Shown here piece by piece: positions 1 through 64,000 of a stretch of DNA of 64,000 nucleotides; the stretch's first letter is position 1, and every line of letters starts with the position of its first letter. The position numbers and the translations under genes were made by a program. Below the pieces are notes generated by a model. It ran no database searches, had not been told where the DNA came from, and was given only the letters and a program-made list of their open reading frames with translations. Source of the DNA: Cephalotus follicularis (lineage: Eukaryota; Streptophyta; Magnoliopsida; Oxalidales; Cephalotaceae); the NCBI GenBank assembly GCA_001972305.1, contig BDDD01002650.1, positions 101,305 through 165,304 on the forward strand, written 5' to 3'.

Positions 1-333
1 NNNNNNNNNNNNNNNNNNNNNNNNNNNNNNNNNNNNNNNNNNNNNNNNNNNNNNNNNNNNNNNNNNNNNNNNNNNNNNNNNNNNNNNNNNNNNNNNNNNN
101 NNNNNNNNNNNNNNNNNNNNNNNNNNNNNNNNNNNNNNNNNNNNNNNNNNNNNNNNNNNNNNNNNNNNNNNNNNNNNNNNNNNNNNNNNNNNNNNNNNNN
201 NNNNNNNNNNNNNNNNNNNNNNNNNNNNNNNNNNNNNNNNNNNNNNNNNNNNNNNNNNNNNNNNNNNNNNNNNNNNNNNNNNNNNNNNNNNNNNNNNNNN
301 NNNNNNNNNNNNNNNNNNNNNNNNNNNNNNNNN
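1..333. other. Assembly gap (N)
   Basis: All bases are N. Nothing can be said about its content. The true flank of the hAT element to the right may lie inside it. Confidence 1.
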
Positions 334-435
334 CTCATCAATATATATATATATATATATATCACAAATCCTTACTTTTTCGTCCTCTCATATTCATGCA
401 ATCCGTTAATTGAATCTTATTCTCCATATATATAT
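334..435. repeat. AT-rich sequence with TA microsatellites
   Basis: Short (TA)n runs at 341-361 and 427-435 lie in AT-rich DNA. No coding sequence is visible. The right-hand TA run borders the first copy of a tandem duplication. Confidence 0.7.
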
Positions 436-750
436 ACTCTCTAGCATTACAATTACAATGAGATCTCACTATGAATTTATTTCTTTTAAAAGTACTAATA
501 CATAGACCTGGCAAACGGGTACCCGCGGGTACCCGTGACAATGGGTCTACCCATTGGGTTAAGGGTAGTAATTACCCATTATATATATATATATATATAT
601 ATATACTCTCTAGCATTACAATTACAATGAGATCTCACTATGAATTTATTTCTTTTAAAAGTACTAATACATAGACCTGGCAAACGGGTACCCGCGGGTA
701 CCCGTGACAATGGGTCTACCCATTGGGTTAAGGGTAGTAATTACCCATTT
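436..750. repeat. 169-bp tandem duplication carrying the hAT terminus
   Basis: The sequence starting ACTCTCTAGCATTACAATTA at 436 recurs at 605 with essentially no mismatch for about 145 bp. The unit includes unique-looking flank and the hAT-like end AGACCTGGCAAACGGGTA, present at 504 and again at 673. A (TA)n tract at 581-604 separates the copies. Duplication through slippage or unequal crossover at the TA tract is the simplest reading. It leaves two tandem copies of one transposon end. Confidence 0.85.
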
Positions 751-1231
751 TTTAATGGGTACTAAATTGTATACCCATTACCAGCCCGCAACGGGTATGG
801 ATACCCGGGGGTACCCGTATGATATTTCTATTAAAAATGAAAATTAACTTATAAAATTGATAAAATAACTTAAAATAGTAAATACATACCATAAACATAA
901 ACAAAGGTTATATTTAAGTTATACATAATACATGTCTTCAATTACTTTACCAAAAATAAAAGGGCATCATTGTTCCATACACATATATAAAAACTAAACT
1001 AAATTATTCTTGTGAGAATGCTCAATATCTCCTCATACAAATGGCATGGTTGCTGTAGTTGTAGTTGTAGATTAGAGTCTTGCATTGGCATTGGCAATGA
1101 CACATAAAGTTGCTTATCAGTTAATTCATCACCTACGTACATAATACATTTATGAAATGATGAACAATTTATCATTTGATTGTAACTAACATAAAACAAG
1201 ATTATCAATATATATGTGTTACTTCCACAAA
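672..1231 (-). other. hAT 3' subterminal and untranslated region
   Basis: At 672-830 there are at least ten GGGTA, TACCC, AATGGGT or ACCCATT motifs in both orientations, the usual look of transposase-binding subterminal repeats in hAT elements. From 840 to 1231 the DNA is AT-rich and non-coding, ending at the transposase stop codon. The small open frames here have no recognisable content. Confidence 0.6.
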
Positions 1232-2066
1232 CTATAAAATGACTACAATAAATAACTTACTTTCAACATCAAAACCACGCATCCATGTTCGAGTACAAAT
1301 CAAAGCTTTCACATTTTTGGGCAAAAGTGAGCTCCGGTATTTGTTAAGAACTTTACCTCCCATGCTAAAGGCGGATTCGGATGCAACTGTGGTTATTGGT
1401 ATGCTTAACAAATCACGTGCCATCCTTGATAGTATTCGATATCTTGCAAAAGGTTGATAAATAGAAATATATAAAATGAGGAAGTCATAAAATGAAAGTT
1501 AACAACAAGAAACCTAAAATAAAAAGTACATTGTACCTAGAACTAGAAGAATTATCTTTCCAATACTTGAGAACATCCATATTCTTATTCTCTCGATAAT
1601 CCATCTCTCTCTCCTTCAAATATTAATATAATTCCAACCTCTTGGAAATATCATGGCCTTCCAAATCAAATTCCTATGCCATGCAAATCAAGAAATAAAT
1701 AACTTTACATAAGAGATAACATTATAAGTTTATAACAACAATGACTAAGTACTTACAATGCCCTCATCTAGAATCGATGACTTTGTAGAAATAGAGGAAG
1801 AAGAAATATGCCCTCTAGGTTGAAGTTCTTGAGACCTTGGAACTTGGGTTTCAAATTCTGACACATATTGTTGAAAAAACATTTTCAATCCATCAAGAAT
1901 TCTTACCATTTTAGCCTCCCATCGCACCCTGGTTTCTTCTTTTATTTCAACGTTGTTTTTGAAATCATCACTTAGATTATCAATCACATCATCAACCTTC
2001 TTATGGCAAAATTCCATAAATTGCATCTTGTAGTGAGGATCAAGGACAATAGCCATAGACAACACA
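1232..2066 (-). pseudogene. hAT transposase, C-terminal part (dimerisation domain)
   Basis: Minus-strand frames encode the end of the RNase H-like region (VLDPHYKMQF near 2045) and the hAT family C-terminal dimerisation motif ([13 protein letters not shown], then [14 protein letters not shown]) at 1423-1232. Two short intron-like gaps are inferred. 1756-1674 begins GTAAGT and ends CATAG; 1536-1443 begins GTACAA and ends TGCAAG. Removing them keeps the family order (conserved DVLKYWKDN, then [10 protein letters not shown]) in frame. One stop remains in the exon between them. The block is continuous with the one ending at 11076 once the LTR insert is removed. Confidence 0.85.
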
Positions 2067-4318
2067 TGTGACGACCCAAGTCCATTTGGGGTATTGTACT
2101 TTTTGTTTTGTGCCTTGAAAATTTTTCTTTTCTTTGTGAAGAATTGGGCCTTAGTGGTTTGGGCTGGTTGGATTTGTTTTGCTATTACTTTTAGCTTTGG
2201 TGTTTTGGCGCGTTGGAGTTGAAGTAGTGTGCACGTGGGTGTGGCAGGTTGTGTAAGGGATATCAGTGTCCCATCTTGTCAAGCACACAACATTCACGTC
2301 AAGGCAGTATAAGCAGTAAGGAGCCGTTGTATCAGTTGTTGGTGCCAGAAGTGTGTTAGTTGAGAGAAGTGTAAGTTCTTTGTGATTCTTCTTCTTTCCT
2401 TCTGAAGTTTTCTTTGGTGAAGGCGAGTTTTGCTTGAAGATCTTGGACCTTGAGTTCGTCTAGGTGAGCTCTTCTTTCTTCGTCTTCTTTCCTCTGTTCG
2501 TTTGGCAATATGCGTTCTAAACCTCCCGTTCGTGATGGAGACAGAGATAGCGGTGGTGATTGTTGGGTGATCTGTGATGGTTTCTTGAGCAGGGTGGATG
2601 GTTAGGATGACTGTCCAAGGAAACGATCATGCATGTTGGCTTCATGCATGTATTGCTCTGCTTTTGTTACAGACTGCGCTAAGTCCATGTTTGTTTGTGT
2701 TCTTGTAGCTGAGGAGTCGAGCGTTGATCCTGAGCTATAGGAGCTGTGCGGAGGTGTGTGGTTAAGTGGTGAGTGGGATATTCCTTTCTTTTACCTTGAA
2801 CAATCGAGAGTTTTAAGCTTATTTTGTGTCCTCCGAATATATTCTCTTTCATGGTGTCTTATTTCTGGGAGTTATTCCTTCCTCTGGTTTTGATATATTT
2901 CAGCTGATATAGATTGCCGAGCTGGTGAGCTTGATGTTCTGGGATATGTTTTTCCCATGTTTTATCCTGTTATTATATATGTCATAACTCTGTTGATACC
3001 ATGTATTGTTGGATTCCTGATACTGGTTACTGGGAAATGGTAATGACCGAGCACGACATGGTGAGGGCAAGCAAGCATGGATTCCCCTCTCATAACTGTA
3101 GTGGCATTGGTCTATGATGCATTGTAAGTGTGACTACCCCTAGGTTCCTCTACCTGGATTTGCTCACTTCAGTTTTCTATGAAGGAATGAGAGTGTGAGT
3201 GCAGCCAAGGATCCCCTCCTATTCCCAACAGGCCTTGTAGGACGCTCTACTATGAGATTCCTGGCGATGGATGGCTCGTGCAGTGATTTGCCGACCTCTC
3301 AGTCGATGTTCTTATACGCGATTTACTGACGAGGTTAGTGCCTGAGCGGTGATTTGCTGGCCCCTCAGTCAATGTTTGTGATATGCTTGTCTCTCAGGGG
3401 CTGGGTTCGACACTGATCCGTCGGCACCTCTGATAGAAGACCAAGACATGTGGCTCTCTGTAACGGTATATGACAAGTGGTGCACATCCTATAAGCTTAT
3501 GATCTTCTTCTCTTATTCTATTTGGTAGATTGTGTGAGATTACCGCCACAAAATTCGGCGCTAGCAGATGTATTGGATATGGCTGAGGTGATTTGGTCGA
3601 GGTGACTTGGGTAACATGACAGGTACCAGTATTTCTCTAATCAATTGATCCCTGGAGTCTAAGATCGTTCTTGTTGGGTCCTCGGGAAATTGGTTTGGAC
3701 ACTTTCTTTATTTTATCTCTTGTTCTTGTCCTTAGCATTCATTGCTTTTGTATACCTTTGCTATTTTATACTCCAAGTAGTCTGTTGATTCTTGTTGAGT
3801 ATCCTCGGGTGGTAAGCTGTGGTTATTTGTTGGCCAGTTGGGCATATCCTTTTGCTCAGCATCCAGTGCTCATCGGGCACTTAAGGAATGATTCTTTCCT
3901 CTCTCACTAGTCTTTGGACTAACCCCCTCCCAGGTTGTTTTGCAGTTGTGGAACATGTGAAGTTTCCGTCGTCGGACCACTCTAAGGATATTTTGCGAGG
4001 TAGACCACGAAACATGCATTTTCCCTGGCCTTCTCGGCCAGCCTTTCCTTCATTCACGGGGAGCATATCTTTCGGTAGTATTTTGTATATTGTTTTGTAA
4101 ACAATTCTTGTACAATCTTTTGAAAAGGATTTTGTGTAATTCTTTTATGTTTTGAAATGATATTTCATATATATTTCTTCTCGACTTTTGTTTTTCTTGG
4201 TGTTGTTGAGGTTCTGGGTGGTATAGACCTTAGTTCCGAGCTCCTGAGCCGAGGTAAGGGTGAGTGTTGCTGCTGAGGATAGTGGTCGGGCGTGGGATCA
4301 ACCTTAAGATAGATCTTG
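2067..4318 (+). other. F8 LTR, left segment (non-coding)
   Basis: Non-coding LTR DNA. At 3240-3430 phrases such as GATTTGC(C/T)G and CCTCTCAGTC recur every 40-60 bp, a loose iterated array. At 4075-4200 it is T-rich with TTTTGTAAACAATTC-like stretches. No gene is seen. The small open frames here lack recognisable domains. Confidence 0.55.
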
Positions 4319-4467
4319 TGTAATAACCGCAAATTCAATCTGTGTATATTGTACTCTTGATGAATAAAATATGCACTTACTTGAATTTTAATGTCTACTT
4401 GTTATATGAATTGTGGTTGTGAATTCAATTGAGAAAATAAACTTGAGCAACCAAAGTCAGGCAAAAC

Positions 4468-4586
4468 AACCGACTGTTACAGGGTAACAGTCGACTGCTT
4501 GGGGAAACAGCCGACTGTCACAGGGGAACAGTCGACTGTTTGATGCGTGAGTGGACAGTCGACCTCCTGTTAAAGACAGTCGACTG
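4468..4586 (+). repeat. Iterated CAGTCGACTG block I of LTR1
   Basis: Six copies or near copies of the 10-bp palindrome CAGTCGACTG (variants CAGCCGACTG, CAGTCGACCT) are spaced by about 10-20 bp of unrelated sequence, 150-270 nt from the LTR start. Confidence 0.85.
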
Positions 4587-5621
4587 GAACGACACAGAAT
4601 AGGTGTCTGTGCATGCATGTGAGACAGGGCTGTGGCATTGCATGAGGGACAGGTGTTAGGCGAAGTCACCAGCTGCCAGAGCATGCAAAAGGGAATGCTT
4701 GCATGCCCTCTATCCCTTCTGCAACATGCAGACAAAAGATGGGAAAGAGAGAAAGTGAATGTAAGCAATGAACATGTGAGAGAGAGGAAAGAGAGGGCTG
4801 AGTTAATGGGAGTCTGGCGAATTCTAAGGCTCCTAAGCCTTTATATCAGCTGCTAGATTAGAGTGTGAGTGTTAGAAACACTGAAGATAGAGAAGAGTTG
4901 CTGGAAAATTGATGGAGCTTGCATGTTGAAGGATTGGAGCTCAAAGAAGGAGTTGAAGCTTTGATTCCTGGTAAGCCTCCAATCTGGGTTATGATTGAAG
5001 TTGTAGGCTTACAGTAGTACATATGGTTACCTGTGTTCTGTCCATAATGCTAAAAGTTAGAAATGGTAATAAAAGGGAGTAAGAAATATGAATATGAAGC
5101 TTAGAGAATTGTTGATAACTCCAATTCGAATTATAGTTGTTGTTAGTTGTCAAGATATATGTATACTGATTCCCTTAAGTATATATATACATCTTCTGTC
5201 AACACGTTAAGATCAAGAATCTGGAATTGAAATATATTTGACAAGAGTCCAAGAGTAGTTGTAAAAGGGTAATTATGAAGCTTAATGAACTAGTGATAAA
5301 CTACTGTTGGAATTGTAGTTGTAATGAGAGGATTATGGATACTTACTGGCATTGATGCATGTGTCCGTAAACATGCATGTTATAGATTAAATTCTGCTGG
5401 ATTTTGGAAGATTGGTTGGTGAAAAGGCTTGGAAACTCAAAGAGAGAGATCAAACCCAATTGATCTTGGGATAGAAATTGAGGTAGGGGTAATGACATGT
5501 TCTTGGAAGATATATTATGCATATCATGTATGTTTAATTTCTGTTTGATTGCATGTGTTGTTTAAGTGAGTAATTGGACTTTGAAACACATAAACTGCTA
5601 CTGCCTGCATTTTCTGGGCAA

Positions 5622-5739
5622 AGCAGTCGACTGTTCTTCATGACAGTCGACTACTCAACCTATCCAGTCGACTGTTAAGAGAAAACAGTCGACTACTCAA
5701 TCAAAACAGTCGACTGTTCTTGAGAACAGCCGACTGTCC
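5622..5739 (+). repeat. Iterated CAGTCGACTG block II of LTR1
   Basis: Six copies or near copies of CAGTCGACTG (some CAGTCGACTA, one CAGCCGACTG) alternate with short spacers that partly recur (TTCTTCATGA, ACTCAACCTATC). The block lies about 1.3 kb from the LTR start. Confidence 0.85.
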
Positions 5740-6521
5740 TGGGTTGAAATGCTGATATAGGTCCTGTTTGGGTCTCAATTTAAATGTAATTAACTTGGCC
5801 TCCATACGGATGATTAGTGTAATGACCGCAAATTCAATTAATGTATATTGATTCCATTGTTAAAATAAATATACATTTTAATTGAATTATTTGTCCAATT
5901 ACTATGTTATATGCTTTGCTTGTATGCCAAGGTTGAATTGATGTGTAAATAGGCAAAACAACCTAAGTAAACGTAAATAATCAGCCTCAACAGTCGACTG
6001 TCACAGGGCAACAGTCGACTGGGTTGATTCGTGGAGTGACAGTCGACTGGCCACCTAAAGCAGTCGACTGGAATTGCAGCAGAACAGGTGTCTGTGCATG
6101 TGTGAGACAGAACAGGGGCGTGGCATGCAAGGGGACAGGTGTTGTGGGCATGCCACCAGCTGCCATGACATGCAAGGAAAGCCCTTGCATGTGCTCTGCA
6201 AGATTTCAGACCTGTACCTGCAGAAACAAAAGAAATAAAAGTGAGAAATGACAATGAAGGAAGTAAGGCATGTGAGAGAGAGAATGGAGAAAATGTTAGA
6301 GTAAAGGACTCTAGCGAATTCAAGAATTCCTGAGCTTATATCAGCTGTCTAGGAGCTGAATGTGAGTGTTAGAAAACACTGATTTGAGGTGGATTGCTGG
6401 AATTGGTGAAGGCTTGCTTTGGAAGGATTTGGAGAACTCAAAGAAGGAACCTTGAAGCTTTGGTCTCTTGGTAAGTTCTCAATCCGAATTCTCTGTTGTT
6501 ATGATATGATAATGTAACTAG

Positions 6522-7615
6522 GAGAATGTTGAATACCTTCTGTTAACATAATTAAATATAACAGATTCTAGAATTGAAATGGAAATTGTAAATGGATCAA
6601 GTGGAAATGATGACTATAACCTCTAGATTGGATTATAGTTGATGTTAAGGTCAGGATATGCTTACTGGTTTCCTAAATGTAAATATGCATCTTCTGTCAA
6701 CACACTTAATATCAATGAATCCGAGTTTGAATAATAGCTGACATAGAGTTCAAAGGAAGTTGTAAAATGGGAGTTTAGGACCTGATGGATTTGGTAATAA
6801 ACTACTGTTGAAGTAGTAATCGTATCTGATAATTAGAAACCTACTGGTACTGATGCATGTGTCTGTAAACATGCATGATGTAGATTGAACCTGCTGAAAT
6901 TAAAAGGATTGAAAGATTGTTGGTAAAGAAGGCTTGGAACTCAAAGAGAAAGGTCAATTATAATTGATCTTGGGATAAGATTTTGAGGTAGGGGTAACGA
7001 TATGTTATGGAAGATATGATCATGCATATCATGTATGTTTACTTTTCTGCATTATTTCATGTTTGATGGAGAATGTTGAATACCTTCTGTTAACATAATT
7101 AAATATAACAGATTCTAGAATTGAAATGGAAATTGTAAATGGATCAAGTGGAAATGATGACTATAACCTCTAGATTGGATTATAGTTGATGTTAAGGTCA
7201 GGATATGCTTACTGGTTTCCTAAATGTAAATATGCATCTTCTGTCAACACACTTAAGATCAATGAATCCGAGTTTGAATAATAGTTGACATAGAGTTCAA
7301 AGGAAGTTGTAAAAAGGGGATAGTTATGAAGCTTAATGATCTAGAGAGTAGCTACTGTTAGATCATAGTTGTTAAAAGGTTATTGAACTCCCCGTGCTGA
7401 TGCATGTATCCATAAACCTGCATGCATAGATTAATCTTGCTGGAATTGAAGGATTGGTTGGTGAAAGCTTGGAAAACTTAAAGAGAAAGATCAAACCCAA
7501 TTGATCTTGGGATAGCAATCGAGGTAGGGGTAATGATATGTTATGGAAGATATAGTATGCATATCGTGTATGTCTATTTTGTGCATGTTTACATGTGTTG
7601 AAATTGATTAGAAAT
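6522..7615 (+). repeat. 547-bp tandem duplication inside LTR2
   Basis: The sequence starting GAGAATGTTGAATACC at 6522 recurs at 7069. The first 220 bp or so are almost identical (single-base changes such as TAATATC to TAAGATC). The rest of the unit is only similar. This suggests an older module duplication with later homogenisation of one part. LTR1 and element E show the same modules without the near-identical copy. Confidence 0.8.
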
Positions 7616-7662
7616 TGAACTTGAATTGCATAACCTGTTACTGCCTGCATTTTCTGGGCAGA

Positions 7663-7828
7663 AGCAGTCGATTGTTCTTCATGGCAGTCGACAGTCGACT
7701 GCTCAACCTATCCAGTCGACTGCCAAGGCAAAGAAGTCGACTACTCAACCTATCCAGTCGACTGCCAATGCAAAGCAGTCGACTACTCAACCAAGGCAGC
7801 CGACTATTCTTAAAGGCAACCGACTGTC
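7663..7828 (+). repeat. Iterated CAGTCGACTG block II of LTR2
   Basis: About nine copies or near copies of CAGTCGACTG, including one pair overlapping at 7685-7700. Phrases such as CTCAACCTATC and TGCCAA(G/T)GCAAAG recur as spacers. Confidence 0.85.
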
Positions 7829-9162
7829 CTGGGTAAAATTTCTGATATAAGTCCTGTTAAGGCCTCGATTTGGAATGTAATGAACCTGGCCTCCAATCGG
7901 ATGACTATAACAATCAATCCTGGCCTCATATACAATTACATTCCCAAAACTATACATTGTACGCCCTCCTTGTGAGAGTTGCATATGAATTGACTATGTA
8001 ATGCTATTCTTTGTGAATTCTTGCATTGCTATTGACTTGTGTTCTTGTTTCTGTATATGCTACCTTACATTAGTATATACTGTTTGGTGCTATTCAACAC
8101 CATTACTACTTATGTTGCAATAATTGAAGCCAACTATGGGCTATGTACCCAAATTATGATATCAACTATCATTTCTAAATAGAAACCTATTGTTTAAAGA
8201 AAATTTTGACTTTCTCCTAAGGGAGATACCATCTGTTTTGTTCTCCAAAGCGAGGACCATTATTGTATTGATATCGTTTTCCTCCGAAGAGATGTACGAT
8301 AAATGACTTGTTATATGTTTCTAAAGAAAACCACCTTTATATTGCATATTGCTGATATATGTAATATTATTATTGAATGCTTGTATTGATTGTGCTTGTT
8401 GCCGGTGGCCGAGTGATGGCTGTGGTCACCGACCACGGTAGGGATCCTGGGTGCCAGGAGTTGGCCAGGAGATCTCCAAAACTTATCTGCATGGCAGATC
8501 TTATTTGTTAAACTACCCGCCAACGCCGGTAGTATATGTTATCTGTTATATCATCTTCGAAGCGCAGGAGATAGTTAGGTAGTGCACAGTCGGAGCTAGG
8601 AGATAGCGGCATGTGACACCCAAACCAGGATGAATTGTTTGTACCCTTGTGCGGTATTCTTGCATATGGATTTTTTATGGCCACTTGGCATGATTGCTTA
8701 TATATTGACTCATTTAAATGTTATTTTGATATAACTGTCATACATGTTGCATTCGTATATTCCTTAGCATGCATTATCTTCCTACTTAGCCAAGTGAGGA
8801 CAACGGCTAACCCCTACAATTTCAGATTAAGCGAAGACATGGAGTTGCGGCTGAAGCTTGGAGAGCTTCTACTTTCGGCCGAAGGTTGTTATTTCTTTTA
8901 TGATGTTGTATTTTGTAACGAACGGTTCATACCCCGTGTTATGTTGTTTTCCTTATGTTTAAGGATAATATTTGACTTGTACCCGCACGTAGCATGGGAT
9001 GCGTGCGGATGGCTTGTATTTTGATATTCCAGCTTATTGACTGCTTCCGCATATTATTTATGAGCTGTTGAATGAAATGCTGGAGTATTATGTTTAATTC
9101 TGATATCACCACATATGCTTGTCTTAATGGTATGGAACCAAAAATCGGGGTGTGACAATTAG

Positions 9163-10413
9163 AACAATCAATCCTGGTCTTATATACAACTACATTACAG
9201 AAACTGAATATGCACTCCTTGTGAGAGTTGCACATGATTGACTATGGTATACTAATTACCTTACTAAATTTCTTGAATTGCTACTGCCTTTTTCTATTGT
9301 TGCTGTATATGCTACTGTTATCTTAGTATATACTGTCTTGGTGTTATTTAACACCACTACCACTTATATTCCAATGATTGAACCAACTAAGTGCTATATG
9401 CACAACTTATGATATCAACTATCTTTTTCAAATGAAAGCTTATTGTTAAAAGAACTACTGATTTTCCTCTTATGAGAGGTACCTACTGTTTTGTTCTCTA
9501 ACTGGGAACCACTACTGTACTGATATCGTTTTCCTCCTATGAGATGTACGATCAAAGAATTGTTAAATGTTTCTAAAGAAAACAACTTTTATATTGCATA
9601 TTACATATATATGTAATATTATTATTGAACTGAATTGATTGTCTATGTTATTGCCGATTAGTAGAGTGATGGCAAAGGTCACTGGCTAACAGAAGTGGTC
9701 CTATGTTCCAGGAGTTGGCTAGAGTACACACCCAAACTGTCTGCAATGCAGATCTTATTGTTAAACTTCCCGCTAATGCCAATAGTAAATGTTACCTTAT
9801 CTATCATCTTCGGAGTGTAGGGTGATATTCAGGTGGTGCACAGTTGGTGCTAGGAGTTAGCGACATGTGACACCCAAACCAAAGTATGAATTGATTGTAC
9901 CCTTGTGCGGTATTCTTGCATTGTATCATCTATGGCCACTTGGCATGGTTGCTTATATATTGGAATACTTAAATGTTATTTTAATATAAAATGTCATACA
10001 TGTTGCATTCATATATTCCTTAGCATGCATTATCTTCCTACTTAGCCAAGTGAGACAATGGCTAACCCCTACAATTTCAGATTAAGCGAAGATGTACGGG
10101 AGGTGCTGCTGAAGCTTAGGAGAGTTGCTTTGTATCTTAAGGTTGTTATTTTTTTTTTATGATGTACTGTATTTGTAACGAACGGTTCATACCCTGTGAT
10201 GTTGTTGTACTTCCTTATGTATAAGGATATTGTTGGATTGTGCCTGCACGTAGTATGGGCTGCGTGCGAATGACTTATGTTTTATATTCCGGCTTACTGA
10301 ATGCTTCCGCTTATTTGAATTGTTGAATGCAATGCTGGAATATTATATTTATTTTTTGATATCACCATATACGCTTGTGTCCTTAATTGGAACCGAAGGG
10401 GCGGGGTGTGACA
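9163..10413 (+). other. LTR1, right-hand segment
   Basis: LTR1 resumes after LTR2 with AACAATCAATCCTGG and runs to GGTGTGACA, parallel to the end of LTR2 and of the 5' LTR of element E. Non-coding; no gene seen. It holds the conserved TTAGCC/GGCTAA inverted repeat at 10042-10065. Confidence 0.8.
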
Positions 10414-10418
10414 TCTTC

Positions 10419-11075
10419 GTGCGCAGCAGGCTTCCTCGACAGGAAGTCAAACCATCTCTGTCGTTGTCCGAGAATGTTTTGGGTCCTAGGGAAGTAGATG
10501 TCAGACCACTAGGTTAGTTGGCAGTCCTCGGATGTGAGGGGTGCATGGATATTTGTTGCCACGTGTGTCTTTGGACATTAGTGAGTCCTCAGTCATTCGT
10601 GTGTCCCTAGACGTTGGTGAGTCTTCGGACTTTAGGCGTGTCCTTGGGCTTTGGCGAGTCCTCGGGAATTTTGGGTGTGCATGGGTTCCACGGATGCTTG
10701 GTTCGTTTTGAATCCCAAGCGATTGAGAGTTGTTTTACCGAAGTGAGGAACGTAGTGTTTGGTTCCTCGGGCTTATAGCAGACCTTGGAGTTTTAGGTGA
10801 GCACGTGTGGAACACGGGTCAGGTTTCCTCGGGCTTAAGTGAAACGGTGAGGTTTCGTTCCCCGGTAGTTTCATTAAGTCCTATGCATTTTTCTTGTGCC
10901 CCGTGTGGTGTTGCGTGTTCCCTGCCTTGACCTCTTAGTCGGGCTTTTGCATTTTAGACGCTTGGAGCATTTGCTTGACATTGTAGTCGGGTAGTTTGAT
11001 GGTTGGAGAATTGTTGGCAGGTGTGCCATTCCCAGCAGGGCTCCTCTCCCGGGTGGAACGGGAACGGGTCCTGTT
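10419..11075 (+). other. F8 LTR, right segment with iterated GTCCTCGG phrases
   Basis: From 10520 to 10830 the phrase GTCCTCGG and variants (GTCTTCGG, GTCCCTAG, GTCCTTGG, TTCCTCGG) recur at 15-40 bp spacing. Non-coding. It includes the inverted repeat GCTTGG/CCAAGC at 10696-10720, 355-379 nt before the end. Confidence 0.6.
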
Positions 11076-12392
11076 AACACAAGGCTATAAGACTCCCAAT
11101 ACTTGTTGAACTTTGGTACCATCTCTTTTGCCATTTCACAAAGAACAATATCGTCACCCATTAACTCCTCAAGTAAAAGAATTTGTATCTTCCACACATT
11201 TTCAAAATATAAATTGGTCGTGCAATACTTAGAACCCGAAAAAAGATTTGCAATTTCAATAAAAGGTTATAAAAATAAAGCAATTATTCTAGCTTTATTC
11301 CATTCCACCATTGTGGGAAAATATCACTATCCGGGCTCTAACAAAGCATATCACATAAAAGCTTCCTCATATTTAATTGCCTTTTCTAACATCTTCCATG
11401 TGAAATTCCACCTGACCACCACATCTAACCGCAAGCCCGATTCACATGTCACATTAACACTAGCACAACAATTGGCAAAATTTATCTTCCTAGCCTCAAA
11501 CGACTTGACATACTTTACACTTTCTCGAATTTTATAATGAGAATCAGTGGCACTTTTCAAGCCATCTTGAACAATAATATTTAATGTGTGCCGAACACTG
11601 AACATGAACAAAAGTCCCTCCACACAAAAAATTACTACTTAATTGAATCTTCAAGTTATCTTGCATAGTCATTACTTGATGCATTATCCACAGTAAGAGA
11701 GAAATTATTTTCTCCAATCCCCACTCTTTCAAGAAACTTAACACTTTTTCCGATAAATGAAAACCACTATGTGGAGGCAGAAAGTGAGAGAAATTAAGAA
11801 CAATACTTCTAAGTATCCAACACTCATCAACAAAGTGAGCCCCTCACTAGTTTGAGATGTCCAAACATCAGAAGTAAGACATATTCTCCCAGGAACTTTA
11901 TCCAATAACAATTTAATTTTTTCTTTTTCACTCTTAAAAAGTTTGAGGCAATCCACTTTAGCAGTATTTCTCGTATAAGGCTTGATATCCGGATTCAAGC
12001 AAGAAAAAACATCTCTAAATCCCTCATGTTGGACAATAGAAAATGGATAATTATGCTTTATAATTGCTACGACCATTTTCTCACGAAAGGTTTGTTGGCA
12101 AATTTTTTTTGCACGCAAATTCACATCATGATCTATAATTATTTGTTTAGTATCATACTTTTCAAAATTGGGCATGCAGCAATATGTTTTTTCAAATTTT
12201 TCGTCCCTTGTGTACTACTACCATCACCAATAGCATAATTTTTAGTTTTACAATGCTTACACTTTGCCCTATTTTTTCCACTAGCAAGATCAACATATTT
12301 ATCAAAATGCAACCATATATCAGTGCGTGAACATTTGTTACCAGTAGTATTTGAAGTTCTACCATCATCAGGACAAGGGGGCATGACCTCAC
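11076..12392 (-). pseudogene. hAT transposase, central part with BED zinc finger
   Basis: Read leftwards from 12392: a BED-type zinc finger (12384-12139; CKHCKTKN, then a KKHIAACP histidine-cysteine end), a frameshift near 12170, the DNA-transposase core (CLTSDVWTS near 11870; HTLNIIVQDGLK near 11590; GLRLDVVVRWNFTWKMLE near 11430) and KFNKYWESYSLVL ending at the LTR junction. Several frameshifts separate the pieces (11740, 11600, 11330). The order is that of plant hAT transposases of the zf-BED class. Not functional. Confidence 0.85.
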
Positions 12393-13079
12393 TGTAACAC
12401 CCTGAAATTTTATTTGTATTGTGTATGTTTCCTCCTCATGAAAGGGATGGAAAATTGGGTTTGGAAATATTTTCCCCTGTATTGGACCAAAATTTTAATG
12501 AATGTATTGGGCCAAATTTGAACTGAATGGTTGGGCCGACTCAAGTCCTCAACCCACATCATGAGCACCGGTTGAAGAAATGTGTAGGAAGTTCTAGAGC
12601 CTTCCACCGTATGTCTATATAATGGAAAGTGATGTGCGTGGGGATGGCTACTGCATCTTTTGGGGAAGAAGATAAGAGTCTGTGTCTAGAGAATTCTTGT
12701 CTCTCCTCTCCACTCTCATTTAAATCCCCTCACTTCTAGCCTTGAGGATGACATGAAGTGGACAACTCTGAAAACGAAGGAGTAATTGTAACGGCGAGAG
12801 CTCAGTTAGAAGTCGGGGAAGCAATAGTTCGTGTCTAAAGAAAAGGATGGAAAGTACGGAGAAGGAGGCTGGAAGCTAGAGCTTGAAGAGATCAAGTATC
12901 AATAGTATTGAGGTAGGTTCTACTACCTACTCGAACCATGGTATAATGTTTGAAATGTATGTGTTGCTCTGTAATTGACTAGACTAATGGAAATGAATGT
13001 ATTAGGAAATGTAAGGTTAAAGGTGTATTATCGTCCTCTAGAAATGATAGGATCTTTAATTGAATGTTAGTGTTTAGTG

Positions 13080-13280
13080 GAATGTAGTGCGTCCGAGCAA
13101 GACCACGTGTCCGAGCAACGCTAGTGCATCCAAACAGGACTACGTGTCTGAGTAGCGCTAGTTCGTCTGAACAGGACTACGTGTCCGAGCAGCGCTAGTG
13201 TGTCCAAGCAGGACTACGTGTCCGAGCGCTAATGTATCCAAGAAGAACAATGTGTCCAAGGAGGATTAGTGTGACTGAAC
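13080..13280 (+). repeat. Iterated GTCCGAGCA array in the F3 LTR
   Basis: The phrase ACTACGTGTCCGAGCA and variants (GTCTGAGTA, GTCCAAGCA) alternates with GCGCTAGTG about every 22-25 bp, six to eight times. It lies 690-890 nt from the LTR start. Confidence 0.8.
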
Positions 13281-13399
13281 AATGATAGAATCAGTGGACG
13301 AATTAATGAATGTACCGTAAGGCAGACTAAGTGTAATAGTGACAGACCTCTTAAGTGATATAATGTTTAAATACTGTATAGTTAAATGTGTAATGTACT

Positions 13400-13580
13400 G
13401 GGTCACCACCTGAGATGAACCCTATGGGGGTCACCGCCGAGATGAACCAGGAAAGTTATCGCCACAGATGAACTAATGGGTTACCAACTGAGATGAACCA
13501 GGAGGGTCACCGAGGCAAATAGCGCACGGGGATCACTGATTGAGATGAGCCTGATGGATCACCAATCGAGATGAGCCACA
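13400..13580 (+). repeat. Iterated GTCACC / GAGATGAACC array in the F3 LTR
   Basis: Six or seven units of about 25-30 bp combine GGGTCACCR or GGATCACYR with GAGATGAACC or GAGATGAGCC. On the opposite strand, the F4 LTR (15610-15740) and the 3' LTR of element C (22425-22520) have similar units (GGTCATCTC, GGCTCATCTC). Confidence 0.8.
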
Positions 13581-14354
13581 ATGTTAAATGAATGTTACTG
13601 TATAGTGTAGGGTTAAGGTATAAATGTTATAACTGTGATGAGGTCTGACTAAAAGATAAATGTGAATGTGTATGTTCCCCTCCTCTGCCTATAACGCCTA
13701 GCACGTACACTGCTCTTCCTCAAGCCGAGGAGTGCGAGGAATCAAGTCTTTCTAATAAATGTATTGTTTTTCCCATCTCGGCTCCTCTGCCTTTAACGTT
13801 TGGAGTGCGTTCTCTGCTCCTCCCTAAGCCAATCAAGCCGATGAATGATGTAAGTAACTGTAATGAATGGTTTGAATGTTATGGACTTCTGGATTGTATG
13901 GTTGTACACTTGCATGTATCTCAATTGGCATAATTGCATACACTTGCTACACCCGAGCACTCCATGCATGCATAGGTAGTAGTTCCTACACAACTGGTGG
14001 TTGCTGACCCATTGCATTGCAATGTAATGGGTTAGGTGTAGGTGGAGTTCCACAGCAAGCAGAGGATTAGAGCACTCGAGTAAGTCCCTCCTCTGCTGTC
14101 CGACGACCCAATGGTATAAATGTAATGGTAAATTGTATTATGACCTGCCGGTCTGCGACAGAGCACTAATTGTGAATAGTATTGTACAAATGGGGTTTTA
14201 TCCACTTAAGTTACGATTTTTATTGGACTGTTCCGCATGCCTTATTGTATAATTAAATGTTTTATTTATGCTGCTACAATGATAATGAAGAGTATGGTAA
14301 GGTTTGTAGCGCACCGGGCCTTGGGGGTTCACCCTTGGGGTTCGGGGCATTACA

Positions 14355-14531
14355 CTCACTATCGGATGCTTCCATATTTATTTCATCACACTTTTCAATG
14401 TTTTGATCAATTGAAGAAGCCATATCAGAATCCAAAAAGAGAAATTGGCTGCAAACAATTATAAAAAACATACTTGAAAGAGTCACAACAATATGATGAC
14501 TTTTTGAATAAGTCACAGATTTGAATGACAA
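14355..14531 (-). pseudogene. hAT transposase, N-terminal end
   Basis: An ATG at 14423-14421 begins MASSIDQNIEK, an acidic N-terminal tail. It runs to the CTCAC duplication and continues in frame with the BED-finger block that resumes at 12387. An upstream ATG at 14531 is in the same frame but the added stretch looks like 5' leader. I prefer 14423. Confidence 0.75.
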
Positions 14532-14777
14532 AATAAGTCACTGTCTCACAGAGTGACAGAAATGCCATAAATTAGAAAAAATCCATTAATAAAAACCAAA
14601 ACTTTTTGCTTCTTGATAGGTAAATTGACAAAACCAACAATATAATTTCAGTAAAACAAAAGATGAAAAGAAGTGAAAAGATAAAACAATATAATTTTAG
14701 ATAAGTGAAAAAATAAACACAAAAAAATTTAAAATAAAAAAAGCCTAAATGCAGTAGATATGAATTACTAGGTAAAT
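14532..14777 (-). other. hAT 5' region, AT-rich, no gene
   Basis: AT-rich non-coding DNA between the hAT start codon and the LTR of element D. The expected second TIR is not seen, so element D probably displaced it. Confidence 0.5.
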
Positions 14778-16854
14778 TGTCACACCCCGAATTGTAGGGA
14801 AAGCCCACAGCCCGGCACGTGAGATGCCATTCATTCAATTCATTTCCATCAACCACAATGTGCAATAAATTTAAAACTTTATATCACAATAATGCAAGCA
14901 GAATTTAACCATTAAATACCATGTGCGGATAAATCCAAATGTATATACATCACAATTCCATGTCAATTGCTTTGCCACAAGCCGGTAGGTCGCATAATGA
15001 ATTACAATCTTCTTGTACATTGCGCTCTTATACAAGGTAGGCCACACGAAACCGCTCTGCTGATGAAGCCCTGCTCTGCAATCTGGTCCGACTATCACTG
15101 CGCTGCATTACCTGGACATGACCCATTCAAAGAATGGGCCAGCAACCCATGGTTGTGTAGGTACTACTATATGCAGAGCATGAAGATGCATGATATGCAG
15201 GATGCACAATTCAATAATTAATATAGCCAACCACAATATCCCTTAACCAATACAATTCCATACCATAGCCATATGATTTCAATACTATAACCATAGCCAT
15301 ACAATTTCCAATACAATTCCATTTCCATTCAGCGTCCATATCATTCAAAAATCCTTTCAGAGCATATATAAGCTCTTCTCGGCCTTCTTTGCCAAGGTAG
15401 CAGACTAGGCGCTCTTGGCGTCCTAGGGAGGTCCCTATTCTACTGGCAGGCTAGAGTAGCATCCGTGAGTAGAGCAGGGAAGAGAAGAAAAGGTGGTCCT
15501 TCTCTAACGCTAGTCTCTTCAGCTACCATACTATCAATATCCATATACAATCAATAACTATATACAATCAATAACAATCAATAGCATTCAATATCCAATA
15601 GCCCTCACGGTTATCTCAATTTGGCTGACCTTTACGGTCATCTCCTGTGGGTGACCTTTGCAGTCATCTCCATCAGTGGTGAACTATTCGGTCATCTCAG
15701 TGGTGGTGACCTATTCGGTCATCTCATTTGGTGACCCTTAGGGTTCCTAGCAATACAATACCATACCATACAGTTCCTTACTATAACCTCTGTGTAGTAA
15801 AGGACACGAGGTTGGAAACCAATGAATTGGCAAAGAATCCTAGTTCTCTACTGTTCAAGTGCCACTAGTCTGCTTTACTCTACCTTCACTACATATGGAG
15901 AAAGTCTGCTCTTTTCTACCTTCCAAAGCTGTCATTCACTCTTCTTTAGCGTAGATCTGCTTAGCAATCTTGGATGGTTTGCTCATGCTCGGTAGCCATA
16001 TGGAGTGGTCTGCTCGAAAACCTTGGATGGTCTGCTCGTGCTCGGTAGCCATATGGAGTAGTCTGCTCGGCAACCTTTGATGGTTTGCTTGTGCTCGGCA
16101 GCCATATGGAGTGGTCTGCTCGTGCTCTATGGTAAGCGCCATAACTCCAACAGAGGTGTCAACAGTCTAGGGACTTATCAAATGATAATAGATGGCTGTT
16201 AAGCAACTCATCAACAATTTGAGTCCAGGTTAACCAATCAATCACTCGGACTAAAGGAGTCACAAACTCCAGGGACCGATTCTCATTCAATCAATTCAAT
16301 AGAACCTTAGTCTTGGACTAAAGGCACAATATATCGATTTACTATAATACAATCTATCAATTTACAATGAAAATCATCATACTCAGCAGAACTCTCGATC
16401 TAATCCTTTCTTCAAGCTCACACTCTGCTATAAGATCAGTTATCCTTTCCTTGCTCCACTCTAGGCTCCCTCTCGCAAGTTTTCTCTCTCACTGTCTCCC
16501 TCTAGCGTCGGGTACGAGAAGATCAATGAGAGCAAAGGGAGCGAGCATCGAACTCTCTAGACGAATGCATTCCTTTGTCTCTTCCCTGAATTGTGAGACA
16601 GGTGGTCCCCTTTTCCCTAATATGTTCCTTTTTATATGAAGAGAAGGCTGGAGAAGGCTCTAGAATCATGCCTCCCACTGCCTCACTCTCAAAGGTCAGC
16701 CCAATATACTCTCCTTCCTTTCCATGGCCCAAGTTCGACCCAATTGTACATATCAATGGTCTAGTTCGGCCCATTAAGGAGAAGAAGGTAACACCCAGCC
16801 CAATGTCATTAACCAATACAATATACAATTTACACAATATTGCGGGACGTTACA
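14778..16854 (-). repeat. 3' LTR of element D (F4, 2,077 bp)
   Basis: On the minus strand it starts TGTAACGTCCCGCAATATTG and ends TTCGGGGTGTGACA. A polypurine tract adjoins its start. It shares layout with F3: a GGTCATCTC array (15610-15740) and the inverted repeat ACCCATT/AATGGG (15121-15138, 343-361 nt from the LTR end). The non-coding TA-rich stretches at 15230-15340 and 15540-15600 contain simple AATACAAT-like runs. Confidence 0.85.
15940..16135 (-). repeat. Iterated GGTCTGCTCG / GCTCGGTAGCC array in the F4 LTR
   Basis: Three to four units of about 50-60 bp contain CTTGGATGGT(C/T)TGCTC, GTGCTCGGTAGCCATATGGA and GTGGTCTGCTCG. The array is 720-915 nt from the LTR start, the same place as the F3 GTCCGAGCA array. 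Confidence 0.75.
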
Positions 16855-16868
16855 TCCTCCCCTCCTTA
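16855..16868 (-). other. Polypurine tract of element D
   Basis: On the minus strand AAGGAGGGGAGGA immediately precedes the LTR start TGTAACG, the expected plus-strand primer site for a Ty3 element. Confidence 0.8.
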
Positions 16869-16897
16869 AAGAAATCTCGTCCCGAGATTCCCTAAGG

Positions 16898-17331
16898 TTA
16901 AAACAGGTGAGGGTACAATGCTTTCATTTCTTCCTCAGGTTCCCATGTAGCTTCTTTGAGCCCATGGTACTGCCATAACACTTTCACCAAAGGGATGGTC
17001 TTGCTTCTCAATTGTTTAACCCGACGATTGAGGATCTGGATAGGCGTTTCTTCAAAGCTCATATACGTCCTCAATTCCAACGATTCCCACTACAACACGT
17101 GGGAAGGATTTGGATGATACTTTCTTAGCATTGAGACTGAAAGACGTTATGAACTTTCGATAAGCTAGGCGGAAACGCATGTCTGTAGACGACTACACAT
17201 ACTCTCTCAAGGATGTCGAAGGTCCAATGAATTGAGGGGCTAATTTTCCCTTCTTGCTGAACCTCATGATTCCTTTGGTTGGAGAAATCTTGAGAAAAAC
17301 ATGATCTCCTATGGAGAACTCCAACTCTCAC
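16898..17331 (-). pseudogene. Element D integrase C-terminus and chromodomain
   Basis: 16898-17080 encodes a chromodomain tail (IQILNRRVKQLRSKTIPLV, LWQYHGLKEATWEPE) ending at a stop. Upstream, 17081-17331 is the SH3-like integrase region but frameshifted; GDHVFLKISPTKGIMRF can be read in a neighbouring frame. Confidence 0.8.
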
Positions 17332-17933
17332 CTACGATGATCTACGTAACTCTTCTGTCTACTTCTGGCTGTTAGAAGCCTCTCTCTGATGATTTTAGCC
17401 TTTTCCATGGTCTTTTGCACTTGTTTTGGGCCCAATAGACTCTGTTTGCCAACTTCGAACCAACATATTGGGGTTCTACATTTTTGACCATATAGAGCCT
17501 CGAAGGGTGCCATTCTGATGCTGACATTACAACTATTATTGTACGAGAACTCTATCAATGGCAGTTGCTCATCCCAGCTACCACCCCAATCCATAACGCA
17601 TACGCGTAACATGTCTTCTAGAGTTTGAATAGTCCTCTTAGACTGTCCATCAGTCTGGGGATGAAAAGTTGTGCTAAAACTCAATTGGATACCAAATGTG
17701 GTCTGTAATTTCTTCCAGAACCGTGATGTAAATCGGGGGTCCCTATTGGATGCCACGCTAATTGGTACTCCATGGAGCCTGACAATATCTACAATATATA
17801 AGGCTGCTAACCGTTCAAGAGAATAAGTTGTTTTGATCGCCAGGAAGTGGGCAGATTTGGTGAAGTAATCAACAATCACCAATATGGCGTCACGGTTAGT
17901 CCTTGTTATGGGCAATTCCGATACAAAATCCAT
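17328..17933 (-). pseudogene. Element D integrase catalytic core, inactivated
   Basis: 201 codons from MDFVSELP to the SH3-like region. The Ty3 integrase core is clear ([18 protein letters not shown]). Two family-invariant acidic positions are changed: the usual SDRDPRF is SNRDPRF and GQSERTIQT is GQSKRTIQT. Both are G-to-A type changes, so this copy cannot be catalytic. Confidence 0.85.
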
Positions 17934-18331
17934 GGTGATGTGCTCCCATTTTCATTGTGCCGCAGGCAACGGTTGAAGTAATCCAACTGGTCTCTGGTGT
18001 TATGTCTTGATCTGTTGACATGTTAGGCAAGAAGAAACAAATTATGCTATCTCTCTTTTCATGTCATTCCACCAGTAGTTGAGCTTTAAGTCTCGGTACA
18101 TCTTGGTACTCCCCGGATTTATCGAGAAATTGGATTGATGGGCCTGTGATAATAACTCATCTTCCAATTCGTTGTTGTTGGGAACATAAATTATGCCCCG
18201 ATAATTGATCAATGCATCACTCTGAACAGAGAATTCAGGTTTCAATCCTTCTTGACCATCGATCCAATGACATTTTAAGAAAGCCTCCATCCATACCTTG
18301 GGCTTCTTTAATCCTTTCCAACAACCGTGGA
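17934..18331 (-). pseudogene. Element D integrase zinc-binding (HHCC) region
   Basis: 18290-18042 gives AHQSNFSINPGSTKMYRDLK and YWWNDMKREIA, the histidine half of the HHCC domain. After a stop, CLTCQQIKT can be read at about 18020. Further in-frame stops follow before MDFVSELP. The block is cut at 18331 by the solo F2 LTR. Confidence 0.75.
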
Positions 18332-18465
18332 CGTAATATCCCGTTTTCTATGTTGACATGTTTATATGTTTATTGTTTGGGATCATATTCTTTTTGACTT
18401 ATGCTATGGTTTGTGGATCTATTTGATTTTTAGTTTGAATTCCTTTTTATTGTTGATTTCTGGGC

Positions 18466-18603
18466 ACAAAGCGCCGACGCTCTCTTTAGAACCGCCGACG
18501 CTTTGGCTGTGGTGTGGCAAGTCGACGCCTAAACGTGTGTTTTCGACGCGTTTTGTAATTAAGTGCTTAACCGTCGACGCTTTAAGCAAACTGTCGACGC
18601 TTT
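18466..18603 (+). repeat. Iterated GTCGACGC block I of LTR B1
   Basis: Six copies or near copies: GCGCCGACGCT, CCGCCGACGCTTT, AGTCGACGCC, TTCGACGCG, CGTCGACGCTTT, TGTCGACGCTTT. 135-270 nt from the LTR start. Confidence 0.85.
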
Positions 18604-19047
18604 GATCGGGTTTCCATATCAGTTTGGTCGGTGACAGTGTTTTTGGAAGGCTGATTTCTTTCCTTTTTGTGGCTATCCGAAAAGATTATTTTGGTCTTTG
18701 TATTAGGCAAGTTATTTTGCATGCTTTAGTAGTTACTTACTTTCAAATTAGCTTCTTAGGCATGTTTTTGTATAAAATTAAGTAAAGCTTCCTTATTCGG
18801 TTTCTCGTCTTTTAGGCATGTGACAAGTATTTCATTTTGATATAAAATGATATTACTTTTATCATCCTCGCGGTTTCTTTCTTACTAGGCATGGAATCGA
18901 CTGACTTGTTAGATTTGTTTATGCTTATGGCCTGTTTTCATAGGATCTCACAGGATTGAAGTGGTCCTTGCTATATTTCTGGATTTGTATGCTCAGGTTT
19001 GTAGTGTATAGTATTTTCTTTAGTTTTGTAGTTTTTGACAGAATTTC

Positions 19048-19185
19048 GCAGCTGGCAAACAACGATTCGCAGCTGACAGATTACCGTTTTTCCCTGATTC
19101 GCAGCTTGTTCCCCAGCTGGCTGATTCCGTATTGTGTCGTGTTTCGCAGCCGCGAGTCTATGATTCGCAGCCGCCAAACGCAGTC
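19048..19185 (+). repeat. Iterated TTCGCAGCTG block II of LTR B1
   Basis: Six to seven copies of TTCGCAGC(T/C)(G/T) or CAGCTGGC at 15-25 bp spacing. The other two F2 LTRs carry GCGTCGAC-type motifs in block II, so the iterated word differs between copies of one family. Confidence 0.8.
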
Positions 19186-19867
19186 AGTGTCTTATTGTTA
19201 CGTCTTTGATCAAAGTTAGAGTTCTTATTAAATATATAAAGTATATGTCTTCGATATCATCGTTGTTGGTTTGAAATTTTTGTACAGTATACTCAAACAT
19301 TAATAGTCATATCGCTAATGTTTGTGCTTTTGTACTCTAATTATTCGAATTGTATCATACAAGAACATTTTTGTACCAAAAGTTTTATCAAATGGTTTAG
19401 TACTTAATATTAGGCTAAAAGAACAAATATCAGACATTTTTGTCATCATATGTATACATTTGTATATAGTTACTGTACTAAGGGTCAAAAATTAGTAGTT
19501 TTATCGTTGGGTACGTATTTTTGGGTACTTGCTTGTATATTTTTATTGTCGTCTAAAATCAAAGTTGTCTGGATGATTTGGTACGAGTTTTAGTACAATA
19601 TCAACCAAAATAATGTTTTATTACCTACTATACCTTTGATGTATCATGATCGATGTTCAAAGCAAATCTTTAATGGAGGTCTTTTGCAGCTTTAGTTCCA
19701 TCTTTTATCGAACGTTTTGACGACAAGCCCAAACAATTTTCACGTCTTTGTTCAAACTCAAAAATTTCTTAAACAGACTAATTACGTGCTTAGGCTCAAA
19801 ACTAACTGGTCTAATCATGTAATCCTGGAATGGTATGTCTAGTTTGCGCAGATTGTGAATTCCTTTT

Positions 19868-19892
19868 NNNNNNNNNNNNNNNNNNNNNNNNN
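19868..19892. other. 25-base assembly gap inside LTR B1
   Basis: A run of 25 N. The flanking sequence is ordinary F2 LTR, so the missing bases are probably LTR too. Confidence 1.
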
Positions 19893-20720
19893 TAGGCATG
19901 TTCTTTGGCACGGAGGACATGACACCTACCGTGGCGGTGTTATCGGTCTACGGCGTCTCTTTTAAATATGTATCCTGAGGGTAGGATATGGATCCTTTTG
20001 AGGCGTATGAGTATACTCTAGTTATTGTAAGATAAGATTCAGTATTTGGGATTGTTTGTGTAGTGCCGTACACGACTTTTCCGTCAGAGCATGTGGGCCT
20101 CGCGAACCCCTTGCACCTATATATGTATGTATGTCAGAAATTCTCTGTTATGGAATTATGAATCAGATAATGTTTTGGATTATGATATCCTGTTTTTCGT
20201 AAGTTATGATGATTTTATAACTGCTCGTTTTTAAATATTCTGTTTTACTTTTCAAGAATATTTACTACGTTACCTTACTGAATTTAAAGTTCAAGTTATT
20301 TTGTTTATCGTTTACTGTTTTAATTCCTTATCCGTACTGAGGTTTGCTCAGCCGCGTTTTTGTTTCTATGCGGCAGGTTTTCAGGAGCATGGGGGAAATG
20401 TGTGATAAGAGTTACCTTTTGTCAGAGGACCAGCTAGGAGTTGGTTCTTGTGTTTTCCAGTAGGATCAGATTAGTTTTCAGCAAAACAGTTTCAGACTTT
20501 GGTTTTATTCAGTTATGATTTAAGTATTTGGACATCAGAATTATGATTAGTCTTTAGTTATGTTTTGTTTAAAATTTCAGACTCTTTTTATATCAAGTTT
20601 GCAATAAGATATGTTTTTAGACCACCACATCCGTTTCGTATCAGTCTTTTGTTAAGTTTTCCGTTATGTTTCAGTTTAGTATTAAGACCTGTAAGGGCTC
20701 CCACCATCGGGGGTGTTACA

Positions 20721-21242
20721 GTGGACATGCCTGTATCTAAGATATAGTTAGGCAAGCTAATCGACGACTCAAAGCATCTGCAACCACATTAGCTTTTCCT
20801 GGGTGGTACTGTATTTCACAATTGTAATCATTTAGCAATTCCATTCATCTTCGTTCCCTCATATTCAGGTCTTTCTGGGAGAAGAGATGTTTTAAGCTTT
20901 TGTGATCGTTATACACATCAAACTTTGTACCATATAAGTAGTGCGACCACTTGCGTAGTGCGAAGACTATCGCCGTCAACTCGAGATCATAAGTCAAATA
21001 ATTCTCTCCACGAGGCTTTAACTTCCTCGAGGCATACGCGATCACTTTTCCATACAACATCAGGACACATCCCAGACCATTCCCCAATGCATTGCTATAG
21101 ACAACAAAATCTTCATTTCCCTCTAGCAAGGCCAAAATCGGTGCAGAAGTTAAGTGGTGCTTCAGCTTCTGAAAGCTCCTTTCACAATCATCATCCCATG
21201 CAAATACCGTCTTCTTCTGCGTCAATCTGCTCAATGGTGTGG
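20721..21242 (-). pseudogene. Element D RNase H region
   Basis: 21234-20845 encodes the Ty3 RNase H region ([52 protein letters not shown]). The first catalytic aspartate of the usual YSDA is asparagine (YSNALG). It continues in decayed form (LADALSR-like) to the LTR B1 insertion. Confidence 0.8.
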
Positions 21243-21647
21243 CTATTCATGAAACCCCTCGACAAAACGAGGGTAATAGCCCGCTAAGCCCAAGAAAATG
21301 TGGACTTCCGTCATGTTTGTCGACCGTTTCCAATCTTTTACTACTTCAATCTTGGCTGGGTCCATCGATAAACAGGCACTGGAGATAACGTACCCTAGAA
21401 AAAGCCACCTCCGATAGCCAGAATTCACATTTGTTGAACTTGGCATATAGCTGATGATCTCTCAAAATTTGCAATGCCAAGTGTAGATGCTCTCCATGCT
21501 CCTCCATAGACTTGGAGTATATCAAGATATCATAAATAAAGACCACTATGAATTGGTCTAGATAAGGGCTAAACACCCTGTTCATTAAGCTCATGAAAGC
21601 AACAGGGGCATTGGTCACCCCAAAATGGCATCACCACGAATTCATAA
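21243..21647 (-). pseudogene. Element D reverse transcriptase, C-terminal half
   Basis: Two overlapping frames carry [20 protein letters not shown], then [15 protein letters not shown] in place of the usual FIDD (one catalytic aspartate changed to tyrosine), then [14 protein letters not shown]. The RT is broken at 21647, where its N-terminal half should continue; an LTR of element C begins there instead. Confidence 0.85.
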
Positions 21648-23929
21648 TGTAACGCCCCAAACCCTAAGGGTCAACCCCCAAGGTTTGATGCGCTACTAAC
21701 AGTACCATTCATTTACCAATTTTCAACAGAAATTAAAAACTTGTAACAATATAATAACGCATGCGGAATAAGTCCAATAAAATATCACTTGTGTGGATAA
21801 AACCCATGTGTACGGTATGGTTCATATATAAGCTCTGCCACAAGCTAGCAGGTCATACAATAATATACAATTCATCACTATACTTCTTGGGTCATCGAAC
21901 TGCAGTATGAGGGAGGAGACTCACCCGGGGCTTCAATCCTCAGCTGCTGTGAAGTTCCACATATACCTGACCCATTACATTAAAATGCAATGGGTCAATG
22001 ACCACTGGTCGTGTAGGAACTACCACCATTCATTTATGAATGCAATTGCAGCAAGCATATGCAATGCAGATGAGAGATGCAGTACAATCCATACAATATA
22101 ACAGTCCATAATAATCATTCATTCTATAACGGTCATTCACAATCATTAACAGTCACTGACAGTCATTATAAATCCTTCCTCGGTATCCCCTACTTAAGGA
22201 GGAGCAGTAACGCACTCCAGACGTCAAGGCAGAGGAGCAGGGACAGGAATAAACATTACATTTTAGGCAGACCAGTTCCTCGGGTTCCTCGGCTTTAGGA
22301 AGAGCAATATGCACGCTCTAGACATTAAAGGCAGAGGAGAGGAACATGAACATTCTATGGTAACAGTGACAGTAACAGTAACAGTGGAAGTAACATTCAG
22401 TCAGTGTGGCTTATATCGGTCGGTGATCCATTGGGCTATCTCAGTGATCTTCCAGGCTCATCTCAAAGATAGCCTTACAGGCTCATCTCTGTTGGTCATC
22501 CCGTAGGCTCATCTCGATTGGTGATCCGGTACAGTACACTAAATTATACTACACTACATTAACAATACATTAACATTTTACTGTGGGGTCTGCCTTCACA
22601 ACCTTTTCCTTTATCACTCCATAATGTACTACACTTATCATTTATATTTCTCTGCACTTATCACTTATTCATTTATACACTACACTTATCATCCTTTTCT
22701 ATTTATATATATTTTCCTTTTTACTGTAGCCATCAATGGGTGCCTCCCATTATGCACTCTAGCGCTCAAATGCGTTATAAGACTTGCATGGCCGCATGCA
22801 GGGCATGGTTCTGCGCCATGCTCACTTTCCCTGGACGCATGCAAGAGCACTATGCAAGCGCTACGCTCACATGCACTGGACGCATGCTCCTGGAAGAGGA
22901 GAGCTCAACAGGTACGCATGGTAACGCACAGTGAGCTCAGTGTGCTTTGTAGTGGAGAGCTAGGTGCATAATTGTGCATGGCGTGCAACCTCGGCACGTG
23001 CATGGCAGAGAAAGACTTTGGCGTTTGGCACCTTGGGCGCCAGGCACAGTGCATCCTCGGCACCCTGGCACACCACTTAGGCGCATACATGGCGCATGGT
23101 TGCCAGTGGAGAGCTTGGCATGCCATATCATGCTCGGGTGCTCATGGAACAGTGCTCAGCGCCATCACTGTGGAGAGCTTTGTACCTCGGGCGCAGGGTA
23201 GAGGATGTCGCATTCGTGCCAGAGGACAGTTCAGGGATGCCAAGTGTATCATGGAAGGGTATGAAATCAATACTCTCAGTTATCAATTGATAGAAAGAAG
23301 AACATCCCACTCACTAGTATCAACAGTTTCCTCAGCTAGCTCCCATGTTGCGCGGGCTCCGAGCCTAGATCTTCCTCTGCAAGACCAACACACAACAACG
23401 CTTAGCTACCATGAACAACATCTCTGAAGCTATGGAAGAACCACATACAACCATGAAAACCAAGGCGAAGCTCTTCCTCGACTTCACGATCGTGCCTGCA
23501 CCAACCATGCAATGCACCAAAACGTACTGAGGAGGACACTTACCTGCTAGACGCGTAGACGGGTGAAAGAAGGTTCCAACCTCAAACAGCGCTCAAGCTT
23601 CAGAAGAAAGACAAAGAAGAAGAATGAAAGATGAAGGCTCACTCTCCCAATTGCTTCTTCTGATGTGAGAAGATGGATATCAAATCTGCCGAAGTCAACT
23701 ATTAAGCTTCTTAAACAAGCTTTGCACATATCCCAACACCAACTAAACCTTTCTTATAACTTAACCACACATACATAAACCAAGGGCAACCCTTGGGTCT
23801 TCACCAAGCCCAATCCCAAGCAACACTTAACCAAGAAGGAGAAGCCCAAGCCAACACAACCATGGAAAAAAAAAAGTTTTCCCCCATGCCCAAACATCAA
23901 TTTGTCCAAAATTAATGCGGTCGGTTACA
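21648..23929 (-). repeat. 3' LTR of element C (chimeric, 2,282 bp)
   Basis: On the minus strand it starts TGTAACCGACCGCATTAATT. 23248-23929 is nearly identical to 31284-31964 of the 5' LTR. The rest (21648-23247) does not match the 5' LTR but resembles F3: CCCTAAGGGTCAACCCCC at the end, GGCTCATCTC array (22425-22520), inverted repeat GACCCATT/AATGGGTC (21969-21996). At 22740-23180 GCATGC, GGCGC and CTCGGCACC words are iterated densely. Confidence 0.8.
22740..23180 (-). repeat. Iterated GCATGC / GGCGC word array in the 3' LTR of element C
   Basis: GCATG(C), GCGCATG, TTGGCGC and CCTCGGCAC recur at irregular 10-30 bp spacing. The position, 750-1190 nt from the LTR start, overlaps that of the arrays in F3 and F4. 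The GC-rich, stop-poor sequence creates several spurious open frames on both strands. Confidence 0.65.
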
Positions 23930-23945
23930 ACCTCTCCCCCTTAAG
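23930..23945 (-). other. Polypurine tract of element C
   Basis: On the minus strand AAGGGGGAGAGGT lies next to the 3' LTR start TGTAACCGACC. Confidence 0.8.
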
Positions 23946-24478
23946 GAATTTTGTCCTCGAAATTCCAGCTCTGGTCCAGGGAATAAGTCCGGGTAATGTT
24001 CCCTCATCTAGTCCTCACGTTCCCAGGTAGCCTCTTCTGCTATGTGGTTTCTCCACAAGATCTTCACCAAGGGAAAGGTCTTGTTCCTCAAAACCTGTTC
24101 TCTTCGGTCTAAGATCTGCTATGGGGTTTCTTCATATGCCAACACTGGTAAATCCTCTTCGGCCAATACCACTGGCTCAGTCAACACATGGGAAGGATCA
24201 GCAACGTACTTCCTCAGCACAGATACATGAAACACGTCGTGTACCCTGGCCATTCCCTCAGTCAATGCCAGACGATAAGCCACTGGTTCAATCCTTTGCA
24301 CAATCTCAAAGGGACCTATGTACCTTGGGCTAAGCTTTCCACGCTTGCCAAAATGAACAATCCCCATGTAAGGTGATACCCTGAGAAAAACCTTGTCACC
24401 TACAGAGAATTGCAAGTCCTTATGGCGCTTGTCTGCATAGCTCTTCTGCCTACTCTGGGCTGCCCGCAGATGATATCA
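23946..24478 (-). pseudogene. Element C integrase C-terminus and chromodomain
   Basis: 24415-24119 carries the SH3-like region ([47 protein letters not shown]). An in-frame TAG at 24121-24119 precedes the chromodomain ([28 protein letters not shown]) and a second TAG near 24009. The frame continues from the integrase after a TGA at 24478-24476. Confidence 0.85.
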
Positions 24479-25399
24479 GATCACCGTCACCTTCTCTGCT
24501 GTGTCCCTGACCAACTCTGGTCCCAAAAACTGGCGTTCTCCCACCGCGTTCAAACAAAAAGGAGTTCGACAATGTCTGCCATACAACGCCTCATAACGAG
24601 CCATACCAATGCTCGCCTGAAAGCTGTTGTTGTAGGCAAACTCGATCAAAGTCAAATGGTCATCCCAACTTCCTCGGAAATCCATGACACAGGCTCTCAA
24701 CATGTCCTCAAGAATCTGGATAGCCCACTCAGACTGCCCATCGGTCTGAGGATGGTACGCCGTACTGAGTCGCAACTCCGTACCCAACGTCCTCTGCAAG
24801 CTCCGCCAGAATCTTGATGTGAACCTCGGGTCTCTATCCGAAACTATGTTGCTGAGGATCCCATGTAACCTGATCACACCATCCACATACAACCGAGCTA
24901 ACTTGTCCAAACCGAAGTCCTTCCTTATAGGTATGAAGTGAGCAGACTTGGTCAAACGATCTACTATCACCCAGATAACATCATGCTTACTCCGTGTCCT
25001 AGGAAAACCAGTGACAAAGTCCATAGATATGTTGTCCCATTTCCACACTGGAATAGGAAGCAGTTGAAGAAGACCTGAAAGCTTCTGTCGCTCTGCCTTC
25101 CTCTGCTGGCATGTCAAGCACCTTGCCACAAACCTGGCAATCTCACGCTTCATGCCCCGCCACCAAAAACATTGCCTTAGGTCACGGTACATCTTGGTAA
25201 TTCCAGGATGGATTGACCAAGGAGAATGATGGGCTTCTTCGAGGATCTCCTTCTTGATTGTCTGAACATGTGGCACACACATCCTCTCTCGAAACATCAG
25301 AGCACCGTCACCCCTGATGTGGAAGTCAGTTCGAGAACCCTCTCTGACTTGTTTCAACAACTTGGCCAACCACCAGTCCTTCTCTTGCAGTCCCCGGAT
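24479..25399 (-). pseudogene. Element C integrase
   Basis: The HHCC zinc region (HHSPWSIHPG, CLTCQQRK) and the DDE core are intact: [26 protein letters not shown]. 297 codons are open to the TGA at 24476. A TAG at 25402-25400 separates it from RNase H in the same frame. Confidence 0.9.
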
Positions 25400-26043
25400 C
25401 TACTCTTCCCAAACAGACCTCACTTGCAAGGAAGCTAACACTGCTCCACTGTCTCCGGTAGACAGCTCTGCCCTTAAAGACCTCAACTGTTCCAACATTG
25501 GCAAGTAAACCAACCGTACATGAGCCAAGGAAGTGGAGGACTTCCTACTTAATGCATCAGCAACCACGTTGGCCTTACCAGGATGATACTCGATAGTACA
25601 GTCATAATCCTTGATGAGCACGATCCATGTCCTCTGCCTCATATTCAAATGTGGTTGAGAAGACAAATACTTCAAACTCAGGTGGTCAGTAAAGATCTGG
25701 CAGACCTCACCATACAGATAGTGACGCCATATCTTTAAAGCAAACACCACCGCAGCCAACTCCAAGTCATGTGTAGGGTAACTAATCTCATGAACCTTCA
25801 ACTGTCGAGAAGCATAGGCAATGACCTTGCCTTCTTGCATCAACACACAACCAAGGCCGTGCAAAGAAGCATCACTGTACACCACAAAACCAGCCCCTGG
25901 GAAGGAAGGGTCAACACTGGAGCTGACGTTAACCTATCCTTCAACGTCTGGAAGCTCTTCTCATAGTCCTCTGACCAAACGAACTTCACATCCTTCCTTG
26001 TCAACTTCGACAAAGGAGCCGCTATTGCCGAGAATCCTTCCAC
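25400..26043 (-). pseudogene. Element C RNase H region
   Basis: Two frames joined by a frameshift near 25890: LTRKDVKFVWSEDYEKSFQ (26043-25840), then [36 protein letters not shown] and [10 protein letters not shown] (25885-25400). The catalytic aspartates YSDA and TDH are kept. Confidence 0.88.
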
Positions 26044-26583
26044 GAACCTTCAGTAATAGCCAGCAAGTCCAAGGAAACTACGCACTTCAGGTACGCTCTT
26101 AGGCCTTTCCTATGCCAACACAACTTCAACCTTCCTCGGGTCCACCTCAACACCATGGCCCGAGATCACATGGCCCAAAAATACAACACTGTCCAGCCAA
26201 AACTCACACTCACTGAGCTTAGCATACAAATCATGGTCTCTCAAGGTCTGTAAAACAATCCTCAGGTGTTCCTCATGCTCGGCCATACTCCGTGAGTATA
26301 CCACCACGTCATCTATGAACACCACCACAAAGGTGTCCAAGAAGGGTTGGAACACACGATTCATCAAATCCATGAAAACTGCCGGTGCATTGGTTAAACC
26401 AAACGACATAACTGAGAACTCATAAAGACCATAACGACATCTGAAGGCTGTCTTCGGAACATCCTCTTCCTTCACCTTCAACTGGTGATATCCAAACCGA
26501 AGATCTATCTTAGAGAACACACAAGTGTCTCGCAACTGATCAAACAAGTCATCTATTCTTGGCAACGGATACTTGTTACGCAA
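26044..26583 (-). pseudogene. Element C reverse transcriptase, main part
   Basis: [66 protein letters not shown] with an intact FIDD. A TAG at 26112-26110 and a TGA near 26055 fall before the next block. A one-base loss at about 26580 puts the RT start in another frame. Confidence 0.9.
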
Positions 26584-27440
26584 GTGACCTTGTTGAGCTG
26601 CCTATAGTCAATGCACAAACGCATAGCTCCATCCTTTTTCTTCACAAACAGGACTGAAGCACCCCATGGAGAACTACTAGGTCGAATAAATCCTTTATCC
26701 AATAAGTCTTCCAACTGTACCTTCAACTCTTTCAACTCTATAGGTTCCATACGATAAGGAGCAAGGGATATAGGAGCCGCACCGGGGATCAACTCAATCT
26801 CAAAGTTTATTTCCCTGTCTGGAGGAAGACCTGGTAACTCGTCTGGGAAGACATCGGGAAACTCACAAACCATGGGTATGTCCCCTACCTCTGGCTTAGT
26901 CATCCGAGTATCCACCACATGAGCTAAGAATCCTTGCGCACCTTTATCCAAAGCCTTACGTGCAACCATAGCCGAGATCAACTTTAGAGGTGCCGAGCAC
27001 TGCTCGCAAACCAGCTCCATGCCTGACTCGTGAGGCAAACAAAAGGAAACAACCCTGTGTGAACAATCGACCACTGCTCGGTGCCTTGTCAGCCAATCCA
27101 TGCCCAGGATGGCATCAAAGTCCTCAAACTGGAAGGGAACAAGGTCGACCACAAAACTCTGTCCCTTGATCACAACATCACAACCCCTATAGACTCGTTC
27201 TACACGGTAACTCTGGCCCGTAGGAACAGATAAGGCGATCTCTTCGTCCAGGGAACTCAACACTCCACATGCATTTATGTAAAATGCATGGGCAACAAAA
27301 GATAAAGAGGCTCCCGTGTCAAACAAGACCGTGGCATCTCTGTCAAAGATAAGAGCCTTACCTATAGCCACGTCCGCGGATCCAAGAGCATCTTCTCTGT
27401 TCAGAGCATAGACTCTAGCTGTTGCCGCGGGTCTACCCTG
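26553..27440 (-). pseudogene. Element C protease and RT N-terminus
   Basis: 27371-26553 includes the aspartic protease motif [18 protein letters not shown], a linker, then [36 protein letters not shown] and IDYRQLNK. The frame is continuous with the gag zinc-knuckle block apart from a TAG at 27443-27441. gag and pol therefore formed one frame, usual for Tekay-type elements. Confidence 0.88.
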
Positions 27441-27923
27441 CTAACGACTTCCACCAGCCCTGGATGATCCCACTTGTGAAGCTGTTGATCCACCTCTGAC
27501 TCCCGCAGGTTGTCTATTAGAAGCAATTGATCCAGGTTTTGTCGTGGTCTGCTGGACTTGTGGACAATTTCTCTTGATGTGCCCAACCTGGCCACACTGG
27601 AAGCAATCACGGGTATTTGTTTTGCAGTTGCCAAAGTGGAAGCGACCACACTTCTGACACTTGAGAGGCTGTTGAGAAATAGATGAACTCTGGTGCCTGC
27701 TCTGCTGCGCACCACTGGCTGTAGGAGGATTCGCCTGCTGCGGAGAAAACGTCCCCTGGCCATCAGTCCTTGCCTGTCCTCGGTTTCCACCATCAACTTG
27801 CTGGTTGGAGTACCGTTTCCTTCGTTTCCCTTGTCCTCGGGAAGAACCATCCCCTTGAGCAGACTGCTGTCCATCTCTCTTCTGTCCCCTTTCCTGGCGG
27901 TTCCTCTGTTCCATGATACTCTA
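27441..27923 (-). pseudogene. Element C gag, nucleocapsid part
   Basis: A basic Q/R/G-rich tract followed by CQKCGRFHFGNC and the canonical CCHC knuckle CFQCGQVGHIKRNC. A TAG at 27923-27921 separates it in frame from the gag core. Confidence 0.85.
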
Positions 27924-28744
27924 CTTAACTCTCTTGGTAGATTCTACCATATCTCCAAAGACAGTCCAATTGGTTGCTGGCACAGTATGTCTTACCTCAG
28001 GATTCAACCCATCCAAGAACTTCTCACATCTCTCCTCTTGGTCTGCAACCAAAGCCGGAGCAAAATGAGACAACTCCATAAAGCGATATTCGTACTGGGT
28101 CACAGTCATACTCCCTTGTCGTAGATGCAAAAACTCTCTCCTCTTCCCCTTCACAAAGGTAGCCGGGAAGAAGTATTGACGAAACTCCCTCTTGAAAACA
28201 TCCCACGTGATCATAGCAACATTAGTGTGTCTAGCTTGGAGAGCTTCCCACCAACGAAGAGCATTCTTCCTTTCCAAGAAGACAGCAAGTCCAATGCGTG
28301 AGTCATCGGAAACTCCATCTGTACAAAAAGCATCTCAAGATGATTCAGCCATACCTCAGCATCTGCTGGATCATCCGTTCCCTCAAAGGTTGCAGCACCT
28401 AAACGTTGCAGACGTTCAACTGGTAAAGCTTGAGGTCGAGAACCGCTCAAAGCTTGTGCTATCATCGTAGCAAACTGCATCCACTCTGCCTGACCACCTG
28501 TACCAATCGGAGGAGGTGCCTGCGCTGCTGACTGCGATGCCGGGCCCTCAGCTGCCACAGCTGGTCCAGTTTCTTGTTCCACCACTCCAGGATTAGCCTG
28601 CACACAAGCTCCAACAGGAGGCAGTTCTTGATCCACATGTGGAGGGGAGGTCTCTCTTCCTCTACCCTGACCACGTCCTCTGGCTGGGGAAACCCCTCGT
28701 CCCCTACCCACGCCATTTCCTATAGTTTGACGCGGAGGCACCAT
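27924..28744 (-). pseudogene. Element C gag, N-terminus and retrotransposon gag core
   Basis: Starts MVPPRQTIGNG at 28744, with a proline- and alanine-rich tail. A frameshift at about 28308 leads to the gag core NALRWWEALQARH, EFLHLRQGSMTVTQYEYRF, KFLDGLNPEVRH. Confidence 0.85.
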
Positions 28745-28852
28745 CTACTTTCACATGCAAGTTTAGGACATTACTAACATGTGTACTACATGAAATGCAA
28801 TGCATGCATACCCCCAAAAGTCTGCAAAGAAAACACAAGGAAAATAAACCGG

Positions 28853-28873
28853 TCTCTCTGATACTAAGAAAGC
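28853..28873 (-). other. Primer-binding site of element C
   Basis: On the minus strand, just after the 5' LTR, TTAGTATCAGAGAG resembles the initiator tRNA-Met site TGGTATCAGAGC found in elements E and G. Several mismatches suggest decay. Confidence 0.65.
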
Positions 28874-31800
28874 TGACACGCCCCGTTCCCGAGCACCCCT
28901 GCCCGAGGACGGCCGTGTCACGTGGAAGGATCCCTCATCTGGATCCCTAACCAAACCCAACAATAACAAAGGCTAACGCTAAGGCCAGAGCAAGCGTTAA
29001 AAACGCGCTGCCGAGGAGAGCCGCGCTCCCCAGGCCAAACGCACCCAAGGCATAAAAACAAGAAATGCCCGAGCAGGAAGGAGGAAAGAAGGAAGGGTAA
29101 AACATCAAAAGAACCCTTACTTTAAACTATTCCCAAAGCTCACCGTTTTACTAAAAGAAACAAACGCAACACCCACTTAGCAAACGCACCGTTTAACTAA
29201 AGGGAACGCAACACCCATTTAGCAAACGCACCGTTTAACTAAAGGGAACGTGTACCACACCTACTGCCCAAACGCACCATTCCACTAAAGGAAACATGCC
29301 AGGGTAGCGAGCCAGGGCAGAGAACGCAACACTACGTCTTGCAGGGATGCCAACACAACACAAACATGACGTAACACAAGCCAGGTCTGTACCCCATCCT
29401 AAGACATGCCTTCCCAGGATGAACCATCCTCGGGCATGTCCTCATTGGACGACAACACTTAACAAAAAGCTGAGCCTGGGATCAACACAAGGGCCCGGGG
29501 ACAAATGCCAAGAGATGGGACAACCACCCGATGTCCCACCAACACTCGAACTACACTATGGAGATGAAAACTCTCCCTGGCCAGGTGCCCAGGGGATCCA
29601 CCAGAGCTCACACACCAAAACGTCTCCAGGGATCGAGCTGGTCCGAGGTCGGGCAAAACTACAGAAAACTGCTTACCTCCACTTAACGCCTACGGCATGC
29701 TCGGGGACAACGCCCGAGGACGCCACCATACCTCAGCTTAGGGTCAACCAACCCGAGTTGTGAAGTCAACCTAGGGTTTGACCAAACAACAACGTAGCCA
29801 TCCGTCCCCCGGCATCTCAGCAGAGGTGCCACGCACGAAAGGCCGGAGGAGAAAACACTGAAGTTTCACCAAGGCCAGGGCTGGGAAGACTTGCTACCCT
29901 GCCCAAGGTCAAACAACCCCCAAACTCAAACGTTGTCCCTGCATACCCAAACACTAAGCAAAATAGCGCCAGGGCTGGAAAACAGCACAAACAACAAGTA
30001 TATAAAACAAAGAAATGAATTATATAAGCGATCCCGGGCAAACCGCCGAGGACGCCCAACATTCAAGAGTTTTACACAAGTTTACAAAAAGGTTTTACAA
30101 GACATAGATATCACACAATCTAAAAAAAAACCCTATAAATGTCCCCAAATGCATGAAGGTGTCCGAGGCCTAGGAGCCATCCTAAGGTGTTGCGCCCGGC
30201 GTCTACCTCTCTCTACAAACTGTCCTTAGTGGATCTCAAGAACACTGCTGCCTTGCTCCCTCTGCACACAAAACTGAGAGGGGATTAGTCCAACTGACAA
30301 GTGAGTAAGATCAAGGATTATCCTGGGCGACCCACTTCCACCGGGGTGCCAAGAGTCAAGGTGAACGTGCCCTTCCTCAACTAGGCCGGGGACAAACCAT
30401 CTCCCCTGCTCAACAAAACAAGGCAGAGGTGAAAGTATACAAGGATATCGATAACAAAGAAAAGTCCGACGAGACGTCAGAGCTACCAACTCAATGACCG
30501 ACCTCAAGTAAATAAGATAAACAACAGTTTATGTATATAAGAACATGCCAAGGATCCAAGGATCAACAAAAGATCAACTCTAAGGATCAACAATTCTCAA
30601 GGGGACTACTGGTACTGTATCAATCATAAGCACATTCCACACACGCACATGCACAATCGACTCACACACTTCCATAGCCGGAACCACCTCGGCAGCATAC
30701 ATAACGAACTCCGTTGACATTCTATCAACGCGGTCATGGGCTACAGGATTTAACACATCCCTCATATACTCAATATAGATACCCACTTCCAGAGCACCGC
30801 ATGAACATCGGTAGAAGGGCTACGCAAGCACTCCTCCCCCGGAAAATCATACGTTGGTGCACCTCACTACATGAACCTCGAACGAGGGGCTACGCAAGCC
30901 CACCCCCGTCGGCAATCATGAGCTCAGCATTACACTAGGTGAACCTCGATCGAGAAGTTAGCTCGTTGGCAATCACATAGAGTTTAATATCGTACAAGGG
31001 GCCCAGAGAATCACCTCTCAGCTCCACCCTTGACGAGATAACAGAGGAGAACCTCGGATCAGAGGCAAGTGTATCACCACTTAGACCATCTCGGGCCGGC
31101 AATCTCATTCATAACCAAGTAACCAGCACCCAGTAACCAGTATCCAAGGACAACAACGCATGATATCAAATAAAGCATGAATACTTAAACAGAAGGAGAA
31201 ACAACAAGTTCAACCCAGGCAAAGCAGTATTCACATGCAATATCAACAAGATGACATGAAAAGAAACTCTAGTCAAAGGTAATATCATGGAAGGGTATGA
31301 AATCTATACTCTCAGTTATCAATTGATAGAAAGGAGAACATCCCACTCACTAGTATCAACAGTTTCCTCAGCTAGCTCCCTTGTTGCACAGGCTCTGAGT
31401 CTAGATCTTCCTCTGCAAGACCAACACACAACAACGCTTAGCTACCATGAACAACATCTCTGAAGCTATGCAACAACCACATACAACCATGAAAACCAAG
31501 GCGAAGCTCTTCCTCGGCCTCACGATAGTCCCTGAACCAACTATGCGACGCACCAAAACGTACTGTGGAGGACACTCACCTGCTAGACGCGTAGCGGGTG
31601 AAAGAAGGTTCCAACCTCAAATAGCGCTCAAGCTTCAGAAGAAAGACAAAGAAGAAGAATGAAAGATGAAGGCTCACTCTCCCAACTGCTTCTTCTGATG
31701 TGAGAAGATGGATATCAAATCTGCCGAAGTCAACTATTAAGCTTCTTAAACAAGCTTTGCACATATCCCAACACCAACTGAACCTTTCTTATAACTTAAC

Positions 31801-31964
31801 CACACATACACAAACCAAGGGCAACCCTTGGGTCTTCACCAAGCCCTAACCCAAGCAACACTTAACCAAGAAGGAGAACCCCAAGCCAACACAACCAAGG
31901 AAAAAAAAAAGTTTTCCCCCAGGCCCAAACATCAATTTGTCCAAAATTAATGCGGGCCATTACA
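28874..31964 (-). repeat. 5' LTR of element C (F5, 3,091 bp)
   Basis: On the minus strand it starts TGTAATGGCCCGCATT and ends GGGGCGTGTCA. It carries a 42-bp tandem repeat at 29166-29249, an iterated GAACCTCGA/CGAGGGGCTACGCAAG array at 30800-31050, and CCCGAGG words throughout. The open frames within it (29347-29763, 29891-30229 and others) have no recognisable domain. Confidence 0.8.
29166..29249. repeat. 42-bp tandem repeat in the F5 LTR
   Basis: GCAACACCCAYTTAGCAAAC starts at 29166 and 29208. Degenerate partial copies lie on each side. Each unit contains TTAG...CTAA, so the inverted repeat expected at this LTR position (29218-29243, TTTAG/CTAAA) is itself duplicated. Confidence 0.8.
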
Positions 31965-32214
31965 ATTTATTTTTTGTTTTAGTACATCCTACGTTTATTT
32001 TTATAGAATCTCCTATAGCTCTTTGTGGGAACGATCCCTACTTTCGATTGTGCTAATAATTGTTAGATTAGGGTAATTTTGATTCAGTTTAACGACACCC
32101 ATCACATACATCTCGATGCAGCTCCCACAAGGCCTAAAGACAACCCATTTCCATCACGTGGCTAGTGCTGGGGAAGACGAAAATCAAAGCCAAACGGTTA
32201 CTACACAATGCATG
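31965..32214 (+). repeat. Tat/Athila-like LTR end fragment and unassigned flank
   Basis: 31965-32104 contains TGTGGGAACGATCCCTACTT and ends TTTAACGACACCCATCA, the style of a Tat/Athila-like LTR 3' end. It is the approximate reverse complement of 36185-36315. 32105-32214 is not assigned. Confidence 0.6.
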
Positions 32215-33643
32215 TGTAACACCCCCGATGGTGGGAGCCCTTACAGGTCATAATACCAAACTGAAACATAACGGGATACCTAAACAAAAGACTGATGCGA
32301 AACGGATGTGGTGGTCTGAAACATAACTTATAACAAAACCGATGTTTAACAAAGTCTAAAAACCTTAACAATACATAAGTAAAAGCAAACCATAATCCGA
32401 TATCCAAATAGTGTTTAAGAGGAAACTAGTCTGATATTATCTAAAAATATGATCAACACTACTGAAAACACAATGGATTAACTCCTAGCTGATCCTCTGA
32501 CAAGTGGGTAACTCTCATCACACGTTTCCCCCATCCTTCGGGAAACCTGCCGCATAGAAACAAAAACGCGGCTGAGCAAACCTCAGTACCGATAAGGAAG
32601 TAAAACAGTAAACGACGAACAAATAATTGGAACTTTAAATTTAGCAAAGTAACATAATAAATATTCTTCAAGATGTAAAGCAGAATATTTGAAAATGAGC
32701 AGTTATAAAATCGTCATAACTTTACGAAAAACATATTATCATAATTCAAAAATTTATCTGATTTCATAATTCCATAATAGAGAATTCTGACATACATACA
32801 TATATAGGTGCAAGGGGTTCACGAGGCCCACATGCTCTGACGAAAAAGTCGTGTACGGCACTACACAAACAATCCCAAATACTGAATTTCTGAATTCTGA
32901 CAATAACTAGAGTATACTCATACGCCTCAAAAGGATCCATATCCTACTCTCAGGATACATATTTAAAAGAGACGTCGTAGACCAATCACACCGCCGCGAT
33001 AGGTGTCAGGTCCTCCATGCCAAAGAACATGCCTATGATACCTCATAGGTAGGGTTTTTCTCTGTATGTTATTATGCTAAAACTTTGTTTTATTCTAAAA
33101 CAATTCTAAAACATACTTATGTAAACTATCTCCAGACATATCTGAAATTATGTAAAGAGGATCATACTTTCATATCAAAAATCAAAATCAAAATCCGATC
33201 TGTATCTGAAGTATAACATACTCCCTAAAGTGGAAGTCATGTCCAAACAATAACACATTTTTGATAACAGAAAATATGTATATTAAAAATTAATATCCGA
33301 TATAACAATAATAAATCTGTTTCAATAACATTATTATCAAAATGAGGATATCCAATCAAAATATGAATTTTATTCCGATTGAAACCAGGAGCATAATCAT
33401 AAAAGCATAAATCCGTTTAAGAACGATGTATCAGTAAAAATTAACTTTGTTTAATTTAACCGAAGGAATATCCAAGAATCGAAGAATCCGTACCTTAGCA
33501 GGTCAAAAATCTAAGCAATCTAGAATACTGGACAAAAGCACCCTATAAGTGTCCTAAACTCCACCACGAATGATATTAAGACCTAAACATATGAGTCTAA
33601 ACATCACATAACATAAAAAGTAGCAATTATCAAAACTGCCAGA

Positions 33644-33780
33644 GAAAGCGTCGACAGTTTGTTCCTAGGCGTCGACGGTTTCATTGCACAAAAGGACAAA
33701 GCGTCGAGTAAAGAGTCGACTGACCACAGCACAAAACAATACAAAGCGGCGATGCTCAAGGAATAAGCGTCGACGGTTTG
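33644..33780 (-). repeat. Iterated GCGTCGACGG block II of LTR B2
   Basis: Five or six copies or near copies (AAGCGTCGACAGTTT, GGCGTCGACGGTTT, AAGCGTCGAGTAA, AGAGTCGACTG, AAGCGTCGACGGTTT) with spacers of 15-30 bp. Confidence 0.8.
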
Positions 33781-34540
33781 CGTTGAATACAGAATACCAG
33801 TTGCATAAAATAGTTTCAATTTCATGAACAACTCAGATTTTTCATATACAAAAGTTATAGTAGCAAAAAACAGACTTTAAAAACATGTCATATGAGTCTG
33901 TAACTATCAGTATGGTGATTATAAATGCACAATCATGAAAATAACAAGTTTAGCATAGCATTTTCATGTCAAAACATGGTTTTTAAATAGTTTACAAAAT
34001 CATGAACTATAATCTGATTTTTCCTGTGTATAATCCGTAAAACAGTAATATATATATATATATATACATACGTCAATAACATGATTTCTTGTTTTTAAGC
34101 ATCAATATTACAATTTATGCATAAAACCCATGAACATATAAAGATAACAGCAGAAATTTAGTTTCAACAGGCTTCTAAAATCATGCTCACGATTAAATTC
34201 TAGCCTGTTTCAATATGAATTAATGGGTGGTATAGAAACTACATAGTACAAGCTACAACTTTCGTTTAGAATTTACCTTCAAAAGACGTCAAAATCGGTG
34301 TAGAAAAATGCTTGCAAAGTTGCTGTTCGTGTTTGTCAAAATGTGCAGATAGTTTTCTTTCAAAATAATACTTAGATTTTTAAAACCAGAAAAACGAGTA
34401 ACATTAATGGTACAATCATGAAACTAATAAGTTTCCTTACATGCAGATTCAGTTTCGAACAAAAAAGGAAAATCAGATCAACAAAAATGGCAAAAACCCC
34501 TTTTTCCTTAAACATGTCACCGTCCAAACTGGTATGGAAA

Positions 34541-34684
34541 GCTGACTAAAGCGTCGACTGTTTACTCAAAGCGTCGACAGTTAAGCACTTAAATATAAAA
34601 CGCGTCGATGTCACACGTTTAAGCGTCAAAGTGTCACACAACACCCAAAGCGTTGGCGGTTCTAATAAGAGCGTCGGCGCTTTG
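34541..34684 (-). repeat. Iterated GCGTCGAC block I of LTR B2
   Basis: AAGCGTCGACTGTTT, AAGCGTCGACAGTT, CGCGTCGATGT, AAGCGTCAAAGT, AAGCGTTGGCGGTT and GAGCGTCGGCGCTTT over 144 bp, 115-258 nt from the LTR start. Confidence 0.8.
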
Positions 34685-34802
34685 TGCCCAGAAAATAAAA
34701 GAATTTCAAACTAAAAATCAAAGCGTTCACAAACCATAGCATATATCAAAAGGTATAAACCCAACATAAAACATGTAAGCATAGAGACGGGATATTACAG
34801 CA

Positions 34803-35384
34803 TGTCAGCCGCTCAGGTCTAAGGACACAATGCAAATCATGTATGATCTACTAGTCACCTTTGACTATACACTACCAAGACAATAGGAACTCTATTGACG
34901 AAGGTGTTGACTCTCCAAATAGATAGCCTATGTTGGGTCAGTTCAGTGGCATGCCTCCTGGCATGCACCCCGTATCAGCTTTAGGGTAAATCCAAATGGT
35001 AATTAGATAATCCATCCTTCTTTACCATTCGGAGCAAGCATAGCATGGCAAGTCTTTGCGGTTCATCAATTGCCCAAAGAAAGTGAACCTATGACTTGGA
35101 ACGTTCTGTCATAAGGGAGCAAGGATCTCATTCTCATAATCTCTCAGGTAAGAGATCCAACCCCTTGAACAACAGGGAACTATATGTATATTAAGTTAAC
35201 ATGGTGATTAACTGATCCGTAGAGACGGTTTGGGATAATATATATAGCAAAATGCCAATTGTTGACTTAACATGCGCAATAGAACATGAATGGAACTAAG
35301 AATGTACGATTCAATAGTGTACCATATGTTAATAACATATGGTTGCAGCCTCCTCATGGCTTGCAGGGACATCCCAATCTAACA
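34803..35384 (-). repeat. 3' LTR of a Ty1/copia element
   Basis: On the minus strand it starts TGTTAGATTGGGATGTCC and ends AGCGGCTGACA, 582 bp. The purine-rich GGCCAAGTGGGAGAT just upstream (35399-35385) serves as the polypurine tract. The last bases overlap the GCATG duplication of LTR B2. Confidence 0.75.
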
Positions 35385-35399
35385 ATCTCCCACTTGGCC

Positions 35400-36184
35400 C
35401 TCAAGCCACAAAGACCTTCAGCCTAAGTTCATTGCTTTCTCAAGCATAGCTTATGGCTTTGGTCAATTGGTCTGCTAAGTTCGCTTCCATTGCAACTCTA
35501 TCTATGGTCACATCTACTCTTGTGATGTCTCCTATATTTCCTCTATAATGTCTCTTTTGAGTCATTTCCTCTGATTATGATCTCCATGATCAAATTATAT
35601 CGTAGTCGTATATGTCTGGGCGGTAATGAGACCGAAGCTCCATGCCTTGTGCAACGGCCCCCATCATTGTCACAGTCACCATAACTGGAAAACCGATGGA
35701 TGGAACCTCTATTGAGTTCAGTAATGAACTTCTGCATCCAAACCAGCTGTCAATATTGGTATCACAGGTTGCAACACACTCTCATGCCATGGTGGAGTCT
35801 GCAGTCCTCAACTGTAGCAAACTCCTCTTACTCACACATCACTTCCATTCAGGACCAACACATATCCTGAAACGGATTTGTGATCATCCAGATCACAGTT
35901 GAAATTAGAGTCATTATAACTCTTAAGTTTCAACTCACTATCATCTTCGTATGTCAAGAAGGTATCATATCCTCTTGACAAATTCCCAATGCCTTTCACT
36001 GGGATTGGACTGAAATCGACTAGCTATTTTCTAGGCATAAGTGAGATCAGGCCTAGTACGTAGTATGGCATACATGATGGAGTCAACATGCGAAGCATAA
36101 GGCAGCCTATTCATGCGTGTCCTCTCCTCAGAAGTCTTAGAAGACAACCTCTTGGAAAAGTGAATTCCTTGGATAATTGGTAGT
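35400..36184 (-). pseudogene. Ty1/copia pol fragment (end of RT to RNase H)
   Basis: Read across frames on the minus strand: LSSKTSEERTRMNRLPYAS, SIMYAILRTRPDLTYA, LKSYNDSNFNCDLDDHKS and VSGYVLVLNG, then MQKFITEL and HIRLRYNLIMEIIIRG. This is the order of the copia RT tail and RNase H. Many stops and frameshifts; upstream pol is missing at 36184. Confidence 0.8.
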
Positions 36185-38533
36185 TGATGGGTGTCGTTAG
36201 GCCGAATCATATTTACCCTAATCTAACAATTTAGTAAGTGGAAGTAGGGATTGTTCCCATGAAGAGTTGAAAGGAGATGCTATAAAAATAAACTTAGGAT
36301 GCAACTAAACAAAAATAACGAATCCGAAATTAATTTAATCTAAGTTAACAATGCAAATAAAATGAATTGAAAAGAGAGAATTTATTTGGATTAAACTAAT
36401 TTAATGAAAAACTAAACAATTCAAATTAAATATCTAACGTAAACTAACAAAATAAATAAATAAGAAAAGTAATATGAAACAGCAATCCCGTAGATGTGAG
36501 AATCCCCGCATATATATATATATATTCAAATTCATGGCACAAGTTTCAGTTTAGCACAGAAAATTACCGAATTAACCTAGGTACAACCTATCCTGTCAAA
36601 CCTTGATACTCTCAAAAGGTTGATTGGTTAAAGACTTTCATTGGTTCAATCACATAAAAAAAAATATTGCATGATATAGATGAAATAAAGCTACTAACAA
36701 TAAATCATCAAAACAGATTTTATATATTAAAAATTCTTCTCATCAATGTTGTCACTACATTAACAAGAAAAAGTGTCTCATAAACATGCAATTAAACTTG
36801 AAACAAAAACTGAAAAATATATATAACATGGGTTCATCTACATCTAGGGATTAAAAATACTTAGCCGAGCATGGTGACAATGGTGACAATATTCTTCAAT
36901 GAATTCTCCATCTTTTCCAACTCCCTGCTGCTGGCTGCGTCTCTTCTTTTTCTTCTGCTTCGTACGTTTTTCTCTGTCTATTTGCGTTGCAGCCCCCCTC
37001 TTTACTACTCGCAATGCAATATATGTATGCACATGTAGCTGACTAAAAACCTAATGCATACATTAAAATTTATGTTGCTTCGTGAGGCGCATGGGCTTGA
37101 TGCGTATGTGGGCTATTGGCGTTGAATTGTGGAGTGTTGCATGTGTTGAATTGCGGCTGGAGGCAAGGTTGGAGATGTATGCATGTAACACCCCCAATGG
37201 TGGGAGCCCTTACAGGTCATAAAACCAACTAAAACATAAAGCAATACCCAAACAATAAACTGATGTGAAACGGATGTGGTGGTCTGAAAACATATGTTAT
37301 AAAAACTGATATAAAATAGAGTCTGAAAACTATAACAAATCATAATTAAAACAACCATAATCCGATATCCAAAAACTAGTCTGACATTGTCTTAGAATAC
37401 GATCAATACTACTGAATACACAATGGACCAACTCCTAGTTGATCCTCTGACAAGTGAGTAACTCTCATCACACCTTTCCCCCATCCTTCTGAAAACCTGC
37501 CGCATAGAAACAAAAACGCGGCTGAGCAAACCTCAGTACGGATAAGGAAGTAAAACAATAAATGGTAAGCAAAATATCTTAAACTTTAAAAATTTCAGTA
37601 AAGTAACATAGTAAATATTCTTTAAAATGTAAAGTAGAATATTTAAAAATGAGCAATTATAAAATCATCATAACTTTACAAAAAATATCATAATTCAAAA
37701 CATTATCTGATTTCATAATTCCATAACAGAGAATTCTGACATACATACATATATAGGTGCAAGGGGTTCGCGAGGCCCACATGCTCTGACGGAAAAGTCG
37801 TGTACGACACTACACAAACAATCCCAATACTGAATTTCTGAATTCTGACAATAACTAGAGTATACTCATACGCCTCAAAAGGATCCATATCCTACCCTCA
37901 GGATACATATTTAAAAGAGATGCCGTAGACCGATCACACCGCCACGGTAGGTGTCATGTCCTCTGTGCCAAAGAACATGCCTATGATACCTCATAGGTAG
38001 GATTTTTCTCTGTATGTTATTATGCTAAAATATTGTTTTAAATCTAAAACAATTTTAATAAATTTCTAAACAATTTCTAATCTCATCTGAAAACAAAATC
38101 ATAACTGTATCTCAAGTTAACGTACTCCGGAAGTGGAAGTCATGTTTATATATTTTCTATAGTGAAAATCACGCATATCAAAATCAATATCTGATGTAAC
38201 AACATTAAAAGTTTATTTCAATAAGATTATTATCAAAACGAGAATATCCGTATCAAAATATGAATTTTATTCCGAATAAAACCAGAAGCATAATCATAAA
38301 AGCATAAATCCGTTCAAGAACGATGTATCAGTAAAAATTGACTTTATTTAATTTAATCGAAGGAATATCCAAGAATCGAAGAATTCGTACCTTAGCCTTC
38401 AAAGTCTAAAGAAATCAAAACAAATCAAAAGCACACTTGGAACCTCCTAACGTTCACCACAAAAATTATTGAAACCTAGACAAACCAACCAAACCGAAAA
38501 ATATAATCAAACAGAGGTTAAACAACTTGCCAG

Positions 38534-38740
38534 AACGTCACAGTATGTGTCCAAAGCATCGACAAAAACTTGACATTTAACAAAGAAAATCGTCGACTCT
38601 TACATCTAACAAAGAACCAAAGCGTCGACAGTTTCATTGCAAAAAGGAACAAATCGCAAAGCAAAGTATCGACTAAACACAGCATAAAACAGTTTAAAGC
38701 GGTGACAATTAAAAGACAAGCGTCGACGGTTTGCGTCGAA
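38534..38740 (-). repeat. Iterated GTCGAC block II of LTR B3
   Basis: Six to seven decayed copies: AGCATCGACA, ATCGTCGACTC, AAGCGTCGACAGTTT, AGTATCGACT, AAGCGGTGACA, AAGCGTCGACGGTTT. Confidence 0.75.
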
Positions 38741-39475
38741 CACAGAATACCAGTTGCAGAAAATCAGTTGCAAAACATGAGTAAATCCGATTTTTCATAA
38801 ACAATGAGCATAAATAATAACATGCAGGTTCTGTGACATGTTATACCAGTTCAAAAACACCAGTATATAACTATCTTAGTGCATGATCAAAAGTAAAATA
38901 AAAGTATAGAAGTTTGAAGTAATATTTTTTTGGTTTAAAACAGTTTTTAAAACATATGCTATAATCCAATCTTTCTGTGCACAAACCTTAAAACAGTAAT
39001 ATATACATATGTCAATAACATAATTTCTTGTTTTTAAGCATCAGTATTACAAACTATGCATACAATCCATGGATGAACATATTAAGTTCTTTCTCAACAG
39101 GGTCCTAAAAACAAGATCAAAACAAATTCTAGCATGTTTGTATTTGAAACTAACAGTTGATATATAAACTATGTAGTAAAAACTACAACTTTCATTTAGA
39201 AAATACCTCCAGAAGACGTCAAGACTATGCAGAGAAAATGTGCTCAAGTTGCTGTGTTGGTTTGTAAGAATGCAGAAATGGTTTATGCTTTAAAAACAAT
39301 TTGTCTGGTTAAATACGAAAATCCATGTGTTTAAATGACAAAATCAGTATTTTAAGACATTACCATACTAACCAAAACGCGTCAGATACATAAGGAAAAT
39401 CGAATAGCCAAAAAAAGAAAGAATCCAACATTCCAAAAACACTGTCACCGTCCAAAACAATTAAGGAAGACGACT

Positions 39476-39615
39476 AAAGCGTCGCCGGTTTCTCAAAAAG
39501 CATCGACGTTTAAACACTTAAATACAAAACGCGTCAAAGTCACACGTTTTGGCGTCAACGTGTCTCACAGCACCCAAAGCGTCAGCAGTTCTAAATAGAG
39601 CGTCGGCGCTTTGTG
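39476..39615 (-). repeat. Iterated GCGTCGAC block I of LTR B3
   Basis: AAGCGTCGCCGGTTT, AGCATCGACGTTT, CGCGTCAAAGT, TGGCGTCAACGTG, AAGCGTCAGCAGTT and GAGCGTCGGCGCTTT, 120-259 nt from the LTR start. Confidence 0.75.
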
Positions 39616-40285
39616 CCTAGAAAGTAAAAAAGAAATTCTAAATAAAATCAAAGAGGTCCACAAACCATAGTACATAACAAGACAAAAGGTATACAACCAA
39701 CGATAAACATATACGCATAGAAACGGGATATTACAATGCATGTGGGCTGGACTTGATGCACATGGAAACTTGATTTATGGCATGCATGGATTGGACTATG
39801 TAGGCGGCGTGTGTTGATTGGGTGCATGGATTTATTGCATGTGGGCTGCGTGAGATGCTGGCATTGCATGGGCTGCTGATGCTAATGGTGAATTGAAGAA
39901 TGCTGGGCGTGTTGCATGGCGACACGTGGCGCATAAGTTGCAAATGCTTCAACATTTGTTTTCTTGCAATATCTCTTCGTCGGAGCTTCAGAATGAACCG
40001 GTCCAAGAACGAAAAGTGCTCCAAATAATTTTATGAACAAAATGAGCCCAATATTTCATATCTTCTGAGCATTAAATTTTGACTTCTCTCTCTTAAGTGG
40101 GTACACTCTTTAATCGATCGTTAACTTCAAACCACTTTAACTCGAAAAGTAACGTTTTAGCTCCATTTCCTCTTATTCCGCAATAATAATCATAATACCT
40201 GAAAATCACATAAACACCACCACAATAGTCTATTCCAAGCATAAAAATATCATAAATAAATCATAAAAATAACACATTATTATGC

Positions 40286-41685
40286 TTATGAAATATCCCT
40301 ATACTTACACTTTGCTTGTCCTCAAGCAAACCAAATGGAAAGTTAAGAACACGAAAACAAAAACATAAACAGCAAACACAAACAAAAAAACTAACTCACT
40401 TTCGTAGGAATCACGATTGCATTTAGCATATGCAACAAGCCTTCAAACCCATAGGTGGCCCTAGTGGACGAGTTTTGTCTCGTGAGTGTTTTCCAAGTGA
40501 ATAAACACACAAAATTTAGTTCATCAAAAATTTGACAATAGGTTAAATGTATCTCTACTCAAAAATTCATAGAACACCCCCATACTTGAATTTTATTATC
40601 TCGTTCCAAGTTCTAGAATCAAAACATATCTCAATTAAGGAGCTTTCATATATATTTCTATTATTCCACAATATGTAACCAATCAAAATATGCATTCTTA
40701 GCAACATAAAATCCTAGTTCGGAGTCGGACAACGAACTTTAGCACTTAAACACATTTTCTTTCTTTTGCTTTTCTTTTTCTCTTCTTTTTTTTATTCTTC
40801 CACTCTTTTCCATCTGAAATGTCATGGATGGAGCAAACACCAGACACTCAAAGTACTAAGTAGTTTCAGATTTTTTTTTTACCAACTTAAATTCGTGCAA
40901 TGTCTTGATCTCTTAAGCTTTCTATAAGACCCATGTAGCGAGCTTTCGACCAGTTACTCTCAAACCAGTTGGCTTTAAGGAACTAGGTGTAAAACACCCA
41001 TCGGATTTAATTACTCGAATCAAATAGGCTACAGACCAAGACTGAATTCAAAAAGGTAAAATAAACATTAATTTTCTTTTCTTTCTTTCTTTTTTTTTTA
41101 CATACATATGTAAGAACATCCATTCATCATCCTTCTCCTCACTAAAATTTATGAAACTTTGAAAACATACAAGATAGTATTTTATTAATTATTTTAATTT
41201 ATTTTTCGCATAAACTCCTACCTTGAGATATATTTCTTTTCTTTTCCTTGAAAACGAAAATTTTATTATTTCTCCTATGGGGTTTTCTATTAGTTATAAA
41301 TATTTTTATTCCTACTTTCAAAATTAAAATGAACTACGGTGACTAAACCCCTCCTCCCATACTTAAACGTTGCATTGTTCTTAATGCGATGAAATAGAAA
41401 TATAAAAATAACAATAAATGAGCAAAAATAATCAAACAATGCAAATAAATAAAAGAACAATGGGGTAAGATTTACCGGATATTATCATAGAGCTCGAAAT
41501 ATTCTATCGGTGCAGCTAAAAATTTTGAAGATTATCAATCCGCACTTAAATTACCTACAAAAAAAATGAAAAACAAAAACAAAAATGTAAAAGAAACAAG
41601 ATACATAAATAAAACAAAATAATGGGTTGCCTCCCACTAAGCGCTTTGCTTTAACGTCTTTGGCTAGACGCAGCTGGTGTGGATA
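40286..41685 (-). other. Tat/Athila-like 3' untranslated region
   Basis: On the minus strand, in order: GACGTTAAAGCAAAGCGCTT and AGTGGGAGGCAACCCA (41665-41620), CATTAAGAACAATGCAACGT (about 41385) and TTGCTTGAGGACAAGCAAAG (about 40330). These are hallmark phrases of the region between pol and the 3' LTR in Tat/Athila elements. The long T- and A-rich tracts around 40770-41100 hold no gene. Confidence 0.7.
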
Positions 41686-42366
41686 TCAAAGAGGAGTGTA
41701 GACAGGATCAATCAAGTCAACAGACTCAATGATTTGTCCATTAGTAATTCCATCCACATATGGTTTCAGACGCGGCCCATGGACGTTAAATATGTCTTCA
41801 AAACCTGTCCAAGAAAACTCAAAAATACCAGGTGAAAGCACAGTTTGAACAATATAAATGGCATCCCAAAATATTTCCATCAATAGAACCATAACATTTA
41901 AGTGCATCAACACAATGGGAGAAAACAACTTTTACAATATAAGAACCATCCCAACAAGAATTCCACCAATAAAAACTGTCAAGAATGCAATCTACCATAT
42001 TACTAGTCTCCCAATCCCAAAGAACATTCACAATTTCGAATGAGGTGGAACAATGACCCATGAATGAATTACAAGGAAATTCTTTTAATTCAAATTTCGG
42101 AGACTTTTCTATGAATGGTTTATGCCAAGATGCGGGCAATGAACCCTCTGATTCTAATGGTTATGGGCCTAACACCTCAAAGAAATCTCCTTTTTCAATC
42201 TCCTCAAATTCCCTCATACACTCACTGATGATTTCATCAAATTTGCATTCCCTATCCGAGATGGATTCAATAACCCCATTATCTAGCCACTTCAAAAATT
42301 CCTGTTGAATTGCTTCCTCATACTCTATTTCCTTCAAGCATTCAATGAAGTTGCTATCAAACTCTA
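41686..42366 (-). pseudogene. Tat/Athila-like pol C-terminal fragment
   Basis: 41928-41686 ends with FNVHGPRLKPYVDG and ESVDLIDPVYTPL, like the C-terminal end of pol in Tat/Athila elements. 42139-41819 contains KSPKFELKEFP, and 42366-42161 an acidic stretch (ECLKEIEYEEAIQQEFLKWL). The exact domain of the upper two blocks is not certain. Cut at 42366 by element E. Confidence 0.55.
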
Positions 42367-42491
42367 TGTAATAACCGCAAATTTCAATTAATGTATATTG
42401 TATAATGAATAAAGTATGCATTATATTGAGATTTATGCCCAATTACTTGCAAATATGGTGAAATACACTTAAGAAACAAAAACCAGCCTCA

Positions 42492-42572
42492 AACAGCCGA
42501 CTGTCACAGGGCAACAGTCGACTGGTGGTTTGTAGTGTGAAAGTCGACTGCCTGTTAAAGACAGTCGACTGG
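42492..42572 (+). repeat. Iterated CAGTCGACTG block I of element E
   Basis: CAGCCGACTG, CAGTCGACTG, AAGTCGACTG and CAGTCGACTG. In the 3' LTR the same place (49687-49742) has lost part of the block by deletion and base change, so the two LTRs of one element differ here. Confidence 0.85.
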
Positions 42573-43004
42573 AAGGACACAAAACATGTGTCTGTGCATG
42601 TATGTGAGACAGAGCAGGGGCAGTGCAAGATGGACAGGTGTTATGTGAGTCAACAGCTACCATAACATGCAAGAAGAGTGCCTTGCATGTGCTCTGCAGA
42701 CCTGCAAACATGCAAACAAAAAATTGAAAGAAGTAAAGTGAGTGGAAGTTATGCATGTGAGAGAGAGAAAAGAGGTGGCTGAGTTCATGGAATCTGACAA
42801 TTTTTAAGACTTGTAAGCTCTATATCAGTTGTTAGAATAGAGTGTGAGTGTTAGAAAACACTGAGGATAGAGGAGATCTTGCTGGGATTCTTGGAGCTTG
42901 CATGTTGGAAGTTGGAGTTTCAAAGGGAGTTGAAGCTTGAATCTTCCTGGTAAGTCACCAATCCGAGTCTGCTGATGTTGATGATGTAACTAGGAGAATG
43001 TTAG

Positions 43005-43038
<34 letters not shown>

Positions 43039-43459
43039 TCTGTTAACATGATTAAGGTTAATAAGTTTGGAATTGAAATAGAATTGGTAAAAGGTTCAAA
43101 GAAGAAGTTGAAACTAGGAACTGAATAATTGATAAGCTACTATTGGAACTGGTAATTGACTAGGTAATTAGTTAAATGTACTGGTTAAATGTCTGAACGT
43201 TTGAACATGCAATGGTATAGATCAATGCTGCTGAGATTGGAAGATTAAATTGGTGTAAGAGCTTTGGACATTAAAGAGAGAAAGCAATCCAAATTGATTT
43301 TAGGATAGCGTTTAAGGTAAGGGTATTGACATGTTTTCGAAGATATAACGTGCATATCATGTGTGGATAATTTCCTGTTTGATTGCATGTGTTGTTGAGT
43401 TAGTATTTTTGACATTTAACACGCATGTGCTGTTATTGCCTGTCAATATCTGGGCAAAG

Positions 43460-43573
43460 GAATCGACTGTTCTTCATGACAGTCGACTACTCAATCAAAC
43501 CAGTCGATTGTTAAGAACAAACAGTCGACTACTAAATCAAAACAGCCCATTGTTCTTGGGAACAGTCGACTGT
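43460..43573 (+). repeat. Iterated CAGTCGACTG block II of element E
   Basis: Six copies or near copies, one decayed to CAGCCCATTG, separated by TTCTTCATGA, ACTCAATCAAAC and TTAAGAACAAA spacers like those of LTR1 and LTR2. Confidence 0.85.
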
Positions 43574-44871
43574 CCTGAGATAAATTTCTGATATAGGCAT
43601 TGTTTAGGCCTTAAATTGAATGTAATTACCCTTGCCTCCATATGGGATGATTGTAACAGTCAATCCTGGCCTTATATAATTACATTTCAGAAATGAAACA
43701 ACGTATGCACCCCGTGTGAGAGTTGTGCAAGAATGACTATGGTATACTAATGACCTTATTGAATCCTTGAATTGCTATTGTCCTTTACTGTTTTGCTGTA
43801 TATGCTACTGTTACAATTAGTGTATACTAGTTTGGGTGTTCATAAACACTATTGTTACCTTACTTCCAAAGGATTGAACCAACTAAGTGCTATGTGCACA
43901 ATTAATGATTTCAACTATCATTTTCAAATGAAACCTAATGATTTCTGATTTTTCCTCCAAGAGAGGCACCACTACCGTATTGAATACTGTTCCTCCAAGG
44001 AGATGCACAGTTTTTGAAATGTTAAATGTTTCTAAAGAAAACTACTCCTATATTTCATATATTATGCATGTGATATTGTTATTGAATTGATTGTGTATGC
44101 TATTGCCGATTAGTCGAGTGATGGCAGATGTCACTGGCTAACGAGGTGGCCCTAGGTGCCAGGAGTTGGCGAGAGTACCTACCCAAACTATCTGCAATGC
44201 AGATCCTGATTATTACCTGCCCATTAAATACTGACAGAATTGACCTGATATATCATCTTCGGAGTGTAAGGTGATAGTTAGGTGGTGCGCAGTTGGTGCT
44301 AGGAGTTAACGACATGTGACACCCAAACCACTGTACTGATTGATTTTACCCTTGTGTGGTATTCTTGATTTGTACTATCTATGGCCACTTGGCATGATTG
44401 CTTATATATTGGAATACTTAAATATGTTATTTTAAATATAAAATGTCATACATGTTGCATTTATATATTCCTTATCATGCATTATTCCTACTTAGCCAAG
44501 TGAGGACAATGGCTAACCCCTACAATTTCAGATTAAGTGAAGGCGTTCAGGGTGGTGCTGCTGAAGCTTATTGGAGAGCTTCTATCTGCTTAAGGTTTTT
44601 AATTATCTTGTATTGTATTTGTACTGAACGATCATACTCCATTGTTATTATGCTTTACATTTCCTATATGTAAAAGGATAATTGTTGGTATTGTGTAAGC
44701 ACGTAGTATGGGCTACGTGCGGATAATTTTATAATCTGGATTTAAATGCTTATGCTATTGTTGTTGATGAGGTTCACATTGATATTGAATGCTGGATTAT
44801 TATTATATTAACTGATATCACCATATATGTTGTCTATAATGGAATGGATCAGGAATCAGGGTGTGACAGCA

Positions 44872-44883
44872 TGGTATCAGAGC
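44872..44883 (+). other. Primer-binding site of element E
   Basis: TGGTATCAGAGC begins 3 nt after the 5' LTR. It is complementary to the 3' end of initiator tRNA-Met, the usual primer of chromoviruses. Confidence 0.93.
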
Positions 44884-44958
44884 TATCACTGGGATAAGTT
44901 TCTCGGTAATTAAGTGAATTGTTTCCTAATGATTATGTCATTCCATATAGGAAACTGA

Positions 44959-45864
44959 ATGGACCTACGGAGAGGTAGAAGGGGAAGGCGTAGAGCCGAC
45001 GAAGGAATCAATGCTCTACCAGTACATGGAAATGATCCGACAGTGAATGAAGGAGTAAATGTTCCTCCAGTGCAAGACGAGAGGAGTAATTTTGATTGCA
45101 TGGCTGACCTCTTCCAACAACAGATGCAAGCTAATGCGGCTAACATGGAGCAGATACGGCAGATGTACAAGGCTAACTGGGCCTATCAACCTGCTCCTGA
45201 AGCTTGTCATACTGGTAGATTTGGTAGAGATTTGGAGCTGTTCATGAGATAGAATTCTCCGATGTTCATTGGCGAGTTGAATGCTACTATGGCCGAATAG
45301 TGGATTAGAGACCTGGAGAAAATATTTGCTGCCTTGGAGTGCACTGATGAGCAGAAACTCAACTTTGCTGTATACCGCTTATGGGGCGAGGCTACCTATT
45401 GGTGGGAAAGGATTGAAGCAAAGTGGGAATCTTGCAGACTTTACAGGACTTGGGATAGATTTCAGTCTGAGTTCCTTACAGCTTATGTACCACAGATAGA
45501 GCGTGACCGGAGGGAGACCGAGTTGATGGAGTTACGTCAAGGGGATATGACGGTAGCTCAGTACCAGACTAGATTTGTAGAATTGGCAAGGCATACCCCC
45601 TATCTGGTGGAGGGTGAATCGCGAATGATTCGAAGGTTCCTAAAAGGCCTTCGACCTGACATCAGGTCTAAACTGTTATTGCTACAGCTAACTTCCTTTG
45701 TAGATACTGGTGAAAGGGAGATGATTCTGGAAGCCGATGCTAATGAAAGGAGAGCGGAGCGGTCTCGTACTAATCAATCGAGTCCCGCACAATCACAAGG
45801 GTAGGGGAGTAACAATCCTGCTAAATTGTCAAAGTCTAGTAACTGGGTTCAAGGAGGTTCTTGA
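44959..45864 (+). pseudogene. Element E gag
   Basis: ATG at 44959 (MDLRRGRRGRRRADEG). The gag core contains WIRDLEKIFAALECTDEQKL, YRLWGEATYWWERIE, ELRQGDMTVAQYQTRFVELA and FLKGLRPDIRSK. In-frame stops at 45250 (TAG), 45298 (TAG), 45802 (TAG) and 45862 (TGA). The frame does not shift, so the damage is by point mutation. Confidence 0.9.
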
Positions 45865-46836
45865 TGTAGTAATTCAAGATCAAGGACTCCTAGCCGAAGC
45901 AGTCAACAGAATTTGGGTGGATGTACATTTTGTGGTCGTCAGAACCATGATGAGACTGAGTGCTGGAAAAAGATGAGGAAGTGCTTGAGGTGTGGTTCAC
46001 AAGAACATATGCTGAGTGGTTGTCCAATGATGAAGGATCAAGCACGCGGCCAACAGGGAAGTGCTGGTGCAGGTGGTAGTGTTGCGGCGGCTCAACCGCG
46101 GAAGGATACCGGGAAAGGGATTGTGAAAGGTAGGGTCTATACCTTATCTAGAGATGATGTGCCAGAATCCACTACTGTTGTGGGAGGTACCATTTTTATA
46201 TCTGGCATACTAGCTCATGTATTGATTGACCCTGGTGTGACACATTCATTTATTGCATCTAAATTTACTCTCAACTTACATGGTAGTACTTCTAGATTAC
46301 CGTATGTCTTGGAGGTGAGTACTCCAGCTGGTACTTGTCTTCTATCTGACACTATAATGAAAAATTGTGAGATCATGGTAGCTGGGATTCAGTTATCTGC
46401 TGACTTGATAGTGTTACCTATCCGGGATTTCGATGTAATCTTGGGGATGGATTGTTTGTATGCTCATCATGCTTGTGTGGATTGCTATAACAAGATGATG
46501 ACCTTTTATCTTCAAAATGGGACTGAGTGCAAGTTTATCGGAGAGAAGAATGTTTCTGCTCCGATCATTTCGTATACTCGAGCACGGAAGTATCTCAAGC
46601 AAGGATGCGAAGGCTATTTGGCGTATGTGATTGATCATACGAAAGGTACGCCTAGTATTGAACAAGTTCCTGTTGTATGTGATTTTCCTGATGTATTTCT
46701 GGATGATCTCACTTCGTTGCCACCGGAGAGAGATGTAGAGTTCAGCATTGAACTATTGCAAGGGACTGCTCCTATATCAAAAGCTCCATACCGAATGGCT
46801 CCTGCTGAATTGAAGGAGTTGAAGACTCAATTATAG
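45865..46836 (+). pseudogene. Element E nucleocapsid, protease and RT N-terminus
   Basis: Same frame as gag. Two zinc knuckles (CTFCGRQNHDETEC, CLRCGSQEHMLSGC), then the protease with LIDPGVTHSFIA where relatives have DSG or DTG, ILGMDCL, and the RT lead-in [15 protein letters not shown] ending at a TAG (46834). The related element H has a glutamine codon there. Confidence 0.9.
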
Positions 46837-47541
46837 GATTATCTTGATAAGGGCTTCATCAGACTGAGTGTGTCACCGTGGGGAGCACCGGTACTGTTTA
46901 TGAAAAAGAAGGATGGTTCGATGCGGCTATGCATCGATTACAGGCTGCTAAATCAGGTAACTGTGAAGAACAAGTATCCTCTGCCACATATTGAGGAATT
47001 GTTCGACCACTTGCAAGGCTCTACTTTATTCTCCAAACTTGACCTGAGAACAGGTTATCATCAACTGAGGATCCGGGAAGGTGATGTGGAGAAGATCGCA
47101 TTTCAAACCCGATATGGGCATTATGAATTTCTGATACTGCCGTTTGGGTTGACCTATGCTCCTGCAGCCTTTATGTGTTTGATGAATAGAGTGTTCCAGC
47201 CCTATCTTGACCAGTTTGTCGTTATATTCTTAGATGACATCTTGATTTATTCAAGGAGTATTGAGGAACACATGCAACATTTGGAGATTGTGTTGCAGAC
47301 ATTGCGGAAGGAACAGTTGTTCGCCAAATTCAGCAAGTACGAGTTTTGGCTGGATCATGTGACTTTCCTAGGTCACATTGTGTCGAGTGAAGGATTGTCA
47401 GTGCATCCTTCAAAGATAGAGAGTATTGTTGATTGGCCCCAACCGAGGAGCGTTACCGAGGTTCATATCTTCTTGGGATTGGCTGACTACTACCGAAGGT
47501 TGATCAAGGGGTTTTCGAAGCTTGCTACACCATTAACATAG
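46837..47541 (+). pseudogene. Element E reverse transcriptase
   Basis: [71 protein letters not shown] and [15 protein letters not shown] with the catalytic aspartates intact. The TAG at 47539-47541 lies at the RT to RNase H junction (LAT, then PLT). Confidence 0.92.
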
Positions 47542-48090
47542 TTGACTCAGAAGAAGTCAAGTTTTGTGTGGGATGATTCTTGTGAGGCAAGTTTCCAAGA
47601 GTTGAAGAGTCGGTTGATTTCGGCTCCAGTGTTGGTATTTCCGGAGGGTAATGAGGGTTTTATTGTCTATACTAATGCTTGTGGGAAAGGACTGGGATGC
47701 GTTCTTATGCAACATGGTAGGGTGATTGCATATGCATCGAGGAAGTTAAAACCGTACGAAGAAAATTATCCCAAACATTATCTTGAGTTGACAGCCATAG
47801 TGTTCGCTTTGCAGAAATGGAGGCACTACCTCTACGTTGCTCAATTTGAGATCTTCACTGACCATAAAATTTTAACGTATTTGTTTTCCCAGAAGGATCT
47901 CAACATGAGACAAAGACGATCAGTGGAGTTCTTTAATGATTATAACTGCAACATTCAATACCACCCAGGAAAGGTGAATGTAGTGGCCGATGCGCTGAGT
48001 CACAAGGCAATGATTGCTGGGGCAATGGTTTCACAATGGAAGCTTTTGGAAGAATTTCAGAGATGGAATCCGTTCATGGTTTCCCGGGGC
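47542..48090 (+). pseudogene. Element E RNase H region
   Basis: [35 protein letters not shown] (the first catalytic aspartate is asparagine), [27 protein letters not shown] and [11 protein letters not shown] frameshift at about 48070-48095 moves the frame before the integrase. Confidence 0.88.
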
Positions 48091-49529
48091 GTTCACAACC
48101 GGAGCTTCTGGAGCGTATTCTGACCGCTCAATACAGAGACACTGAGTTATGGAGTATTCGTGAGAATCTAGACACTGATTCTGAATTCTCCATTCATACT
48201 GATGGCATATTGATGTTCCGAGGAAGGATATGTGTTCCGGGTGACGAGAGCATCAGGGATGAGCTACTGCAGCAAGCTCACAAGTCAAAATACAGTGTTC
48301 ACCCTGGAAGTTCCAAGATGTGGCATGACATGAAAAAGAACTACTAGTGGAGTGGTATGAAAAGAGAGATTGTCGAATACGTAGCAAGATGTTTGACCTG
48401 TCAGAGAGTGAACGCTGAACATCAGAAACCTGCGGGACTGCTACAATCATTACCAGTGGTTGAGTGGAAATGGGAACATGTGACCATGAACTTCGTGTCG
48501 GGATTACCGAGGTCACGAAATCAGCATGAAGCAGTGTGGGTTGTAGTGGACAGACTCACTAAGTCTGCTCACTTTCTTCCAATGAACATGTCATATTCTA
48601 TCGAGAAGTTGGCTCGATTGTATATCCGGGAGATAGTGAGATTACATGGAGTGCCGACCAGTATTGTTTGTGACCGAGATGCTAGATTCACTTCGAGGTT
48701 CTGGAAGAAGTTCCAAGTAGCGATGGGAACAACATTGAACTTCAGCACTGCGTTTCACCCACAGACCGACGGACAGTCCGAGCGTACCATTCAGACTCTT
48801 AAAGATATGCTACGGGCTTGTATGATTGATTTCGCTAGGAGTTGGGAGGATCATCTGTCATTGATTGAGTTCTCTTACAGCAACAGTTTCCACACTAGCA
48901 TTGGAATGGCTCCCTATGAAGCCTTGTATGGGAGAAAGTGCAGATCGTCTATTTGCTGGGACAAGGTAGGTGAGAGACAAGTGCTTGGACCCGACTTGGT
49001 ACAAGAGATCACTGATAAAGTGGAAGTGATCAAGAAGAGGTTGTTAGCTGCACAAAGTCAGCGGAAGAGTTATGCCGACGTAAAGAGGAGGAGGCTAGAA
49101 TTCGAGAAGGGAGATCATGTTTTCCTGAAGATCTTACCTTTGAAAGGGATACACCGTTTTGGCCTTAAGGGGAAGTTGGCTCCAAGGTATATTGGACCTT
49201 ATGAGATACTGGAAAGAGTGGGGGATGTGGCATATCAGATTGTACTACCGCGTAGTTTGTCGGGTGTGCATAACGTATTTCATGTTTCCATGTTACGAAA
49301 ATACGTGCCTGACCCATCTCACATATTGAGCTACGACCCTGGATTCATCAATCCTAGATTGTCTTATGAAGAAAGGCCGACGAGGATCATGGATCGAATG
49401 CATAAGGTGCTGAGGAATAAGACTATTCCTATGGTGAAAGCACTGTGGCATTTTCACGGAGCTGAGGAAGCTACGTGGGAGCGTGAAGCCAAAATGATGG
49501 AGACATTTCCACACTTGTTCGAAATATAA
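48091..49529 (+). pseudogene. Element E integrase and chromodomain
   Basis: HHCC region (AHKSKYSVHPGSSKM, CLTCQRVN) with a TAG at 48345 in place of a conserved tryptophan codon. From 48357 an open 390-codon stretch holds the core: MNFVSGLP (first catalytic aspartate changed to asparagine), [24 protein letters not shown]. Then [32 protein letters not shown] and the chromodomain ([29 protein letters not shown]) ending at 49529. Confidence 0.92.
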
Positions 49530-49557
49530 GGGCTAAATTCGAGGACGAATTTTCTTT

Positions 49558-49570
49558 AAGAAGGGGGGAA
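49558..49570 (+). other. Polypurine tract of element E
   Basis: AAGAAGGGGGGAA immediately precedes the 3' LTR start at 49571. Confidence 0.88.
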
Positions 49571-50197
49571 TGTAATAACCGCAAATTTCAATTAATGTAT
49601 ATTGTATAATGAATTATATTGAGATTTATGCCCAATTACTTGCATATGTGGTGAAATACACTTAACAAACCAAAACCAGCCTCAAACAGCCGATTGTCAC
49701 TGGGCAACAGTCGACTGGTGGTTCATAGTGTGACAGTCAATTGGGATGACATAGAACAGGTGTCTGTGCATGTATGTGAGATAGAGCAGAGGCAGTGCAT
49801 GATGGATAGGTGTTATGCAAATCAGCAGCTACCATAACATGCAAGAGGGGTGCCTTGCATGTGCTCTACAGACCTGCAAACAAAAAATTGAAAGAAGTAA
49901 AGTGAGTGGAAGTTATGCATGTGAGAGAGAGAAAAGAGATGGCTGAGTTAATGGAATCTGACGATTTCTAAGACTTCTAAGCTCTATATCAGCTGTTAGA
50001 ATAGAGTGTGAGTGTTATAAAACACTGAGGATAGAGGAGATCTTGCTGGGATTCTTGAAGCTTGCATGTTGGAAGTTGGAGTTTCAAAGGGAGTTGAAGC
50101 TTGAATCTTCCTGGTAAGTCACCAATCCGAGTATGCTGATGTTGATGATGTAACTAGGAGAATGTTAGCTATATATATATCTTCTGTTAACATGATT
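49571..50197 (+). repeat. 3' LTR of element E, truncated
   Basis: It matches the 5' LTR from TGTAATAACCGC to CTGTTAACATGATT, with small deletions (about 16 bp near 49612, and loss of two motifs in block I). Of 2.5 kb only 627 bp remain. Element F begins 2-3 bp later and the missing part does not reappear in the window. Confidence 0.9.
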
Positions 50198-50336
50198 TAT
50201 GTAAATCACATTTGTACTTCCAAAAGGGGTAAAACGTTTCACAATCAACACTAACCAACCCGAAATACAATTGAACACGGTACAAGATGCATACATACGC
50301 TCACAATGCAAAACGGTTCCATCAATCGGTCGTTTC

Positions 50337-50815
50337 TCACTGACAGTCGGCTGTTTTCCTTCAACAGTCGGCTGTCCCACACTTGGCAGTCGGCTGCCCT
50401 CAACCACCAGTCGGCTGCCCTCCTTGGCAGTCGGCTGTCACATGCCAACAGTCGGCTGCTTTCCTTGGCATTCGGCTGTCACCCACTTAGCAGTCGGCTG
50501 CCCTCTCCAGGCAGTCGGCTGGCCCAACACAATACACATTCCTTGCTGCCACCTGTCCCAGCATGCCCGGGAGAGTGACACGTGGATAGTCGGCTGTTAC
50601 CCAAAACAGTCGGCTGGACCACCACACAGTCGGCTGCCTTCCTTGGCACTCGGCTACACAAACAACAGGAAGAACCTGCAATTCCAGGCACAACAGTCGA
50701 TTGGCTCCAGTGCCCAGTCGGCTGTTCTCCTTGGACAGTCGGCTGTTACCCAAAATAGTCGACCGCTAGCCTTGGACAGTCGGCTGTTTTCCCTGGACAG
50801 TCGACTGCCCCCACG
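50337..50815 (-). repeat. Iterated CAGTCGGCTG block II of element F
   Basis: About 19-20 copies or near copies, the largest block in the window. Spacers are 8-20 bp, often CCTTGG or CCAAAA phrases. A 100-bp motif-poor stretch at 50525-50585 divides it. Confidence 0.9.
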
Positions 50816-51345
50816 GGCAGTGCCCAAAAACAGCAGCAAAACACACACTTCAATCCGCATTTAAACCATTCCAAGCCACAAACATTATCACCACAATACA
50901 CATCCAGGCTTTTATCACAATATTACACATGCACTTCACTCATAACATCATTATAAATGACTTTGAATCACAAATATAGCTTTCCCCTACCTTAGAACTC
51001 CAAGTTAGGAGTTACAGCCCACCTCTTTAAGTCTTAGATCTGAGGTCCTTGCACCTCCAACCACGTCCAGCAGCCTTCCACGGGTCCGGATCCTGCACTG
51101 GTCCGAGCCTCCAAGCCACGGTTCAACACCAACTCCGTATGTCCACAACACACACACACACTTTCACTCCAAACTCACCTTCAAACACACTTGAATCACA
51201 AAGGAGATGAAGATTGAGGAGAGGAAGTTGTGTTTTTATGAAGGAGACCCGCCCCCCCCCCTCTCTCTGCCAAATGCCACAAAATGCCAAAACTCCAACC
51301 TTTTATCATTTTATGGCTGACAGCACGTGGCTGTCTGGCGCATGG

Positions 51346-51480
51346 CAGTCAACTGCCATGCCTTGGCAGTCGACTGTTTCTGCCGACAGTCCCACCAGCC
51401 GGTTGCTTCCTCCAAAGCAGCTGGCTGCCACCTTCACCAGGGGAGTCCAGTCGGCTGCCTCTATGTGGCAGTCGGCTGCC
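51346..51480 (-). repeat. Iterated CAGTCG(G/A)CTG block I of element F
   Basis: Seven copies or near copies including CAGTCAACTG, CAGTCGACTG, CAGCTGGCTG and CAGTCGGCTG, 140-275 nt from the LTR start. The same block recurs in the 5' LTR stub at 52207-52345. Confidence 0.85.
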
Positions 51481-51620
51481 CCCTGCACCAAAAGCACACT
51501 ACACACTTTTCTTGCAACTTTTACCACACCAAAGGGGAAAAACACAATTCTCATTAATTCCACGTATAAAATTACATTAAAATGCAATATTACACCTTAA
51601 CGAAAATCCCGGGCGTTACA

Positions 51621-51908
51621 TCCACCCCTCCTTCAAGGAATTTCGTCCTCGAAATTAAAACAACACCAAGACAAAAGAGAAAAACGCTCTCGCATTTTCT
51701 CTTTCGCTATCCCTCGTCTGTCCACGGCCACAGCCGCATATGGTTCACCTTCACTTACAACCCTTACAAGGAGTTGGTCCTCCCCAAACAGTTGCTTACA
51801 ACACAGACAGTCCGTAGACCCAGAACAACTCTTATTGGTAACAACAAGTCACTTACAAAAGCAAAAGAAAACAAACTCATGCTTAAAACAAAAGTAAGGA
51901 CTGTTACC
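51621..51908 (-). pseudogene. Element F polypurine tract and pol end scrap
   Basis: CCTTGAAGGAGGGGTGGA (minus strand, 51638-51621) is the polypurine tract. Just upstream KEKMRERF can be read, the tail of a chromodomain. 51700-51908 is not identified; it links this scrap to the gag fragment after a deletion of nearly all of pol. Confidence 0.65.
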
Positions 51909-52160
51909 TCACATGACGCCCTTGCCGGTGTCCCTTCGCTGTGAAGGCCCAGCTGCAGCGCCACTACCGCCAGTAGGTCCTGCGGTTACTGCCATAGAAA
52001 TCTCTGGACAATCCCTCACCAAGTGACCAGATGCTCCACACTTCATACACAGCCCTTTCTTTACCCGACAATCCTTCACTTGATGACCGGTACGACCACA
52101 GTGGAAACAAACTCCAGGCCTCCTCTCTCTGCCAAATGCCACAAAATGCCAAAACTCCAA
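51909..52160 (-). pseudogene. Element F gag zinc-knuckle fragment
   Basis: Two CCHC knuckles, CFHCGRTGHQVKDC and CMKCGASGHLVRDC, followed by [11 protein letters not shown], which element H also has. The frame runs at its N-terminal side into LTR sequence across the deletion junction, so the first residues are LTR-derived. Confidence 0.85.
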
Positions 52161-52483
52161 CCTTTTATCATTTTATGGCTGACAACACGTGGCTGTCTGG
52201 CGTATGGCAGTCGACTGCCATGCCTTGGCAGTCGACTGTTTCTGCGGACAGTCCCACCAGCCGCCTGCTTCCTCCAAAGCAGCTGGCTGCCACCTTCACC
52301 AGGGGAGTCCAGTCAGCTGCCTCCATGTGGTAGTCGGCTGCCCCCTGCACCAAAAGCACACTACACACTTTCCTTACAACTTTTACCACACCAAAGGGGA
52401 AAAACACAATTCTCATTAATTCCACGTATAAAATTACATTAAAAATGCAATATTACACCTTAACGAAAATCCCGGGCGTTACA
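52128..52483 (-). repeat. 5' LTR stub of element F
   Basis: The first 356 bp of the F6 LTR, nearly identical to 51250-51620. The rest of the LTR and the primer site are deleted. Confidence 0.88.
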
Positions 52484-53286
52484 GTTTGAGAATGAGAGAA
52501 GTATTTCTTGTCTTACAAAACAAATTCACTTTTGTGAATATTATGTTGTTGTCGTGTGCTATTTCAATGGAGAAACAATTACTACACTCACATGATTTCT
52601 CAACCAATGAGAATCATACAACACACCACTCTCACATACACTCAAGGCCGACCATAAAGGACATTGTAGAGAAAAATATAGGAAACTTAATGGCTAAGTA
52701 AGTTGACTATGTCAAACCTTCTAGAACTATTTAGCTCCCAACTAAAATGCAACAAAGTATAAACTATGTTACATTGGGCACTTAAAGGAAGCATTGGGCC
52801 AGCCCCTCATGAGCCTTTCCAATGCTTTAAGGTTCGGCCCTTTAGTCTCAAAAAGCACTCTCTCTCCAAGAATTCTCAATAATTCATAAATAACCAAAAT
52901 ACCCCTTAGCCCAGAACAATCTATTTATGGTGCAGCTTGAACTCACTTCCTTAAAAATGACAAAGTCAAGAAAAATAAATGTTCACTAGCCAAGTAACAT
53001 CTCTAGATTCCATCCTCTCACTAAATGACATGTGTCTCATTACACGTCAATTGATTCCAAAACCAGGTGGGACCCGAAAGCCATGTTGGATTCCGGTACA
53101 ATGATATATTTCTCATAACATCCCAAAGTTCTGGTACGACCATCTCAATAGTCTTTTGACTATCTAAATAGCCCTGGCATGATCTCCAATCACCCCCGGA
53201 TCCGTGGACTAAAGTACCACGTGTACCATACATTAGCTGGATAACCTGTACTTTCTTCACTATCATCGGTTTATGTGTCATTTATC
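52484..53286. other. Unassigned intergenic sequence
   Basis: About 0.8 kb of non-coding DNA between elements F and G. It has no motif block, LTR ends or recognisable coding signal. Phrases such as AGCATTGGGCCAGCCCC look like LTR or UTR DNA of an older element, but I cannot place it. Confidence 0.4.
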
Positions 53287-55150
53287 TGTAATACCCTATT
53301 CGTTCGTAAATGTATTTTTATGGATTCGTAAATGTTTTTTTTTGCGAATTTTATCTGTATTTCGGGCTTTTAATTTTGTTTAATTTTAAAGTCCGGTTGC
53401 CCTATGATCGGGTTTATGTGAATTTTGCGGAACGATTACCGGTCCGAAATTCGGGTATGTTATGCTATGTTGGGTTTTGTAAATTCTTATTTTAATCCAA
53501 AACTTATTTTATTAAAAACAATTATTATTTGGTTTAATGTGGAAATCATTTGAACCATTTTCAGTAGCAAATCGTCGGATTTCCAACTGTTCTGTCGCCC
53601 AGAACAGCCGACTGTCTGAGTGGACAGTCGACTGGAATGATTGTGTAGTCGACTGGATTGAAGAACACAGTCGACTACCTGCATTTTTGGTTGAATAGTC
53701 GACTGTTCATATGATCCAGTCGGCTGCCAAGCCAAACCAGTTGACTGGACCCCTGTTCCAGTCGACTATCATGCCCTGGAATGTGCTGTTTTCACCCGTT
53801 TTGATTCGTTTGACCCCCGAATCGATCCGAATCTTTTCCAAACACTTTTGTGAGTTTGTTTAATGCTTCTAATGTGTTTTAAACTCTTATACATATGATT
53901 TTGAATGTCTTTATAGATTGTTGAATTTCAATTGGATTCCGTTTAAAATTGTCTATTCGTAAGTACTTTGCAAGCGCATAAGGTACGGATTTTCTGTTCC
54001 TTGGCTATCTGACATTCAAACTGAAACTGTTTTGATAAACATATTCGTTTATAAACTCAATGATGTTTCATGATTTTGATACGTTTTGAATTTAAAGTTG
54101 GTTTGACATTTTAATTGATTCCGACTTTAACTACACGATATGTTAGGATACGATATGTTAAGATATGACCAGTTTTTGAAACTGTTGTGACCAGTTTTTG
54201 AATATGTTGTGAGGAACACATATTTATGTGATTTAAGTTGATTTTGATAAATCAATTATTTTAATTTAAATACTGAGTATTGTAGCCACCTATGGGGCGT
54301 ATCCATATGCACGTCGTGGGCCTGGCACGGGGACGTGACACTTCCGTAGCGGTGTGATTAGACTACGGCGTCTCTGAGTGTATGAACGAATCCCATGAGG
54401 TGGATTTGTGGATCCGCTATGTGATAGATGCGAATGAATCGATTCTAGTTTATGATATGTGATCTAGTGAATGATCAAATATGTGATCAGATGGTTGATC
54501 TGATATATGATATGTGAGAATTGACTGTGTAGTGCCGTACACTTCAATTCTAGTGGGCATGTGGAATTAGCTACTTCCTTGCCAAAATTATGATATGTGA
54601 TATGAATATGGCTCAGTATGTTTGACGAACTACGAGTTATAGCGTTTTAAATTGTTTCGTAATTGTTTCGAAAGATATGAAATTATCATTTGAATATGAT
54701 TTAACTGTTTTATCTATTAAAGATTTCTGTTACGTTATTATTGAAATATTACTGTTTTTAAATTACCGTTACTGTTTTATTTCCCTTATCCGTACTGAGG
54801 TTTGCTCAGCCGCGTTTTTGTTTTCCATGCGGCAGGTTTTCAGGAGCAGCGGGGAAAAGTGTGATTGAGTGATGACCACCTTATGTGTTGGATCCTTAGG
54901 AGAGTGATCCCTATGCTATGTTTAGTGGACGGAAACATGAATTTTTATGTTTTATGTTTTAAATTGGAACTGGTTTATATTTTGAATTTTCCGCAACCAC
55001 TTAATATGTTAAATGTTAAGTTTTAATGTTTTGATAAAACCGTCATGTTTTCGGCTGTTATTGGCTAATAAAACAAACTTATGATTTTGTTAGAGTTATG
55101 TTATGTATGATATGACCCTGTGATGACTCCCACCGTCCGGGGGTGTTACA
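53287..55150 (+). repeat. 5' LTR of element G (F7, 1,864 bp)
   Basis: TGTAATACCCTATTCG...GGGGGTGTTACA. One motif block at 53605-53770. Paired inverted repeats CTGAG/CTCAG (54795-54809) and GCCGC/GCGGC are almost identical in sequence to those of F2. Confidence 0.92.
53605..53770 (+). repeat. Iterated CAGTCGACTG block of element G
   Basis: Eight to nine copies or near copies: CAGCCGACTG, CAGTCGACTG, TAGTCGACTG, CAGTCGACTA, CAGTCGGCTG, CAGTTGACTG. A single block, 320-485 nt from the LTR start. Confidence 0.87.
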
Positions 55151-55156
55151 GAATTA

Positions 55157-55168
55157 TGGTATCAGAGC
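55157..55168 (+). other. Primer-binding site of element G
   Basis: TGGTATCAGAGC, 6 nt after the 5' LTR, matching the initiator tRNA-Met site. Confidence 0.93.
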
Positions 55169-55328
55169 AATAGGTTTTGTTTCCTTAGAAAAGCTAACTA
55201 GGTTTGACCTGTGAGCTTGGGTAAACACTGGGTTAGGCTGTTTCGGTTATAATTTTTTGATATGTTTTCTGTTTTCTGCTTTCTGTTTTGTTCGTCGTGA
55301 TGTTTTAAGTTTGAGCGCCTTTTCGTAG

Positions 55329-55769
55329 ATGGCACGTACAAGGAATGCTGTCGGAGGACTTCACCCGTCGAGGCTCAGGAAGCTAGAAATGAGCCTACCA
55401 TGGAGGAGCTCGTACGTTAGGCAGTCGCTCAGGAGATACGACGCGCATTGAATGAACAGAATCAGAATCAGGACCGTAGGGAGCCGGTTGCTGCTAATGA
55501 TGCTCCAGCTGATTTCCAGTTGGGAAGAGATGCTGTTGGGGACAGGACTGTTACGCCTACTTATGTTTGGATTGAGCGGTTCCAGAAGCAGAGACCGCTG
55601 TCTTTCAGCTCAGCCGTGACTCCGGTGGAAGCTGAGCACTGGATTGCTAACATGGACAAGATCTTTGATGTGCTTGGTTGCAGTGATGAACAGAAGATCA
55701 AGTTAGCTGTATACAAGCTTGAGGGTGATGCTCAGAAATGGTGGAAAGCTATATTTGGAAGCCATTTTC
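55329..55769 (+). pseudogene. Element G gag, 5' part
   Basis: ATG at 55329 (MARTRNAVGG); a frameshift soon after leads to EAQEARNEPTMEELV, a TAG at 55418, then AVAQEIRRALNEQNQNQ. The gag core follows: AEHWIANMDKIFDVLGCSDE, VYKLEGDAQKWWKAI. Homology stops near 55769. About 35 codons expected before the second part are missing. Confidence 0.85.
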
Positions 55770-55808
55770 ACGGTTCGAAAGTATATATTTCTCAAACATA
55801 TAATTTCG
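55770..55808. other. Junction between element G gag and element H
   Basis: 39 bp that match neither gag nor the aligned F6 LTR end. There is no 5-bp duplication with the right flank (CAGTG), so the left boundary of element H is uncertain by this much. Confidence 0.5.
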
Positions 55809-57074
55809 TGTAAAGTAATGATTTTTCATTAAACTACAATGCACTTCCATAACATGTTATAACAGCTTAATCTCAATATCCACAATACACAAAACAGTTC
55901 ATAAAGCTTCACGAAGCGAAACATCACAATACCCGATGCATACATATGTTCACGGGCCAAACAGGCCCCCAACAGTCGACTGCCCACCACTGGCAGTCGG
56001 CTGTCCCCCACAAAATAGTCAGCTGCCAGTCCTAGGCAGTCGGCTATATGACAAGGCAGTCGGCTGTCTACCTTGACAGTCGGCTGCCAACTCTCGACAG
56101 TTGGCTGGTCCTCAGGACAGTCGGCTGTCCACACCCCCACAGTCGGCTGTTGACCTACGACAGTCGACTACACTACCCCTGCAGACATATCCTGGACACG
56201 AAGGTGGGTAGTGGACTGGCCTCTCCAGACAGTCGGCTGGACCCCCAGGCAGTCGACTGTCCAAGGTGGGCAGTCGGCTGGATTCTGCAGCAGGTGTGAA
56301 AACCAGCTGCTAAAACAGCCTCAAGCATTCACCAAACACAACTCAAAATGACATATTTATGCACATACACGTTCCAAACTCACAATACAACATAAACATG
56401 CATTTTATTTCATCAACGACATTTTAAATTGAAATTATGTTGCAAAAACGACTTCCCCCTTCCTTAGAACTCCAAGTTAGGAGTTGCAATCCACCTCTTT
56501 AAGCTTAAATCCGAAGCTCTTGCTACCCCAAAACGATCAGCCACCTTCAACAAGCCCGAAATCCCACTGCCAAGCCTCCAAACTTTCGGTTTCAACACAA
56601 ACCTCACAAGGCCTCAACACACACACACACACACTTTCACTCTCAAACTCTCTTGAATCACAAGGGAAGATGGAGAAAGAAGAGAGAAATGTTGTGTTTT
56701 ATGGAGAAACTCCAGGCCCCTCCTCTGCCAAAGCAATAAAACCAAAATACCCCACCTTCCATCACTTAAGGCAGACAACACGTGGGCTGTCTGGCATATG
56801 GCAGTCGACTGCCTTGCTTGGCAGTTGGCTGTTTCTGCCGACACTCCCACCAGTCGGCTGCCTCCTCTTGGCAGCTGGCTGCCATGCCTCAGCAAGGGTC
56901 CAGTCGGCTGCCTCCCTGTGGCAGTCGGCTGCCCCTGCACAAAAACACACAACAACACACTTTCTTGCAACATTTCAACAATGGAAAGAGGGAAAACACG
57001 ATTCTCATTAACACAAGGTGTAAAATTACATTGGGAAGCAATATTACACATAAATGAAAATCCCGGGCGTTACA
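55809..57074 (-). repeat. 3' LTR of element H (F6, about 1,266 bp)
   Basis: On the minus strand it starts TGTAACGCCCGGGATTTTC. The end is placed at TTACTTTACA by analogy with element F. Block I 56800-56930, block II 55972-56280, both of CAGTCGGCTG type. Confidence 0.82.
55972..56280 (-). repeat. Iterated CAGTCGGCTG block II of element H
   Basis: About 13 copies or near copies with spacers of 8-20 bp, interrupted by a 60-bp motif-free stretch at 56170-56230. Block I (56800-56930) has six more. Confidence 0.87.
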
Positions 57075-57092
57075 TCCACCCCTCCTTCAAGG
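57075..57092 (-). other. Polypurine tract of element H
   Basis: On the minus strand CCTTGAAGGAGGGGTGGA directly precedes the LTR start. Confidence 0.85.
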
Positions 57093-57119
57093 AATTTCGT
57101 CTCCGAAATAAAGGCGGTA

Positions 57120-59669
57120 CTAGAACAAGTGAGAGTAACGCTCCCTCATCTCCTCTTCACGTTCCCAAGTTGCCTCTTCAGGACGGTGAAATTGCCACTG
57201 AACCTTTACCATAGGAATGGTTCGGTTCCTCAGCACCTGCGTCTTCCAATCCAGGATCCGCACAGGTAACTCCTCGCAAGATAGGTCATCTCGCACAGGG
57301 ACTGAAGCAAAGTCCAGGACATGCGGAGGATCTCGGACATATCCCCGCAACATGGATACATGAAAGACGTCATGCACACTTGACAGTGCAGGAGGTAAAG
57401 CAAGCTGGTAAGCCACCTCCTCAACTCTCTCCAGAACCTCGAAGGGACCAATGTAGCGTGGAGCTAACTTGCCCTTCTTCCCAAACCTCTGAACGCCTTT
57501 CCACGGTGAAACCTTCAAAAACACATGATCACCGACGTCGAAGGTTAAAGGTCTTCTCTTTACACTGTCGACATAGCTCTTCTGCCGGCTCTGAGCAGCA
57601 AGTAGTTTCTCTTTTATAAACTTGACTTTCTCAGAAGTCTCCTCCACCAGGTCTGAGCCCAACAAGGGTCGTTCACCAACCTCATCCCAACACACAGGGG
57701 ACCTGCACTTCCTCCCATACAAAGCCTCAAACGGTGCCATGCCAATGCTGGAATGATAGCTGTTATTATAAGCAAACTCTATCAAGGGAATATGGTCCTC
57801 CCAGGTACCAGCAAAATCAACAATACAAGCTCGGAGCATATCCTCCAGGGTCTGGATAGTACGCTCTGACTGGCCATCTGTCTGTGGGTGGAAAGCTGTG
57901 CTCAAGTTCAGCTTCGTCCCAAACGCTGTCTGAAACCTCCTCCAAAAGTTGGAAGTGAAGATCGAGTCTCTGTCACAGTCTATACTCACCGGAACACCGT
58001 GCAGTCTTACGATCTCCTTCACATACAACCGAGCCAACTTGCTCGCGGAGTCAGAAACATGAGTAGGCAAAAAGTGAGCTGACTTCGTGAGTCGATCCAC
58101 AATTACCCACACTGCATTGTGGCGGTTCTGAGTCAAAGGAAAACCCGAAACAAAATCCATCGTCACATGCTCCCACTTCCACTCAGGAATCGGTAGGGGC
58201 TGTAACAACCCTGCTAGCCTCTGATGTTCGGCCTTAACTATCTGGCATGTATAACACTTCGCGACATAGTCCGCGATCTCCCGCTTCATGCCGGACCACC
58301 AGTAGTGCCTTTTCAGATCTTGGTACATCTTAGTGCTACCAGGGTGTATACTGTACTGAGACTTATGTGCTGCATTCAACAACTCACTCCTTATCCAAGC
58401 ATCACTAGGAACGCACACCCGTCCCTTAAACCTCAGAACACCATCAGCATGCAATTGAAACTCAGACTCTGGACCCAGATTCTCTCGAATCTCTAGCAAC
58501 TCAGGATCACGCAGCTGTGCATCCTTTATATGGCCCAAAAGTGCTGGCTGTGCGTGAACACTTGCAACAAAACCCCCCGGTGCTCTGTTATAAGGCGACC
58601 ACTCCTGGAAGTCCTCCAACAACTTCCACTGAGACACCATGGCATTGGCAACCATGGCCTTACGGCTTAGGGCATCCGTGACAACATTCGCCTTCCCTGG
58701 ATGGTACTGAATACTGCAGTCGTAGTCATTAAAGAACTCAACCCAACGACGCTGCCTCATATTCAAATCATCCTGACTGAACAAGTACCTCAGGCTCTTG
58801 TGATCGGTATAGATCTCAAACTGTGCTTCGTACAGGTAATGTCTCCATTTCTGAAGAGCAAAAACGATAGCCGCCAGCTCGAGATCATGAGTCGGATAGT
58901 TCTCCTCATATGGCTTCAACTTCCGCGAAGCATAAGCGATCACCCTGCCTCGTTGCATCAACACGCAACCCAGGCCCTTGCCCAAAGCATCACTGTACAC
59001 TGTAAAGCCCTCATTACCCTCAGGTAATGCCAGAACAGGAGCGGAGATTAGCCGATCCTTCAGATCACAGAAACTGGTTTCACAGTCATCATCCCAAACA
59101 AACAAGGTTTTCTTCTGAGTCAGCCTTGTCAAAGGTACCGCTATCCTCGAGAAGTTCTGAATGAACCTCCGATAGTATCCCGCCAAACCAAGGAAACTAC
59201 GTACCTCTGTCACATTTCTCGGACGCGGCCAATCTCGCACCACCTCTGTCTTCGACGGATCCACCGCCAAACCCTCTCCAGACATAATGTGGCCCAAGAA
59301 GATCACATGGTCGAGCCAGAACTCGCACTTGCCAAACTTAGCATACAACTTATGCTCTCGGAGAGCCTGCAAAACTAACCTCAAATGATAGACATGCTCT
59401 TCCACACTCCTTGAGAACAACAGTATGTCATCTATAAACACCACCACAAACTGGTCCAGATATGGTCGAAACACGTCGTTCATCAAGGACATGAACGTTG
59501 CTGGTGCATTGGTGACACCAAAAGGCATAACCAAGAATTCATAGTGGCCATACCTCGTTCGGAAAGCAGTCTTCTCTACATCTCCTTCCTTCACCCTCAG
59601 CTGGTGATAACCCGACTTCAGATCAAGTTTAGAAAACACACTCGACCCTTGCAACTGGTCAAACAGATC
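57120..59669 (-). pseudogene. Element H pol: RT, RNase H, integrase, chromodomain
   Basis: 844 open codons from 59654. [53 protein letters not shown]. RNase [41 protein letters not shown]. Integrase: [54 protein letters not shown]. Then [34 protein letters not shown] and the chromodomain ([30 protein letters not shown]). Separated from the upstream frame only by the TAG at 59670, which sits in the RT motif PHI-x-DLFDQL. Confidence 0.93.
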
Positions 59670-60836
59670 CTAGATGTGTGGAAGAGGATATTTGTTCTTA
59701 ATAGTCACCTTGTTCAACATCCTGTAGTCGATGCAAAGCCTCATCGACCCATCCTTCTTCTTCACAAAAAGCACGGGCGCACCCCAAGGAGAAAAGCTGG
59801 GTCGCACAAAACCCTTATCGATCAAGTCTTGCAACTGCAACTTCAACTCTCGCAGCTCAGCAGGAGCCATACGGTAAGGCGCCTTAGAAACAGGAGCCGT
59901 ACCCGGTACTAGATCGATTACAAACTCCATACTCCTCCTCGGCGGCAAGGACGCTAGATCTGGAGGAAACACATCCGGAAACTCACTTACAACAGGAACC
60001 TCCTCCAGACTTTTGCCCTTTTCCTTCCTTGTGTCAACCACATGTGCAAGGAACCCCTCACACCCTTTTTCCAGATACCTTGATGCACGAATAAAGTATA
60101 TAATCGGCATCGAGAAGCCTCTGTCTCCCTGGAACTGGAAAGTAGTCCCATCAGGCAAGCAAAGATCCACCACCTTGTTGTAACAGTCCAGTTGTGCCCG
60201 GTAGGCTGACAACCAGTCCATACCCAAGATAACATCAAAGTCACAAAGGGGTAGCACGATCAAATCTGCACGCAACATAACACCTGCAACAGAAAGCTCA
60301 CAACCTCGGTACACCGAGTCTGCACACATGGAACCCCCAGAGGGTGTGCTCACATCAAGAACAAAAGGCATACAAACAGGAGACACATTCAAACATGATG
60401 CAAAACGGGAAGCAATGAAAGAATGTGATGCTCCTGAATCCATCAAAGCTCTAGCAGAGAAACCATAAACATATACAGTACCTCCCACAACAGAAGTAGA
60501 CTCTGGAACCTCTGTCTGAGTGAGAACAAAAACTCTACCTTTCACGATGCCCTTGCCAGTATCTCTGCGCTGTGATGGCCCTGCTGCGGAAGCACTACCA
60601 CCAGCTGGCCCAGTAGTTGTCGTCGCTGTTCCCTTCGGGCAATCCCTCACGGAATGCCCCGCTGTACGGCACCTCAGACATAGCCCTTTTTTCAGCCAAC
60701 AATCCTTCTGCTGATGGCCTGCACGACCACAGTGGTAACAAACCTCGGTCCTAGCATCACTCCCCTGGCTAGGAGCACCCTGTGAAGCTGTCTGCTGGTT
60801 TCTGTTCCTCGGGGACTTGGTCGGGGAACCACTGCC
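59670..60836 (-). pseudogene. Element H nucleocapsid, protease and RT N-terminus
   Basis: Two zinc knuckles ([28 protein letters not shown]), then the protease ([20 protein letters not shown]), a linker ending [19 protein letters not shown], and the start of RT ([28 protein letters not shown]). Same frame as gag and pol. Confidence 0.92.
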
Positions 60837-61715
60837 TTACCACTTGGATGATGCGGGTCTAGACTGACTCTGTGTCTGTCTGTTCTGCTGTGCTAGGGCC
60901 CTCTCGGCCCTGTCCTCAGTCAACACACTTTTCAACAGCCTTGCTTTATGGGTAACCTCTACCAAGGTACCAAGCTCCATCACCCTGATCCGTGACCGAA
61001 GATCCGGCCGCAAGCCCCTTAAGAACCTCCGGACCTTCTTCTCCTCATCTGCAACCAAGTAGGCTGAATGTCTGGCGAGCTCAACAAACCTGGCCTGGTA
61101 CTCGGCCACCGTCATCTCTCCCTGACGTAGCTCCAGGAACTTCGTCTCTCTCCGCTCACGCTCAATGTGTGGCACATACGCTGCCAGAAATTCCTCCTGG
61201 AAACCCTCCCAGGTGCCCACAACTCCGGTATCCTCCCATTTAGCACAGACCATCTCCCACCAGTGAGTGGCCTCTCCCCATAGCCGGTACACGGCAAATC
61301 TCAATTTCTGTCTGTCAGAACACTCCATCACCTCGAAAATCTTCTCAAGGTCCTGAAGCCATCTCTCAGCGGCGGTAGCATCCAACTCTCGCCTGAAGCT
61401 GGGCGGGTTCTGCCTCATAAACCTCTCTAGGTTTCTACCAAACCTGCTACCATCATCAAGAGCACCCTGAGCGGGAGCCATCGGCTGAGCCTGAACATAT
61501 AACCTCCGCATCTCCTCCATATTGGCTGCATTAGCGGCCATCAATTCCTGGTTGGCAGCTATCTGCTGCTGAATGTAGTCGGCGATGCGGTCCATGGGGT
61601 CTCTCACATTCGGCACTGCCTCTGGTGGAGCATTACGATCTCCGCCAACATTCACTTCCTCAGGAACATCCTCGTTCACGGCCCTACACCTTGCGCGTCT
61701 CCTTCGACCGTCCAT
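60837..61715 (-). pseudogene. Element H gag
   Basis: 292 codons from ATG at 61715 (MDGRRRRARCRAVNEDVPEE). The gag core has RWLQDLEKIFEVMECSDRQK, YRLWGEATHWWEMV, ELRQGEMTVAEYQARFVELA and FLRGLRPDLRSR. The TAA at 60839-60837 falls between core and zinc knuckles; one C-to-T change (CAA to TAA) would explain it. Confidence 0.92.
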
Positions 61716-61745
61716 AGGTTCCTATAAGAAAGATGTCATTAGTTG
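61716..61745 (-). other. Element H gag leader remnant
   Basis: About 30 bp of leader sequence remain between the gag start codon and the LTR stub. The primer-binding site is absent. Confidence 0.7.
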
Positions 61746-61948
61746 CAGCTGGCTGCCACGCCTCAGCAAGGGTCCAGTCGGCTGCCTCCCTGTGGCAGTC
61801 GGCTGCCCCTGCACAAAAACACACAACAACACACTTTCTTGCAACATTTCAACACGGGAAAGAGGGAAAACACGATTCTCATTAACACAAGGTGTAAAAT
61901 TACATTGGGAAGCAATATTACACATAAATGAAAATCCCGGGCGTTACA
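61746..61948 (-). repeat. 5' LTR stub of element H
   Basis: 203 bp matching the first part of the 3' LTR (56872-57074) closely, with a few differences. The LTR is cut inside block I at CAGCTGGCTGCC and joined directly to the gag leader. Confidence 0.9.
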
Positions 61949-62334
61949 CAGTGACAGAGTTCTTGACCCGATTCACTAGGCTTGCTGGTTTTGCTGGGTC
62001 CGCTGCAGGAACAGCATTGGAACAGGCAGAAAGGTTCAAGTGGAAGTTGCACTATCAGTTCCGGGGTAAATTGATCAACACTAGGTTTGCTGTTGTATCC
62101 GAAGTGGCTAATACAGCAAAGAATATTGAGCTGGAAAGGTTAGATTTCCAGGCTGCTCGACAGGAGTTTGACAGAAAGAGAAACAGAGGAGATTCTCAAG
62201 GGCAAGGTTCTGGACAGAATAAGAATAAGAATGGTAAGCGTGGGAAGAGAAATGATTACCGGGGACATCAACAGCCCGGTAATGACCAGAGGTAGACACA
62301 AGGAGCTGCGGATGTCCAGATTGCGAAATGTTAA
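61949..62334 (+). pseudogene. Element G gag, 3' part
   Basis: Resumes after element H with VTEFLTRFTRLAGFAGSAAG, then ERFKWKLHYQFRGKL, ERLDFQAARQEFDRKR and a basic G/N/K-rich tail. TAG at 62293 and TAA at 62332 lie in the same frame as the following block, in contexts explained by CAG and CAA. Confidence 0.88.
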
Positions 62335-64000
62335 GTGTGCGGTGGACAGCATCTGGTTGGAGTATGCTACAAGGCTATTGGGGACTGTTTTGTGTGTGGA
62401 CAGAAAGGGCATTTTGTGAAGGATTTTCCTGACCCTCGTGCGAAGGAAAGGGAGGGGAATTATGCAGATCATGGACAACGCAACGTAGGAGGTCGTGTCT
62501 TTGCTATCACGACTCAGCAGGCAGCTAACGCACTAGGTACTGTTTCGGGCCTTATTTATGTTGGTAACCGTAGGGCTTATGTTTTGTATGATACTGGATC
62601 GACCCACTCGGTTGTAGCGAGGTCTTTTGTTCGGCATCTTGGGATGTCTTCTCAGTTGCTTGATCCAACTTTGATTCTTTCGACCCCTACGGGTTCATCT
62701 GTTATGATATCTGAGTGCTTTTATGCTTGTCCTCTTATTTTCTATGATCGGGTTCGTGATGCGGATCTTTTGCCTATCGATATGTACGATTTTGATATGA
62801 TTTTGGGAATGAACTGGTTGGATCGACATCGGGCTACGATCGACTGCTATGCTCGAAGGGTTCTGTTTGGGCATGTGAATAGTCCTGAGTTTGTTTTTCA
62901 GGGTTCACAGCCGAGGAAAGAAGTGAAAGTTATATCCGCTTTGAAAGCTCGGAAGTTGGTAGCTAAGCGCGCTGAAGGTTTCTTAGCTGTTGTGAAGGAT
63001 GTCTCAAAGGTTGAGCCTCGCCTTGAAGACTATCCTGTGGTGCGAGAATTTTCTGATGTGTTTCCGGAGGAGTTACCGGGTTTACCTCCGCAACGGGAAG
63101 TGGAGTTTACCATCGAACTCATTCCCGGAGCGGCACCTATATCTAAGGCACCTTACAGAATGGCACCGTTTGAACTGCAAGAGTTGAAGGAACAGTTGCA
63201 AGAGCTGTTGGATCGGGGTTTCATTCGGCCTAGTGTTTCGCCATGGGGTGCTCCGGTTCTTTTTGTGAAGACGAAAGATGGGTCTATGAGGTTATGCATA
63301 GACTATAGAGAATTGAACCGAATCACTTGTCAGAATAAATACCCACTGCCTAGGATTGATGACTTGTTTGATCAACTCCAGGGTGCTCGGTATTTCTCGA
63401 AGATCGATTTGAGATCGGGATATCATCAACTTCGGATAAAGGATGAAGATGTTCCTAAAACTGCTTTCCGTACTCGGTATGGGCATTATGAGTTTTTGGT
63501 GATGCCATTTGGACTCACTAATGCACAGGCAGTTTTCATGGATTTGATGAATAGGGTTTTTCATGAGTACTTGGATCAGTTTGTTATTGTGTTCATAGAT
63601 GACATTCTTGTGTATTCCAAGTCGAAGGAAGAACATGAAGAACAGTTTCGCATTGTGTTAGGGATTCTGAGGAAGAATCAGTTATACGCGAAGTTCTCGA
63701 AGTGTGAGTTCTGGTTGGAACAGGTGGCATTTTTGGGTCATGTGGTTACAGCGGAAGGTATCTGTGTGGATCTTGCTAAAGTTGAGGCTATTACTAAATG
63801 GCCGAGACCTACCACAGTGACGGAGGTTAGGAGTTTCTTGGGTTTGGCCGGATATTATAGGTGGTTTGTGGAAGGCTTTTCCTCTATAGCCTTACCACTA
63901 ACTCAGCTTATGAGGAAGGGAGCGAAGTTTGAATGGAATAAGGAACGAGAAGCAAGCTTTGAGAAATTGAAGAATGGTCTTGTGTCCGCACCAATTCTTC
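62335..64000 (+). pseudogene. Element G pol: nucleocapsid end, protease, RT (open to the window edge)
   Basis: About 555 codons open without interruption to base 64000. Knuckle [14 protein letters not shown], with the last cysteine replaced by phenylalanine. Protease [11 protein letters not shown] at about codon 85, [96 protein letters not shown] (about codon 415-429) and [17 protein letters not shown]. It ends in the RNase H lead-in ([19 protein letters not shown]). Labelled pseudogene only because upstream stops separate it from gag. Confidence 0.9.

Follow-up and report, generated by a model that had tools for sequence, protein, structure and literature searches.

The long terminal repeats (LTRs) of several retrotransposon families in a single plant genome carry arrays of a short site, mostly CAGYCGACTG, that recurs for the most part every 20-22 bp. 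The window analysed here is a 64-kb stretch (C2650:101305-165304) of a source genome of 1,577,397,061 bases (1.58 Gb) in 9,746 contigs, and is a nest of LTR retrotransposons in which four families, F1, F2, F6 and F7, bear such arrays. A sequence-only reading of the window had noticed the clusters and proposed a selected cis-acting array; we find that they go far beyond chance and are larger and more regular than first described, and the part of that proposal that stands is a conserved array, most simply one of candidate protein-binding sites. From the sequence of the site we tentatively favour, at a little short of an even chance, the view that the arrays are LTR enhancers for a host factor of the DREB type.

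The array at the centre of this work is the second block of an F7 LTR (50344..50807, minus strand). It comprises 18 sites with at most two mismatches from CAGTCGACTG, 13 of which are CAGCCGACTG when read in F7 sense, at a pitch of 20-22 bp with two exceptions, gaps of 67 and 75 bp. A 219-aa open stretch (50205-50864, plus strand) runs through this array; a coding repeat was considered and rejected, since the 20- and 22-bp spacings would throw a seven-codon repeat out of frame and the stretch runs antisense to F7.

Carriers of the arrays

The internal region of F7 (57120..61721, minus strand) encodes gag, protease, RT, RNase H and integrase in Ty3/gypsy order, in a single frame with two stops. 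A search with pol gave plant Ty3/gypsy proteins at about 65% identity and near-full coverage (among 120 of 8,000 matches listed), and the relative P0010 reached 88% identity over 73% among the matches listed; the gag search gave no match at E 0.001. A Tf2-1-like SH3 domain is present and a chromodomain is absent among the Pfam matches. The array carriers are Ty3/gypsy elements, and their placing in Tekay is the assignment of the first reading.

The F1 5' LTR spans 42367..44868 (plus strand, end approximate) and is followed by a primer binding site, TGGTATCAGAGC, at 44872-44883; the F6 LTR (TGTAATACCC...GTTACA) spans 53287..55150 (plus strand), with its primer binding site at 55157-55168. Within 50197-57074 two junctions have the appearance of nested insertion: the match to the F1 3' LTR stops near 50197 against F7 sequence, and the gag region behind the F6 LTR is replaced near 55775 by an F7 LTR. 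F7 LTR DNA also holds reading frames of 110-145 aa, including a 145-aa ATG frame in F7 sense (56614-57051, minus strand) that spans block 1.

Abundance of the sites

All nine blocks cited in the sequence-only reading hold between 4 and 17 cores (RYCGAC or GTCGRY). The exact 10-mers CAGTCGACTG and CAGTCGGCTG occur 25 and 28 times in the window and CAGCCGACTG four times, and none of the three occurs in any of 30 dinucleotide shuffles. F7 shows CAGTCGGCTG only when viewed on the plus strand: the family lies on the minus strand, and its sense word is CAGCCGACTG, the variant also found in F1 and F6 (plus strand). Pairs of sites that fit CGACTG-N(8-14)-CAGYCGACTG number 36 in the window and none in 100 shuffles.

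The same excess holds across the source genome, where counts lie 130 to 210 times above those of reversed controls and thus far from background frequency. There are 197,377 copies of CAGTCGACTG against 939 of the same word backwards, and 88,572 forward plus 88,820 reverse copies of CAGCCGACTG (177,392) against 708 and 622 (1,330) of its control, together some 375,000 sites at a density of 238 per Mb, counted over the whole genome in any sequence context. The pair pattern occurs 112,107 + 112,341 times (reversed control, 364 + 315), and 20 stretches of 10 kb sampled at even contig steps yielded 29 sites, all in five of the stretches. In viral, bacterial and archaeal records the CGACTG pair pattern gave one match per stretch (80 of at least 120 and 80 of at least 119 listed); single matches among those listed were taken as chance and not as relatives of the arrays.

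Spacing of the sites

The spacers had been described as irregular, of 8-30 bp. On the contrary, 51 of the 58 site-to-site gaps of 8-33 bp in the window measure 20-22 bp. Among the first 100 exact sites of the listing for contig C1, taken without selection for spacing, there are 43 gaps of at most 33 bp, of which 36 fall at 20-22 bp, six at 27-28 bp and one at 19 bp, and six of eight gaps in the 20 sampled loci are again 20-22 bp. Pooling the window, C1 segments and the 20 loci gives 127 gaps (114 at 20-22, 11 at 27-29 and two at 19 bp), although the C1 segments in this pool were obtained through a pattern that favours 18-24 bp, so that the unselected C1 listing is the cleaner figure.

The second spacing class, of 27-28 bp, often joins two 21-bp pairs and does not fit the 10.5-bp helical repeat. 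Between sites 30-160 bp apart, periodicity is stronger at 10.5 bp (R 0.53) than at 21 bp (R 0.31) or 7 bp (R 0.45), yet the 27-29 bp class departs from the 10.5-bp grid and window gaps other than 20-22 bp have little periodicity (R 0.20, 26 gaps). Helical phasing was therefore rejected as a sufficient account of the layout. A layout of 21-(26..29)-21 was found in 13 cases in F1, F2, F6 and loci outside the window, of which the case at window 7667 relies on an overlapping core and a pair on C1 consists of near-identical copies. It was discarded as a unique signature, since other middle gaps between 21s are equally or more frequent: 20-23 bp in 64 cases, 38-41 in 14, 42-45 in 15 and 46-49 in 13, with 30-33 in six. 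We attribute the gaps of 38-41, 42-45 and 46-49 bp to skipped or lost sites.

Placement within the LTRs

The two-block placement put forward in the sequence-only reading stands for F1 and F2, is seen in F7 as well, and fails for F6. The first intact core lies 122-176 nt from the LTR start in ten F1, F2 and F7 LTR pieces, and a second block follows at about 0.8-1.4 kb in the five F1, F2 and F7 pieces read far enough. F6 has a single block of eight sites (53605..53768, plus strand) whose first core lies about 320 nt in. A further exception is the F1 LTR that starts at 5818, where the next block, at 7665, is 1.85 kb in, across an internal duplication.

In F7, on the minus strand throughout, the LTR that holds the 50344..50807 array starts near 51620 and has its block 1 at 51346..51478; another piece starts at 52483 with block 1 at 52208..52340; the LTR that starts at 57074 has block 1 at 56802..56931 (its first core 146 nt from the LTR start, with TATA-like CATAAAAC at 372) and block 2 at 55973..56280; and two sites at 61775..61805 are a block 1 remnant. 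In F1, on the plus strand, blocks 1 and 2 lie at 4467..4586 (LTR start 4319) and 5624..5736; at 5991..6070 (LTR start 5818, layout 21-28-21), with a block of the second type at 7665..7826; and, in the 5' LTR, at 42494..42571 (layout 21-26-21) and 43460..43572. One intact core remains in block 1 of the F1 3' LTR (49687..49743, LTR start 49571). F2 has a plus-strand block 1 at 18466..18603, with sense cores GYCGACGC, and two minus-strand pairs, one with block 1 at 34551..34690 (first core 122 nt in) and block 2 at 33644..33780 (LTR start 34799), the other decayed (39480..39610 and 38592..38730; LTR start 39735).

Pattern matching puts TATATCAG at 416-524 nt, downstream of block 1, in all four F1 pieces, and CATAAAA likewise at about 372-381 nt in both of the longer F7 pieces; the F2 copies give differing matches to a TATA-like pattern and F6 is represented by one copy. 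As the TATA-like sequence follows block 1, block 2 should fall within the transcript. Counts of sense RYCGAC cores are 8, 8, 12, 15 and 20 in five of 11 LTR pieces and 1, 3, 4, 4, 6 and 6 in the other six, several of which are short or truncated, the F6 piece (6) being read whole.

As in the window, arrays on contig C1 are often paired, with some 1.0-1.3 kb between the two (52929/54129, 377977/379092, 546897/548122). In a further family, whose LTRs start with TGTAATAYCC, the array lies about 1.13-1.36 kb into the LTR (locus L270 5484, locus L271 3166, C1 41996 and 60229); the lopsided variants oppose the LTR in three of these four loci, and the fourth has only GTCGAC.

Variation within the site

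Among single-change forms of CAGTCGACTG in 296 kb, beside 88 intact copies, T4C is found 67 times, C1T 25 times, G3A four times, loss of the CpG twice, and T4A and T4G not at all. The genome-wide counts, which cover T4C, CpG loss, T4A and the double form, show the same preference at position 4 (T 197,377; C 177,392; A 3,752, with a control of 1,011). The CpG is usually what is lost fastest in plant transposable elements; here the CpG-loss form CAGTTGACTG numbers 21,361 (control 4,173).

Independent variation of the two halves would give 39,858 copies of the double variant CAGCCGGCTG; there are 7,846 (control 133), one fifth of that number. This bears on the possibility, which we consider unlikely, that the arrays are sites for a symmetric dimer or for a host factor other than DREB, with an enhancer role retained. 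CAGTCGACTG is a perfect palindrome and the most frequent of the forms counted, as a dimer would suggest, and the palindromic boxes of Sirevirus LTRs are likewise without a single identified binder in the parts of their description considered here (PMC2829016). The five-fold shortage of double variants nevertheless means that the halves are not independent, so that a symmetric dimer, which the sequence-only reading had offered, is no longer the plain reading; moreover, F2 retains the core and not the outer palindrome.

The site varies lopsidedly. In LTR sense the window arrays contain 39 GCCGAC and three GTCGGC, 30 of the 39 being in F7 and partly related by duplication, whereas A-first cores are not lopsided (five sense, four antisense). 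Outside the window, orientation is consistent in seven of the eight arrays with at least two lopsided sites; the F6 array of the window has one lopsided site in each orientation. The lopsided variants run opposite to LTR sense in L270 and L271, as judged from coding regions, and at C1:58922, as judged from an LTR-start-like word only. An array can thus face either way, as an enhancer may. Duplication or shared ancestry could be an alternative source of both the lopsidedness and the shortage of double variants.

The palindrome might instead act in RNA, through hairpins or through pairing between LTR transcripts, in dimerisation or as a source of small RNA; palindromes in maize Sirevirus LTRs were reportedly tied to siRNAs in a 2016 paper. 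When eight pieces were folded and compared with shuffles, two F1 pieces (z -7.1 and -4.7), F6 (z -7.3), F7 antisense (z -5.3 and -8.1) and one F7 sense piece (z -3.3) folded better, but folding was no better than in shuffles for F2 sense (z -0.35) or the second F7 sense piece (z -0.78). On one strand the frequent T-to-C change disrupts the self-pair, paired changes are below expectation, and hairpins need no fixed 21-bp pitch. Hairpins come with the palindrome and weaken where the lopsided variant prevails; RNA is thus not what the arrays have in common, and we regard an RNA feature, also raised by the sequence-only reading, as distinctly improbable.

Descent of the blocks

The families had been presented as all unrelated. 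This does not hold for block 1, whose layout is common to F1, F2 and F7. In F1 and F7 the likeness extends to spacer letters: by eye, block 1 of F1 matches the F7 blocks at 56802 and 61775 in letters of the first-pair spacer. Core offsets are 0, 21, 48, 100 and 120 in F2 (18473) and 0, 21, 71 and 120, with an altered core at 100, in F7 (57074); two other longer F7 copies have 0, 21, 102 and 123. Block 1 was thus inherited, at least in part, from a common LTR. As the sequence-only reading had noted, the F2 flanks differ (GTCGACGC... around the core). Block 1 does not align as a single minisatellite with conserved spacers, an outcome that would have counted against that reading.

Neighbouring spacers are alike in some arrays, notably the two of F1 4467 (identity 0.82, against 0.25 when shuffled) and the six of C1 3056 (0.54 against 0.30). 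Elsewhere the 11-bp spacers are close to shuffled letters while the pitch is kept, as in C1_156293 (eight spacers, 0.29 against 0.26), L270 (six, 0.25 against 0.24), C1_20776 (three, 0.15 against 0.24) and F6, where the four 11-bp spacers are barely more alike than shuffled (0.29 against 0.25). Over 27 arrays, many with just two or three spacers, pooled identity is 0.397 within arrays and 0.291 between them. Tandem duplication made the arrays whose neighbouring spacers are alike.

Copies of the same block were also compared. The proportions of differing cells in cores, array spacers and the rest are 16/137, 79/255 and 784/3,217 in F1 (four copies), 14/90, 40/255 and 252/1,063 in F7, and 16/108, 35/222 and 244/784 in F2; the core has changed less than the spacers only in F1, and in F7 and F2 core and spacers are about equal, both below the rest. 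Pooled CpG changes are 24/146 within cores and 91/276 at other CpGs (Fisher 0.0002, a guide only, because cells are copy pairs and non-independent), in a window with a CpG o/e of 0.61.

These comparisons lend something to a neutral account, in which an old 21-bp tandem repeat without function was spread by retrotransposition. Spacers exceed shuffled identity in several arrays and are more alike within arrays than between them, Tandem Repeats Finder gives units of 20-21 and 41-42 bp, and the F7 and F2 cores are no more conserved than their spacers. It is harder to reconcile with this account that in other arrays an unchanged pitch accompanies spacers as unlike as shuffled letters, and that CpG-loss forms are scarce. 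Because the sites in arrays with dissimilar spacers were chosen by match, this question can be judged only from the pitch and from genome counts made without selection. We judge pure neutrality improbable; the simplest account would be that duplication took place long ago and that both site and spacing came under constraint thereafter.

A candidate binding factor

The DREB reading begins with the core. The degenerate form of the CRT/DRE site is (G/a)(T/c)CGAC, and the array cores fit RCCGAC or GTCGAC. F2 retains this core despite its other flanks, which makes the core the shared part. In PLACE, GTCGAC is CRTDREHVCBF2, a core CRT/DRE motif that the barley AP2 activator HvCBF2 prefers, and ACCGAC is DRE2 (PMC4222965); CCGAC is bound by DREB members (PMC3409865). 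Since the CRT/DRE site accommodates both the core and the changes it tolerates, the likeliest binder would be a DREB/CBF-group AP2/ERF factor of the host. The AP2 domain (PF00847) has at least 76 matches in the genome, across many contigs, a host-like number that would make the factor a host protein; an AP2 protein encoded by the elements themselves was rejected within the reach of this search, as the count is not in the thousands that a transposable-element gene should give.

In the mechanism we envisage, each unit would be one site for a DNA-binding protein, with its (G/A)(T/C)CGAC core mostly within CAGYCGACTG. Block 1 would lie slightly upstream of the TATA-like sequence in F1 and F7, and block 2 downstream, in the presumably transcribed part of the LTR. 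Sites about 21 bp apart, two helical turns, would place many molecules on one face of the DNA, where the stacked molecules may jointly recruit the transcription machinery or hold chromatin open. Array-bearing elements might in this way ride a stress or developmental programme of the host, which could account for the approximately 375,000 sites. If DREB is the binder, CAGTCGACTG and CAGCCGACTG should be bound, and CAGACGACTG, CAGTTGACTG and CAGCCGGCTG weakly.

Several observations count against DREB. The CAG...CTG flank is palindromic, which is needless for a monomeric AP2 site, and it forms no part of the listed CRT/DRE site; the 27-28 bp spacing class is off the helical grid; and a single PLACE match is weak evidence, because PLACE lists many short motifs. 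To our knowledge, promoter arrays of up to about 20 CRT/DRE sites at a 21-bp pitch are not usual. The CBF/DREB form cited in work on maize elements is A/GCCGACNT, from which the array flank differs (PMC4287451), and Rider of tomato has a CBF site yet shows no cold response (PMC6762207). Both of these studies offer a likeness, in that CBF/DREB sites occur in Rider (PMC6762207) and in maize transposable-element families (PMC4287451), and the passages of them covered here describe no spaced arrays.

Relation to known systems

The sequence-only reading knew of no description of such arrays. Among the papers listed by our literature searches none showed this motif in LTRs, and of the 29 that contain CAGTCGACTG the 20 listed deal, by title, with subjects other than plant retrotransposons. 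A precedent exists in Sirevirus LTRs, which have palindromic boxes ahead of their TATA box (PMC2829016). These RM boxes (Bousios et al. 2010, PMC2829016) are, like the sites described here, short palindromic motifs present in LTRs at high copy number; an element has at least 8 and as many as 32 of them, all in the upper LTR half and preceding the TATA box, the motif is common to divergent elements, and there are PLACE matches to sites of stress factors (PMC2829016). In Vitis the box is CGGTCGACCG, which shares its GTCGAC centre with CAGTCGACTG and departs from it at a single base per half (PMC2829016).

There are also differences. Sirevirus is Ty1/copia, whereas by the F7 domain order the arrays described here are in Ty3/gypsy elements, outside the Sirevirus class. 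The CGG-CCG signature of the Sirevirus boxes is missing from the palindrome CAGTCGACTG, and CAGCCGACTG, which is non-palindromic, has CCG alone; Tnd-1, one of the 13 published Sirevirus boxes, is also without CGG-CCG (PMC2829016). The sites analysed here have a pitch of 21 or 28 bp, where the portion of the Sirevirus study considered states none (PMC2829016). The LTRs also bear another block at 0.8-1.4 kb, and a single motif recurs across several families of one genome. The Sirevirus RM boxes are the closest precedent, from which the Ty3/gypsy carriers, the fixed pitch and the second block set the present arrays apart.

For an anti-silencing role the closest model would be the VANC targets of VANDAL elements, which consist of tandem YAGTATTAY motifs (Hosaka et al. 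2017, PMC5735166). By analogy, a protein encoded by the elements or co-opted from the host would bind the sites and remove DNA methylation. The resemblance lies in the form of the VANC21 targets, a short motif with Y positions in many same-orientation copies in non-coding DNA, with tandem growth (PMC5735166); the consistent orientation of seven of eight arrays agrees with it, and a sunflower Tekay element is said to carry an additional ORF (PMC12844716). VANDALs, however, are DNA transposons with their own binding protein and a motif limited to one family (PMC5735166), whereas here one motif is common to several families. No VANC-like protein, and no frame beyond gag-pol, stood out in 42366-62300, and the number of AP2 domains is host-like. 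We consider this role rather unlikely.

Del is the Tekay lineage. A variable CpG-rich stretch has been described in the 5' part of the Del LTR (Cruz et al. 2014, PMC4029996); its CpG islands were reported for monocot groups, and the eudicot copies under study had none; the words 'palindrom', 'tandem' and 'GTCGAC' are absent from the main text of that paper (PMC4029996).

A bolder extension, possible though doubtful, is that one protein reads all of the approximately 375,000 sites at 21- or 28-bp pitch, the arrays forming a helically phased platform that overrides silencing and soaks up the factor genome-wide. Such an array, shared by several families of Ty3/gypsy LTRs and constrained in its spacing, would have no counterpart among the papers that our searches showed. 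If the enhancer reading is true, several retrotransposon families in one plant would rely on a single host switch, which would give a direct handle on why such elements filled the genome, and LTR enhancers would be constrained in spacing as well as in sequence. With so many candidate sites, the supply of the factor to host genes might be affected. The fixed pitch makes the idea easily testable.

Other repeats in the window

A 169-bp unit at 426-749 is exactly duplicated in tandem (1.9 copies, 100% match) near an N gap at 1-333, and may be an assembly artefact at the gap edge. The tandem repeats at 15969-16127 (53-bp unit) and 13085-13227 (37-bp unit) have consensus sequences without GTCGAC. 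At 7906-10413 there is a 1.25-kb tandem duplication of 80% identity, which also matches the F1 LTR at 43217-44868.
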